A program made the translations under genes and the position numbers. The notes below the pieces were generated by a model. That model did no database searches. It had not been told where the DNA came from and saw only the letters and a program-made list of their open reading frames with translations. DNA of 64,000 nucleotides from Hirsutella rhossiliensis (lineage: Eukaryota; Ascomycota; Sordariomycetes; Hypocreales; Ophiocordycipitaceae): assembly GCF_020360975.1 (NCBI RefSeq), contig NW_025408667.1, forward strand, positions 3,472,001 through 3,536,000, read 5' to 3'. This document shows positions 1-64,000 of this stretch, one piece after another (the first letter of the stretch is position 1; each line of letters opens with the position of its first letter).

Positions 1-2113
1 TAGTTTCCTTTATATAGTACCCGTTAATATCGAATTAATATAGCTTATTAGTTTTCTATAAGAATTTAAGGTATTTATTAGGTTTTAATTTTAAGTATTT
101 CTTTAAATTCTTTAAAGTATAAAGCGTATTCTCTAATAGTATTTTCCCTTAGTAGTAAGGGTAGTAGTATAAGTTTATTTTTATCTTCTATTTCTTTAAG
201 TATTTCTTATTTTTTAGAGCTTATATTATTAATACTTCGTTATTCCTTTTTAGGTTATTATCTAAGTTTTATAAGTATTAATATCGCGAAGTATAGCTTA
301 ATTTCGTAGTTCTTAGAGATATCCCTTAGTAAAAGGGACTAAGGAAGCTAAAAACACTTAGTATAAAAGAAGGAAGAAGGAGCTAAAAAGAGGTATAAAA
401 AGGAGGGTAGGGGTATAAAGGGAAGTATAAGTAGCGATAGCTTCTTATAAAGGTAGCGAGAGATAAGACGGATATACTAGTAACGGCTAGAAAGGAGGGG
501 AAAAACTAATAAAAAGCTCGGTTATTAAAAGGATATTAGTAGCTTCTTTAAGTAGGATCTTCTTTATTAATTAAGATGCTAGATAGGTATAAAGAGGGGC
601 GTTAGATAAAGGAAAGAAGGATAATTAAGGTAATATAAAAATCATTCCCTTACTATAATTACTACCCCTATAAGAATTAAATATCTCTGCCCTACTTATC
701 TAACCCCTTACTACTAATTTTACCTTTATATATTTTTATATACTTCTTATATCTCTTTTTATAAGAATAAAAGCTATATCTATATCTTTTTTATTATATT
801 ATTTATAGACTACTTATTATTATTATCGATTTTTATTTTATATATCTTCTTAGAATTATTTACTATTCTTCTTAATTTAGTCTTAAAAGACTCCTTTAAA
901 ATAAGGGTATTTTAGTTTTATAAATTTAACTTATTTCTATATTTTAAGATCCCTTTATTATATTATTATAAGGGTTTTCTTTAATAGCTTAAAGAACTAT
1001 CTAGTACCGTTCTTATCGCTTAGGTATATTATATATTCGTTATTATAGTATATAGTTTAACTAAGGAGTTTATACTTTAGTTCCTATCTATTAATAGCGT
1101 TTAAGTATTTCTTACTTTTTAAGGCTAGTACTTAATAGGTTTTCTTCTCCTTATAAGGTTATCTATATTCTTTAAAGTAATATCTAAGTTTCTTATAGTT
1201 AAAATACTTTCTTTTACTTTTCTATATTATATCTAGATTTATCCTACCTAAGTTAGTTATATAAGTATAGGTAATAAGAGTCTAGCGCTTCTTTTTATAG
1301 TTATCGCGTTAGTTAAAGTTATTTTTATAAAAAGGGTTTTAGTTTCCTATTTCTTATTTCTTTTCTTAGTATTATATATACTATCTATTATTAATTTATA
1401 CTACTATAGTAATATAGTCTAAGAGGTTATTAAGTTAATTTTCCTTATAGAGCTTATCCTTAACTTCTTCTTTAAGCTTATTATAAAATCGTAATATAAG
1501 AGGTTCGTCGTCCTAATTAAGTTTTAAGGTAACTTAATAGAACTTTTTAATATAATCTAATATTAAGATCCTTTATTAGAGTTCTTAAAGTTTTTATTTA
1601 GCTTCTTATTCCTTATTAGTTATTTTAAATACCTTTATAATAGCTTCTTTAAATCCTTAGAAACTAATAAAGACTTTATCTATCTTATTATCTTATTATA
1701 CTAGTTAGTTATTAAGAAAGTCTATTATAATAGGTCTAAACTAAGCGAGTGCTATTCTAAATAAATAATTTCCTATATAAAGTACCTTTTTAACTAGGTC
1801 TAAGAGTTTTATAGGGTAAAACTAGTAGTAGGCCTTAAGCTAAGTAATAAAGTCTTAAAGTATACTATAAGTACTATAAAATAGTCCTAGCTATTTTAGT
1901 TTAACTACTTCTTTAAGGTCCCTAACTTATTTATTACCTCCTTTATTCCTAAGTAGCTATACCTTATATTAAAGGGTAATAATCTCGTATATTATATCTT
2001 AAGGCGATATAGTAGCTCTAAAGTTAGTTAATCTAGCTTACTATATAAGTATATTAATAGTTATAATATTACTTAAAGTAACGTAGTATTATACTAAATA
2101 AGAGCTTTTAATA
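1..2113 (-). mobile_element. Ty3/gypsy chromovirus copy E, 5' internal half (gag side), RIP-degraded
   Basis: Reverse-strand copy of the internal region of the element at 2843-10672, aligned by eye from the 5' LTR junction at 2113 leftwards through the gag region to the window edge. It matches the complement of roughly 3312-4930 of copy A. Almost every CpA/TpG and many CpG sites have become TpA, so no reading frame survives. It continues beyond the left edge of the window. A solo copia LTR interrupts it at 282-766. Its 5' LTR follows at 2114-2556, head-to-head with copy A. Confidence 0.8.
282..766 (+). mobile_element. Solo copia LTR, heavily RIP-mutated, inside copy E
   Basis: The segment aligns end to end with the 484-486 bp LTRs at 31911-32394 and 37722-38207, differing almost only by C to T and G to A changes (start TGTCGCGAAG is now TATCGCGAAG, end CTTCGCGAGA is now TTTTATAAGA). 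It breaks the gypsy sequence of copy E, which resumes at 767. The flanks ATTAA (277-281) and ATAAA (767-771) fit a decayed 5-bp target duplication. No internal copia sequence is present, so it is a solo LTR left by LTR-LTR recombination. Confidence 0.85.
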
Positions 2114-2556
2114 TATAACGACCGGTATTATTCTTAAGGGATAAACCTATTAAGGGGTTTATATTAGTAGATATAATAAGGCGTAGTCTAAGTAATAATA
2201 AGTATATTACGTTAGTAATAAGTTAGAGGTTATAGACTATAGACTATAACTAAGTAATTAAGTAATTAAAATTAAAGATAAGATCGTAATAAAGATCGTA
2301 ATAATTATAATATTAAAAGCTATTAAGCTATCTATTTAAAAGAGTATTCCGTTCCTTCCTTATATATCTCGAGAGCTTCCCTAGATCGCCGAGAGCACTA
2401 GGTAATCCCGTCGCCTAGGAGCGCTAGAGCGCTAGGGTAACCTATCGTTCCGAACTTAATTAGCCCGTCGGTCCGTTTAATATTCCTTGCTACCTACGTT
2501 ACGTATCCTCGTAATATATACTGGTCCCCGCGGTTCGCTAGACCGTGGTCGTAATA
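2114..2556 (-). repeat. 5' LTR of gypsy copy E (U3 type B)
   Basis: Begins with TATAACGACCGGT and ends with GACCGTGGTCGTAATA, the inverted terminal ends shared with the other family-1 LTRs. Length 443 bp. The R/U5-side part matches the LTRs at 2843, 10204, 21223 and 25494, while the U3 side matches only the LTR at 21223. Confidence 0.8.
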
Positions 2557-2719
2557 TTATATAGAGCATAGTAATCTCGTTAATCCTAGATTACTTAGAT
2601 CTCTACGATCCCCTCGATCTTATATCTATTAGATAGTCGTGCCGACTATTTATCCGTTAGACCGTGTTACGTGCTTAACGCGGTCGACCGTTAGCGGCCT
2701 AGTAGCCGTGGTCGTAATA
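2557..2719 (-). repeat. LTR fragment (U3 type C) next to copy E
   Basis: Matches the outer U3 part of the LTR at 25494-25943, from the TATAGAGCG-like segment to the terminal GTGGTCGTAATA. Copy E therefore seems to have inserted into an older type-C LTR, whose other part would lie left of the window. Confidence 0.65.
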
Positions 2720-2842
2720 CCTAGGCCGTCCCTTTTAGCCTTTTATTAGCTCCTCTTTAGGGCCGGCTTCTTATTTTCCTTCTTAAAACGGACTAATAAG
2801 GTAGACCGAGACGACTACCGCTACGGCTAAGGAAGGCATATA
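2720..2842 (+). mobile_element. LINE remnant, upstream part, interrupted by gypsy A
   Basis: When the sequence before 2843 is joined to that after 10677 with one copy of ATATA kept, a continuous frame appears that reads into a zinc-knuckle-like tail: D-D-Y-R-Y-G then R-H...A-R-H...L-R-C-P-N. The two tyrosines are probably cysteines altered by RIP. This Cys/His tail after RNase H is typical of fungal non-LTR retrotransposons. The upstream reverse transcriptase is not in the window. Confidence 0.6.
2838..2842. repeat. Target-site duplication of gypsy A (left), ATATA
   Basis: The same ATATA follows the 3' LTR at 10673-10677. Its removal restores the LINE reading frame, which confirms it as the 5-bp duplication made by integration. 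Confidence 0.85.
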
Positions 2843-3311
2843 TATTACGACCACGGTTAGCGGGCCGTAGGAGAGCCGGCCACGTTTACGTAACAAGGCG
2901 GCTCGGAATAATAGTCGGGACGAGAAGTCACTTAGGCTTAGCTTACCTAGAGCGTACGTAAGCTAAGTAAGCCTTATATAGATAGATCACTACTTAGGAG
3001 CATAGCTTACGAGTAAGCTATAGTAAGCTACGAAGGGGATTACGGCTAGGACCGTGATCTAAGGACAGTCTTTACGGGTATATATAGCTACCTACTTTTA
3101 CTCCTTTAGATAAATAGCTCGATAGCTTTTAATATAGATCTTTATTACGATTTATCTTTAATTCTAATTACCTAGTTATAGTCTACGGTCTACGACCTCC
3201 GACTTATTACTAACGTAATATACTTATTATTACTTAGACCACGCCCTATTATATCTACTAATATAAACCCCTCGATAGGTTTATCCCTTAGGAATAACAC
3301 CGGTCGTTATA
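2843..3311 (+). repeat. 5' LTR of gypsy A
   Basis: 469 bp, from TATTACGACCACGG (ancestral TGTTACGACC) to CCGGTCGTTATA. The ends form the inverted repeat TATTACGACC / GGTCGTTATA. It differs from the 3' LTR at scattered sites, mostly C/T or A/G transitions. I could not match the bases right after it (CGTTAAAAGCTC) to a tRNA primer site. Confidence 0.9.
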
Positions 3312-3509
3312 CGTTAAAAGCTCTTATTTAGTATAATACCGCGTTACTCTAAGCAATATCGTAACTATTAATATACCTATATAGTAAGCTAGATTAACTA
3401 ACTCTAGAGCTACTATATCGCTTTAGGATATAATGCGCGAAATTATCGCCCTTCGATATAAGGTATAGTTACTTAGGAACGGAGGAGGCAATAGATAAGT
3501 TAGGGACCT

Positions 3510-6500
3510 CGGAGAAGTAGTTAAACTAAAATAGCTAGGACTATTCGACGGTACTTACGGCACGCTTTAAGACTTTCTTACCTAACTTAAAGCCTACTAC
3601 CGGTTTTACCCTACTAAACTCTCGGACCTAGTCGAAAAGGTACTCTACGTAGGAAATTATTTATCTAGAACGGCACTCGCTTAGTTTAGACCTATTATAA
3701 GGGACTTTCTCGATAACTAACTAGCGCGATAAGATAATAAGATAGACGAAGTCTTTGCTAGTTTCTAAGGATTTAAAGAAGCTATTATAAAAGTATTCGG
3801 AATAACTAACGAGGAATAAGAAGCCGAATAGAAACTCTAAGAACTCCGATAAAAGATCTTAGTATCGGATTATACTACGAAGTTCCGTTAAGTTACCTTA
3901 AAGCTTAATTAAGACGACGAACCCCTTATATTACGATTCTACGACGGGCTTAAAGAAGAAGTTAAGGATAAGCTCTATAAGGAAAATCGACCTAATAACC
4001 TCTCGGACTATATTACTATAGTAGTACGAATCGACGATAGATAGTATACGCAACGCTAAGAAAAGAAATAAGGAAGAGGAAACTAGAACCCTTCCTATAG
4101 GAATAACTTTAACCGACGCGCTAACTATAAGAAGAAGCGCGAAACTCCTATTACCTACGCCTATATAACTAACCTAGGTAGGATAGATCTAGATATAATA
4201 TAAAAAAGCAAAGGAAAGTGTTTTAACTATAGGAAACCTAGATATTACTCTAAAGAATATAGATAACCTCGTAAGGAGAAGAAAACCTACTAGGCACTAG
4301 CCCTAGAAGGTAAGAAACACCTAAACGCTACTAATAGATAGGAACTAAAGTATAAACTCCTTAGTTAGACTATATACTACGACGACGAATATACGGTATA
4401 CTTAAGCGATAAGAACGGTACTAGATAGTTCCTAAAGCTATTAAAGAAGACCCTTATAATAATATAACGAAGGGATCCTAAAACATAGAAATAAGTTAAA
4501 TTCGTAGAACTAGAATACCCTTATCCTAAAGGAGTCTCCTAAGACTAGATTAGGAAAAACGGCAAACGATTCTAAGAGGATATATAAAATAAAAATCGAT
4601 AATAATAACGGGTAGTCTATAAATAATATAATAAAGAAGATACGGACGTAGCCCTTATACTTATAAAACTCGGATAATAACCTAAAGAGGAATAACGAAG
4701 TATCGACGATATAAGCTCTAAAGAATAAGAAATACCTAGAGAAATAGAAGACGAGAACGAACTTATACTACTACCCTCGTTACTAAGGGAAAATACTACG
4801 ATTAGAGAATACGCTCTATACTTCGAAGAATTTAAAGAAATACTTAAAATTAGAACTTAATAAATACCTTAAATTCTTACGGAAAACTAATAAGCTATAT
4901 TAATTCGATATTAACCGGCACTACGCGGAGGAGACTACGCTATAGCTATCGCTATAGTCGATACCTTTATAGCTCTATAATAAGAATAGTAACTATAAGG
5001 AGAATTTAAAAACGATCTATAAATACTACTTACTTATAAGCACTATAAGTATATTTTATAGATATTATACGTCTACCTAGATTATATAATATACTTCTAG
5101 ATAAAGGCACGATATAACGCCTTCCCGGTTAGGTTCGAAGGATAAGTACTTTCGAAACCCTACCTAAGTATAGAACTAGACTACTAGAAAATCGATTAAC
5201 GCTACCTAAACGACTAAGTTATATTATTAGAACCCGATTATAGTATACTACTTAAATGCCGCGATGATTACGGTTTATTAACGAGATATCTTTCGGAGAT
5301 ATATAAAATCTATAAATACGCTAAAATAGAGGAATAGCATAGCGCTACTCGCTCTAAGGCATCCGAACTATTAATCTTCTAAAGACTTACGCAACGAATT
5401 AAATACGATAAAGAAGATTATAACGAATACGTATACCTAAACTATAGAGTTTATAAATATAAAAAGGCATAAGTATAGTATAAACGATATAACGGTATAC
5501 TAAAAGATTATTAGCAATATATACGAAGGCTATAAGCCGTATTCGACTAAGGGAGAATCGATATAAAAACACTACGTGCGAAATAGAAAGACATAGAACG
5601 AAAACTCGACCTTTAGTATAAAAACGAATAGAATTACGAAGTATAGTACGTAATTAACTATAAAGTAGTATAATATAAACAATATAGCGTTAAGAAATAA
5701 GAAATCTTCGATTAGCTATAAGAAATTAGTCTCTTAAGCCCCGATATAATACTACGCGACGAAAATATAAAGAAACGATATTAATAATAAATCGAAGAAG
5801 AATACCTAAATAAGACGAATAAGGACTAGGTAAAAAACGAGGTATACTATCTATAAAAGGGCTATAGACTAGCACGACACGATAAGATCTAAGGACCCTA
5901 TATATAGTAACGGTAAGCTATAGCGACTAAATAGTATTAGATATCTAAATCGCGGGATATTATATACGTATACTTTTAGACTACGGCGCGATAGGCAATT
6001 ATATTTTACCTAGAGTCGTTAATCGTTACCGACTTATATAGAGATATAAGATAGATCTATATAAACTTACGAATATCGAAGGAGAGGCCTTTAACTATAA
6101 TAACGGAATTATTAATATAGAGATTAATTACCTTAATATTAATATCTAGGGCTACGACGAACGAGTTAACTTTAATATTATAGATATTAGAGAATATAAC
6201 CTTATATTAGGGCTTCTATAGCTATAGGAGAGCAACCTACTAATTAACTAGAAAACTAGCTAGCTACGTTAGAATAAAGACGTAAGTTTCTAGGACTAGT
6301 AGATTTAGAAGAAAGTAAAATTTTACGATAATTTAGCTACTAAATAAGATAAAAGGGATAACCGTTTAAGTAAATTATTACGGGCTTTAGCGATATAAAT
6401 AAAGATAGTAACCGAACTAGCGGATATAATAAAATCGACTAATAAGACCTACGTACTAACTAACACGGCTATATAACCTAGTATCCGATATAAATAAAAT

Positions 6501-9480
6501 AAAGGATATAATATAAAGATCTAAAGAGTTATTACTACTCTAAGGAAAGACCTTAAATAAATTAATAAAGAGCTTAAGTTAAGAGAAACCAGCTCTTAAA
6601 AGAAAGAATAAAGCCTATAAGATACAATAAAGAATATCCCCTAGGAATACCGGAAATATAATAAACTCTTTAAGGAAGAACTTAAGATAGGGTTACCTGA
6701 ATATAGCTAATAGGACTACGAAATTTATCTTAAAGATAGAATAACGCCGACGTTCTATAAAATCTATAACCTAAACGAAAAGCAACTATAAACGCTACGC
6801 GACTACCTCGACAAGAATCTACGAAAGGGATATATATAAATATTAATATCTAAAGTAGGCTATCTAGTTATATTTATTTTAAAGAAAAACGGTAAGCTAC
6901 GACTAGTTATCTACTATAGATAACTAAACGATATTATAATAAAGGACCGAATACTATTACCGCTTATATTAGAACTACGAGATCGACTATATAGTAAAAA
7001 ATAGTTTATAGCCCTTAACCTTAAAGGCGCCTATAACTTAATACGTATAAAAAAGGGACACGAATAGATAATAGCCTTTAAAACGAAATTCGGACTATTC
7101 GAATATCTAGTAATACTATTTAGACTTATAAATATACTAGCTACCTTCTAACGGATAATTAATAATATCCTATACGAATACTTAGATATCTTTATAGTAG
7201 TATACCTAGATAATATCCTAATCTTCTCGGATACCCTAGAAGAATATAAGGAATACGTCTATAAGGTACTCCGCGTACTTTAAAATACGAAGTTACTAGT
7301 TAAACTAAAGAAAAGTAAGTTCTATATATAGAAAGTAGACTTCCTTAGATATACGATCTTACTAAGAGAGATACGAATATAATAAGATAAGATTAACTTA
7401 GTTAAAGAATAGCTAACGCTAAAGAACGTTAAGGACGTATAAAGTTTCCTAGGATTTATAAATTACTACCGACGATTTATTAAAGATTTCGGAAAGATTA
7501 TAGTACTACTATATAACTTAACGAAGAAGGAAAAAGAATTTATATAGGACGATAAAGCTAACGAAGCTTTTAAATGCATTAAAACTATAATTATATAAGA
7601 ACTAGTCTTAACTACCTTTAATCTAGAACGATAAATCGAACTCGAAACCGATATATTAAACTTTACTCTAGGAGTATAAATCGGATAAAAAGATAATAAA
7701 GGAAGACTACGACTAATTATATTCTATTCGAAGAAGCTATATAGCGTAGAACTTAATTACCCTATTTACGATAAAGAATTCCTTATAATTATTTAAGCTT
7801 CTAAGGAATTTCGATACTACCTTCTTAGAAGTAAATATAAAGTTAAGGTCTATATAGATTATAAAAATATCTTATATTTTATAACGACGTAATAATTAAA
7901 CGGACGATAGATCCGATAGGCTAAATACTTATTAGAATTCGACTACGAAATAATCTATAGAAAAGGAATAGAAAACGGTCGAGCTAATACCCTTAGTCGA
8001 CGAAGTAACTATAATATAGGAGCACCTATAGCGAAAGGATAGCTCCTAGAAATTAACGAAAACGGGAACTACTAGCAACGATAGCTAAATATAATATTTA
8101 AAGTATAACCCGACGACTCGATATACTAAAAGATCCTAAAATAGATAAAAAAATTTAAAGTACTAAAGGGATACGATATAGAATATTCGGAAGTTCTAAT
8201 ATATAAGAATAAAATCTAGATACTACTAGAATTACGAGATAAAGTTATATAAGATATATATAAATATCTAATACATAGATACTAAGGAATCTAAAGAATA
8301 ATAGAACGGATTAAACGATAATATAACTTTCTATAGCTTAAAGAAGTAGTACGATAAGTTATTAAAGAATATAAACTTTACGTACGAAGTAAAGCTAAAT
8401 AATATAAACTATACGGAGAATTGCAACCGCTACTAGTACTAGAGAAACTATAGGATTCGATAGCTTTTAATTATATTATAAAGCTACTACCGTTAAAAGA
8501 ACCTATAACTAACGTTAAGTACGATAGTATATTCGTTATTACCGATAGACTAACGAAGTACGGATACTTCTTACTATATAAAGAAGTAAGTAATATAAAA
8601 GAGCTAGTATATATATTCCTACGAATAATTATTAGCAATTATAGACTACCGAACGAGATTGTCTTTAATAGAGGAAGTATATTTATAGCTAAGTTTTAGC
8701 AAGCTCTTATAGTATAATTAGGGACGAAATATAAGCTTAGTATAGCTTATTACCTATAAATAGATAGATAAATAGAACGACTTAACTAAACGCTTAAATA
8801 ATATTTACGATACTATATTAGCTACGAATAAAACGATTAAGTTAAATAGCTACTAATAGCGTAACTAGCTTATAATAGCTTAGTTATAGAAATAACTAAG
8901 CTCTTACTAGTATACGCTAATTACGGATATAACCTAGAAGTATTTAAGGTTACTCGATAAGGACTATAAGTAGAACGAGCGATACTATAAGTAGATTAGC
9001 TACGAAAATTATATAAAGAAATATAATAAGAACTTTAATTCGTTAGAGAACGAATATCTACTTACTATAATTAGAAAAGATTATAGGGACTAATCTTTCG
9101 AGAGGGAGATATAGTCTACCTTATACGACGAAACATTAAAATAAAACGACTAAGCAATAAATTAGATTTTAAGAAACTTAGACCGTTTAAGGTTAAGAAA
9201 ACTATTTTAAAAGTTAACTACGAACTTTCGCTACTAATAATAATACGGATATACTTAATATTTTATATCTTATTATTAGAACTAGCGCTACGAAACGCTA
9301 AACTATAGGGAAAAATCGAAGTTAACGACGATTAAGAATATAAAGTAGAATAAATACTAGATATAAGAAAATAAGGTTAGCAATAAGAATACCTTATTAA
9401 GTAGAAGGGATACGGACTAGAGGAAAATACCTAGGAACTACTTAAGCACTTAACCTACTACGGTTCTCTACTTCGATAGT
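3510..9480 (+). pseudogene. Gag-pol polyprotein of gypsy A (chromovirus), RIP-degraded
   Basis: Gag near 3510-4200 reads as a Ty3/gypsy capsid (LFDGTYGTL motif, then an F-Y-P and WF-like region). A CCHC zinc knuckle lies at 4219-4260, with one Cys left and the others now Tyr. The protease D-x-G-A core is near 5965-6000, and the reverse transcriptase Y-L-D-D box is at 7202-7222 with the second D now N. RNase H is near 7640-8010, followed by an integrase HHCC region and catalytic core at about 8270-9000. A chromodomain lies at about 9330-9460 (EYLIK, K-G-Y, E-E-N-T-W). The frame ends near 9480. The many TAA/TAG codons sit where Gln or Trp is expected. Chromodomains steer integration to H3K9-methylated chromatin in this family, which suits the nested setting. 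Confidence 0.88.
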
Positions 9481-10068
9481 TCTACTAGCAAAATCTACCC
9501 TAGGCATCGTAAAATCACCTAACGAACTAATAGTATTTTAATTAATTATATTAAATCTACCTATAGACTAAACATCGACCACCGCTTTAGATTCTTAGCG
9601 CTTAGCCTCGTTAAGGTTATCTAAGGAACAAAGGCCCTAATAGACTATCTTAGTACCCTTTATCTTTAGCTAGCGCTTTTAACGGCGAAGCCGCGCTAAA
9701 CGAGCTAAGGCTTTATTTAGGTCGGCTTAAGCTTTTAATATTCGCTCCTTAGTAATTTCTTCTTCTTTATCTAATCGATCGGACTCTAGATTTATTCGGG
9801 ACACTAGGACATACGTTAGCTGCAAACAATAGGTAGGACAACGAAGTCACCTACGAGAGCTGATCGCTACGCCCGACGCATCGCAGGAACGACCCCGCCG
9901 TATATATTCGGCATACTTAGAAGATTTCTCTAGCATTTTACAGCGGAAGCCGCGCGACGAATAGAAAGAATATAGTATAACGTCGAAACTAAGACGATTA
10001 ATAGACTTAGCTAAACGAATACGCTTAAGGGTCTTACGAGAACGATCCTTCGACACGCGACTAGACAT
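9442..10068 (-). pseudogene. Antisense accessory gene of gypsy A: Zn2Cys6-like cluster plus coiled coil
   Basis: Lies on the strand opposite pol, between the chromodomain end and the 3' LTR. Exon 1 starts at an ATG at 10068. Residues 33, 36, 43, 52, 55 and 62 read Y, Y, C, Y, Y, C with spacing 2-6-8-2-6, the Zn2Cys6 pattern if the tyrosines (TAY) were cysteines (TGY) before RIP. A phase-1 intron is inferred at 9804-9854 (GTAGGT donor, GCTAACG branch, TAG end, 51 nt). Exon 2 is Glu/Lys-rich, with a conserved A-L-A-R-L-A-R-L-R-R stretch and an L-C-S-L-D segment, and ends S-R-L-S-A-stop at 9442, overlapping the pol end by about 38 nt. Copies B and C have the same frame. DNA binding is inferred, not shown. 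Confidence 0.7.
9804..9854 (-). other. Inferred spliceosomal intron in antisense gene of gypsy A
   Basis: On the minus strand it begins GTAGGT, contains GCTAACG about 13 bases before the end, and ends TCCTAG. It is 51 nt long, phase 1, and keeps the frame between the Cys-cluster exon and the coiled-coil exon. Copy C has the matching intron at 26306-26357 in the same phase. Confidence 0.6.
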
Positions 10069-10182
10069 ACTATTAGCAGTATATCCTAAGGGATAGAAAG
10101 AACGAACGGGGAATATATATACGCGCGATAAGGGTATATTTATACACGGCGGCTAAGGCAGCAGCAGGTCTTGCGGATAAGA

Positions 10183-10199
10183 CTAAAAGGAGGGGAGAC
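10183..10199 (+). promoter_or_regulatory. Polypurine tract of gypsy A
   Basis: Purine-rich AAAAGGAGGGGAGACA just before the 3' LTR at 10204. It is the expected primer site for plus-strand DNA synthesis and is matched by the complement in copies B and C. Confidence 0.75.
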
Positions 10200-10203
10200 A
10201 TCG

Positions 10204-10672
10204 TATTACGACCACGGTTAGCGGGCCGCAGGAGAGCCGGCCACGTTCACGTAATAAGGCGGCTCGGAATAATAGTCGGGACGAGAAGTCACTTAGGCTT
10301 AGCTCACCTAGAGCGTACGTGAGCTAAGTAAGCCTTATATAGATAGATTACTACTTAGGAGCATAGCTTACGAGTAAGCTATAGTGAGCTACGAAGGGGA
10401 TCACGGCTAGGACCGTGATCTAAGGACAGTCTCTACGGGTATATATAGCTACCTACTTTTACTCCTTTAGATAGATAGCTCGATAGCTTTTAATATAGAT
10501 CTTTATTACGATTTATCTCTAATTCTAATTACCTAGTTATAGTCTACGGTCTACGACCTCCGACTTATCACTAACGTAATATACTTATTATTGCTTAGAC
10601 CACGCCCTATTATATCTGCTAATATAAACCCCTCGATAGGTTTATCCCTTAGGAATAACACCGGTCGTTATA
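10204..10672 (+). repeat. 3' LTR of gypsy A
   Basis: 469 bp, collinear with 2843-3311 and with the same terminal inverted ends. It retains a few CpA/TpG sites lost in the 5' LTR. Confidence 0.9.
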
Positions 10673-10920
10673 ATATAGCTAGGCACCTTATCCTAAGGTG
10701 CCCGAACTATAGGAGGGAAAGAGAGGTCCTTTATCGGACCTCTATAAGACGGAAGGAGGCCCTTAGCCTACCTTTTCTCTATAGCTCTAAGGAAGGAAGG
10801 GAAGCCCTTTTAACCTTCCTAGCTAAACTAGAGATAGGAACGGCTAAGTAGCTTAAAAAGGAGTAACCTAGGGGCCCTAGGGCCCTTAGGGGGGAAAAAC
10901 ACCGCGCGGGAGGAACTAAA
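10673..10920 (+). mobile_element. LINE remnant, 3' end, with right TSD of gypsy A
   Basis: After the ATATA duplication (10673-10677) the frame continues ARHLILRCPNYRR and runs to a stop near 10849-10851. This is the Cys/His tail and C-terminus of a fungal LINE ORF2, continuous with 2720-2842. A G/C-rich 3' untranslated part with CCTAGGGGCC-like runs follows to about 10920. The element is 5'-truncated within what can be seen here. Confidence 0.6.
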
Positions 10921-11213
10921 CTAACCTTTCCTTTATCTTTGCCTTTATAGCTACCCTTTCCCTAATTAGTTATAAGCCCCCGGGCTCTATAGCTAGCTAG
11001 GACTACTAATAGGGGCCTAGGCCCCTATTAGCCTCGCTATAGCCCTAGAGGCCGTATACGAGTAATAATATAAAAATAAATTATCCTAGCTATTATCCTA
11101 GCCGTCTTTACCTACTAAATATAATAAGCATTACAGCTATTATATATAGAAAAAGAAATTTATATAAGCATCGTCCTCGACTGCAAAACCCTCATTCGTC
11201 GCCGATGCAGATG
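10921..11213. other. Transition from RIP-affected to ordinary DNA; no gene seen
   Basis: Short palindromic GGGCCTAGGCCC-type sequence and AT-rich DNA. Composition switches to normal, with CpA and TpG common, at about 11165, only some 50 bp beyond the stop codon of the next gene. No frame or RNA gene recognised. Confidence 0.5.
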
Positions 11214-13771
11214 CTAGGACTTGATGTACCAGTTTAGCAGCCCGCTCACGGTCTTAAAGAAGGCTTCCCAGTCGATGACTTCTCCTAAATTTTGCTTTCC
11301 GTCCCCGCTCTCAAATTTGGACATCCAGTCACTCATGACAAAGGCAACCGTCGCCGCCCAGCCTTGGCCGAAGGCGAGTTGAGTCGAGATAACGTCGGCC
11401 TTGGCCAGGAGCAGCTGCAGCTTTCCCTTACACAAGAGAATGCTCAATATGTTTTGCACCGCCGCAACCAAGTCGTCGGCGTTCAAGTCCAAGCTGCGAA
11501 TGTCCACATCTTCATGGATCAACAGGATGGCTATCTTTTGCCTCTTTTCCGGACTGGTGAGAAGCTCTGCGATTGCCGAGACCGCCTTGAATATGTCCTT
11601 TGGTGCTACCTTGACATCTTCGATGCCCAGCGTCTTGGCCACTTCCTGCCAGTTGCTCCCGTTGTTGGGCCTCTCCGGGGCTCTCTCGGCTGCTGCCGAT
11701 AAGTCAGTTCGTCGTGGGCTTGCGCTTTCCAAGCCCAGCGCCTGGGTAACATGTCGCCACATGTTTTCGTCGGTGAGCAGCTTGGGGACCAATTCCACGA
11801 CCTTGACCACATCCTTTGGTTCGACATTTGCAAGGCCCGTAACATTCAAGCCCAGAATTTCAAGGAGCTTTGCACGTCTCTCGCCCCCGTCAATCAATTC
11901 ACCCACGTTCAGGTAAAATTCGAGGGCGGCGTGTTTGATGGCCTCATCCGTGTCCAGCTTCATATCCTTCAGTTTCAACTTGGCTAGTCCCATCTCGTCC
12001 AAGACGTTCTGTACCTGATCAGTGAGGTTTGGATTATTTTTCTTGAAATCCACAGTCATCTTGTCAAGTTGGGCTTGGGGCACGGCATCGCAGCCGACAG
12101 TCGCCTCATCACCAGGCGGTGTATTGGTGTCATTGTCCAGGGTCGGAGGCTGAGTGTGGACCGTGCGCGGTGTTGAGCTGCTCGTCGACGACTTGCTGGT
12201 CACCGCATCGCCACTGCCGCCGGGCACGGTCATAGGCTTGGGCACGACTTCTTGCGAACCTAGAGCGTTCAGTTCGCTCTTTGCCGTAGTCTGAGCCTTG
12301 ATTGTGGACGATACCGAGCTGCCCGTGGACGACTTGTTTGCCGCCGGCTTTTTCAGGCCTGTGGGAACGACTTCTTGAGAAACTGGAGGCTTTATATCGC
12401 CCTGTGGCCGAGTCCGAGCCTTGGTCGTGGACGATACCGAGCTGCCCGTAGGCGACGTGGTTGTCGCCGGCTCTTTAATGACGCCGGGCATGACTGAAGG
12501 TTTAGGCACGACTTCTTGCGAACCTAGAGGCTTCACATCGCTCTTTGGCGGAGTCTGAGCGTTGGTTGTGGACGATACCGAGCTGCCAATGGGCGACGTG
12601 GTTGTCGCCGTCTGGCCACTGAGAGGCCGCGGGCCAGAGTTTCCAGGAGAGGCCGGGAGTCCCTGCTCACCCGGTCCGCGGCCCTCGGAGTCAGGGATGA
12701 CAGCAACCTTGACCTCCGCGTCAAGTTCCAAGTTGAGGGTGGCGAACAAGTTCTTCGGCACGGGGCGTGCCTGGTCAACGGGGACAGCAGGAGCGGGCTT
12801 GCGTTCGGGCTGGAAGACGATGCATTTGTCGCCATCGCAGGTCTCGGCAGCGTTGCACTTATCTGCAACAGTGCAACTTACAAACTCGGTAATAAACGAG
12901 AGAGCATTGAAGATATCGGCGGGCTCGACGCGAATGTTGAGGTTCTTCTGGCACTCACTGTCACCACAGGGGCGCTGCTCGTGCTGGTCAAACCGGCCGG
13001 GGCTCGGACAGTCGATGACGCGTCTCGTCAGGTCGGCACCGTCCTGCTTGGTGACGGTATCGCCTTGGATCATCACACGTTGAGGAGTGACGTTGTCGTA
13101 GATGAGCTCAATCCTGGGCGGACCCGTTCTGGAAGAGTCCGGTTTAGGAGAGACAGTCTCAGGGGAGACCCTTGCAGGAGAACCCGTTCCAGAAGAGCTT
13201 GGGTCGGGCACCGTGGCTTGAAGAGGGGGGCCAGGGTAGATCTTATCGCCGACCTTGGTAAAGACGCCAAAGGCATCGCCTACGAAGCAAGGCTCCAGAT
13301 AGGATTTGGTGGGCAGGGGGCCGGACTGGGCCCCGTCAGAGATAGAGATCTCGACGATCATACGCATGGCAGTGAGGACCTTTTGTGGTCCCTTGAAGTT
13401 GAACATGTTGCCAATAATCTCAATGGGGGCGTTGAGAAGGTCTTTCAGGTCGGCCTCGACGTCGCCGCGGGCGAGGGGCTCGGTTTCGGTTCTGGCCCCG
13501 GTCCCGGCACTCAGGCCGACCCCCTGTCCTCCACCGCCGCCATGAATGTCGTTGCCGCTTGCCCCATGGGACGCGGGTTTCCGCCCACCAAGGGCCGCGT
13601 GCTTTCGCTCCCCAAGGGCCTCGGCAAGCCTTTGCCGCCGCATGTTTGGGCCTGGTCCGCAGCGCCGTAGCTCGAACTGGAGCTCACCGAGAAGGCCACG
13701 TTGACCGGCGGCATCTCGGCTGGAAGGCCGGCGGTCACCACCGCAAGGCTGGCCAAGACGAGGCTCTTCAT
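11214..13771 (-). CDS. Predicted secreted Ser/Thr-rich repeat protein with helical modules (two exons)
   Basis: I do not recognise the family. One frame runs open for over 2.3 kb to the stop at 11214 but lacks a signal peptide. The ATG at 13771 opens a second frame that begins with a clear one (MKSLVLASLAVVTAGLPA). A GTGAGC donor at 13687 and a GGACAG acceptor at 13524 join the two in phase 0, giving exons 13688-13771 and 11214-13523, about 797 residues. The start has A at -3, and a CCAAT motif lies about 120 bp upstream on this strand. Residues about 330-475 hold three Thr/Ser-rich repeats sharing GSSVSST and SQEVVP. Four helical segments of the form V-x-P-x-D-I/V-x-x-A/V lie near residues 225, 592, 662 and 703. 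A cell-surface or secreted role is likely. An effector role is possible but unproven. Confidence 0.75.
12180..12640 (-). repeat. Coding tandem repeat, three units of 123-141 bp
   Basis: GTGGACGATACCGAGCTGCC recurs at 12304, 12427 and 12568, spaced 123 and 141 bp (41 and 47 codons). A second shared block, GCACGACTTCTTG, lies between them. Spacing is a multiple of three, so unit number can vary without breaking the frame. Confidence 0.85.
13524..13687 (-). other. Inferred intron of the secreted protein gene
   Basis: Donor GTGAGC, acceptor GGACAG, 164 nt, phase 0. It joins the signal-peptide exon to the long frame. It is long for a fungal intron and no strong CTAAC branch site is visible, so an alternative acceptor is possible. 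Confidence 0.5.
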
Positions 13772-16700
13772 TTTTTTGGGTTGGACCCGTGATCCGAGCA
13801 GTGGTATTATGTGGCAAAGGAGAGACGGCCAAGTAAACACGTGAGGATGAAAGGAAAGTATGACAGAGAGTATAGCCAACACACGCAAAGATTGGCGGAT
13901 GGACTGGGTTGGAAAGACTTCAGACGAACCGAGGTGGCGGGAGAATGAGAGAGGCCGAGGGGACGTGGCATATAAACGTTAGGCATCATTGCTGTCGAAT
14001 GGCAGCAGCCAGTCTTGAGTCAGAAGACTCGCTTGTGTCCTCTATGCGCGCATGGATTGCCTGGTCCGCCTCTGTTGTGGCATTGTGGGATGGCATAGAA
14101 GATTGCTAGTGAAGAGGTGTTATGGTCTTCCAACTTGGGCCGCGTGTATCCTTGCAGCGTAGACGACGGCATCGGCTTCCCGTAAGCAGTATGGGCTGAG
14201 CCCGTGGCGTCCTGAGCCTGAGGGCGAACCGAACGCGAGTCGTGGGTTGGCTGTGCTAGCTCGGGCCCTTCAGCTCGAAGCCCTGTCGGCGAATGACCGA
14301 GATAAAAGCCGGGTACCTGGAGGGTTCATGTTGTCCGAGTGTTTACTTTTTGTTTGCCGTTGGCATCGATCCGTGATCTCAGTCCTATCGCTCGTCTTGT
14401 TGTTGCCCTCGTCACCTGCTTTTGTCCGGGTTAGACGCCGGCTTTGTTTTTGTTTCCTGGAAGAACGACACGATGCCCATCTTGGCTGTTCTGAGATCCA
14501 ATGAGATCATGTTTGAAATTCAAGATGCCCGGCGGACTGGTCAACAGACCATAACTAGTGCAGTTGAGACTTGATGGGCCTAGGCGGACCTGTCTGTCCC
14601 CATGTTACTATCGGTGGGAGGAGGCGTAATAGAGGATCGAGCCGATCGACTACTTCCCAGCCTATGCATAAGCATTTACGAACGCGTGGGCGCCCGATGG
14701 GTTGCCGAAAATGTTTTGTTTAAACAAGGCAGTCAGTCAATGCTCGCTGTGGGTGGAAGATGGATCTCCCTTACTCGCCCGTGTTTAGGCCGTATCAGGA
14801 AGAGCCCGAAGGGGGATCGCTGTCTAGGCCAACGATATGATATTTGAATAGATTTCTCCCCAACCTTCCTTCCCGTAACGGACGGCCCAAGTCGGGTTCA
14901 TATCGTATCGCGTTCGGCGCTCGGCGCTCCAGAGGCCGCCAGGCTCTGCGTGTGCTCCTCCGTCATATGAATATAAACGGACCGCCCTCGATGGTGGGGC
15001 CCTTGGCTTTGCTGGGCTGATGACTTCACACTCTGGGATTCCGAGGCGAGCCTGGTGGAGAACTGTAGATGCGTATTGAGGCTGAGGTGTTTCACGCTAG
15101 AGTCGTTATGGATAGGGAAGCCGCAAAAGCTTGAAAAGGCGGGAGGCCAAGAACACGCCAAGAAATGGCGTCGTCCCGTGTTCCAGATCCTGGCAAGCCC
15201 ACGCCAGAAGTCATCGGCGGGACACTAAGATCGCTACCAGTAGGCGCAAGTGGCCTGCGGAGCTGTGTGTTATTTCAGCCTTTTGCAGGTTTGCGTCCAA
15301 GGCGCCGTTTGTATGGCACGGACTATACATGTGTCTCGTTAGGCCCGCTGTTATAAAGAGTATTACTGTTCGCACAACCCTAAATCTCTAATCGCACATG
15401 AGGATTTTACTCAAGATAACCGTCTCTCGGTTGCCATGAACATCAATCACGCGCCTGGTAGCGGCAACGAAAGATCCAGTTATCATGACCCTGGACGATG
15501 ATTCCCTGTAGGAATCCCAGCTCGTCTGCAGCGGCTAAATCAGGCGCCGTTAATTTCCAATGATCGGACATCCACGTTGCTGATCTGTTCTAGGGCCGCC
15601 TGCCATTCCTGGCCCGTTATCATAGATTTGATGCTAAGACTAATAGGGGTATTGATTGGTTCGTGGCGTGTAGTCGGTGTGATTGACCGAAAGGTGGGCG
15701 GACCGCCCAGCAATTTGATCGAGTAAGTCCATGTCGTCCGATGAGTCGTGGTTTATTAGCATGATGCACACTCGGAACTTGGAAGTCGACGCGTCTATCG
15801 TAGCTGAATATGTACATTCAGTGGGTCTACATTAAAAACGACGGATTCTAGGCCTTAGACACCGACAACTACATCGCGTAATTACGCGTTTTGTGTTACG
15901 GGCCAGCGTATGCCATGTTTAATTAAGGAGGCATTGTCTACCCGAACCGCTCGTATTCTCGATTAACACCCACGCAGGATGTTAGGGAGTAGTCGCGTCT
16001 GCTTGGTCGCGTCGGGATCGGACGATGGGACGGTCAAGATCCGGGATACGGCGACGGGGACACTCCAGCACAAGCTTAAAGACCATCGCCACTCAATCAG
16101 GTCCGTCATATTCTTCGGCGGCAGCTTATAATCCTACGGCTGCGGCCTCGGCCTCAGCGAGCTGTGGATCGGTCAGAGTGCGCTCTGGCTTCCTCCCGAC
16201 TCCCGGCCCAACGCCGCGCAATATCCCCTCCGACAGAGACGATTGCCCTCGGCTGTCGATCATGGAAGAGTCCTTGCTGTCGGCTTCTTATCTGCGGGAC
16301 CAGCCTGATAGTCTTCAATGTTGTTTGTTGGAATCAGGACGGACATGTTGAGAAATGGTGGCACGATAGGCATGACGGCTCGACGAGGATCGGGAAGACG
16401 GCATCCGCGGGCGGGCGCCTAGTAAGTTACCGAGTTTCAGAAGCTGAACGGCCTGAACCTCTGCTCTTGGGGTTGGGGTCACTGCTGCGGCTGCCAGATC
16501 CAGGTTCGAGTGCATACCTAGCAAAGTCTTTCAATGCGTATTTGCTTTTGTCGGCATACGAGGCCTCCACACGATCATCAACGGACCTACCCGTGGCAGC
16601 ACGCGAGGCCAATCAACTCCTCCCACATAATCCCTCAAACCCTAGTTGTGCAACCCCCGCGGTTCTTATCCCTTTCCTCTCCGGCCACGTCTGGTGGGCC

Positions 16701-16906
16701 TCCGGCATCAAGCTGCATTACCGTAACGAAACGGCACTTAGATTCACTTTGTTTACAAACAAAGACTCTCTGCTTGAGACACAACGGTGTCTGCGTTTCC
16801 AAACAGCAGTAAGTACACTTTATAAACCCTCTTTCGGAGTGCCTGAGCCTTTGCCAAAGCCAAGTGAGATCACATTGCGTGTGGTCTTAAGGTCACATGG
16901 TGGACC
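13772..16906. other. Three-kilobase intergenic stretch, no convincing gene
   Basis: Composition is ordinary and not RIP-affected. Short open frames occur on both strands, the longest being 16164-17063, but none has recognisable motifs, signal peptide or coherent residue use, and several overlap on opposite strands. The first 150 bp holds the pyrimidine-rich leader and CCAAT motif of the minus-strand gene. No tRNA or rRNA recognised. Confidence 0.5.
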
Positions 16907-18831
16907 ATGGAGTCAACAGACCCTGCCGTTGCCTGCGCTGAGAGTATCGCCATACTCTCTACCTTCTCCATCCGGTTCCCACCCCGCCATCTTCAAACCT
17001 AGTCGCCAACTCGTCCACTTGTCCATCTGGACAATACTCCCTGCCATTCGAAAGAGAGCGTGACCTAGCTAGCACGCTGGCGTTTCTATCAAGCACTAAA
17101 GACGACCCGAACCACGTACCGGCCCTTTGTATACAGGAAAATCCAAACGAGGGGACTTTAAAAACGTTCTAGTCGCTGTGAATGAAGCCAAGCGCGGCGA
17201 TGGCCGTCAGGCTTTACAAAACATTGAGGCAGGCTTTAAGGATATATTTTCACTACTTTCGCAAACCTCCCAGTGTGAGCATTTCTCGACCTTCTTACAC
17301 GCCCACTAAATTGACCTGAGTTAAAGTCACAAATGTCGAAAATATGGTCTTCGCTGGAATCATCTCAATGTGCTTCGAGCGGATTCGTGGGCGTCTACGC
17401 TTCAGCACCAGGAGGGCGCCTAAACAACCTGTGAAGCAGATTTTGCAGAACGCCGCGAAAGCGCTCTTTTCAGCTGCACCCTTATTTGTGCAGAGATCAA
17501 AAGAATTGATCGGTAAGATAGATTCATGGGCTCAACACCAGACACTGGCTCAGTTGCAGGGCGTTGTTGAAGGCGTTTTTCATCTATCCCAACTGGATGG
17601 CTTGCGCGAAATGCTTGACTCCATTCCAAATCGGCAAATGGGCCCAAGTGAAAGGAAAAGCTTGTGGAATATCGTCAAAAAGATCGCACGGTATCGGGAG
17701 GCAGCCAGATACCTGTGCCGCACAGCGAAGAAATTCGTTCAGGTCGGGCGAATGCAGACTGTCCTCGTCAGCCTGCCTCAGTATGCCTTCAGAGGAGCAC
17801 CAACGGAACGGCCATATTCAACACTTTCATCCGTTCTTGCACGACTGAATATGAAGAGGCAGCACCGAAGGGGCTTTGGTCAGATCTGGCGCTTGTTTGG
17901 CATCAGTGAGCTGGAAGCTAGCGATCGGTTCGCCAAACAGAGGGATAAAACAATGTCGGAAGCAAAGATCCACGCCGAGATACAAGTCATCTTCTACATC
18001 GAAACTATAGGCCCCCAGCCCCTCCCTCGAGTCATTTGTTCCAGTAAAGATGCTTGCTTTCTATGCAATGCTTTCATCGCCATGCATGGGAAGTTCCACA
18101 CACCACGACACCATGGTAGACTCTATCCTGGCTGGCGGTTGCCACATTTTCCTCAGCCGAGCGACCTGGAGCGACGCTTTATCCAGATGCTGGATAATCA
18201 CGCCAAAGACAGTATCAGAACGATACTTTCAAGGCAGAAAAAGACAACCTACCCGGATCCAAATGAGAGTACGATCTTAACATTGCCGATATCGAATTCA
18301 ACGCTGAGCAGCTTGAACGGCGGGAGCGGTATTGCGCAGGTGCGCAATGGCGTGTGCCCAATGAGCAGCTTCGAGTCTCGAGCATCGGACAAGTTGATCA
18401 CTGCACCCCAAGAGCAGACGCCCGCTGAGCCAAATTCCGAGAATGCAGATCAAGCTGGGCAGAAAACCATACCACCGTTGGCTGAATCCACCTTGCAGAG
18501 TGCAGCGTTGACTCCACTCCCTCGAGGTGAAACACTGGTAGTGGCTGTAGAGGCCAACGATACGTCTGCACTATATGAAGCGTGGCCGATACGGTTTCAA
18601 GTCGAATACTCGGCTCAAGTTGGACCTATTCCACGACACAATAGACGAAGGACACTTGTCTGTTATCTTGAATGGTTAAATGGGGAGGAGGCGGAGACTG
18701 TGAGGGGGGCCGAAAATGCCAGGATTATCGATGCGGAGCTTCTTGAGGACTGTATCTCAATAAGCCCGGATGATTTGGACAAGTTTTACATCTGCGCTCG
18801 GGGCACTTTACTGCGGATTCGTGTCGCATAA
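16907..18831 (+). CDS. OTT_1508-like deaminase family protein, probably frameshifted
   Basis: The main exon (17321-18831) contains a deaminase-superfamily zinc site: H210-A-E212 then C238-x2-C241, numbered from the ATG at 17344. These are followed by H-G-K-F-H and H-G-R-L-Y-P-G-W-R-L-P, a pattern I know from fungal OTT_1508-like deaminases. Upstream, an inferred 46-nt intron (17275-17320) connects to LVAVNEAKRGDGRQALQNIE. Before that, the sequence from about 17024 (ERERDLASTLAF, DDPNHVPALCIQE) is in another frame, joined only if one base is missing in the A5 run at 17160-17164. The start is uncertain: an ATG at 16907 opens STDPAVACAESIAILSTF in a third frame. It is either a decayed gene or carries sequence errors. 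The substrate is unknown; nucleic-acid or nucleotide deamination is expected from the fold. Confidence 0.65.
17275..17320 (+). other. Inferred intron in the deaminase-like gene
   Basis: Donor GTGAGC after CCCAGT, ACTAAAT as possible branch site, ending CTGAG. 46 nt, phase 1. It joins the N-terminal helical exon to the frame holding the H-A-E and C-x2-C motifs. Confidence 0.55.
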
Positions 18832-20542
18832 CTCAATGGAAATTGGACAGGGGAGAAAGCTAGGCATCATTCCATAGTACAATATATTCTGCTGCGTATT
18901 TTGGGGAGGCCCAGGCTCCATGGCAAGGACGTCTCGGCTGGATCTATCCACCAATGGACTCAAGAAGGCGAGTCTGGGGCGCGTGTTTTACCTGGTCTTG
19001 GTGAACCCTCCCTGGCGGCGGCAGAATCCGGGAGGGGAAATCCAGGATTGGAACGACTCGCCAACCCCTGGGCGTTCGATAGGTCTAGACGGGACCGTAC
19101 ATGATGGCGATTTGGGAAGTTAAGTCAAATCGAGGATTGGGACAGCCAGTCGACCTTTCGTTAGAAAGGGAAGGAGACCCACCCCTGAAACTGTCTGCTT
19201 CCTCCAAAAGTTGTGCTTGCGGTTGCCCCTCTTGCTAAAGACGATGTCCCGCCAGTGCTCGAGGCAGCAGGCATTGTAGTACCAGTCGGAACGCTTGTAA
19301 CCCGGCCTGGTGTTGACGTGGAGCCGGACATCGAAAGACAAGTTGACGAAGATCGTGCGCAACCCAATAAGACCTACGGGGGAATCGAGCACGTTAGGAA
19401 AGATCAAATATAGTGGTCAAAGGATATATCGATTTATTAAGAGAATCGAAGACGCACCGTGCTTGTCGTTCAACTCTGTGTACCACTTATGGCATCGAAT
19501 ATACAGCATGGCTAAGCTACGCGGCCAGTCGGATAGGGTGATTCAAAAGGGACACCTAAAACGCCTCAGCTGGGCAGAGACGAAATCTTTGCGGACAATC
19601 AAAGCGAGTGCGAGCAGGCAGAGACGCGAAACTCGGCCTAGATGCAGGTAAACAAGCTCAATTGCCAGGTGTAAGTTTAAGATGGCTGGCATCTATCTCC
19701 TTGAAGGGAGGGGTCTTAAACGCTAAAATAGCCGAACTCTGTAAAGGAAAGCATAGACCGAGCGTTGGATTAAGGTATAGCCTAAGGCTTCTAAGCGTAT
19801 AGCCCTTCCAAGCTGCATGGCAACCATTCCAAATACGCAACCAATATCGAGCTAAGTACTGCTGACTTAAGGCGCGCCTCTATTTGGCTCTACTAGGAGT
19901 TCTTATACCGTGCGACATCCTCTAATTGCTTGCTGCCTACGCCGCGAGCATACATGGCGACCTATAAAAACGGCAAGGAAGGCGTGCAAGGAACAATGAA
20001 GGGTGGCAAGAGTGGCAGGGACTTGACAGCAAGAGGGTCAAGGGGGTCAAGAGGGTAAGAAGGGTATAGAGGGTATAAAGGGTATGGAGGATAAAGGCCA
20101 GTTTATAGTGCTTAGCAACGGTAGATACCATTATACCCGATGGGGACAAGAGAAAGATTGCCAGCGATTTCTAGCGGGAAGGGAGATTCTGCGTATTGCC
20201 AGAGACTTAAAGCGGCTCCGCCAATACTTAAAAACGACCATATAAACCAAACGTCCAATATATATAATGTCTACCGTATGAAATCATAGACCATATGAGA
20301 GAGGTTTGGCCACATACTTCTGGTATACACCACTTGGGAGGTAGGTCTAGGGCGGTCGCTATCGCACTGGGGTGTTATTCCTCGGCGAAATCAATCTCAT
20401 ATACGATTTAAGCCCGATAGCTCTATCTATTCTAATAACGAGGCCATCCTAACTATAAGGTGAAACATGCCGATAATACTTTGAGGCGCGCGTATTGTCT
20501 CTAAGATAATATATAGTTAGCGGAGCTAACGGTAGTAGTAAC
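18832..20542. other. Gene-poor stretch between the deaminase-like gene and copia H
   Basis: Ordinary composition to about 20150, then increasingly TpA-rich. Small frames at 18920-19123 (+) and 19120-19407 (-) have no recognised domain. Nothing else supported except the purine-rich repeat at 20030-20092. Confidence 0.45.
20030..20092 (+). repeat. Imperfect GGGT-rich short tandem repeat
   Basis: About seven GGGTCA / GGGTAA / GGGTAT-type units spaced 8-11 bp, separated by A/G. It is not a perfect telomeric TTAGGG tract. Confidence 0.7.
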
Positions 20543-21222
20543 TGTTAAGGAGAGAGAGTGGGCATAAGAGGCCACAGTCATGCCTAGTAGACCTAATAGT
20601 TATGCATAAGGAAGCCTGCCTAACTAATATAACTCCCCTAGCCTAAGGACATTATATAGGCCTAACTTAGGTATAGGAACATCTTAATACCCTCTTTTAG
20701 CTAGCTATATATAGTCACTATACCTATATAAGCCCCTGCTTAAGAGTTATAAGCCCGGCCTATACGGCTAGATTATCTTTTGCCCGCCGATATTACCTTT
20801 AAAGCTATTTACGAGCTATTAACGCTGTTATAACGCTTAAATCGTAGTATTAAGGCAAGGAACCTAGCTATACTAAGGGATAGTACTAGAAATATACGAA
20901 TTATACGAATTACGTATCCCTTAAAAAAGGATATTACTTATTAAGCTAGAACCCCTTATTTTCCTAAGATAACGTTAAAGGAAGTAAAAGGAGATAATTA
21001 TATCGTAAGACTAAAGGAAAGCCTTAACTAGACCCTATAGATTAGGGGGATTAAATTATAGGCCTAGACTTATAAGATTTAGGAATATACTAACCTAGAT
21101 AGTATAAAAGAGCTTAAATAGCCTTAATAGCTAAACTAAGAGCAATTTATTATTAACCTTAAAGGAAGATCTTCTTAATAAGAAGATAAAACTAAGGCTA
21201 TATTCCTTATAAAGCGAATAGG
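20543..21222 (+). mobile_element. Copia-type LTR plus gag remnant (element H), 3'-truncated
   Basis: A 203-bp LTR-like segment (20543-20745) starts TGTTAAG and ends CTTAAGA, inverted ends with one mismatch. GTTATAAGCCCGG follows at once, a copia-style primer site complementary to the anticodon arm of initiator tRNA-Met. Downstream is a RIP-damaged gag-like frame (VKGDNYIV, LKESLN) up to 21222. There gypsy B begins, so the rest of H is missing or displaced. Only one LTR is seen. Confidence 0.6.
20746..20758 (+). promoter_or_regulatory. Half-tRNA(iMet) primer-binding site of element H
   Basis: GTTATAAGCCCGG directly abuts the LTR end. The expected complement of the initiator tRNA-Met anticodon arm is GTTATGAGCCC, one TpG to TpA change away. 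Confidence 0.65.
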
Positions 21223-21687
21223 TATAACGACTAGTATTATTCCTAAGGGATAAACCTATCGAGGGGTTTATATTAGTAGATATAATAAGGCGTAGTCTAA
21301 GCAATAATAAGTATATTATATTAGTAATAAGTTAGAGGTTATAGACTATAGACTATAACTAGGTAATTAGAATTAAAGATAGAATCGTAATAAAGATCTA
21401 TATTAAAAGCTATCGAGCTATCTATCTAAAGGAGTATTCCGTTCTTTCCTTATATATCTCGAGAGCTTCCCTAGATCGCCGAGAGCACTAGGTAATCTCG
21501 TCGCCTAGGAGCGCTAGGGCGCTAGAGCGATCCTATAATCCTAGCTATAGAGCGTTAAAGCGCTAAAGTAACCCGTCGCTCTAAACTTAATTAGCCCGTT
21601 AGTCCGTTTAATATTCCTTGCTCCCTACGTTATATATCCTCGTAATATATACTAGTCCCCGTAGTTTACTAGACCGTAGTTATAATA
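21223..21687 (-). repeat. 3' LTR of gypsy B (U3 type B)
   Basis: 465 bp, from TATAACGACTAG to CCGTAGTTATAATA. Its U3 matches the LTR at 2114-2556. It contains a short internal duplication of the GCGCTA-rich segment near 21510-21570. Confidence 0.8.
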
Positions 21688-21823
21688 AGATACCTCCCTT
21701 CCTTTTAGTCCTACCCTTAAGACCTACTACCTTAGCCGCTATATATAAATATACCCTTATTGCGTTATATATAAGTATATCGTTTCTTATTCCTTTATCC
21801 TTTTAGGATATATTGCTAATAGT

Positions 21824-22472
21824 ATATCTAGTTATATTTAAAAATCCTATTCTCGTAATTCCGATAAATCGCGTTAACGATTAAAGCTAGTATCTTAGAC
21901 TAAGATCTATAGTATTAAAATTATACCTTACTCCTATTATTTTCGGTTAGGCTTAACTTATAAGGTTAGCGAGCGTTTTAATCGGTATTTTAAATATACC
22001 TTTATAGGCCGTTCTTATAATAGGTATAATATAGCGTCCGCTTATTTATTTTATCCCTTTCCTTTTTTATTATTCTTTTTTATTAATATTTCTTCTTTTT
22101 CTAGTTTATTATATTATAAATTAATAGTAAAGGATTAATTCGGACGAATAGAAAGTAAAAGAAGCGTTAAAGGAAGCGATAGCTCGCCTAGCTCGGATTA
22201 GGAAATAAAAGCGTTTCTTAAAGGACTAAGGTAGTAAGTTATTTTAGCGGGGTATATAAGCTATTAATAAAGAAGATAATATAACGTATTCTTCTTAAGA
22301 TAAATCGGTTTATTTATTAAATAAGGAAACTATTACTATTAGCGAGGTTTAATTATTTAGTGCCTTAGATATATTAGACTAGGATACTATTCTTAGTAAC
22401 CCTATATTTCTAAGTAAGGGTTCGCTTAATAGAACTATAAGAGTAGAGAACTATAGTAGGTTAAGTGCTTAA
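21824..22472 (+). pseudogene. Antisense Zn2Cys6-like gene of gypsy B
   Basis: Opposite-strand frame between the 3' LTR and chromodomain of copy B. It starts at ATA (ancestral ATG) 21824. Residues 36, 39, 46, 55, 58 and 65 (21929-22018) are all Tyr with spacing 2-6-8-2-6, identical to copy A, consistent with six TGY cysteine codons all changed to TAY by RIP. Between them F-R-L-G-L-T and K-V-S-E resemble fungal Cys-cluster sequences. After a likely intron ending TTTTTCTAG near 22101, a helical stretch (E-A-I-A-R-L-A-R-I-R-K) follows and the frame ends S-R-L-S-A-stop at 22472, overlapping the pol end. Several CAG/CAA codons are now stops. Confidence 0.65.
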
Positions 22473-25400
22473 GTAGTTCCTAGGTATTTTCCTTTAGTCT
22501 ATATCCCTTTTACTTAATAAGGTATTCTTATTACTAACCTTATTTTCTTATATCTAGTATTTATTCTACTTTATATTCTTTATTATCGTTAACTTCGATT
22601 TTTTCCTATAGTTTAGCGTTTTATAGCGCTAGTTTTAATAATAATATATAAAATATTAGGTATATCCGTATTATTATTAGTAGCGAAAGTTCGTAGTTAA
22701 CTTTTAAAATAGTTTTCTTAACCTTAAATAGTCTAAGTTTCTTAAAATCGAATTTATTACTTAGTTATTTTATTTTAATATTTCGTTATATAAGGTAGAT
22801 TATATCTCCCTCTTAAAAGATTAGTCCCTATAATATTTTCCGATTATAGTAAGTAGATATTTATTCTCTAATAAATTAAAGTTCTTATTATATTTCTTTA
22901 TATAATTTTCGTAGCTAATTTACTTATAGTATCGCTTATTCCGCTTATAGCCCTTATTAAGTAACCTTAAATACTTCTAAGTTATATCTATAATTAGCGT
23001 ATACTAGTAAGAGCTTAGTTATTTCTATAACTAAGCTATTATAAGCTAGTTACGCTATTAGTAGCTATTTAACTTAATTATTTTATTTATAGCTAATATA
23101 GTATTATAAATATTATTTAAGCGTTTAGTTAAGTCGTTTTATTTATCTATTTATTTATAGGTAATAAGCTATACTAAGCTTATATTTCGTTCTTAATTAT
23201 ACTATAAGAGCTTACTAAAACTTAGCTATAAATATACTTCCTTTATTAAAGATAATCTTATTTAATAGTCTATAATTACTAATAATAGTTTATAGGAATA
23301 TATATACTAGCTCTTTTATATTACTTACTTCTTTATATAGTAAGAAGTACCTATACTTTATTAGTCTATTAGTAATAATAAATATACTATTATACTTAAC
23401 GTTAGTTAAAAGTTCTTTTAATAGTAGTAGCTTTATAATATAGTCGAAAGCTATTAAATCCTATAGTTTCTTTAGTACTAATAGCGGTTATAATTCTTTA
23501 TATAGTTTATATTATTTAGCTTTACTTTATATATAAAGTTTATATTCTTTAATAACTTATTATACTACTTCTTTAAGCTATAGGAAGTTATATTATCGTT
23601 TAATCTATTTTATTATTCTTTAGATTCCTTAATATCTATATATTAGATATTTATATATATCTTATATAACTTTATCTTATAATTTTAGTAGTATCTAGAT
23701 TTTATTTTTATATATTAGAACTTTTAAATATCCTATATTATATCTATTTAGTACTTTATATTCTTTTATCTATTTTAAGATCTTTTAGTAAGTTAAGTCG
23801 TTAGGTTATATTTTAAATATTATATTTAGCTATTATTACTAGTAGTTTCTGTTTTTATTAATTTCTAAGAGCTATCCTTTTACTATAGGTGCTCCTATAT
23901 TATAGTTACTTTATTGACTAAGGGTATTAGCTCGACTATTTTCTATTCCTTTTCTATAGATTATTTTATAGTTAAATTCTAATAAATATTCGGCCTATTA
24001 GATCTATCGTCTATTTAACTATTATATTATTATAAAATATAAGATATTCTTATAATTTATATAGACCTTAACTTTATATTTACTTTTAAGAAGGTAGTAT
24101 CGAAATTCCTTAAAAGCTTAAATAATTATAAGGAATTCTTTATTATAGATAAGGTAATTAAGTTCTACGCTATATAGCTTTTTTAAGTAAAATATAATTA
24201 GTTATAGTTTTTCTTTATTATCTTTTTATCCGATTTATACTCCTAGAGTAAAGTCTAATATATTAGTTTTAAGTTCGATTTATTATTTTAGATTAAAGGT
24301 AGTTAAAACTAGTTCTTATATAATTATAGTCTTAATATAATCGAAAGCTTCGTTAGCTTTATCGCCCTATATAAATTCTTTTTCCTTCTTTATTAAGTTA
24401 TATAGTAGTACTATAATCTTTCCGAAATCTTTAATAAATTATCGGTAGTAATTTATAAATCCTAGGAAGCTTTATACGTCCTTAACGTTCTTTAGCGTTA
24501 GCTATTCTTTAACTAAGTTAATCTTATCTTATTATATTTATATCTCTCTTAGTAAGATTATATATCTAAGGAAGTCTACTTCCTATATATAGAACTTACT
24601 TTTCTTTAGTTTAACTAGTAACTTTATATTCTAAAGTACGTAAAGTACCTTATAGATATATTCCTTATATTCTTCTAAGGTATCTAAGAAGATTAGAATA
24701 TTATCTAGGTATACTACTACTAAGATATCTAAGTATTCGCGTAGGATATTATTAATTATCCGTTTAAAGGTAGCTAGTATATTTATAAGTCTAAATAGTA
24801 TTACTAGATATTTAAATAGTTTAAATTTTATTCTAAAGGCTATTATTTATTTATATCCCTTTTTTATATATATTAAGTTATAGGCGCCTTTAAGATTAAG
24901 GGCTATAAACTATTTTTAACTATATAGTTAATCTTATAGTTTTAATATAAGCGGTAATAGTATTTAGTCCTTTATTATAATATCGTTTAAGCCTCTATAG
25001 TTAATAACTAGTTATAGCTTACTATTTTTCTTTAAAATAAATATAACTAGGTAGCTTACTTTAAATATTAATGTTTATATATATCCCTTTTATAGATTCT
25101 TATTAAGGTAGTTATATAGCGTTTATAGTTACTTTTCGTTTAAGTTATAGATCTTATAGAATGTTAGTATTATTCTATCCTTAAGATAAATTTTATAGTC
25201 CTATTAGCTATATTTAAGTAACCTTATCTTAAGTTCTTCCTTAAAGAGTTTATTATATTTCTAGTATTCTTAAGGGATATTCTTTATTCTATCTTATAGG
25301 CTTTATTCTTTCTCTTAAAAGCTAGTTTCTCTTAACTTAAGCTCTTTATTAATTTATTTAAGGTCTTTCCTTAAAGTAGTAATAACTCTTTAGATCTTTA

Positions 25401-25493
25401 TATTATATCTTTTATTTTATTTATATCGGATACTAGGTTATATAGCTATATTAGTTAGTATATAGGTCTTATTAGTCGATTTTATTATATTTA

Positions 25494-25943
25494 TATAACG
25501 ACCGGTGTTATTCCTAAGGGATAAACCTATTAAGGGGTTTATATTAGCAGATATAATAGGGCGTGGTCTAAGTAATAAAAAGTATATTACGTTAGTAATA
25601 AGTCGGAGGTCGTAGACCGTAGACTATAACTAGGTAATCGGAATTAAAGATAGAATTATAATAAAGATCGGTGTTAAAAGCTAGAGAGCTATCTATCTAA
25701 AGGAGTAAAAGTAGGTAGCTATATATACCCATAGAGACTGTCCTTAGATTATAGGCCTAGCTATAATCCCTAATGTTAGATCGTATAGAGCGTAGTAATC
25801 CTATTAATCCTAGATCACTTAGATCTCTGCGATCCCCTCGATCCTATATCCGTTAAATAGTCGTGCCGACTATTTATCCGTTAGACCGTGTTACGTACTT
25901 AACGCGGTCGACCGTTAGCGGCCTAGTAGCCGTGGTCGTAACA
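25494..25943 (-). repeat. 3' LTR of gypsy C (U3 type C)
   Basis: 450 bp. On the minus strand it begins TGTTACGACCACGG, the unmutated TG start, and ends GGTCGTTATA. Its R/U5 side matches copy A but its U3 differs. A fragment of the same U3 lies at 2557-2719. Confidence 0.85.
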
Positions 25944-26085
25944 CGATATCTCCCCTCCTTTTAGTCTTATCCGTAAGACCTACTGCAGCTGCCTTAGCCG
26001 CCGTATATAAATATACCCTTATCGCGTCGTGCGTAAGTATATCGTTCCTTATTTCTTTATCTTTTTAGGATATACTACTAATAGT

Positions 26086-26764
26086 ATATCTAGTCGTATA
26101 CTAAAAAATCGTTCCTAAAAAGCCTCCGAGCGCGCTACTCTTGCCGAATACATCGACTTAAGTAGAGATCCTACCGATATACCGTATACTCGATGCTTTA
26201 AGGCGAAGAAGACGAATTATCGGATAGCCGAAAATTCTTCGCGCTATAATAATTATATTGCTAGTAGTCGTCCCTATTATAATAGTGTTTTAGTGGCCTC
26301 TTCTTATAAGTGTCTTCTAATTCTTTCTACGTATAGTAGCTAACGTATTTCTTCTAGTAACTAAATTATTAGCGGAGCAGCGTAGGCTATATTCCGAAGA
26401 GGAGGAAGCTAGGGAAGCCTTATTAGAGCTTTAGGCGCAGCTTACGAACCTTTAGTCGTAAATATCTATCGCCGTTAATCGTTTAGCTTATATCCGGAAG
26501 ATTCGAAATTATACGAAAGAAAAGAGTTCTAAGTTATTTCGTCGTAGTATCTAAGAAGTAGATACCGAGGATAGCGTTTTGCCTACGCTCGATACGCATA
26601 AGCATTAGGTGGCAAATAATTTACAATTATTAGGCGTTCCTAACGAGGCGAATTAGTCCTCGTTCGGTATTAGCGAGGAGTTTATGGATCTTAGTCCTTT
26701 AATCCCTCCTAAACCTTCTAGTAAAATTATCGAAGTAGAGAGCCGTAGTAGGTTAAGTGCTTAA
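26086..26764 (+). pseudogene. Antisense Zn2Cys6-like gene of gypsy C, best-preserved coiled coil
   Basis: Starts at ATA (ancestral ATG) with S-S-R, as in copy A. Residues 34, 37, 45, 54, 57 and 64 (26185-26277) read Y, C, Y, Y, Y, Y with spacing 2-7-8-2-6. An intron at 26306-26357 (52 nt, donor now ATAAGT, GCTAACG branch, TTCTAG end, phase 1) restores the frame to LLAEQRRLYSEEEEAREALL, an acidic coiled-coil region. This continues to a conserved S-R-L-S-A-stop at 26764. Only a few internal stops occur, all CAG/CAA-derived. It is convergent with and overlaps the end of the sense chromodomain frame. No expression evidence is available. Confidence 0.7.
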
Positions 26765-29700
26765 GTAGTTCCTAGGTATTTTCCTCTAGTCCGTATCCCT
26801 TTTACTTAATAAGGTATTCTTATTACTAACCTTATTTTCTTATATCTAGTATTTATTCTACTTTATATTCTTAATCGTCGTTAACTTTGATTTTTTCCTA
26901 TAGTTTAGCGTTTCGTAGCGCTAGTTCTAATAATAAGATATAAAATATCGGGTATATCCATATTATTATTAGTAGCGAAAGTTTATAGTTAACTTTTAAA
27001 ATAGCTTTCTTAACCTTAAACGGTCTAAGTTTCTTAAAATCTAATTTATTGCTTAGTCGTTTTATTTTAATATTTCGTTATACGAGGTAGACTATATCTC
27101 CCTCTTAAAAGATTAGTCCCTATAATCTTTTCCGGTTATAGTAAGTAGACATTCGTTTTCTAACGAATTAAAGTTCTTATTATATTTCTTTATATAATTT
27201 TCGTAGCTAATCTACTTATAGTATCGCTCGTTCCGCTTATAGTCCTTATCGAGTAACCTTAAATACTTCTAGGTTATATCTATAATTAGCGTATATTAGT
27301 AAGAGCTTAGTTATTTCCGTAACTAAGCTATTATAAGCTAGTTACGCTATTAGTAGCTATTTAACTTAATCGTTTTATTCGTAGCTAATATAGTATCGTA
27401 AATATTATTTAAGCGTTTAGTTAAGTCGTTCTATTTATCTATCCGTTTATAGGTAATAAGCTATACTAAGCTTATATTTCGTCCCTAATTATACTATAAG
27501 AGCTTACTAAAATTTAGCTATAAACGTGCTTCCTCTATTAAAGATAATCTCGTTCGGTAGTCCGTAATTACTAATAATTATTCGTAGGAATATATATACT
27601 AGCTCTTCTATATTACTTACTTCTTTATACGGTAAAAAGTATCTATACTTCGTTAATCTATTAGTAATAACGAATATACTATCGTACTTAACGTTAGTTA
27701 TAGGTTCTTTTAACGGTAGTAGCTTTATAATATAGTCGAAAGCTATTAAATCCTATGGTTTCTCTAGTACTAGTAGCGGTTATAATTCTCCGTATAGTTT
27801 ATATCGTTTAGCTTTACTTCGTATATAAAGTTTATATTCTTTAATAACTTTTCGTACTACTTCCTTAAGCTATAGGAAGTTATATTATCGTTTAATCCGT
27901 TCTATTATTCTTTAGATTCCTTAGTGTCTATATATTAAATATTCGTATATATCTTATATAACTTTATCTTATAACGCTAGTAGTATCTAGATTTTATTCT
28001 TATATATTAAAACTTCCGAATATTCTATATTATATCCTTTTAGTGCTTTATATTCTTTTATCTATTTTAGGATCTTCTAGTAAGTCGAGTCGTCGGGTTA
28101 TACTTTAAATATTATATTTAGCTATCGTTGCTAGTAGTTCCCGTTTTCGTTGATTTCTAGGAGTTATCCTTTCGCTATAGGTACTCCTATATCGTAGTTA
28201 CTTTATCGACTAAGGGTATTAGCTCGACCGTTTTCTATTCCTTTTCTATAGATTATTTCGTAGTCGAATTCTAATAAGTATTCGGCCTATCGGATCTATC
28301 GTCCGTTTAACTATTATATTATTATAAAGTATAAGATATTCTTATAATCTATATAGACCTTAACTTTATATTTACTTCCGAGAAGGTAGTATCGAAGTTC
28401 CTTAAAAGCTTAAATAATTACAAGGAATTCTTTATCGTAGATAGGGTAATTAAGTTCTACGCTATATAGCTTCTTTAAATAGAATGCAATTAGTCGTAGT
28501 TTTCCTTTATTATCTTTTTATCCGATTTATACTCCTAGAGTAAAGTCTAATATATTAGTTTCGAGTTCGATTTATTATTCTAGATTAAAGGTAGTTAAGA
28601 CTAGTTCTTATATAATCGTAGTCTTAATATATTCGAAAGCTTCGTTAGCTTTATCGTCCTATATAAATCCTTTTTCCTTCTTCGTTAAGTTATATAGTAG
28701 TGCTATAATCTTTCCGAAATCTTTAATAAATTATCGGTAGTAATTTATAAATCCTAGGAAACTTTATACGTCCTTAACGTTCTTTAGCGTTAGCTATTCT
28801 TTAACTAAGTTAATCTTATCTTATTATATTTATATCTCTCTTAGTAAGATCGTATATCTAAGGAAGTCTACTTCCTATATATAGAACTTACTTTTCTTTA
28901 GTTTAACTAGTAACTTCGTATTCTAAAGTACGCGGAGTACCTTATAGACGTATTCCTTATATTCTTTTAGGGTATCCGAGAAGATTAAGATATTATCTAG
29001 GTATACTACTATAAAGATATCTAAGTGTTTACGTAGGATATTATTAATTATCCGTTAAAAGGTAGCTAGTGTATTTATAAGTCTAAATAGTATTACTAAA
29101 TATTCGAATAGTCCGAATTTCGTTCTAAAGGCTATTATCTATTTATATCCCTTCTTTATACGTATTAAGTTATAGGCGCCTTTAAGATCGAGGGCTATAA
29201 ACTATTTTTTGCTATATAGTCGATCTCGTAGTTTTAATATAAGCGGTAATAGTATTCGGTCCTTTATTATAATATCGTTTAGGCGTCTATAGTCGATAAC
29301 TAGTCGTAGCTTACCGTTTTTCTTTAAAATAAATATAACTAGGTAGCCTACTTTAGATATTAACGTTCGTATATATCCCTTTCGTAGATTCTTATCGAGG
29401 TAGTCGCGTAGCGTTTATAGTTGCTTTTCGTTTAGGTTATAGATCTTATAGAACGTTGGCGTTATTCTATCCTTAAGATAAATTTCGTGGTCCTATTAAC
29501 TATATTTAGGTAACCCTATCTTTAGTTCTTCTTTAAAGAGTTTATTATATTTCTAGTATTCCTAAGGGATATTCTTTATTCTATCTTATAAGCTTTGTTC
29601 TTTCTTTTAAGAGCTAGTTTCTCTTAACTTAAGCTCTTTATTAATTTATTTAAGGTCTTTCCTTAGAGTAGTAATAACTCTTCGGATCTTTATATTATAT

Positions 29701-31671
29701 CCTTTATTCTATTTATATCGGATACTAGGTTATATAGCTATATTAGTTAGTACGTAGGTCTTATTAGTCGATTTTATTATATCCGCTAGTTCGGTTACTA
29801 TTTTCGTTCGTATCGCTAAAGCCCGTAATAATTTACTTAAACGGTTATCCCTTTTATCCTATTTAGTAGCTAAATTATCGTAAAATTTTACTTTCTTCTA
29901 AATCTACTAGTCCTAGAAACTTACGTCTTTATTCTAACATAGCTAGCTAGTTTTCTAGTTAATTAGTAGGTTGCTCTCCTATAGCTATAGAAGCCCTAAT
30001 ATAAGGTCGTATTCTCTAATATCTATAATATTAAAGTTAACTTATTCGTCGTAGCCCTAGATATTAATATCGAGGTAATTAATCTCTATATTAATAATTC
30101 CGTTATTATAGTTAAAGGCCTCTCCTTTAATATTTATAAGTTTATATAGATCTTTCTTATATCTCTATATAAGTCGGTAATAATTAACGACTCTAGGTAA
30201 AACGTAATTGCCTATCGCGCCGTAGTCTAAAAGTATACGTGCGTAATATCCCGCGATTTAGATATCTAATACTATTTAGTCGCTATAGCTTACCGTTGCT
30301 ATATATAGGGTCCTTAGATCTTATCGTATCGTGCTAGTCTATAGCCCTTTTATAGATAGCGTACCTCGTTTTTTGCTTAGTCCTTATTCGTTTCGTTTAT
30401 ATATTCTTCTTTAATTTATTGCTAGTATCGTTTCTTTATTCTTTCGTCGCGTTAAGTTATTATTTAACTTAAGAGGCTAACTTCTTATAACTAGTCGAAG
30501 ATTTCTTATTTCTCGACGCTATATCGTTTATACTAAGTCGCTTCGCAGTTAATTGCGTGGTTTATATCGCAATTCTATTCGTTTTCGTACTAAAGGTCGA
30601 GTTTTCGTTCTATATCTTTTTATTTTTCGCGTAGTATTTCTATATCGATTTTTCCTTAGTCGAATACGGCTTATAGCCTTTATACGTATTGCTAATAATC
30701 TTTTAGTATACCGTTATATCGTTTATACTATACTTATACTTTTTTATATTTATAAACTCTATAGTTCGGGTATACGTATTCGTTATAATCTTCTTTATTA
30801 TATTTAATTCGTTGCGTAAGTCTTTAAAAGATTAATAGTTCGGATGCCTTAAAGCGAGTAGCGCTATACTATTCTTCTATTTTAGCGTGTTTATAGATTT
30901 TATATATCTCTAAAAGATATCTCGTTAATAAACTATAATTATCGCGGCATTTAAGTAGCGTGCCGTAATCGGGTTCTAATAATATAACTTAGTCGTTTAG
31001 GTAGCGTTAATCGATTTTCTAGTAGTTTAGTTCTATACTTAGGTAGGGTTTCGAAAGTACTTATCCCTCGAATCTAACTAAGAAGGCGTTATATCGTGCC
31101 TTTATCTAGAAGTATATTATATAATCTAGGTAGATATATAATATCTATAAAATATACTTATAGTGCTTATAAGTAAGTAGTATTTATAGATCGTCTTTAA
31201 ATTCTCCTCGTAGTTACTATTCTCGTTATAGAGCTATAAAGGTATCGACTATAGCAATAGCTATAGCGTAGTCTCCTTTACGTAGTGCCGGTTAATACCG
31301 AATTAATATAGCTTATTAGTTTTCCGTAAGAATTTAAGGTATTTATTAGGTTCTAATTTTAAGTATTTCTTCGAATTCTTTAAAGTATAGAGCGTGTTCT
31401 CTAATCGTAGTATTTTCCCTTAGTAGCGAGGGTAGTAGTATAAGTTCGTTCTCGTCTTCCGTTTCTCTAGGTATTTCTTATTCTTTAGAGCTTATATCGT
31501 CGATACTTCGTTATTCCTCTTTAAGTAGTTATCCGAGTTTCGTAAGGATAAGGGCTACGTCTATATCTTCTTTATTATATTGCTTATAGACTACCCGTCG
31601 TTATTATCGATCTTTATTTCGTATATCCTCCTAGAATCGTTTGCTGTTCTTCCTAATCTAGTCTTAGGAGA

Positions 31672-31910
31672 CTTAAACTATAAAGTTTATAAATATAAAA
31701 AAGTTTATATATAGTATAAATAATATAATAGTATACTAAGATATTATTAGTAATATATATAAAGACTATAAGCTATATTCGACTAAGGAAAAATCGATAT
31801 AAAAATACTATACGAAAAATAAAAATTCGCTAAACGAAAACTTAACCTTTAATATAAGAATAAATAAAATTATAAAGTATAGTATATAATTAACTATAAA
31901 GTAGTATAAT
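31672..31910 (+). mobile_element. Ty3/gypsy copy D, left part, split by copia
   Basis: Plus-strand family-1 sequence equivalent to copy A 5446-5672 (gag-protease spacer). It is joined abruptly on its left to minus-strand copy C and interrupted on its right by the copia element. The last five bases ATAAT are the copia target duplication. Confidence 0.85.
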
Positions 31911-32394
31911 TGTCGCGAAGCGTGGCCTGATTTCGCAGTTCTCGGAGATATCCCTTGGCACGAGGGACTAAGGAAGCTGAAAAACACCCGGTGTGGAAGA
32001 AGGAAGAAGGAGCTGAAAAGAGGTGCAGAAAGGAGGGTGGGGGCATGAGGGGAAGCAGAAGTGGCGATGGCTTCCTATGGAGGTGGCGAGAGATAAGACG
32101 GATGTGCCGGCAACGGCTGGAAAGGAGGGGAAAAACCGGCAAAAAGCTCGGTAATCGAAAGGACATTAGTGGCTTCTTTAAGCAGGATCTTCTTTGTTAA
32201 TTAAGATGCTAGAAGGGTATAAAGAGGGGCGTTGGATAGAGGAAAGAAGGACAATCAAGGAAATATAACAATCACTCCCTACTGCAATTGCTGCCCTGCA
32301 AGATTCAAACATCTCTGCCCTGCCTGTCCGACCCTTACTTCTACTTTCACCTTCGTGCATTTTATATGCACTTCTCGCATCTCTCTTCGCGAGA
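31911..32394 (+). repeat. 5' LTR of copia element
   Basis: 484 bp. It differs from the 3' LTR at about ten positions, several of them CpA/TpA or TpG/TpA alternatives and a few 1-2 bp indels. Identity is about 97-98% by eye. Confidence 0.93.
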
Positions 32395-32407
32395 GTTATG
32401 AGCCGGG
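32395..32407 (+). promoter_or_regulatory. Half-tRNA(iMet) primer-binding site of copia
   Basis: GTTATGAGCC directly follows the 5' LTR and is complementary to the anticodon arm of initiator tRNA-Met (GGCUCAUAAC). This internal-fragment priming is the hallmark of copia-type elements. Confidence 0.8.
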
Positions 32408-32533
32408 AGGAATAGTATTCCTGTACCTTCCGGCTGCTGCAAAGGCACCCTTCTTGCATCCCTCGTGGCTCCCTTTACCCTCTTACTAGAAAAGCCGATT
32501 TTTAACCGACTTTTCTGCCCCTCTTTCGCAACG

Positions 32534-35500
32534 ATGACGAAAATCGACTCCTCTGCCGTCCCTACGGTCCGTAGGACGATTCTTGCAGAGCCCCAAGATT
32601 GGGATAAGTGGGTAAAGGAGCTACGGGCTCGTGTGGACAGAACCATCCACAATTTGGTCTTCTGACAAGCAGGACCCTCTCGAGCCCCTCTTCGTCCTAG
32701 GGCAACGGAATTTGCAGAGGAGCTACCCTTCTCTGAGCTAACCTCTGCACAACAGAGAGCTTTTTCTGCTGCCTTAGGCGACTACGAGAGTCACCGAAAG
32801 GAATACCTCTACGAAACGAAGCTACTAACGGCTGCTCGTACGGCGATAACGGAATCCGTTAGTGCCGCAAAGTTAATCACTCTTCGAGAAGAAGAGACTC
32901 CTAGGCAGTGGCTTTTAAAGCTCGAGACCTCGACAGCTCCCTCGAGGGGCTATATGACTGACCGTATTAGGAAGACCTATACGGCCCACCTAGGAGCCTT
33001 TTCTGCTAGGAACCTGCTAGCTTCTTCGTGGCTAGCTAAGTGGGAAGAAATCCTTGAGGAAGCTAACCAATACTTCCTCACAGAAGCTCTTTCCGGCTAG
33101 TGGCTACGGGATATATCTCTGCTAATAAAGCCTATTAGTGACGGTTACTCGACTATCTTTCGAGAGGCTAGCCGGGAACTAGACGAAGAGGCTGCTCGAG
33201 TACAACAACAAGCAGTCTTATTCCTTCGTGGCCAGCACTCGACCCAGACGGCTCGACCTGCTGCCCCTGCAGCTGCTGCAGCCCCTGTTGCTGCGGCTCC
33301 CGCTGCTGCTGCTGCTGCGGCTGTTGCTCCTTCGGCTCCTCCTCCCTCGAGAGCATCAACACCGTCATCAACGGCTGCCCTAGGCCCGGCCCCGGCTCCG
33401 CCTCTTGCTCCGGGCCCGGCCCCGGTCCCGTTAGTCAGACCGGCCCGACTAGTCCCCCAATGGACCTTTCAGTCCGTTAGTCGAAAATCAGGGAACTAGT
33501 CGAAATCGAACCTCTTCGTCAAAATCAGCAACAAGGGTAAAAGGGGGTTTTCAAGCAGACCTTCCGGACCGGGACGAGGATTCCTCGAAGAGACAACGTA
33601 CGAGAAGGAATCGACCTACCTGCTAAGCATGCAAAAAGCCCCATCGGCTAGAAGACTGCTGGCAGGTCTTCGAGGAAAACCGACCCGAAGGAATCAACCC
33701 TTTAAAGAGGCTACGAGAAACAGTACAACAGTCTCTTAAAGAGGACCCCTCGTTGCAGAAGAAGATAGACGAGATTCGGGTTGCTAAGAAATAGCAACTA
33801 ATAACGCCGCTGCCCTTATTCGAGCCGCAAATTCGAGGAAAAATCGTTGGTATAGCAAATCCGGCCTTTGTCTTCCCTACGGATCAACAAGGCCAAGACC
33901 AACCGCTAGAGCCCTCCGATTATCCCCTACGAAAATCAGCTATCCTTGACTCTGGTGCTTCCCTCGATATATGCAATACACTCTCACGATTCCGGTCCTT
34001 TAAGAAGGCACGAAGGGAATATCTTATTGCCGGGAATCAACCGTACGGATAGAGGGATACGGAAGGGTGAATTTCACGATGAAATTACCTAACGGATCTA
34101 TACGAATTCTTCGAAGAAAAAGGGTAGCTTTTTGCCCTCGATTTTCAACGAGCCTAATTTCCTTCCGCCTTCTTCGTAAGGAAGGAATCTTCTAGGATAC
34201 GACGTCTGAGCCTACGAGGCTAGTCCAGCAGAATCAGACTATTGGGCTCATCGAGGAGAAATTCGGTCAATTTGTTCTCGAATTCCGACCTATCCTTAGG
34301 AAGGAACCTCTCGAGAAGTCAGCTTTCCCTACTAGGAGGAATAGGTCTACCACAAAGGACCCTCTTCCGGCAGCCCAAGGAGACGGTCTTCTTTGGCACG
34401 CACGACTTGGTCACCCGGGCCCCCTAGCTTTACATAAGCTAGGCCTACAACAAGGCGTACCAATAAGGGGCCCAAAGACCGTCGAATGCGAATATTGCGG
34501 CCAAGGGAAAACCAGGAGACGAATTTCCAGACGAACGCCTATACGGCCGGACCAGCCGTGTGAGGAAATTTGGGTCGACTGGACCAACGTCTCTAGGGAT
34601 CAGGAAAGCTTCGTTAGGGTGATGTTTTTCACAGACGCTTTTTTAGGGATGGTTTTCCCCTATTTCTTACGGACCTACCTAAGCAAGCATAACTGGTCTG
34701 CCCTCCGGGACTTCGTTAACTGGATGAAATCCCACTTTGGCTACGAGGTTAAGAAGATACGGTCTGACGGAGAGCTATTTACGAAGGATATCTCAAATTG
34801 GCTTCGAAAAAGGGGCATTTTACCCCTCCCGTCAGCACCGAATACCCAGGCCCAGAACGGAGGGGCAGAAAGATCAGGGGGTGCTGTGATAGAAAGGGCC
34901 CGTACAATGAGACTTGCTGCAAGGCTTCCACACGACCTTTGGAGGGAAGTCGTTGAGACCGCCTGTTACCTTCGGAACCGGACCCCTAGAGGGACTACCC
35001 AAGGAACAGACTGGAAATCCCCCCTCGAGCTCTTCACGAAGAAAAGGGCCTCGCTAGCCCACCTTCGTGCCTACGGCTGCAAGGCATACGCAATGACTGC
35101 CGATGCACAGCTAAAAAGGAAGAAGAAAAGAAAGCTTGATCCTAGAGCCTTTGTTGGTTACCTCGTTGGTTATAATTCTACGAATATCTTCCGGATCTGG
35201 ATTCCTCTTCTACGGAAGGTTATTTCGACTAGGGATGTGATTTTCGACGAATCTAGCTTCTTCGACGGAAAGAGGATCAACAGCCCCTCTTACTCTCACA
35301 ACGTCAGCTAATTCAGAAGATCCAAATTCCCTTCCCAACAGTCTCAAGAAGAGGCCTAGATAAGGAAATAGAAGAAGAAACCGACGTCGAAGCAGTCGAG
35401 GATAACGCCGACTTCGAAGAAGAAGAAGAGGAAGCTGCTAGATCAGATGATCTAGACGAAGAAGGAGACTATAGGAAAGCGGTAGAGCTGGAATACGCCT

Positions 35501-37457
35501 ACCTCCCTACGCCTCCTCTTACGGAACAAGAAGAAGATCTAGAAGCAGCTTTTTCAGTCAGTCTTCCCGTCTCGACCCCTAAGGGGGTGGGAAAGGCACC
35601 TCTCTCGAAGGATTACCCGGCTGCCTTTTTGTCCCTGCTTCGAGAAGCAAAGGAAGGTATAGGGCCCGATACGGATACTAAAGAAGACCAACCTCTCCCC
35701 TATTTCGATCGTTTTTCCGACTTCTACCTAACGCCGATAGAAGACGGTTCCCACGGAGCGTTCACAGCAGGCCGGCTTTTTAAGCCAATATCAGCAAGGA
35801 AGGTACATAAAAGAGACCTCCCGGACCTACTAGCAAACCAGAAGCAGCTAGAAAGACACCCCTTTAGAGACCAGTTTTTCCAGGCCCAGAAAGACCACCT
35901 AGCCTCACACGAAGAGATGGGGTCTTTCGAAGAGGTCCTTAAGGAAAAAGCAAGAGGAAAACAGGTCCTTGGCTGCAAGTGGGTCTTTATCTATAAGACT
36001 GATAAACACGGCTTCCTTTAAAAGTGCAAAGCCCGGCTAGTTGTCTGTGGGAATCAACAGGAAAAAGGGGATTTACCTACTAGGGCAACTACCCTAGCAG
36101 GGATGTCTTTTCGGACCCTTATGGCTATAGCAGCAGAATTCGACCTCGAGCTCGATTAGATGGATGCAGTCAACGCCTTTGTTAACTGCCCACTCGAGGA
36201 AGAAGAAGTTGTCTACATGCGCCTTCCACCAGGCTTCCAAAAGCCAGGAAAGGTTCTACGGCTTAGGAAAGCTCTATACGGACTACGAAGATCACCCCTT
36301 CTTTGGCAACAGCATTTAACAGGTTCCCTCGAAGCCCTAGGATTTACGAAAGTCCCTCAGGAACCGTGTATAATGCAGAAGGGTAAAATCACGGTCTTCT
36401 TTTACGTCGATGACATTATCTGGGCCTACCCGAAAGAGGAAGAAGCTGCTGCTAGGGAGGCTATACGAGGCCTGCAACAAAGGTATAAGATGACTAGGCT
36501 AGGGGGAGCCAAAGTGGTTCCTAGGGATACGAATCCTTAGGAATAGGTCCCAACGGACTATCTGGCTTACCCAGGACGCCTATATCGATAAGGTCGCTTA
36601 TAAATTCCTCCCTAATTCCCTCGACAAGAAGCTTCCCTCTACGCCTATGTCAGACGAAGAGCTTTTACCTGATCCGTCCTTTCAAGCCAGGGAGCAAGAG
36701 AAACACCAATATCAACAGAAGGTGGGCTCCCTGCTTTTTTTCAGCTATTTCTACTAGACCGGATATCTCTTTTACGGTCTCCCGGCTAGCTAGGCACAAC
36801 CAGAATCCTAGCCCTAGGCATTAAGAAGCAGCAGACAGAGCTATCCTTTATCTCTATTTAACGAGATCACATGGTCTGCGCCTAGGAGGGCAGGGAAGGA
36901 AACAAGCTGCCGAAATCTTCCTTTGTTCGAGCGATTCGTCCTTTGCGGACAATTCCTTAGACAGAAAGAGCTCACAGGGGTATATCATGTCCCTTTTTGG
37001 AGGAACCATTGCTTGGAGAGCTTCGAAGCAGGCTACCGTTACGACTTCTAGTACGGAGGCAGAGCTACTAGCTCTTTCAGAAGCGTCAAAAGAAGCGATT
37101 TTCCTTAGCCGGCTGCTAATATCGTTACGACTGCAAATTCCGACCCCATTAGCTATAGAATGCGATAACACGCAGACTATACGAATTCTTACGGAAAACA
37201 GCAAGTTGTCGACCCGGCTACGGCATATCGATATCCACCAGCATTGGTTACGCCAAGAGGTCCAAAGGGGACTTATTTCCGTCCGTTGGGTTCCAACGGC
37301 ATCGATGAAAGCCGACGGTCTTACGAAGCCCCTGCCGAAGCAGAAGCTAGCTATCTTTTTACAGCAAATTGGGCTAGAAGACGTTCGAGAGAAGCTGTCC
37401 TTGGAAGCCCGCCTTGAGAGTCTACGAGAGGAGCTAATGGCACGTACGAGAAGGTGA
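32534..37457 (+). pseudogene. Copia gag-pol polyprotein with scattered nonsense and frameshift lesions
   Basis: Starts at the ATG at 32534. A gag zinc knuckle C-x2-C-x3-H-x4-C at 33621-33659 carries one internal TAA. The protease L-D-S-G-A core is near 33945. Integrase begins LWHARLGHPGP near 34395, with H-x-H and C-E-Y-C zinc residues, then D-W-T, S-D-G and N-G-G-A-E for the D-D-E core. The RT motif M-D-A-V-N-A-F is at 36160, YVDDI near 36405, and RNase H with STEAELLALSE near 37040, ending at 37457. Stops at about 32662, 33099, 33497, 33624, 36019 and 36157 mostly sit where Gln or Trp is expected. A one-base deletion lies near 34050. It is probably inactive but close to its ancestor. Confidence 0.9.
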
Positions 37458-37710
37458 CGTCTGCAGCCGAAGAAAAGGAAGAGGTTTTTCCCTTTAGAGG
37501 GCCCCCTATTTTAATTGGGTTTTTCCCCCTTTCTTATAGGACTTTCCCCTCTTTAGGCCCCTTTTCCTTAAGTAGGTCTGAAAGAGCCCAGGGACCCGAA
37601 AGGGCCCCTGCTTTCCTCGAGTAAAGGGAGAAGTGCAGAGCTAAGAACCTCCTCTATACGCTCACCAGCCCGAAGCCGTATTAGCTATGCCCTTAAGGGG
37701 CAGGCCATAG

Positions 37711-37721
37711 CTAAGGGGGTG
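37711..37721 (+). promoter_or_regulatory. Polypurine tract of copia
   Basis: CTAAGGGGGTG directly before the 3' LTR. The same 11 bases precede the 3' LTR of the TRIM at 43294-43304. Confidence 0.8.
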
Positions 37722-38207
37722 TGTCGCGAAGCGTGGCCTGATTTCGCAGTTCTCGGAGATATCCCTTGGCACGAGGGACTAAGGAAGCTGAAAAACACCC
37801 GGTGTGGAAGAAGGAAGAAGGAGCTGAAAAGAGGTGCAGAAAGGAGGGTGGGGGCATAAGGGGAAGCAGAAGTGGCGATGGCTTCCTATGGAGGTGGCGA
37901 GAGATAAGACGGATGTGCCGGCAACGGCTGGAAAGGAGGGGAAAAACCGGCAAAAAGCTCGGTAATCGAAAGGACATTAGTGGCTTCTTTAAGCAGGATC
38001 TTCTTTGTTAATTAAGATGCTAGAAGGGTATAAAGAGGGGCGTTGGATAGAGGAAAGAAGGACAATCAAGGAAATACAACAATCACTCCCCTACTGCAAT
38101 TGCTGCCCCCGCAAGATTCAAACATCTCTGCCCTACCTGTCCGACCCCTTACTTCCAATTTTACCTTCGTGCATTTTTATGCACTTCTCGCATCTCTCTT
38201 CGCGAGA
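37722..38207 (+). repeat. 3' LTR of copia element
   Basis: 486 bp, collinear with 31911-32394 and followed by the target duplication ATAAT (38208-38212). Confidence 0.93.
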
Positions 38208-41200
38208 ATAATATAAACGATATAGCGTTAAGAAATAAGAAATCTTTAATTAGCTATAAGAAATTAGTCTTTTAAGCCTTAATATAATACTATATAATAA
38301 AAATATAAAGAAACGATATTAATAATAAATTAAAAAAGAATACTTAAATAAAATAAATAAGGACTAAGTAAAAAATAAGGTATACTATTTATAAAAGGGC
38401 TATAGACTAATACGATATAATAAGATCTAAGGACCCTATATATAGTAACTATAAGCTATAGTAATTAAATAGTATTAGATATTTAAATCGTAGGATATTA
38501 TATATATATACTTTTAAATTATAGCGCGATAAGTAATTACGCTTTACTTAGAGTTATTAATTATTACTAACTTATATAGAGATATAAGAAAGATTTATAT
38601 AAACTTATAAATATTAAAAGAGAGACCTTTAACTATAATAATAGAATTATTAATATAAAGATTAATTACCTTAATATTAATATTTAAGGCTATAATAAAT
38701 AAGTTAACTTTAATATTATAAATATTAAAGAATATAACTTTATATTAAAGCTTTTATAGCTATAAGAGAGCAACCTACTAATTAACTAAAAAGCTAGCTA
38801 GCTATATTAAAATAAAGACGTAAGTTTCTAAGACTAGTAGAATTAAAAGAAAGTAAAATTTTATAATAATTTAGCTATTAAATAAGATAAAAGGGATAAC
38901 CGTTTAAGTAAATTATTATAGGCTTTAGTAATATAACTAAAAATAATAACTAAACTAATAGATATAATAAAATCGACTAATAAGACCTATATACTAACTA
39001 ATATAGCTATATAGCTTAGTATCTAATATAGATAAAATAAAGGATATAATATAAAGATCTAAAGAGTTATTACTACTTTAAGGAAAGACCTTAAATAAAT
39101 TAATAAAGAGCTTAAGTTAAGAGAAACTAGCTCTTAAAAAAAATAAAGCCTATAAGATAAAATAAAGAATATCCCTTAAGAATACTAGAAATATAATAAA
39201 CTCTTTAAGGAAGAACTTAAGATAGGGTTACTTAAATATAGCTAATAGGACTATAAAATTTATCTTAAAGATAGAATAACGCTAACGTTCTATAAAATCT
39301 ATAACTTAAACGAAAAGTAATTATAAACGCTATATAACTACCTTAATAAAAATCTATAAAAGGGATATATATAAATATTAATATTTAAAGTAGGCTATCT
39401 AATTATATTTATTCTAAAAAAAACCTATAAGCTATAACTAGTTATTAACTATAGACGCTTAAATAATATTATAATAAAAGACCGAATACTATTACCGCTT
39501 ATATTAAAACTATAAGATCGACTATATAGTAAAAAATAGTTTATAGCCCTTAATCTTAAAGGCGCCTATAACTTAATATATATAAAAAAGGGATATAAAT
39601 AGATAATAGCTTTTAGAATAAAATTTAAACTATTTAAATATCTAGTAATACTATTTAAACTTATAAATATACTAGCTACCTTCTAATAAATAATTTATAA
39701 TATCCTATGCGAATACTTAGATATCTTTATAGTAGTATACCTAGATAATATCTTAATCTTTTTAGATACCTTAGAAGAATATAAAGAATACGTCTATAAG
39801 GTACTCTATATACTTTAAAATATAAAGTTACTTATTAAACTAAAGAAAAGTAAGTTCTATATATAGAAAGTAAACTTCCTTAAATATATAATCTTACTAA
39901 GAGAGATATAAATATAATAAGATAAAATTAACTTAGTTAAAGAATAGCTAACGCTAAAAAATATTAAGGATATATAAAGTTTCCTAGGATTTATAAATTA
40001 CTACTAACGATTTATTAAAGATTTCGGAAAGATTATAGTACTACTATATAACTTAATAAAGAAGGAAAAAGAATTTATATAGGATAATAAAGCTAACGAA
40101 GCTTTTAAATATATTAAAACTATAATTATATAAGAACTAGTCTTAACTACCTTTAATTTAAAATAATAAATTAAACTTAAAACTAATATATTAGACTTTA
40201 CTTTAAGAGTATAAATTAAATAAAAAGATAATAAAGAAAGACTACGACTAATTATATTTTATTTAAAGAAGCTATATAGCATAGAACTTAATTACTTTAT
40301 TTATAATAAAGAATTCCTTATAATTATTTAAGGTTTTAAGGAATTTTAATACTACCTTCTTAAAAGTAAGTATAAAGTTAAGGTTTATATAGATTATAAA
40401 AATATCTTATACTTTATAATAATATAATAGTTAAATAAATAATAGATTTAATAGGCCGAATACTTATTAGAATTTAACTATAAAATAATCTATAAAAAAG
40501 GAATAAAAAACAGTTAAGCTAATACCCTTAATCGGTAAAGTAACTATAATATGTAACTATAATATAAGGGCGCCTATAGTAAAAGGATAGCTCTTAGAAA
40601 TTAACGAAAATAAGAACTACTAGAAATAATAGCTAAATATAATATTTAAAGTATAACCTAATAACTTAATAAACTAAAAGATCCTAAAATAAATAAACAA
40701 ATATAAAGTACTAAATAAATATAATATAGAATATTTAGAAGTTTTAATATATAAAAAATAAAATCTAGATACTATTAGAATTATAAGATAAAGTTATATA
40801 AGATATATACGAATATTTAATATATAGATACTAAGGAATCTAAAGAATAATAAAACGGATTAAATAATAATATAACTTCCTATAGCTTAAAGAAGTAGTA
40901 TAATAAATTATTAAAGAATATAAACTTTATATATAAAGTAAAGCTAAATAATATAAACTTTATAGAGAATTATAACTACTACTAGTACTAGAGAAACTAT
41001 AGGATTTAATAGCTTTTAACTATATTATAAAGCTACTATAATTAAAAGAACCTATAATTAATATTAAGTATAATAGTATATTTATTATTACTAATAAATT
41101 AATAAAGTATAGATACTTTTTACTATATAAAGAAGTAAGCAATATAAAAGAGCTAGTATATATATTCCTATAAATAAGTATTAGTAATTATAGACTACTA

Positions 41201-41398
41201 AATAAGATTATCTTTAATAAAGGAAGTATATTTATAGCTAAATTTTAGTAAGCTCTTATAGTATAATTAAGGACGAAATATAAGCTTAGTATAGCTTATT
41301 ACTTATAAATAAATAGATAAATAAAACGACTTAACTAAACGCTTAAATAATATTTATAATACTATATTAGCTATAAATAAAATAATTAAGTTAAATAG
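38208..41398 (+). mobile_element. Ty3/gypsy copy D, right part (protease to integrase), heavily RIP-mutated
   Basis: Continues copy D after the copia insertion, equivalent to copy A 5668-8850: protease, reverse transcriptase (Y-L-D-N box at about 39736-39756), RNase H and integrase up to the catalytic-core end. CpG is depleted as well as CpA, and no frame survives. It stops in mid-integrase at 41398, where element G begins. Its 3' end with the antisense gene may lie beyond the right edge of the window. Confidence 0.85.
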
Positions 41399-42567
41399 TA
41401 TAAGAGTCTTTAACTATTATAGGTTATAAGCTTAGGCTATAGCCTAAGCTATATAGTTTTATATAGAGGGCCGGATCCTATATTTATATATATAGGCTAG
41501 CCGCGTATAAGAGAGCTTTATATAGCTTATTAATATTATCTTATAGACGGTACCTATATATACGCCTCTACTTACTCTATAATAGTATAAGCTATTAACT
41601 AATAGATCTAATAAATATCTCTTTAAAGAGGGTACTACCTCTTTAAGGAAGTACTCCGCCCCTCCTTAAATAGATAGGAAGTATTATAGCTATCTTAGAA
41701 GCGATTAAAAGCGCGATAGCTAGCGAAAAGGATAAGGTTCTCGCTATACTAAGGGAGCTATCTATAGGACTAGCTTTAACCCCTACGACCTTTATACCGC
41801 TAGTTATAGCGGCGATACTACTAACGTAAAAGCCGCTCTTTTAGCCGACTTAGGATAGTAGGCTAAAGTCTTTTTACTTCTTCCTTAGCTAGCTATAAAT
41901 AAAGTTTATAACTAATAAGAAATAAGGCCTAAATAGCTATTATAATATAGCGTAGTATTCGCTCCTTTATACGCTACTAAAGCCTTAAATATAGCGGATC
42001 TTTAGATTTTAAGATAAGGGCGGCCTTAAAGGTAAACGCGACCTATAAGACTTCTTTTAATACCTTATATATACGTTTAGCAACGTATAGGAGCGGGAGA
42101 AGGTATAAGATAGGCTATAGACCCTTAAGTAAAGAGATAAATAAACCTTTAGTAAATTCCTTCTTAATTTAAAAGAGACGCTCTTATAAGTAGTAGGGAC
42201 TATAGTATAGGAAGATAGCGTAAAGCTTATATAGCTATAAAATTTAATTATACTAGCCTTATAAGAGCTACTTATCCCTATAATTATACTTACTAACTAT
42301 AGCGAGTATATAAGCCGGTTAATAAAGGTAGTATAAGGCTATAAGTAAACGCTATATTTCTAAAAGCTTTATAAGTATATACTATATAGCGGTAATAGGA
42401 TTACCGCCTCTTTATAAAATAAATAACTAGCCGTTAATATAAATAAGGATACCTTAATATCGGCTACCTATATAAACTAAGCTAAACGCGGTAAGAAAGC
42501 GCTATTAACTACCCCTTATACCGCCTTATACTCTAAGTAGTAAGCGAAGTAAGTATAAAGGAATACG
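41399..42567 (+). mobile_element. Gypsy element G (second family): 5' LTR region and first part of gag
   Basis: Starts TATAAGAGTCTTTAAC directly at the break in copy D. About 250 bp of LTR-like sequence with no gene are followed from about 41640 by a degraded gag: IAILEAIKSAIASEKDKVLA (likely coiled coil), then TFSKFLLNLKETLLQ near 42150 and a tail near 42500. The LTR end could not be fixed because the 3' LTR is not in the window. Gag is interrupted at 42568 by the F array and resumes at 58550. Confidence 0.65.
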
Positions 42568-42810
42568 TATTATAGTACGATTAGTTAGGTAGTAGAGATA
42601 GCTAGAGGTACTATACTATATATATTATATTCTCCTTATTATAAGACTAAAGCTTATAAGAAAAGGGATTTTTCCTCTTCTATTAAAATAGTAAGTAGTC
42701 TATAATATATAAGTAAGGTAAGCACGATTCCCTATTAATACCCTACTAATATATTAGTACTATATACCTAAGTGCTTTATTAGCCTATACCTCTTAGTAG
42801 CGCTCTTATA
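42568..42810 (-). repeat. F-array LTR 1 (3' LTR of F1)
   Basis: 243 bp, from TATTATAGTACGATTAG to AGCGCTCTTATA. It is followed on the right by the polypurine-tract complement ATTATCTCCCCTC. Confidence 0.85.
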
Positions 42811-43007
42811 ATTATCTCCCCTCTTATATAGATATCTTAGCTATATCTTTAATATATATTACTTTCGCTATATTATATATATTTAGTTAAGAAGAGAGGT
42901 AGTTTTAGTTATATATTGCGTATATACGCTTATATAAGTATATATTAGTCTATACTCTATAATATTAATAGTTATAATACTAGCGGTTACTACTAAGTAA
43001 CTATTAT

Positions 43008-43080
43008 TATCGCGTATACTATATACGTTAATTAACGCTGTCGCTTATATCTAATAGGCGGCTATATCTTTTTCGTGATA
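43008..43080 (+). repeat. TRIM left terminal repeat
   Basis: 73 bp starting TATCGCGTATACTATATACG and ending TTTCGTGATA. It differs from the right repeat by a handful of transitions. Confidence 0.9.
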
Positions 43081-43094
43081 GTTATAAGCCCGGG
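43081..43094 (+). promoter_or_regulatory. TRIM primer-binding site (initiator tRNA-Met half)
   Basis: GTTATAAGCCCGGG, one transition away from the complement of the initiator tRNA-Met anticodon arm (GTTATGAGCCC). Confidence 0.75.
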
Positions 43095-43293
43095 CGGAGG
43101 GGTTACCCCTCCGGGAACTTGCCGGTGACTACGCACGCACTTCTAGCTAGCCTAGCGCGTATTACCCGAAGGCCCGTAGTTCGAGTCCCGCTAGCGCAAT
43201 TAAGCGCGGTTTTAGCATAGGGCCTGCCTATATAAAAATTCCCGCTATAGTCTAGGATATCTAGGTATCCTAGGACGAATTAACCCGATATCC

Positions 43294-43304
43294 CTAAGGG
43301 GGTG
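43294..43304 (+). promoter_or_regulatory. TRIM polypurine tract
   Basis: CTAAGGGGGTG, identical over 11 bases to the tract before the copia 3' LTR at 37711-37721. Confidence 0.75.
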
Positions 43305-43377
43305 TATTACGTATACTATATACGTTAATTAACGCTATCGCTTATATCTAATAAGCGGCTATATCTTTTTCGTAATA
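43305..43377 (+). repeat. TRIM right terminal repeat
   Basis: 73 bp starting TATTACGTATAC and ending TTTTTCGTAATA, followed by the duplicated ATTAT. Confidence 0.9.
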
Positions 43378-43563
43378 ATTATAGTATCGCTTATATATTA
43401 GCCGCGGAACTATAATATAAAGAGTATATATATATATCTCTTACTTTTTTTATTTTCTTTTTTTCTTTAACTCTTCCGCTTATAATTACTATAAAGTTTT
43501 ATACCTTTTTTTATTAATCCCTTATACTATTTTTTATTACTTTTTATCGACGATTTATTAACG

Positions 43564-45136
43564 ATAATACTTTTTATACTAAAGAAGATAAAGAACTATA
43601 ACGCCGATTTCTTATACTATATATAAGAGTAAGTAGCGGCGGGTTTGCCCTTAAAGCGTAAGCGATCGGCCTAAACGTCTTATAGTAACGCTAGTTCCCT
43701 CTTAGTAAAGAAAGCTAAGAAAGGTATAAGGGAATCTTAGTCTTAGGAGACTTTTAGTCTAAGACCTAATATTAGTAAGGGTTATACCCTCGTTACCCCG
43801 CTAAATACCTTAACTCTAGCTATTAATAAGCCTACCTTTATAGGCTAGGAAACTTATAAGTCTATTACCCTTATTAGTAATATTAATACTAGCGAGGAGA
43901 TTATACCTAGGCGCTCTTAAGTAAGTACCGATAACCTAGCTACTCTATCTCGATAAAGTAGCTTTAGCTAATAGGAGATTATTACCTAGGCCGCTCCTTA
44001 AAATAAGTAAGCTAATATTAATAATAAGGCTTAGCTAAACGAGGGCTAAGACTATCTTAATACTTAGCCGAATAAGGGCTAAGATAATAATAATAGTAAT
44101 AATAAAGACGGCCGCGATCTAACTCCTTTTATTAACGAACCTAAGAATAGCGGCGCTAAAGATAAGGGTACTTAGGCGGCGGGATAAAGCGGTTACGCTC
44201 TTATAAAGAAGCGTACTTAATCTAAGGCTAAAGCCCGCTTAGTTAGGGCCTAAGGGGTTATCCTTTATAAGCTTTAGTATATATATTATTTTAAGACGGT
44301 TATTAAGGAGTATAGTATAACTAAGCCTAAGCCTATTAAAGTGCTCTTAATTAGCTATATTTTCTTAAGGGTTTCCTCGACGCGCTATAAGTAGTGCTAT
44401 AGATATACCGCGACCTATAACTAGGTAAGTTTCCCCTTAACTTTAAATATTACGATTAATAAGCTAATCTTTCTTAAGGCCGCTACTTTTATATCTAATA
44501 ACTAGGCTAATATAGTCGCTATTATTAAGTACTTATATAAGCTTAATAAGCTAAAGACCGGTAATAAGGATACCGAGGACGATAGCTTAGATATAAGCGT
44601 ACTTATTTTCGAGGAAGCTAATTAGCGCTATCTTACTATTATAGTATAGTATTTAGCTAAAGCTTTTAATACTACTAAGACGGCCTATTATAAGTCCTTT
44701 AAGACTATAGGTATATAGAAGTCTATTATTATAAGTTTTATCTAACCCTTTTATTAGCGACCGCTTAATAATATACTAGGTTAAGCGTGCTAACTACTAT
44801 ACGCTAATTAATAAGCGCCGCGAGCTTATTATTCGCTTTAACCCTATACCCTTATTCGATATTGCCTATATAAGCCTAGAGTACTAGGCCTAGGAATCCT
44901 AGTTAAAACTCTACCTTATCGACGGCGATATAGGCTATACTTTATAGTAATACGCCTTACTATTTACTAAGGCTAAGGTAAGTGCTATACTAATAGAGAT
45001 AGGTCTCGATATAGAGGATAAGGAAGGAGCGGAGGATAAGGTAGTTTTAGTATTTCTAAAGGTATTTAGTATAATAAAAGGGGCGCCTTAGTTAGTTCCC
45101 GCTACGCTAATAAAAAAGAGGGGTAGTTAAAAGTAA
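43564..45136 (+). pseudogene. Antisense Zn-cluster-like gene of gypsy F1 (decayed)
   Basis: Collinear with the better-preserved F2 copy at 51028-52600. The six candidate zinc positions at 44278-44418 keep spacing 2-7-24-2-6, with one Cys left and five Tyr. The intron equivalent at 44731-44779 has lost its donor (GTGAGT is now ATAAGT) and branch site (CTAAC is now TTAAT). Many stops are present. Confidence 0.6.
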
Positions 45137-48100
45137 TAAATAGGTCTTATCTTTCTTTTATTTAGTTATAACTATCTTTCTCTCCTTTATTATTAAGGTC
45201 TTAATAGAGTTATAGTTTAGTTTTATTTTCCTTAATAATATTTAATAGGTAGTATAAATAGTTTTCCCTTATTCTCTTATTTTACTATTTTATATATAGT
45301 TATAGGATATTTAGGCGTACCGATATATTAATAAGTTAGTAGCGATTTAGTAGGGATTTATTACCGATTTAGTAGTATCTCCCTACGCTAATAAGTTTCC
45401 CTACCTTACTTAGTCTTATACCTTTTTTTCCTTATTAAGCGAGTAGTATATTCTTTAATAAGGTCTTAGCTATTTATTATATCTTTAATATCGACTTATT
45501 AATTATACTTAGCTAGCTATCCTTTTTATTTAATAAGGAAAAAGGTTTCGCCCTTAGATCTCTTTTAGTCTTTAATCTCTTAGACTTTTTATTTACTTTC
45601 GTTATCTTTTAAGTTTAATATTAATAGGGTTTCGCTATCTTTATAGGTACTTTTTCTCTCCTTTTATAGCTTTAAGAGACTAATATAGAAAACGTTATAA
45701 AGGTATAAGTACTTTTTAGGGAGTATAAGATAATATACTTACTTTCTAATAGCTTATAGGACCTAAAACGGTCTAATATATTTAGGTAAGAGTTTTCTTT
45801 TTTTATCCTTAAAGCGTAAGTTCTTTATTAATAGTACTATAAAGTCTCTTACTTTTAATATAAGCGGTTAGTACCTTAAATTATAGTATTTTACTTACGA
45901 TTTAATAGCCTTTCCTTAGTATTCCTTAAGCCTCTTTTATAGCTCCTATAGCCTAGTAACTCTTACTTTTACTTTAGGTACCCCCCTTTAAATAATATTA
46001 TCCTTAGTATTAATATAGAAGTTTAGTTAGTAACCTATTAATGCTTTATTAAGTAATAACTTAGTTATTACGTTCTTTATATTATTATATATAAATTAAG
46101 TAATATATAGGAGTAACGCTTAATTAGTTTATTTTAAGTTAGTAAAGTATCTTAAGTAGTACTATATAGCTTAGTTTATTTATTTTATTTACCTATTAGT
46201 TTATAAGTAAAATACCGTTAATCGCCTACGTTTTACTTATAAGATAAAATAAAGATCTAACTAAAACTTACTTATAAATAAGGACCCTTTATCTAAGATA
46301 ATACCTTTTAGAGGTTTATATACTAATTTAACTTAGTAATAGAATAATTCTATTAGCTCTAGAGCTATTATTATCTTAGAAATAAGAAAGAAGAGGTAAT
46401 ACTTAGTATATTAGTCTACGATTACTAGGATCGTATTAGCGTCTTATTTATTATACTATACTTTAAGTAGACCTATAATAAAGTCTATTAATAATTCTTC
46501 CTATAGTTATATAGGATATAGTAACGATTATATAATACTATAAAGGTAATACCTCTTAAATACTATACTTTAATATATAAAGTATAACTAAACGTATTTA
46601 TTTATATCTTTTATTATTCTATTTTAATAGAAGTTCCTTATTAATAGTTTACTAGTATATTAAGAGCTAAAGTATCTTATTAATAGATTGTTATAAAAGA
46701 GCTATATTAGCTCTTACTATAAGGCTACCTTTAAAGGTACTATAATATAACCCTTTTATAATAGTAGTTTATCTAAGCGTACTAACTAAAAACCCTTCTC
46801 TTTTAAGAAGTCTTTAGTTTCTTTTAGCTTACTAATCGCTACGTTAACCGACTAAGTACGTTTTAGTAACTCTAGTAACGGTTCTAGAACTTTTACTATA
46901 TAAACCTTTATATAGTAAGCCGCTTCTTTAACGGTCTTCCTTAAAAGCAACTATTTATAACTAGCTCTCTCTTTAGCTTAATCGGCTAATCGTTTAAGTC
47001 TCGCGCTTAAATTATTATAGTTTTACTATAGATAAGCTTATATATTTTCCTTATATAAAAGCGCTTTACTATACTTATATTAACTTAAGGTTAAGTATCT
47101 CTTTACTTATAAAAACGCCTTATTATTCTTTTATATAAATATAGTATTAATAGTAGCTAGCTTTACTTATAGCTTTAGTAATAGTTTTATAGATAGGGGC
47201 TTCTTACCCTTATATCTAAGTATTCTTAATAGCGCGTTAGCTAGGTTTAATTTACCTATATAATACTTAATCGTAAAGTTAAATAGTACTAAATATATAT
47301 ACTATCTTACTTACCTCTTATCTAAGGAGGTCTAGCGTATAAACGTCTAAAGGTTATAGTAGTCCGATAATATCTTTACTTTATACGCTGCCCCTTTAAC
47401 GTAATATTACTAGTATTTAAATAACTTAATAATAGTAAATAGTTCTTAGTTTAGAATACTATAATTAAGTTTAGCTTTAATAAACTTCCTTAACTAAAAT
47501 ATAATTAAATAGTAATACCTTTTATTATTAAGTTAAGAGATAATTCCTACTATCGCGAATTATAATATATTTATTTTAATATAAATATATCTTTTTAGAT
47601 TATAATATTAAAGGAATAAGGCTCCTTAAAAAGTATCCTTAAGAGCTTAAAACGCTACCTATTTAGTAAGGTTTAGCTTTACTCTCCTTAGCTTCTTCTT
47701 ATTCTTACTCCCCTTTAATAGTATAGTTAAGGGCGCTATAACTCTAGAGTACTTATATATAAATCGTCGGTAAAAATTATAGAACCTAAGGAAAACCTAA
47801 ATATTATAATAGGTTATAGGTTTAGGCTATTAAGCTATTACCTTTACCTATTAAGGGTTTATTAATACCTTATTAATAGATAAAATAAACCTAAGGAACT
47901 TAACTAACTATTAATAAAAGGTATACTTCGATAGTTTTATATAGAGCTCTATAGCCCTTAGCCTTTCTATTACTTATCCTAAGTATTTAGTATATTCTTC
48001 TCTTATCTTAAAGTATATAAGGATATCGTTAAGGTAAACTACGTAGATTATATCTATAAGCCCTTTAAGCGCTTAATAGATATAGCTCTAAAATATAGCT

Positions 48101-50407
48101 AGTAAGTTAGTAAGTCTAAAGGGTATTACTAGGTATTCGAAATATCTATAATACGTTTAGAAAGCAGTCTTTTATTTATCTCCTTCTTAAATTTAAATAC
48201 GTTAATATATATTCTATATATTAATCTTAGAAAAATACTTAGCTCCTTAATAGCGGTTAATAATCTCTAAAATAAGGGGTAAAGGGTACCGATTCTTTTA
48301 TATAACCTAGTTAAGTCCTTAATAGTCTATATATAGCTATAAGGTATTATCCTTTTTTAGAATAAAAAAGATAGGCGCCTTAGCTAGGCTCTTTAACTCT
48401 TAGATTATTTTCCTTTTTATTGCGTCTTAGATCTAGTCGCGTAATACTTAGAGTTCCCTTTATAATAGAAGGTAAATCGGTTTATAAGGGGGTTCTATAT
48501 TAAAGATTAAATTAATTAAGTAATCTATTCTTTTTCTAGCTAATAGTAAGTCGGATTTATTAGCTAAGAAAGTATCTTTAAACTAGTAAAGAGTTAGTAA
48601 GATTTTAGCTTATTCTTCCTATAAAATCCCTTTATCTTTATCTTTATTTAGTAGTAGGATTAGCTTAAGGTTAAGCGCTATTATATATACCCTTACTTTA
48701 TTCTTATATTCCTAAAGGAATTTATAGGGGTTTTATAAGGTTTCGCTACTTAGTTAATACTTAAACTACTACTATCGTTTTTATAAGATAATATAAATAC
48801 GTTTATCCTTTAAGATAGTAACTAATAAAAGGATTAGTACCTAATTATTTAGCGTTAACTTATTAGTACTAATATAGAAATAAGTAATTATCTTTTTAGT
48901 ACCTTTTATATTTATTATTTAAAGCGGTACTAACTATACTTTATACTCTCTTACCTTATTATTATTAAGCCCTAATAACTTAAGGTATAATAGCGCTACT
49001 TATAGTAATCCCTACTATCGGGTAAAGTATATATTTATAAGGTTAATAGTACTATAAGTATCTAAGTATATAGGGACTTTAGTAAGGTTTCGCCTTAATA
49101 TTATTATAGGAGTTTTAAGTAACTATCCTATAAGTATTAAGTTTACTAAGGGAGAAGCGTTTACCTTAATATCTTACCTTTTCTCTATTTTACGGTATTA
49201 AGTTTAAGAGTCTTTACTAAGGTTTCTACTTATAGAGAATTAGTATATTCTATAAATAGGTATCCTAGCTTATTATATTAGAAATATATAATTCCTAATT
49301 AAATAAAAGATCCTCTTCCTTAATAATATCCCTTAGTTCGGCCCTTAATAAGTATATTACTAGCTTACTAGTTATCGGTTAAATTAATAGTATTTCCTTA
49401 ACGATTTAGCCTAGCTTATTAGCCTTTTTAATTCCTTCCCTTATATATACTACCTTAAGGTATAGTACTATTTCTATTCTTAGTTCCTTTAAGGGTAAAA
49501 GTAGTATTAATACGTCGCCTCTTATTAATAGTAGTATCTTAATATTATTAGGCGACTTATATAAGCTCTTCCTATTAATAGGTATAAATAGGTATTAAGT
49601 AAAGGTTAATTTAGTCTTAAAGTTATAGCTTTAACTTAGCGAAAAATATAAGAGCACGCGCCTTTTTTAATAAGTATTTAAAATACCTCTTTAAGGAGTT
49701 AAAGTATAAGCTAAACTCTAAGGGGGACTAGCCTTCTTATTAGTAAGCCTCCTTTAATTATATCGCTAATAGTATCTTTTTATTTATAGTATCCTTAATT
49801 AAGATAAGTATCTATTCTTTAAAGTATACTTAATCTATACTATATTTAGTCTAGTTAATTAGTATCTACTCTTTAAGGTATTAGCGCTATCTTACTTTAT
49901 AGTCGCTATATATATAATCTATTATATAAAGGATCTTTATTTTATTACAATAAAAACGCCTAAGCGCTGCCTTAAAAGTATCTTTTAGATCGTAAGTTTA
50001 GTTTAGACGTTTCTATATATTAGTAGGTTAAGATAATTAAGCGATATTTTTAATCTTAACCTCGCCCGCGCGACTACTATTTAATTTAAGGGAGTAGGAC
50101 CGTCGACGCTTCCCTAAACGGATAACGATAGCACCGGTATATTTAGTAATTTCCTCTTTTAATTATATAACGCGATCTTATAGGCGTTTTATCTCTTTTA
50201 GCTCCTTAACCTACGCTTATAGAGCTATAAGCTTTTCCTTATAAGACGGTTATCTTACGCTTATAAGTAGCGATATCTTCGATATAGTTATAACGCTATC
50301 CGTAATAAAGGTCTATTCTAAGGATATATCTTCTTATTCTTTATCTCTTAAGTAGATACTCGATATATATAATAAAGAGGCCTCGACTAATTATATAAGG
50401 GAATATA

Positions 50408-50650
50408 TATCACGGTATAATTAGTTAGGTAGTAGAGATAGCTAGAGGTACTACGCTATATATATTATATTCTCCTCGTCGTAAGACTAAAGCTTGCTAG
50501 AAGAGGGATTTCTCCTCTTTAGTCGGAGTAGCGAGTAGTCTATAATATATAAGCGGGGTAGGCACGATTCCCTACTAATACCCTACCGATATATTAGTAC
50601 TACGTACCTAAGTACTTTATTAGCCCGTACCTCCTAGTAGCGCTCTTATA
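50408..50650 (-). repeat. F-array LTR 2, shared by F1 (5') and F2 (3')
   Basis: 243 bp, TATCACGGTATAATTAG to AGCGCTCTTATA. Gag of F1 ends against its left side and the polypurine-tract complement of F2 starts on its right. Confidence 0.85.
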
Positions 50651-51027
50651 ATTATCTCCCCTCCTATATAGACGTCTCGGCTATATCTTTAATATATATT
50701 GCTTTTACTACGCTACGTATATTCGGTTAGGAAGAGAGGTAGTTTCGGTTATATATCGCGCGTATACGCCCGTATAAGTATACGTTAGTCTACGCTCTAT
50801 AACGTTAATAGTTATTATACTAGCGGTTGCCGCCGAGTAACCGTTACGGTGTCGCCTATATATTAGCCGCGTAACTATAATATAAAGAGCGTGCGTATAT
50901 ATCTCCTACTTCTTTTATTTTCTTTTCTTTTTTACTCTTCCGCTTACGATTGCCGTAGAGTTTTACGCCTTTTTTTATTAATCCCTTATACCTTTTTATA
51001 TTACTTTTTATCGACGATTTATTAACG

Positions 51028-52600
51028 ATAATACCTTTTACGCTAAAGAAGACGAAGAACTATAACGCCGATTTCCTACGCCGTATACGGGAGTAGGTAG
51101 CGGCGGGTTCGCCCTCGAAGCGTAAGCGATTAGCCTAGAAGTCTTATAGCGACGCTAGTTCCCCCTTAGCGAAGAAAGCTAAGAAAGGCATAGGGGAATC
51201 CTAGTCCTAGGAGACTTTTAGTCTAGGACCTAACGTTAGCGAGGGTCGTGCCCCCGTTACCCCGCCGAGTACCCCGACTCCGACTACCGATAAGCCTACC
51301 TCTATAGGCCTAGAAACTTATAAGTCTATTACCCCCGTTAGCGATACTAATGCTAGCGAGGAGATCGTGCCTAAGCGCTCCTAGGTAAGTGCCGATAACC
51401 CGGCTACTCCGTCTCGATAGGGCGGCTTTAGCTAATAGGAGATTATCGCCTAGGCCGCTCCTTAGAATAAGTAGGCCGATATTAACGACGAGGCCTAGCC
51501 GAATAAGGGCTAAGACTATCCCGATGCCTAGCCGAACGAGGGCTAAGATAATAATAATAGCAATAACGGAGACGGCCGCGATCCGACTCCTCCTACCGAC
51601 GAACCTAAGAACGGCGGCGCTAGAAACGAGGGCACCTAGGCGGCGGCACGAGGCGGTCGCGCTCCTACGAAGAAGCGCACCCGATCTAAGGCTAAAGCCC
51701 GCCCGGTTAGGGCCTATAGGGTTATCCCTCGTAAGCTCTAGTATATATATTATTTTAGGACGGTCGTTAAGGAGTATAGTACGACTAAGCCTAAGCTTAT
51801 TAAGGTACTCTCGATTAGCTATATTTTCTTAGGGGTTTCCTTAACGCGCTACGAGTAGTGCTATAGACGTACCGCGACCTATAACTAGGTAAGTTTCCCC
51901 TTAACTTTAAATATTATAATTAATAAGCTAATCCTTCTTAAGGCCGCTACTCTTATATCTAGTAACCGGGCCGATATAGTCGCTATCGTTAAGCACCTAC
52001 GCGAGCTTAATAAGCTAAAGACCGGTAACGAGGATACCGAGAACGATAGCTCGGACGCGGGCGTGCTTATTTTCGAGGAGGCTAATCGGCGCTATCTCGC
52101 TATTACGGTATAGTATTTAGCCGAGGCTTTCGACGCCGCCGAGACGGCCTATCGTAAGTCCTTTAGGACTATAGGTATATAGAAGTCTACTATCGTGAGT
52201 TTTATCCGACCCTTTTATTAGCGACCGCCTAACGATATACTAGGTCGAGCGTGCCGACTACCGTACGCTAATTAATAAGCGCCGCGAGCTTATTATTCGC
52301 CTTAACCCTACGCCCCTATTCGATATCGCCCGTATAAGCCCGGAGTACCGGGCCTAGGAATCCCGGTTAAAACTCCGCTTTATCGACGGTAATACGGGCT
52401 ATACTTCGTAGTAATATACCTTACTATTTACTAAGGCCGAGGTAAGTGCCGTGCTAATAGAGATAGGTCTCGACGCGGAAGATAAGGAAGGAGCGGAGGA
52501 TAGGGTAGTTCCGGTGTTTCTAGAGGTATTTAATATAGCGGAGGGGGCGCCTCGGTTAGTTCCTACTACGCCGGCGAAGAAGAGGGGTAGTCGGAAGTAA
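51028..52600 (+). pseudogene. Antisense spliced Zn-cluster-like gene of gypsy F2
   Basis: Opposite-strand frame between pol and the 3' LTR, about 500 codons. It starts at an ATA (ancestral ATG) near 51028 and has a basic patch (SPSKRKRL, KKAKK), a Gln/Asn/Pro-rich low-complexity middle, and a basic KKRTRSKAKARP segment. Six candidate zinc positions at 51742-51882 read Y, Y, Y, Y, C, Y with spacing 2-7-24-2-6. Further on come helical segments (VAIVKHLRELNKLKTG; AEAFDAAETAYRKSFR). An intron at 52195-52243 moves the frame to VERADYRTLINKRRELIIRL and on to TTPAKKRGSRK-stop. Internal stops are mostly TAG/TAA at probable Gln codons. Nuclear localisation is suggested by the basic clusters. Function unknown. 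Confidence 0.7.
52195..52243 (+). other. Canonical intron in antisense gene of F2
   Basis: Donor GTGAGT, branch CTAAC in GCCTAACGA, end ACTAG. 49 nt, phase 0. It shifts frame 1 to frame 2 exactly as needed to continue the open frame. The F1 copy at 44731-44779 has the same length with RIP-type damage to donor and branch. Confidence 0.75.
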
Positions 52601-55600
52601 TAGATAGGTCTTATCTTTCTTTTATTTAGCTATAACTATCCTTCTCTCCTTTATCGTTAAGGCCTTAGTAGAGTTACGGTTTAGTTTTATTTTCCTTAAT
52701 AATATTTAATAGGTAGTATAGATAGTTTTCCTTATTCTCTTATTTTACTATTTTATATATAGTTATAAGACGTTCGGGCGTGCCGATACGTTAACGAGTT
52801 AGTAGCGATTTAGTAGGGATTTATTACCGATTCGGTAGCGTCTCCCTACGCTAGTAGGTTTCCCTACCTTACTTAGTCTTACGCTTCTTTTTCCCGGTTA
52901 GGCGAGCAGTATATTCTTTAATAAGGTCTTAGCTATTCGCTATATCTTCGGCCTCGACCTATTAGTTATACTTAGCTAGCTATCCTTTCTATTTAATAAG
53001 GAAAAAGGTATCGCCCTTAAATCTCTTTCGGTCTTTAATCTCTTAGACTTCCTATTCGCCTTCGTTATCCTCTAAGTCTAGTATCGGTAGGGTTTCGCTA
53101 TCTTTATAGGTGCCTTTACGCTCCTTCTATAGCTCTAAGAGACTAATATAGAAAACGTTATAGAGGCGTAAGTACTTCTCGGGGAGTATAAGATAATATA
53201 CTTACTTTCTAATAGCTTATAGGACCCGAAACGGTCTAATATACTTAGGTAAGAGTTTTCTTTTTTTATCCTTAAGGCGTAAGTTCTTTATCGATAATAC
53301 TATAAGGTCTCCTACTTTTAGTATAAGCGGTTAGTGCCTTAAATCGTAGTATTTCGCTTGCGATTTAATAGCCTTTCCCTAGTATTCCTTAAGCCTCTTT
53401 CGTAGCTCCTATAGCCTAGTAACTCTTACTCTTACTTCGGGTACCCCCCTCTAAATAATATCGTCCTCGGTATTAATATAGAAGTTTAGTTAGTAACCTA
53501 TTAACGCTTCGTTAGGTAATAACCCGGTTATCGCGTTCTTTATATTATTATATATAAATTAAGCAATATATAGGAGTAACGCTTAGTTAGTTTATTCTAA
53601 GTTAGTAAAGTATCTTAAGTAGTGCTATACGGCTTAGTTTATTTATTCCGTTTACCCGTCGGTTTATAGGTAAAATACTATCGATAGCCTATATTTTACT
53701 TATAAGATAAAATAAAGATCTAACTAGAACTTACTTATAAATAGGGACCCTTTATTTAAGACAATGCCTTTTAAAGGTCTATATACTAATTTAACTTAGT
53801 AATAGAATAATTCTACTAGCTCTAGGGCTATTATTATCTTAGAGATAGGAAAGAAGAGGCAATACTTAGTATATTAGTTTACGATTACTAAGATCGTATT
53901 AACGTCTCGTCTATTATACTGCACTTTAGGCAGACCTATAGTAAAGTCTATTAATAATTCTTCCTACGGTTATATAGGATATAGTAACGATTATATAGTA
54001 CTATAGGGGCGATGCCTCCTAGATACTATACCTTAATATACTAGGTATAACTAGACGTATTTATTTACGTCTTTCGTTATTCTATCTTAGTAGAAGTTCC
54101 TCGCTAGTAGTTCGCTAGTGCGTTAGGAGCTAAAGTATCCTACTAATAGATCGTTATAGAAAAGCTATATTAGCTCTTACCGTAAGGCTGCCTCTAGAGG
54201 CACTACGATACGACCCTTCTATAGTAGTAGTCTATCTAGGCGCACTAACTAGAAACCCTTCCCTTTTAAGAAGTCTTCGGTCTCCTTTAGCCTACTAATC
54301 GCTACGTTAACCGACTAAGTGCGTTTTAGTAACTCTAGTAACGGTTCTAGAACTTCTACTATATAAACCTTTATATAGTAGGCCGCTTCTTTAGCGGTCT
54401 TCCTTAAGAGTAACTATTTATAACTAGCTCTCTCTTTAGCCTAATTAGTTAATCGTTTAGGTCTTATACCCGAAGTATTATAGTTTCGCTATAAATAAGC
54501 TTATATATTTTCCTTATATAAAGGCACTTTACTACGCTTATATTAACTTAAGGTTAAGTATTTCTTTGCCTATAAAAACGCCTTATTATTTCTCTATATA
54601 GATATAGTGTTAATAGTAGCTAGCTTCGCTTATAGCTCCGGTAATAGTTCCGTAGACGGGGGCTTCTCGCCCTTATATCTAGGCATTCTTGATAGCGCGT
54701 CCGCTAGGTTAGATTTGCCTATACGATACTTAATCGTAAAGTCGAATAGTGCTAAATATATATACTATCTTACTTACCTCTTATTTAAGGAGGTCTAGTA
54801 TATAAACGTCTAGAGGTTATAGTAGTCCGATAATACCTCTACTTTATACGCTGCCCTTTTAACGTAATATCGCTAGTATTTAAATAACTTAACAATAGCG
54901 AAGAGTTCTTAGTCTAGAATACTATAATTAAGTTCGGCTCTAGTAAACTTCCTTAACTAGAATGCGATCGGATAGTAACGCCCTTTGTTATTAGGTTAAG
55001 AGATAATCCCTACTATCGCGAATTACGATATATCTATTTCGATGCGAATATATCTTTCCGGATCGTAATATTAGAGGAGTAGGGCTCCTTAAAAAGTATC
55101 CTTAAGAGCCTAAAACGCTGCCCTTTCGGTAAGGTTTAGCTCTATACTCCCTAGCTTCTTCCTATTCTTACTCCCCTTTAGCAATATAGTTAGGGGCGCT
55201 ATAACTCCTAAGTACCCGTATATAAATTATTAGTAAAAATTATAGAACCTAAGGAAAACCTAAATATTATAGTAGGTTATAGGTGTAGGCTATTAAGCTA
55301 TTGCCTCTACCCGTCGAGGGTCTATCGATACCCTATCGATAGATAATATAAACCTAAGGAACTCGACCGACTATTAATAGAAGATATACTTCGATGGTTT
55401 TATATAGAGCTCTATAGCCCTTAGCCTTTCTATTACTTATCCTAAGTATTTAGTATATTCTTCTCTCGTTTTAGAGTATATAAGGATATCGTCGAGGTAG
55501 ACTACGTAGATTATATCTACGAGCCCCTTAAGCGCCTAATAGATATAGCTCTAAAACGTAGCTAGTGTGTTAGTAAGTCTAAAGGGCATTACTAGGTATT

Positions 55601-57957
55601 CGAAATATCTATAACGCGTTCGGAAAGCGGTCTTCTATTTATCTCCTTCCTAAATTCGAATATATTAATATATATTCTATATATTAATCTTAGAAAAATA
55701 CTTAGCTCCTTAATAGCGGTTAATAATCTCTAAAATAAAGGGTAAAGGGTACCGATTCTTTTATATAACCCGGTTAAGTCCTCGGTAGTCTATATATAGC
55801 CGTAAGGTGCTATCTTTTTTTAGAATAAAAAGGATAGGCGCCCTAGCTAGGCTCTTTAACTCCTAGATTATTTTCCTTTTTATCGCGTCTTAGATCTAGT
55901 CACGTAACACTTAGAGTTCCCTTTGCGATAGAGGGTAAATCGGTCTATAAGGAGGTTCCGTATTAGGGATTAAATTAATTAAGTAATCCGTTCCCTTTCT
56001 AGCTAGTAATAAATCGGATTTATTAGCCGAGAAGGTATCTTTAAACTAGTAGAGAGTCGGTAGGATTTCGGCCTATTCTTCCTATAGAATCCCTTTATCT
56101 TCGTCTTTATCTAGTAGCGGGATTAGCTTAGGATTAAGCGCTATTATATAGACCCTTACTTTATTCCTATATTCCTAAAAGAATCTACGGGGATTCTATA
56201 GGGTTTCGCTGCCTAGTTAATGCTTAAACTACTACTATTGTTTCTATAGGATAATATAGATACGTTTATCCTCTAAGGTAGTAACTAATAAAAGGATTAG
56301 TACCTAATCGTTTAGCGTTAACTTATCGGTACCGATATAGAAATAAGTAATTATCTTTTCGGTGCCCCTTATATCTATTATTTAGAGCGGCACTAACTAT
56401 ACTCTATACTCCCTTACCTTACTATTATTAAGCCCTAATAATTTAGGGTATAATAGCGCTATTTATAGTAATCCTTACTATTAGGCAAAATATACGTCTA
56501 CGAGGTTAACGGTACCGTAAGTATCTAAGTGCACGGGGACTTTAGTAGGGTTTCGCCCTAATATCGTTATAGGAGTTTTAAGTAACTATCCTATAGGTAT
56601 TAAGTTTACTAGGGGAGAGGCGTTTACCCTAATATCTTACCTTTTCCCTATTTTACGGTATCGAGTCTAAGAGTCTTCGCTAGGGTTTCTACCTTTAGAG
56701 AATTAGTATATTCTATAGATAGGTGTCCCGGCTTATTGCATTAGAAATATATAATTCCCGATTAAGTAGAAGATCCTCTTCCTCGATAATATCCCCTAGT
56801 TCGGCCCTTAGTAGGTATATCGCTAGCTTACTAGTTATCGGTTAAATTAATAGTGTTTCCTTAACGATTCGGCCTAGCTTATCGGCCTCTTTAATTCCTT
56901 CCCTTATACGTACCGCCTTAGGGTATAGTACTACTTCTATTCCTAGTTCCTTTAGGGGTAGAAGTAGTATTAGTACGTCGCCTCTTATTAGTAGTAGTAT
57001 CCTAATATCGTTAGGCGACTTATATAAGCTCTTCCCGTTAGTAGGTATAGATAGGTATCGAATAGAGGTTAATTTAGTCCCGAAGTTATAGCTCTAGCTT
57101 AGCGAAAAACGTAAGAGTATACGCCTTTTCCGATAGGCGTTCGAAATACCTCTCTAAGGAGTTAAGGTATAAGCTAAACTCTAGGGGGGACTAGCTTTCT
57201 CGTTAGCGAGCCTCCTCTAATTACGTCGCTAATAGTATCTCCCTATTCGTAGTATCCTTAATTAAGACGAGTATCTATTCTTTAAAGTATACCTAATCCG
57301 TGCTATATTTAGTTCGGTTAATCGGCGTCTATTCTTTAAGGTATCGGCGCTATCTCGCTTTATAGTCGCTATATATATAATCTACTATATAGAGGATCTT
57401 TATTTCGTCGCGACGAAAGCGTCTAGGCGCTGCCCTAAAAGCGTCCTCTAGATCGTAAGTCTAGTCTAGACGTTTCCGTATATTAGTAGGTTAGGATAAT
57501 TAAGCGATGTTTTTGATCTTAACCTCGCTACCGCGACTACCGTCCGATTCGGGGGAGTAGGACCGTCGACGCTTCCCCGAATAGATAGCGATAGCACCGG
57601 CGCGTTTAGCAATTTCCTCCTCTAATTATATAACGCGATCTTATAGGCGTTTCGTCTCCTCTAGCTCTTTAACGCGCGCTTATAGGGCCGTGAGCTTTTC
57701 CTTATAAGACGGTTATCTTACGCCTATAGGTAGCGATATCTTCGATATAGTTATAACGCTATCCGTAGTAGGGGTCTATTCCGAGGATATATCTTCCTAT
57801 TCTTTATCTCCCGAGTAGATACTCGATATACGTAACGAAGAGGCCTCGACTAGTTAACTACTACGTCGCGCTATAGGAGCGTTACATAGTCTTCTCTAAG
57901 TAGCTATCTCTACTAGGTAACTAAAAAGGGAAGCTTTAGAAATTATAAGGGAATACG

Positions 57958-58200
57958 TATTACGGTATAATTAGTTAGGTAGTAGAGATAGCTAGAGGTA
58001 CTACGCTATATATATTATATTCTCCTCGTCGTAAGACTAAAGCTTACTAAAAGAGGGATTTCTCCTCTTTAGTCGGAGTAGCGAGTGGTCTATAATATGC
58101 GAGCGGGGTAGGCACGATTCCCTACCGATACCCTACTAATATATTAGTACTACGTACCCGAGTGCTTTATTAGCCCGTACCTCCTAGTAGCGCTCTTATA
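57958..58200 (-). repeat. F-array LTR 3 (5' LTR of F2)
   Basis: 243 bp, TATTACGGTATAATTAG to AGCGCTCTTATA, followed by the 106-bp remnant of the third unit. Confidence 0.85.
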
Positions 58201-58306
58201 AATTAACTACTACGTCGCGCTATAAGAGCGTTATATAGTCTTCTTTAAGTAGCTATCTCTACTAAGTAACTAAAAAGGGAAGCTTTAGAGATTATAAGGG
58301 AATATA
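58201..58306 (-). mobile_element. Third F unit reduced to 106 bp of internal DNA
   Basis: Repeats the sequence at about 57854-57957 that lies next to LTR 3 (TAACTACTACGTCGCGCTAT onward). It is the start of the internal region only, so nearly all of this unit has been deleted. Confidence 0.8.
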
Positions 58307-58549
58307 TATTATAGTATAATTAGGTAGGTAGTAGAGATAGCTAGAAGTACTACGCTATATATATTATATTCTCCTTATCGTAAGACTAAAGCTTATAAGA
58401 AAAGGGATTTTTCCTCTTTTATTAGAATAGTAAGTAGTCTATAATATATAAGCGGGGTAGGCACGATTCCCTACTAATACCCTACTAATATATTAGTACT
58501 ATATACCTAAGTGCTTTATTAGCCCGTACCTCTTAGTAGCGCTCTTATA
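58307..58549 (-). repeat. F-array LTR 4 (outer 5' LTR)
   Basis: 243 bp, TATTATAGTATAATTAGG to AGCGCTCTTATA. Element G sequence follows at 58550. Confidence 0.85.
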
Positions 58550-61500
58550 GTAAGTAATAAGCGAGGAAATTAAAAAGAGGAAGGCTAACGGCCGCTACCT
58601 ACGTTATAGCGCGTTTATATACTTTATACTAAAATGCCCTTTCCTTTTAGCTAAGCGGCCTATAGTAGTTTAAGTAACGAAGATAGAACCGCTCCTTGCC
58701 TTAGATAATAAGGAGGACTCCGCCCCCTTAGGCCTAAAAGAAAAAGAGTAGCTCTAAAGTAAAGATAGGCTTTAAAGCCTTAATTACTAATACTAATAAG
58801 AGAGAAGGAGGTATTACCCGCCTATATAGAAGAGGAGCTTACTTTAATATAATTTATAATTAATAATTCCTTACTTATTACTACTTTTATAAATAAGGGC
58901 TACTAGTACTACGCTATAGTTAACGAGGCGCTTATATAAGAGATATAAGTACTAGTAAAGAAGATCGCCTTAAGGTAAGTAAAGGGCGCCTTAAGCGCGA
59001 TAGAAAGTATAGTAATTAAGGGCATTATATAGCTAGCTATAAAGTACGACGGCTATTATAAGCTTATCGTAGCCTATATAATCCCCTAACTAAAGTTTCC
59101 CTTAATCCTTAGGAAACCTTAGTTATTATATATAAAGTTATACTTAGTTTTATACTAAAAGAAGCTATAGTTTAGGCTTATATAATAGTAGGTCTACTAT
59201 AATAATAGTTTTATAGGCGTAAGACTAAGTATATAAGCTTTATACTTAGCCTAAGAAGTCCTTACTTTTATCTTTATAGGAACTATATAATAGGTAGAGC
59301 GGAAGGAAGGCTAGGTAGTAGCTAATATAGCGGTCTATATAGTTAGCTTAGTAGATATTAATAAAGCCTTTTAAATAAAGAAGCTAAAGTCGACCGCTAA
59401 GCTATAGTAGTAGATACTAAAGCGCTTTTATAACCTTCTACTACTATTTAAGTCCTAGGAAGTAAATAAGCTTAACTTATATAAGCTAGGGGTAGACTAT
59501 AGGATTATACTTTATACTAATAAGAAAGGGTAAGAACTACCTATACTATTTAGACCGCTATATAGTATATTATACGCGGAGCTACTAGTACTAAAGAAGA
59601 CGCTAAGGGACCTCTTAGGTAAGGGTTTTATTTAAGTAAGTAGCTTTAAAGTAAGAGCGCTAGTCTTATTTATATATAAACTAAGGGGCGGGATATAGTT
59701 CTACTATAACTATAGGGCTCTAAATATAATTATAAGGCCGGACCGCTACCCCTTACCCTTTATCTTAGATACGCTTTATAACCTCTTAAAGGTAAAGTAG
59801 TTTACGAAGCTAGATATAAAATAGGGGTTTTATAAGGTATAGATCTTAGAGGGTAATAAGTAAAAGACAGCGTTCTATATACGCTATAGCTTATTTAAGT
59901 AGCTTATAACGCCCTTTAGCCTCTTAAGAGCGCCCGCTACCTTCTAGTATTATATTAATAATATACTTTAAGACTTCCTTAATAAGTTCGCCTCTATATA
60001 TATAGATAATATCCTTATTTATATAAGCGGCTTTTATAAGGACTATATATAAAAAGTATAAAGGGTCTTAAAACGCTTTTAACTTTATAAGCTCTACTTT
60101 AACTTAGATAAGTATAAATTTAGGGTTAAGAGGGTTAAGTACCTAGGCTTTATTATCTATATAAGTATAAGTATATAGGTAGATCTTATAAGGATCTAAG
60201 CGATTTAAGACTAAGCGGCCTTAACTATATAAACGGGCGTATAAAGCTTTCTTAGGTTCGCGAACTATTATAAGATATTTATTAAGGGCTTCTCCTATAT
60301 TATAATACCCTTAAATAAGATTACTAGGAAGTAGACTACCTTTTATTAAGGGACCGTATAAGAAGGAGCGTTTTATACGCTTAAGGGCCTATTCTCTTAA
60401 GCCTTAGTACTACTTTAGTAGGACTTCGACTAGTCTATATTAGTTAAAGCGGACTATAGCGGCTAGGCACTTAAAGGAACGCTCTCTTAAGAGGTAGATA
60501 GGCGGAAGTAACTAATAGCGTTCTACTCTTATAAGCTAACCTTAATAAAGCGGAACTATACTATTTATAATAAGGAGATACTAGCGATATTAGCTACCTT
60601 AAATAATAGTAAGTAGAGCTTTAAAGCTATAAGAGCTTTAAGGTTCTTATAGACTATAGGAACCTTAAGTACTTTATAACTTACTAGTACCTCTTAGAGC
60701 GGTAAGCCCGCTAAGTAGAGTATCTCTTACGCTTTAACTTCTCGATTAAGTACTAGCTAAGGCGGGACTCTATAGTCCTAGATACGCTTTCTTAAAGGGA
60801 TTAAGACCGGCTAATAAGAGCGGATATTAAGGCCTAGGATTTATAGCTTATTTTATAAGAAGCGCTATAGACTTATATAAGAGCTTCCTTAGTAAAGGGA
60901 GGCGCGGCGCTAATAGATAAGCCTCTCCTTATACCTTTACCTTAGTTTAGTAAGGAGGGATAGACCGGCCTAGGGGCGCGTATAGTATAGGTATTTTAAG
61001 ATAAGGTCCTTTAACGCTTATAGGATAGGATATTATCTCTAAACCGTACTTATAAGAGCGTATACTACGCTATTAAGTTTAGCGCTCGATGCCTCGATCT
61101 AAAGCTAAAGCTAAAGGTATCAGTAGCTAACTATTATATCGACTTATAAGGGTATTTACGTTAGTAGGGGAGACTATAGGTACTAGGCGCGCTATATACT
61201 ATAAAAGCTAAGGAGAAGGATAGACCGCTAGAGCTAGATAAATAAAACGAGCTCTAAGGGAAGCTAGTCTAGCTCGTTTATAACTTTAGTATCGTAGGCT
61301 ACCTAGGTCGGTAGGGTATAGTAATAGGCCTTACGAGGGATTTTTACTAGCCCCTCTTATAGTACTACGTTTACTACTTCCTTTATAACTATAATATCTA
61401 TAGCTATACTAAGATTTAAAGGGCGTAGCTTAAGGGGCTACTTAAGTAGCTTTTAATACCTAACTAGTTCTATATATATATATATATAGATAGACTTTAT

Positions 61501-62588
61501 AACGGACCTTTAAATTATAAAGGGCAGTAACCGCTATATATAGGTAATTAAGGACCGACTTAGTAAGTTTATAGTATTAGAGCTAATACTATCTATAAAT
61601 ATAAAGTCTTATATAAAGCGCTTCTTATAGTACTAGGCCCGCTTATATAGCTAGCTAGCCTCTATTATAAGCGATAAGGGATTAAATTAAACTAGCCGCT
61701 TTTAGTAGTACTTATACTAGCTACTTTAAATTATATAGCTACTTAATATAGTATATTACTTATAGACTAATAAAGGGCCTAAGAGGGTTAATTAAGAGGT
61801 ATAGGCTTACTTATAGGCTATCGTAGCTTATAACTAAGTAGACTAAGACTAGTAGCTCCCCGCGGCTTAACTTACGTTAAATAGTAAACTATATACCTTT
61901 ATTAAGATAGCCCCTTTCTTTATAATATATAGCTTCGAACTACCCTTACTAGTTCCTTTTACTATAAACGTAATAGCGGAGTAGTATAGTAATTTATTAC
62001 TAAAAAGCCGCGCTTTTACGTTTATATAAAAGCTATAAGAGACTATAGATTATTACTAATCTACGATAGCCGCTATAGTATAAGATTAAGAGCGGTATAT
62101 TAATAAAACTAAGGCTCTAGTAAATAAGTTTATAGTAAGAGATAAGGTATAGCTAGACCTTTATAACTATAGGTTAGTATAGCTAAAGAAGAAGCTTAAC
62201 TAGCTATATATAAAGTTTATAGTATAAAAGGTTATTAGCTCGTAGGTTATAAAGCTTAATAGTCTTTTAATAGGGGTCTATAATAAGATTAATATAGACC
62301 TCCTTTATAGAGCCCCCTTTAACCTACTACCTAGATAAAAAGTAGTAGACGCTTAACTACTTATAATTAAAGTAAAGGAAGAAGATAAGTTTAAGGTTAA
62401 AGAGATATAGGCCGCGCGCTAGAAAAAGGTTAGTAAGGGGAAACGCTAGAAGGTCCTTATTAAGTAGCGCGGGTATCTTAACCTTATATAAGAACCTATA
62501 TATAAGTTTATAAGAGCTATAGCCCTTAATAAGTTTAAGGCCTTATTTAAAGTAATAGATAAGAATAATAGACTAATAGACTACTAAT
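58550..62588 (+). pseudogene. Gypsy G: gag end, protease, RT, RNase H, integrase, chromodomain
   Basis: Resumes the gag of element G with a CCHC knuckle at 58596-58638 (three of four positions now Tyr, spacing 2-4-4 kept). Reverse transcriptase covers about 59560-60150 (KLDIKQGFYKV near 59810, Y-I-D-N-I-L-I-Y at about 59998-60021). RNase H lies to about 60800, and integrase from about 61280 to 62050. A chromodomain is at about 62390-62560 (F-K-V-K-E-I, then V-L-I-K, R-G-Y and Q-E-P, where W is now Q or stop), and the frame ends near 62588. Degraded throughout. Typical chromovirus order. It is a different family from A-E and F. Confidence 0.8.
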
Positions 62589-62639
62589 AGTAGCCTAAGC
62601 TAGGACTATAAAGTAGGTAAAGCAGAGTAGGTAGTTATA

Positions 62640-63480
62640 ATAACGTAAGTATAATAATATAAGTAGAGATAAAAATAGCGTTTATTTTAAAGCGGAGCTC
62701 CTAGACTACTTAAACCTACTCCTTATCCTTATTATTATCCTTATCCTTATCCTTATTATCCTCCTCTACCTTATTAATAGCGGCGGCGCTCTTTAAGGTA
62801 AGTATATAGTTAACTACTTTACTTTATTAGTTTAACTAATAATAACACTCTATTAAGTATACTCTATATATAATTTATAATTTTTAATACTAAATAACGA
62901 AAAGAAAATAAATAAGAAGAAGGAGATAGCTTAGGCGGCCTTTTAGGCCCGCGAGCTAGTTAGCGGTAGCGGCGGCTCTAGGGGCTCTAAGGGCGAAGGG
63001 GGCCTAGCTAGTAATAGCGGTAGGGGCAGCGGCGGGTATAGCTAAGGGGACCGCCGATAGGGCAACGGAGGTAGTATCCTTAGTACTAAGAGAGTTAATA
63101 GTAGAAGTAAAAGAGCTAAAGGAGAGGAACTTACTTAGGGATAAGGCTCTAGCGCTTAAGGGCGCGGAGATTACGGTAGGCGGCGGCGGCGGCGGTAAGG
63201 CGCTTCTTAGTAGCCCCCTATACTTACTTATACGCGCCGGCCTTCTAAGCCGACGCTATAGCGAGTAAGATAGGAGGCGCCGCCTTATAGGCGCGGCCGG
63301 CACGCGTATACCAGTAATAACTACCGCTATAGCGGCGCCCGACTTAGTCGGCGTAGGAGAGCTCCTATAATATATACCGTATATAGGGGGCCGCGCGGGC
63401 GGCTCTAGCCTATACTTAGCGTTTATACTTTAAGAAGTTAGCGGAAAATAGCTACTACGCTCGCTAGGTAGTAGACTTAT
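62640..63480 (-). pseudogene. Antisense Zn2Cys6-like gene of gypsy G (tentative)
   Basis: On the strand opposite G pol, downstream of the chromodomain. Six positions at 63287-63385 read all Tyr with spacing 2-6-11-2-6 (P-Y-I-R-Y ... Y-Y-W-Y-T-R-A-G-R-A-Y), which fits the Zn2Cys6 consensus if TAY codons were TGY. Further downstream the minus strand runs through Ala/Ser-rich and then Asp/Lys/Asn-rich sequence (NKDKDKDNNKDKE) near 62716-62770. Exon joins could not be resolved and the element's 3' LTR is not seen, so limits are approximate. Confidence 0.5.
62716..62762 (+). repeat. TCCTTA/TTA microsatellite
   Basis: About seven units of TCCTTA or TTA. On the minus strand it would encode an Asp/Lys/Asn run within the tentative antisense gene. 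Confidence 0.75.
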
Positions 63481-64000
63481 AGGGGTAGTAAAGGTAGAGG
63501 CGGGGGTAAAGGGGCCGGGCATTATAGCTAGCGGCGGGAATAGCGTCGTTACTTAATAGGGCAATATAAGGGCGGCTAGCGTAGTAAAGGTAGAGGCGGC
63601 GGCGGTAGGCGCGGTCGCGGGGGCGCGGGTAGGAGCAGCGGTAGCGGCGGAGCTATCGTCGGCTATACCTAGTACGGCGTCGATAAAAACTCTATATACT
63701 CTAAAAAAGAAAAGGCAAGGGAGGGGGAGGTAGATATATCTATCGCGGAAGTTAGTATTACGGATTATAGCCTCTTACTTTATAAAGCAAGGAACTTACT
63801 AGTTAAAGTTATTATTATTAAGGCTATTATTACTACTATAGCTATTACTATAAGTATATATTAATAGAGCGGCCTTTATAGCTAGGAACGAACTAACGCC
63901 TTAAGTAAAGTAGAACTTACTTACTACTATTACTACTATAGTTAAAGAAAGAAGAAAAGGAAAAAAAGGAGGAAGGGGGGGATACTACTTTATATACCCC
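63481..64000. other. GC-richer end of window, no assigned gene
   Basis: GGC/GGT/AGG-rich sequence with RIP-like TpA. It may be the 5' end of the antisense gene of G or its 3' LTR side. A short plus-strand frame (VGAAVAAELSSAIPSTASIK near 63640) has no recognised domain. The last 40 bp is a purine-rich run. Confidence 0.4.

What the first reader, a model, noticed from the sequence alone, without database searches (positions are those of the whole stretch)
9442..10068. Antisense Zn2Cys6-like gene hidden in family-1 chromoviruses (copies A, B, C)
Seen in sequence: three independently decayed copies (9442-10068 minus, 21824-22472 plus, 26086-26764 plus) share an opposite-strand frame with six aligned positions. 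Spacing is 2-6-8-2-6 in A and B and 2-7-8-2-6 in C. Fifteen of eighteen positions are Tyr and three are Cys. TGY to TAY is precisely the RIP change (TpG to TpA), so the ancestor most likely had six cysteines in Zn(II)2Cys6 spacing. A coiled-coil tail ending S-R-L-S-A-stop is shared. I infer an element-borne, antisense-transcribed DNA-binding or regulatory protein.
Basis: partly seen in the sequence, partly recalled or inferred. Interest (0 to 1): 0.88.

Follow-up and report, generated by a model that had tools for sequence, protein, structure and literature searches.

The report
Swappable antisense regulator genes in retrotransposons
A fungal retrotransposon carries on its opposite strand a conserved six-cysteine gene, predicted to encode a Gal4-like DNA-binding protein, and this gene occurs with its neighbouring stretch of the terminal repeat as five matched sets on one shared backbone, so it is likely a self-recognition switch of the element.

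Summary
The six-position pattern occurs three times in the window's six frames, at the three places named, and in none of 40 shuffles. In 30 type-A loci the six codons are TGY or TAY in 180 of 180 cells; one locus keeps all six Cys. The six Cys are invariant in 48 aligned homologues (9 of 57, mostly fragments, left out) and present in 159 of 177. Un-RIPped copies in the same genome carry the frame open, opposite pieces of gag-pol with a chromodomain. Two such types show purifying selection (dN/dS about 0.14).

The larger finding: five cassette types, each an antisense gene plus its own U3, sit on one backbone. A-C transversion difference is 24% in the gene, 0.35% in pol. U3 type equals gene type in 89 of 89 loci holding both. 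U3s of A, D and E, and marginally C, are palindrome-rich; B is not.

Predicted mechanism: a dimeric Zn2Cys6-like protein that reads and restrains its own LTR, like a phage immunity region. Binding, antisense transcription and repression are untested. Precedent for the position: brtn of Boty.

The parts
2843..10672 (+). Copy A, RIP-mutated chromovirus with both LTRs; 5' LTR 2843-3311 and 3' LTR 10204-10672 (97% identical), flanked by a 5-bp direct repeat ATATA
   Evidence: self-blast, LTR ends and flanks
9442..10068 (-). Antisense gene, cassette type A (decayed): exon 1 9855-10068, putative intron 9804-9854, exon 2 9442-9803
9883..9972 (-). Six-Cys/Tyr domain of type A, spacing 2-6-8-2-6
9804..9854 (-). 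Putative intron of type A, 51 nt; GT...AG with CTAAC/T in 25 of 30 loci, donor reads AT in 5 of 30
10204..10459 (.). U3 of the 3' LTR, type A: travels with the gene; three palindromes (10298-10328, 10363-10382, 10399-10420), the last shared with type C
10460..10672 (.). R-U5 of the 3' LTR, shared by the cassette types (0-2% transversions A to C)
9087..9305 (+). 3' part of pol of copy A on the sense strand (SH3_Tf2-1 match), convergent with the antisense gene
21223..25490 (-). Copy B, truncated chromovirus of the same backbone, pol on the minus strand
21824..22473 (+). Antisense gene, cassette type B (decayed): putative intron 22044-22104 (61 nt), after which the frame shifts by +1; stop of the shared tail 22471-22473
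21437..21690 (.). U3 of type B
25494..31673 (-). Copy C, chromovirus of the same backbone (93% to A over 4.96 kb), pol on the minus strand, interrupted at about 31.7-31.9 kb
26086..26764 (+). Antisense gene, cassette type C (decayed): putative intron 26306-26357 (52 nt; the donor reads AT in 30 of 30 loci), after which the frame shifts by +1
25708..25950 (.). U3 of type C, with a 10-bp-arm palindrome of its own and one shared with type A

Best explanation
The three decayed frames are what is left of a gene on the antisense strand of a chromovirus, whose six-cysteine protein is predicted to dimerise and bind DNA like Gal4 and is likely to recognise and restrain its own element through the matching U3 of the LTR.

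Shown: the frame lies between the 3' end of pol and the 3' LTR, on the other strand; homologues with six conserved cysteines exist in many ascomycetes; un-RIPped copies keep it open; two un-RIPped types show purifying selection; gene and U3 form a linked cassette of which five types (A-E) sit on one backbone in this genome.

Predicted: a basic N-terminus, a Zn2Cys6-like cluster, a long coiled coil for dimerisation, and, in types A, B and C, a short intron removed from an antisense transcript that would start in the 3' LTR.

Inferred: the protein binds inverted repeats in its own U3, which is at once the sense promoter (5' LTR) and the stretch upstream of the antisense gene (3' LTR), and damps transcription of copies of its own type. 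A copy that picks up another cassette, most simply by template switching between co-packaged RNAs during minus-strand synthesis, escapes that control and can spread. This would explain several incompatible types on one backbone, as in the immunity regions of lambdoid phages.
For: Gene is real: six Cys invariant in 48 aligned homologues at 25% mean column identity; type-A locus L026 keeps six of six Cys; antisense ORFs without stops in L081 and L082, opposite pieces that match gag, protease, RT, RNase H, integrase and Chromo; D vs E over 166 codons dS 2.27, dN 0.32; intron length modulo 3 fits the frame change in 3 of 3 types, and database homologues differ by extra residues at this spot (P0001 has them, P0004 lacks them).

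Gal4-like: Zn_clus is the family matched by most members (17 of 48 at E <= 0.1); of 19 Foldseek matches to the AlphaFold2 model (mean pLDDT 85.7; short helices 36-41 and 55-60, one helix 71-153) the first six and the eighth are PPR1, Pho7, GAL4, PUT3 and the CBF3 complex.

Cassette: transversions A-C 24.3% in the gene against 0.35% in pol; among 11 listed transversion sites of the backbone none is fixed between A and C, nor between these and B where B loci cover it; U3 type = gene type in 89 of 89 loci with both; the 40 backbone copies listed carry A (11), B (11) or C (18), assigned by coordinates and by reading 12 of them.

Cognate sites: U3 inverted-repeat coverage exceeds shuffles in D (z 9.2), A (4.9), E (3.5) and, marginally, C (2.2, p 0.04), mostly with different sequences.
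Confidence: 0.53

Rival explanations
1. Element-encoded activator: same gene and same U3 recognition, but the protein switches its own LTR on (or tunes it to host signals), and cassettes are exchanged to gain new expression niches rather than to escape repression.
For: Classical Zn2Cys6 proteins are mostly activators (established knowledge). Tnt1 subfamilies differ in U3, read as adaptation to the host or escape from host control (PMC1838419, passages). The same linkage and palindromes are expected.
Against: Several rival types amplified on one backbone in one genome is more easily explained by negative frequency dependence; no direct evidence either way.
Confidence: 0.25
2. Recombination only: the 3' end is simply where template switching joins old, diverged element families, and the antisense protein has another job (for example nucleic-acid chaperone, integration targeting or dsRNA/RNAi triggering) with no recognition of U3.
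For: U3 and gene are neighbours, so one switch in pol and the obligatory strand transfer at R would carry both; R-U5 is shared. Antisense RNA as a silencing trigger is discussed for plant elements (PMC7264820 section 8).
Against: Linkage is complete in 89 of 89 loci although two 40-nt bins between U3 and gene differ by only 0.2-2.5% transversions between A and C and could recombine. Palindrome-rich U3s and conservation of a DNA-binding-like domain need a separate explanation.
Confidence: 0.25
3. Captured host transcription-factor fragment without function for the element (transduction).
For: Fungal genomes are rich in Zn_clus genes: 100 places in this genome at E <= 0.001.
Against: 177 homologues retrieved, those with names nearly all from ascomycetes; purifying selection D vs E; at least 150 scored copies each of types A and C.
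Confidence: 0.03
4. Artefact: Tyr-rich frames produced by RIP on an AT-rich stretch, or a by-product of a constrained sense-strand pol extension.
For: RIP turns TGY into TAY and opens Tyr-rich frames; the wobble-sharing opposite frame is also constrained.
Against: 0 of 40 shuffles give the pattern; un-RIPped copies and database proteins carry real Cys; gene-frame pN 0.258 / pS 0.714 is the strongest contrast of the six frames.
Confidence: 0.02

Closest known systems
brtn, antisense gene of Boty retrotransposons in Botrytis cinerea (Zhao et al. 2011, Virology 417:248; original not held; known here from passages in PMC8365987, PMC7264820 and PMC4227169)
   Same: Antisense gene between pol and the 3' LTR of an element with a chromodomain in an ascomycete.
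   Different: I could not see the brtn sequence, so homology is unknown. Six-Cys domain, intron, U3 linkage and cassette types are not mentioned in the passages read.
Plant antisense aORFs: Grande gene23, RIRE2, Retand TRP28 (PMC7264820 sections 5 and 8 and passages; PMC11963269 passages)
   Same: Antisense gene between pol and 3' LTR; for Retand a predicted DNA-binding protein and a proposed regulatory role; antisense promoter described for Grande.
   Different: Different protein family (TRP28, PF04195); plant hosts. U3-linked exchange is not mentioned in the passages read.
Tnt1A/B/C and Retrolyc1 U3 subfamilies (PMC1838419, passages)
   Same: Similar coding region with discrete U3 types: modular evolution of the LTR.
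   Different: No linked trans-acting gene is mentioned in the passages read; here U3 and an antisense gene move together.
Gal4-type Zn(II)2Cys6 proteins (PF00172; PPR1, PUT3, HAP1, GAL4)
   Same: C-x2-C-x6/7-C-x8/9-C-x2-C-x6/7-C followed by a coiled coil; best-ranked structural matches.
   Different: Below the Pfam cut-off; encoded by a retroelement on the antisense strand; few basic residues between Cys 2 and Cys 3.
Immunity regions of lambdoid phages (from memory)
   Same: A DNA-binding regulator and its cognate sites exchanged as a unit between otherwise shared backbones (works-like comparison only).
   Different: Retroelement, eukaryote; binding and immunity untested here.

Membership tests
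Zn(II)2Cys6 binuclear cluster (PF00172) | Six cysteines in the order C-x2-C ... C ... C-x2-C ... C | tested here: met
   Invariant in the 48 of A2 (48 of 57, fragments left out); 159 of 177 by pattern
Zn(II)2Cys6 binuclear cluster (PF00172) | Exact motif spacing C-x2-C-x6-C-x5-12-C-x2-C-x6-8-C (recalled) | tested here: inconclusive
   64 of the 159 fit exactly, and type A has this spacing (2-6-8-2-6); the commonest spacing, 7-9-7 in 83, is one residue wider in the first loop, as in types D and E
Zn(II)2Cys6 binuclear cluster (PF00172) | Score above Pfam's curated cut-off of 21 bits | tested here: not met
   Best 19.5 bits (P0003); 17 of 48 members match at E <= 0.1, best E 0.0011; L026 piece 11.9 bits, window A piece none; type D none at E <= 0.01. 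Hence 'Zn2Cys6-like', not filed as a PF00172 member
Zn(II)2Cys6 binuclear cluster (PF00172) | Two short helices around the metal cluster, then linker and coiled coil | tested here: inconclusive
Zn(II)2Cys6 binuclear cluster (PF00172) | Binds two zinc ions and CGG-type half-sites | not testable with these tools
   needs protein; CGG/CCG pairs occur in the A, C and D stretches, none in B; E not scanned for them
Chromovirus (Ty3/gypsy with chromodomain) | LTRs, gag, protease-RT-RNaseH-integrase order, chromodomain at the pol end | tested here: met
   Un-RIPped copies L081/L082, open pieces in several frames: Retrotrans_gag, gag-asp_proteas, RVT_1, RT_RNaseH, rve, SH3_Tf2-1, Chromo; LTR pairs 99.2% and 99.4%
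brtn-type antisense gene | Gene between pol and 3' LTR, antisense | tested here: met
brtn-type antisense gene | Sequence homology to brtn | not testable with these tools
   brtn paper not held
Phage-immunity-like cassette (works like) | Regulator and cis region replaced together on a shared backbone | tested here: met
Phage-immunity-like cassette (works like) | Regulator binds and represses only its own cis region | not testable with these tools
   only palindromes seen, mostly type-specific, not enriched in B

The most novel reading that the evidence does not exclude
LTR retrotransposons of ascomycetes have immunity types: each element carries an antisense Zn2Cys6-like repressor with its own U3 operators, elements of one type silence each other, and the cassette is swapped by recombination to escape, which keeps several old, trans-species types circulating on one backbone. 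It would be a self versus non-self system run by the retrotransposon itself.
Probability: 0.32. Interest if true: 0.9.

Novelty: new variant of a known kind. Interest (0 to 1): 0.75.

Why it matters
[quoted passage not shown] Here the gene has a predicted fold and likely target, stop-free versions exist, and five natural gene/U3 pairs on one backbone form a ready-made specificity experiment. If the pairing is functional, it gives a mechanism for copy-number control and for the coexistence of rival retrotransposon families, and it would explain a number of 'hypothetical' or 'Zn(2)-C6' gene models in fungal genomes as parts of retrotransposons. It also shows that a RIP-destroyed gene can be recognised in a tool-free scan by its Tyr-for-Cys pattern.

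Tried and rejected
Chance alignment of Tyr codons: rejected (0 of 40 shuffles). Simple decay of one gene in three copies: rejected (gene 24-26% transversions between types, backbone under 1%). Rfam match in 9000-10700: none at gathering thresholds. Relatives in viral contigs: none confirmed. Two broken pol pieces gave no Pfam match at E <= 0.1 (8454-8696 plus and 29205-29414 minus). Four extra places fetched in the hope of a sixth cassette type were all type E; of the 35 places I read 18 (L081-L098), so further types are not excluded. Literature: searches of open PMC papers listed no title or abstract start that reports a Zn2Cys6-like antisense gene in a fungal retrotransposon; the key paper (Zhao et al. 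2011) is not held, so such a report may exist there or in other subscription journals.

Rows dropped before a count: 9 of 57 homologues, mostly fragments, left out of A2; 4 type-A and 1 type-C loci with incomplete backbone; L079 left out of the B codon count, and L073, whose gene is interrupted, not counted as complete. In one search, 11 of 12 B sequences cover only the first 300 of 688 nt, and only sites with three or more minority sequences are listed. Loci were chosen by similarity to queries, so type frequencies are not random samples.
Full report
1. What was checked. The window is part of an 81.8-Mb, 40-contig fungal assembly. The host is probably Hirsutella rhossiliensis or a near relative: the type-D protein is 99.4% identical over 179 aa to H. 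rhossiliensis HRG_004433, and the type-E protein is 100% identical over 156 aa to HRG_014867. Copy A spans 2843-10672, with LTRs of 469 bp that are 97% identical and a 5-bp direct repeat outside. B and C are further copies in the opposite orientation.

2. Cys to Tyr. A search of the genome with the open N-terminal piece of A scored 150 of 310 candidates, all 150 matching. In the 30 that I read (L009 being the window copy), the six codons are TGY or TAY in 180 of 180 cells: 14 loci have no Cys, 15 have one to four, and L026 has six. For type C (30 loci, the window copy included) columns 1-4 still show Cys in some copies, columns 5 and 6 never do; for type B (10 complete loci) columns 1, 2 and 4 do, and an interrupted eleventh locus has GGT at column 4. 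This is the expected trace of RIP at TpG.

3. Relatives. With the open frame of L026 the protein collection gave 6 relatives; with one of these, 55; with the type-D protein, 148, of which 120 were listed: 177 proteins retrieved in all, with names from Colletotrichum, Metarhizium, Verticillium, Pyricularia, Cordyceps, Fusarium, Gaeumannomyces, Pseudogymnoascus and others, mostly 'hypothetical protein', some 'Zn(2)-C6 fungal-type domain'. In 48 aligned members (of 57 retrieved by then; nine, mostly fragments, left out) the invariant columns are the six Cys and two Arg. The pattern is present in 159 of 177; of the 18 others nine are shorter than 150 aa, the rest 153-220 aa. I could not read the DNA around these proteins, so that they too lie in retrotransposons is not shown. 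P0038 is labelled a Mucilaginibacter MAG and is presumably fungal contamination.

4. The gene in un-RIPped elements. A search with P0002 found two places where the match runs over residues 9-147 without a stop. Both (L081, L082) are copies of the same chromovirus with GC mostly 0.44-0.49 and LTR pairs 99.2% and 99.4% identical. On one strand lie open pieces, in several frames, matching gag, protease, RT, RNase H, integrase, SH3_Tf2-1 and Chromo; on the other, between pol and LTR, an open frame with six Cys (C-x2-C-x7-C-x9-C-x2-C-x7-C). Pol and the antisense gene are convergent, and in L081 the pol tail overlaps the 3' end of the gene. These antisense proteins give no Zn_clus match at E <= 0.01.

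5. Selection. Types D and E (61% amino-acid identity over 166 codons) differ at codon positions 1/2/3 by 0.271/0.253/0.566; pS 0.714, pN 0.258, dS 2.27, dN 0.32. In the two shifted frames and two of three opposite-strand frames pN exceeds pS; the third opposite frame shares wobble positions and shows pS 0.615, pN 0.277. dS is near saturation, so the ratio is approximate; pN/pS is 0.36 (0.27-0.47).

6. Intron. In A, B and C the coiled-coil half is read in frames 0, 1 and 1. A 51-, 61- or 52-nt stretch at one place, in one codon phase, accounts for all three. GT...CTAAC/T...AG is present in 25 of 30 A loci (AT at the donor in 5); in C the donor dinucleotide reads AT in 30 of 30 and the acceptor AG in 28; in B (11 sequences) 6 keep all three signals, 3 have AT at the donor, and 2 depart otherwise. 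Homologues differ by extra residues exactly here (P0001 against P0004), as unspliced against spliced gene models would. D and E lack the stretch. Splicing itself is predicted, not observed.

7. Cassettes. Between A and C, transversions (which RIP does not make) are 0.35% in 1 kb of pol (754 pairs; within A 0.25%, within C 0.24%) and 24.3% in the gene (900 pairs); the window copy of B differs from A and C by about 0.8% in pol. The U3 half of the LTR differs A to C by 20-35% in four 40-nt bins and R-U5 by 0-2%. Among 11 listed transversion sites in 688 nt of backbone none is fixed between A and C, nor against B, of which 11 of 12 sequences cover the first 300 nt only. Of the 40 backbone copies listed (40 scored of 756 candidates), 11 carry A, 11 B and 18 C (28 assigned from the coordinates read). 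D and E share the backbone too (E to D 94.6-96.5%; R-U5 98.3-99.2% where it was found, not in L092, L093 and L097), with a gene about 63% identical and a U3 alignable over 24-28 nt only. Over all 91 sequences, U3 type equals gene type in the 89 where both are present; L073 and L079 have no U3 next to the gene. With the type-A domain, 88 database proteins rank ahead of the nearest other type of its own genome, type D.

9. Mechanism. A dimeric DNA-binding protein made from the 3' LTR side, with palindromes in the adjoining U3, is the arrangement of an autoregulated switch. U3 stands upstream of gag-pol in the 5' LTR and upstream of the antisense gene in the 3' LTR, so one binding event could act on both. 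That gene and U3 are exchanged together on one backbone is what selection for escape from a type-specific repressor would produce. During minus-strand synthesis the strong-stop DNA (R-U5) jumps to the 3' end of a second RNA, copies its U3 and antisense gene, and a later switch back to the first RNA in pol would yield just these mosaics (inference from the retroviral replication scheme). Repression rather than activation is a commitment, not a result.

10. Known and new. Antisense genes in this position are known: brtn in Boty (Zhao et al. 2011, not seen; passages in PMC8365987, PMC7264820, PMC4227169) and plant elements (PMC7264820 sections 5 and 8; PMC11963269 passages). U3-defined subfamilies are known in Tnt1 (PMC1838419 passages). 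What I did not find in the passages read is a Zn2Cys6-like protein in this role, or a trans-acting gene that moves with its U3.

Noticed in passing
31911-38207: Copia-like element with 97.7% identical LTRs and largely unmutated open frames (34619-37457), inserted in copy C: by look much younger than the RIPped elements around it (identified by eye).
   Followed up: no
42554-58549: A second RIPped LTR-like family in tandem (43384-50393 and 50849-57856, 85.8% identical) with shorter repeats between and after; not examined for an antisense gene.
   Followed up: no
17344-18831: 495-aa open frame with HAE and CxxC-like residues reminiscent of a fungal nucleic-acid deaminase (from memory, untested), in a GC-rich island between RIPped elements.
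   Followed up: no
L085-L098: Type-E copies compared are about 99% identical, yet frames break at different places by small indels; this looks like long-read assembly error rather than decay, so intactness of single copies should not be judged from this assembly.
   Followed up: partly
L069-L080: Type-B loci carry R-U5 of different lengths (six align over 219 nt, four over 202-208), suggesting that R-U5 reassorts independently of the gene/U3 cassette.
   Followed up: partly
2843-10672 against L081 and L082: Types A, B and C are heavily RIP-mutated while the D and E copies read are not, so RIP seems to have weakened or the D/E bursts are very recent.
   Followed up: partly
P0038: A protein labelled as from a Mucilaginibacter MAG belongs to this fungal family, a likely contamination.
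   Followed up: no
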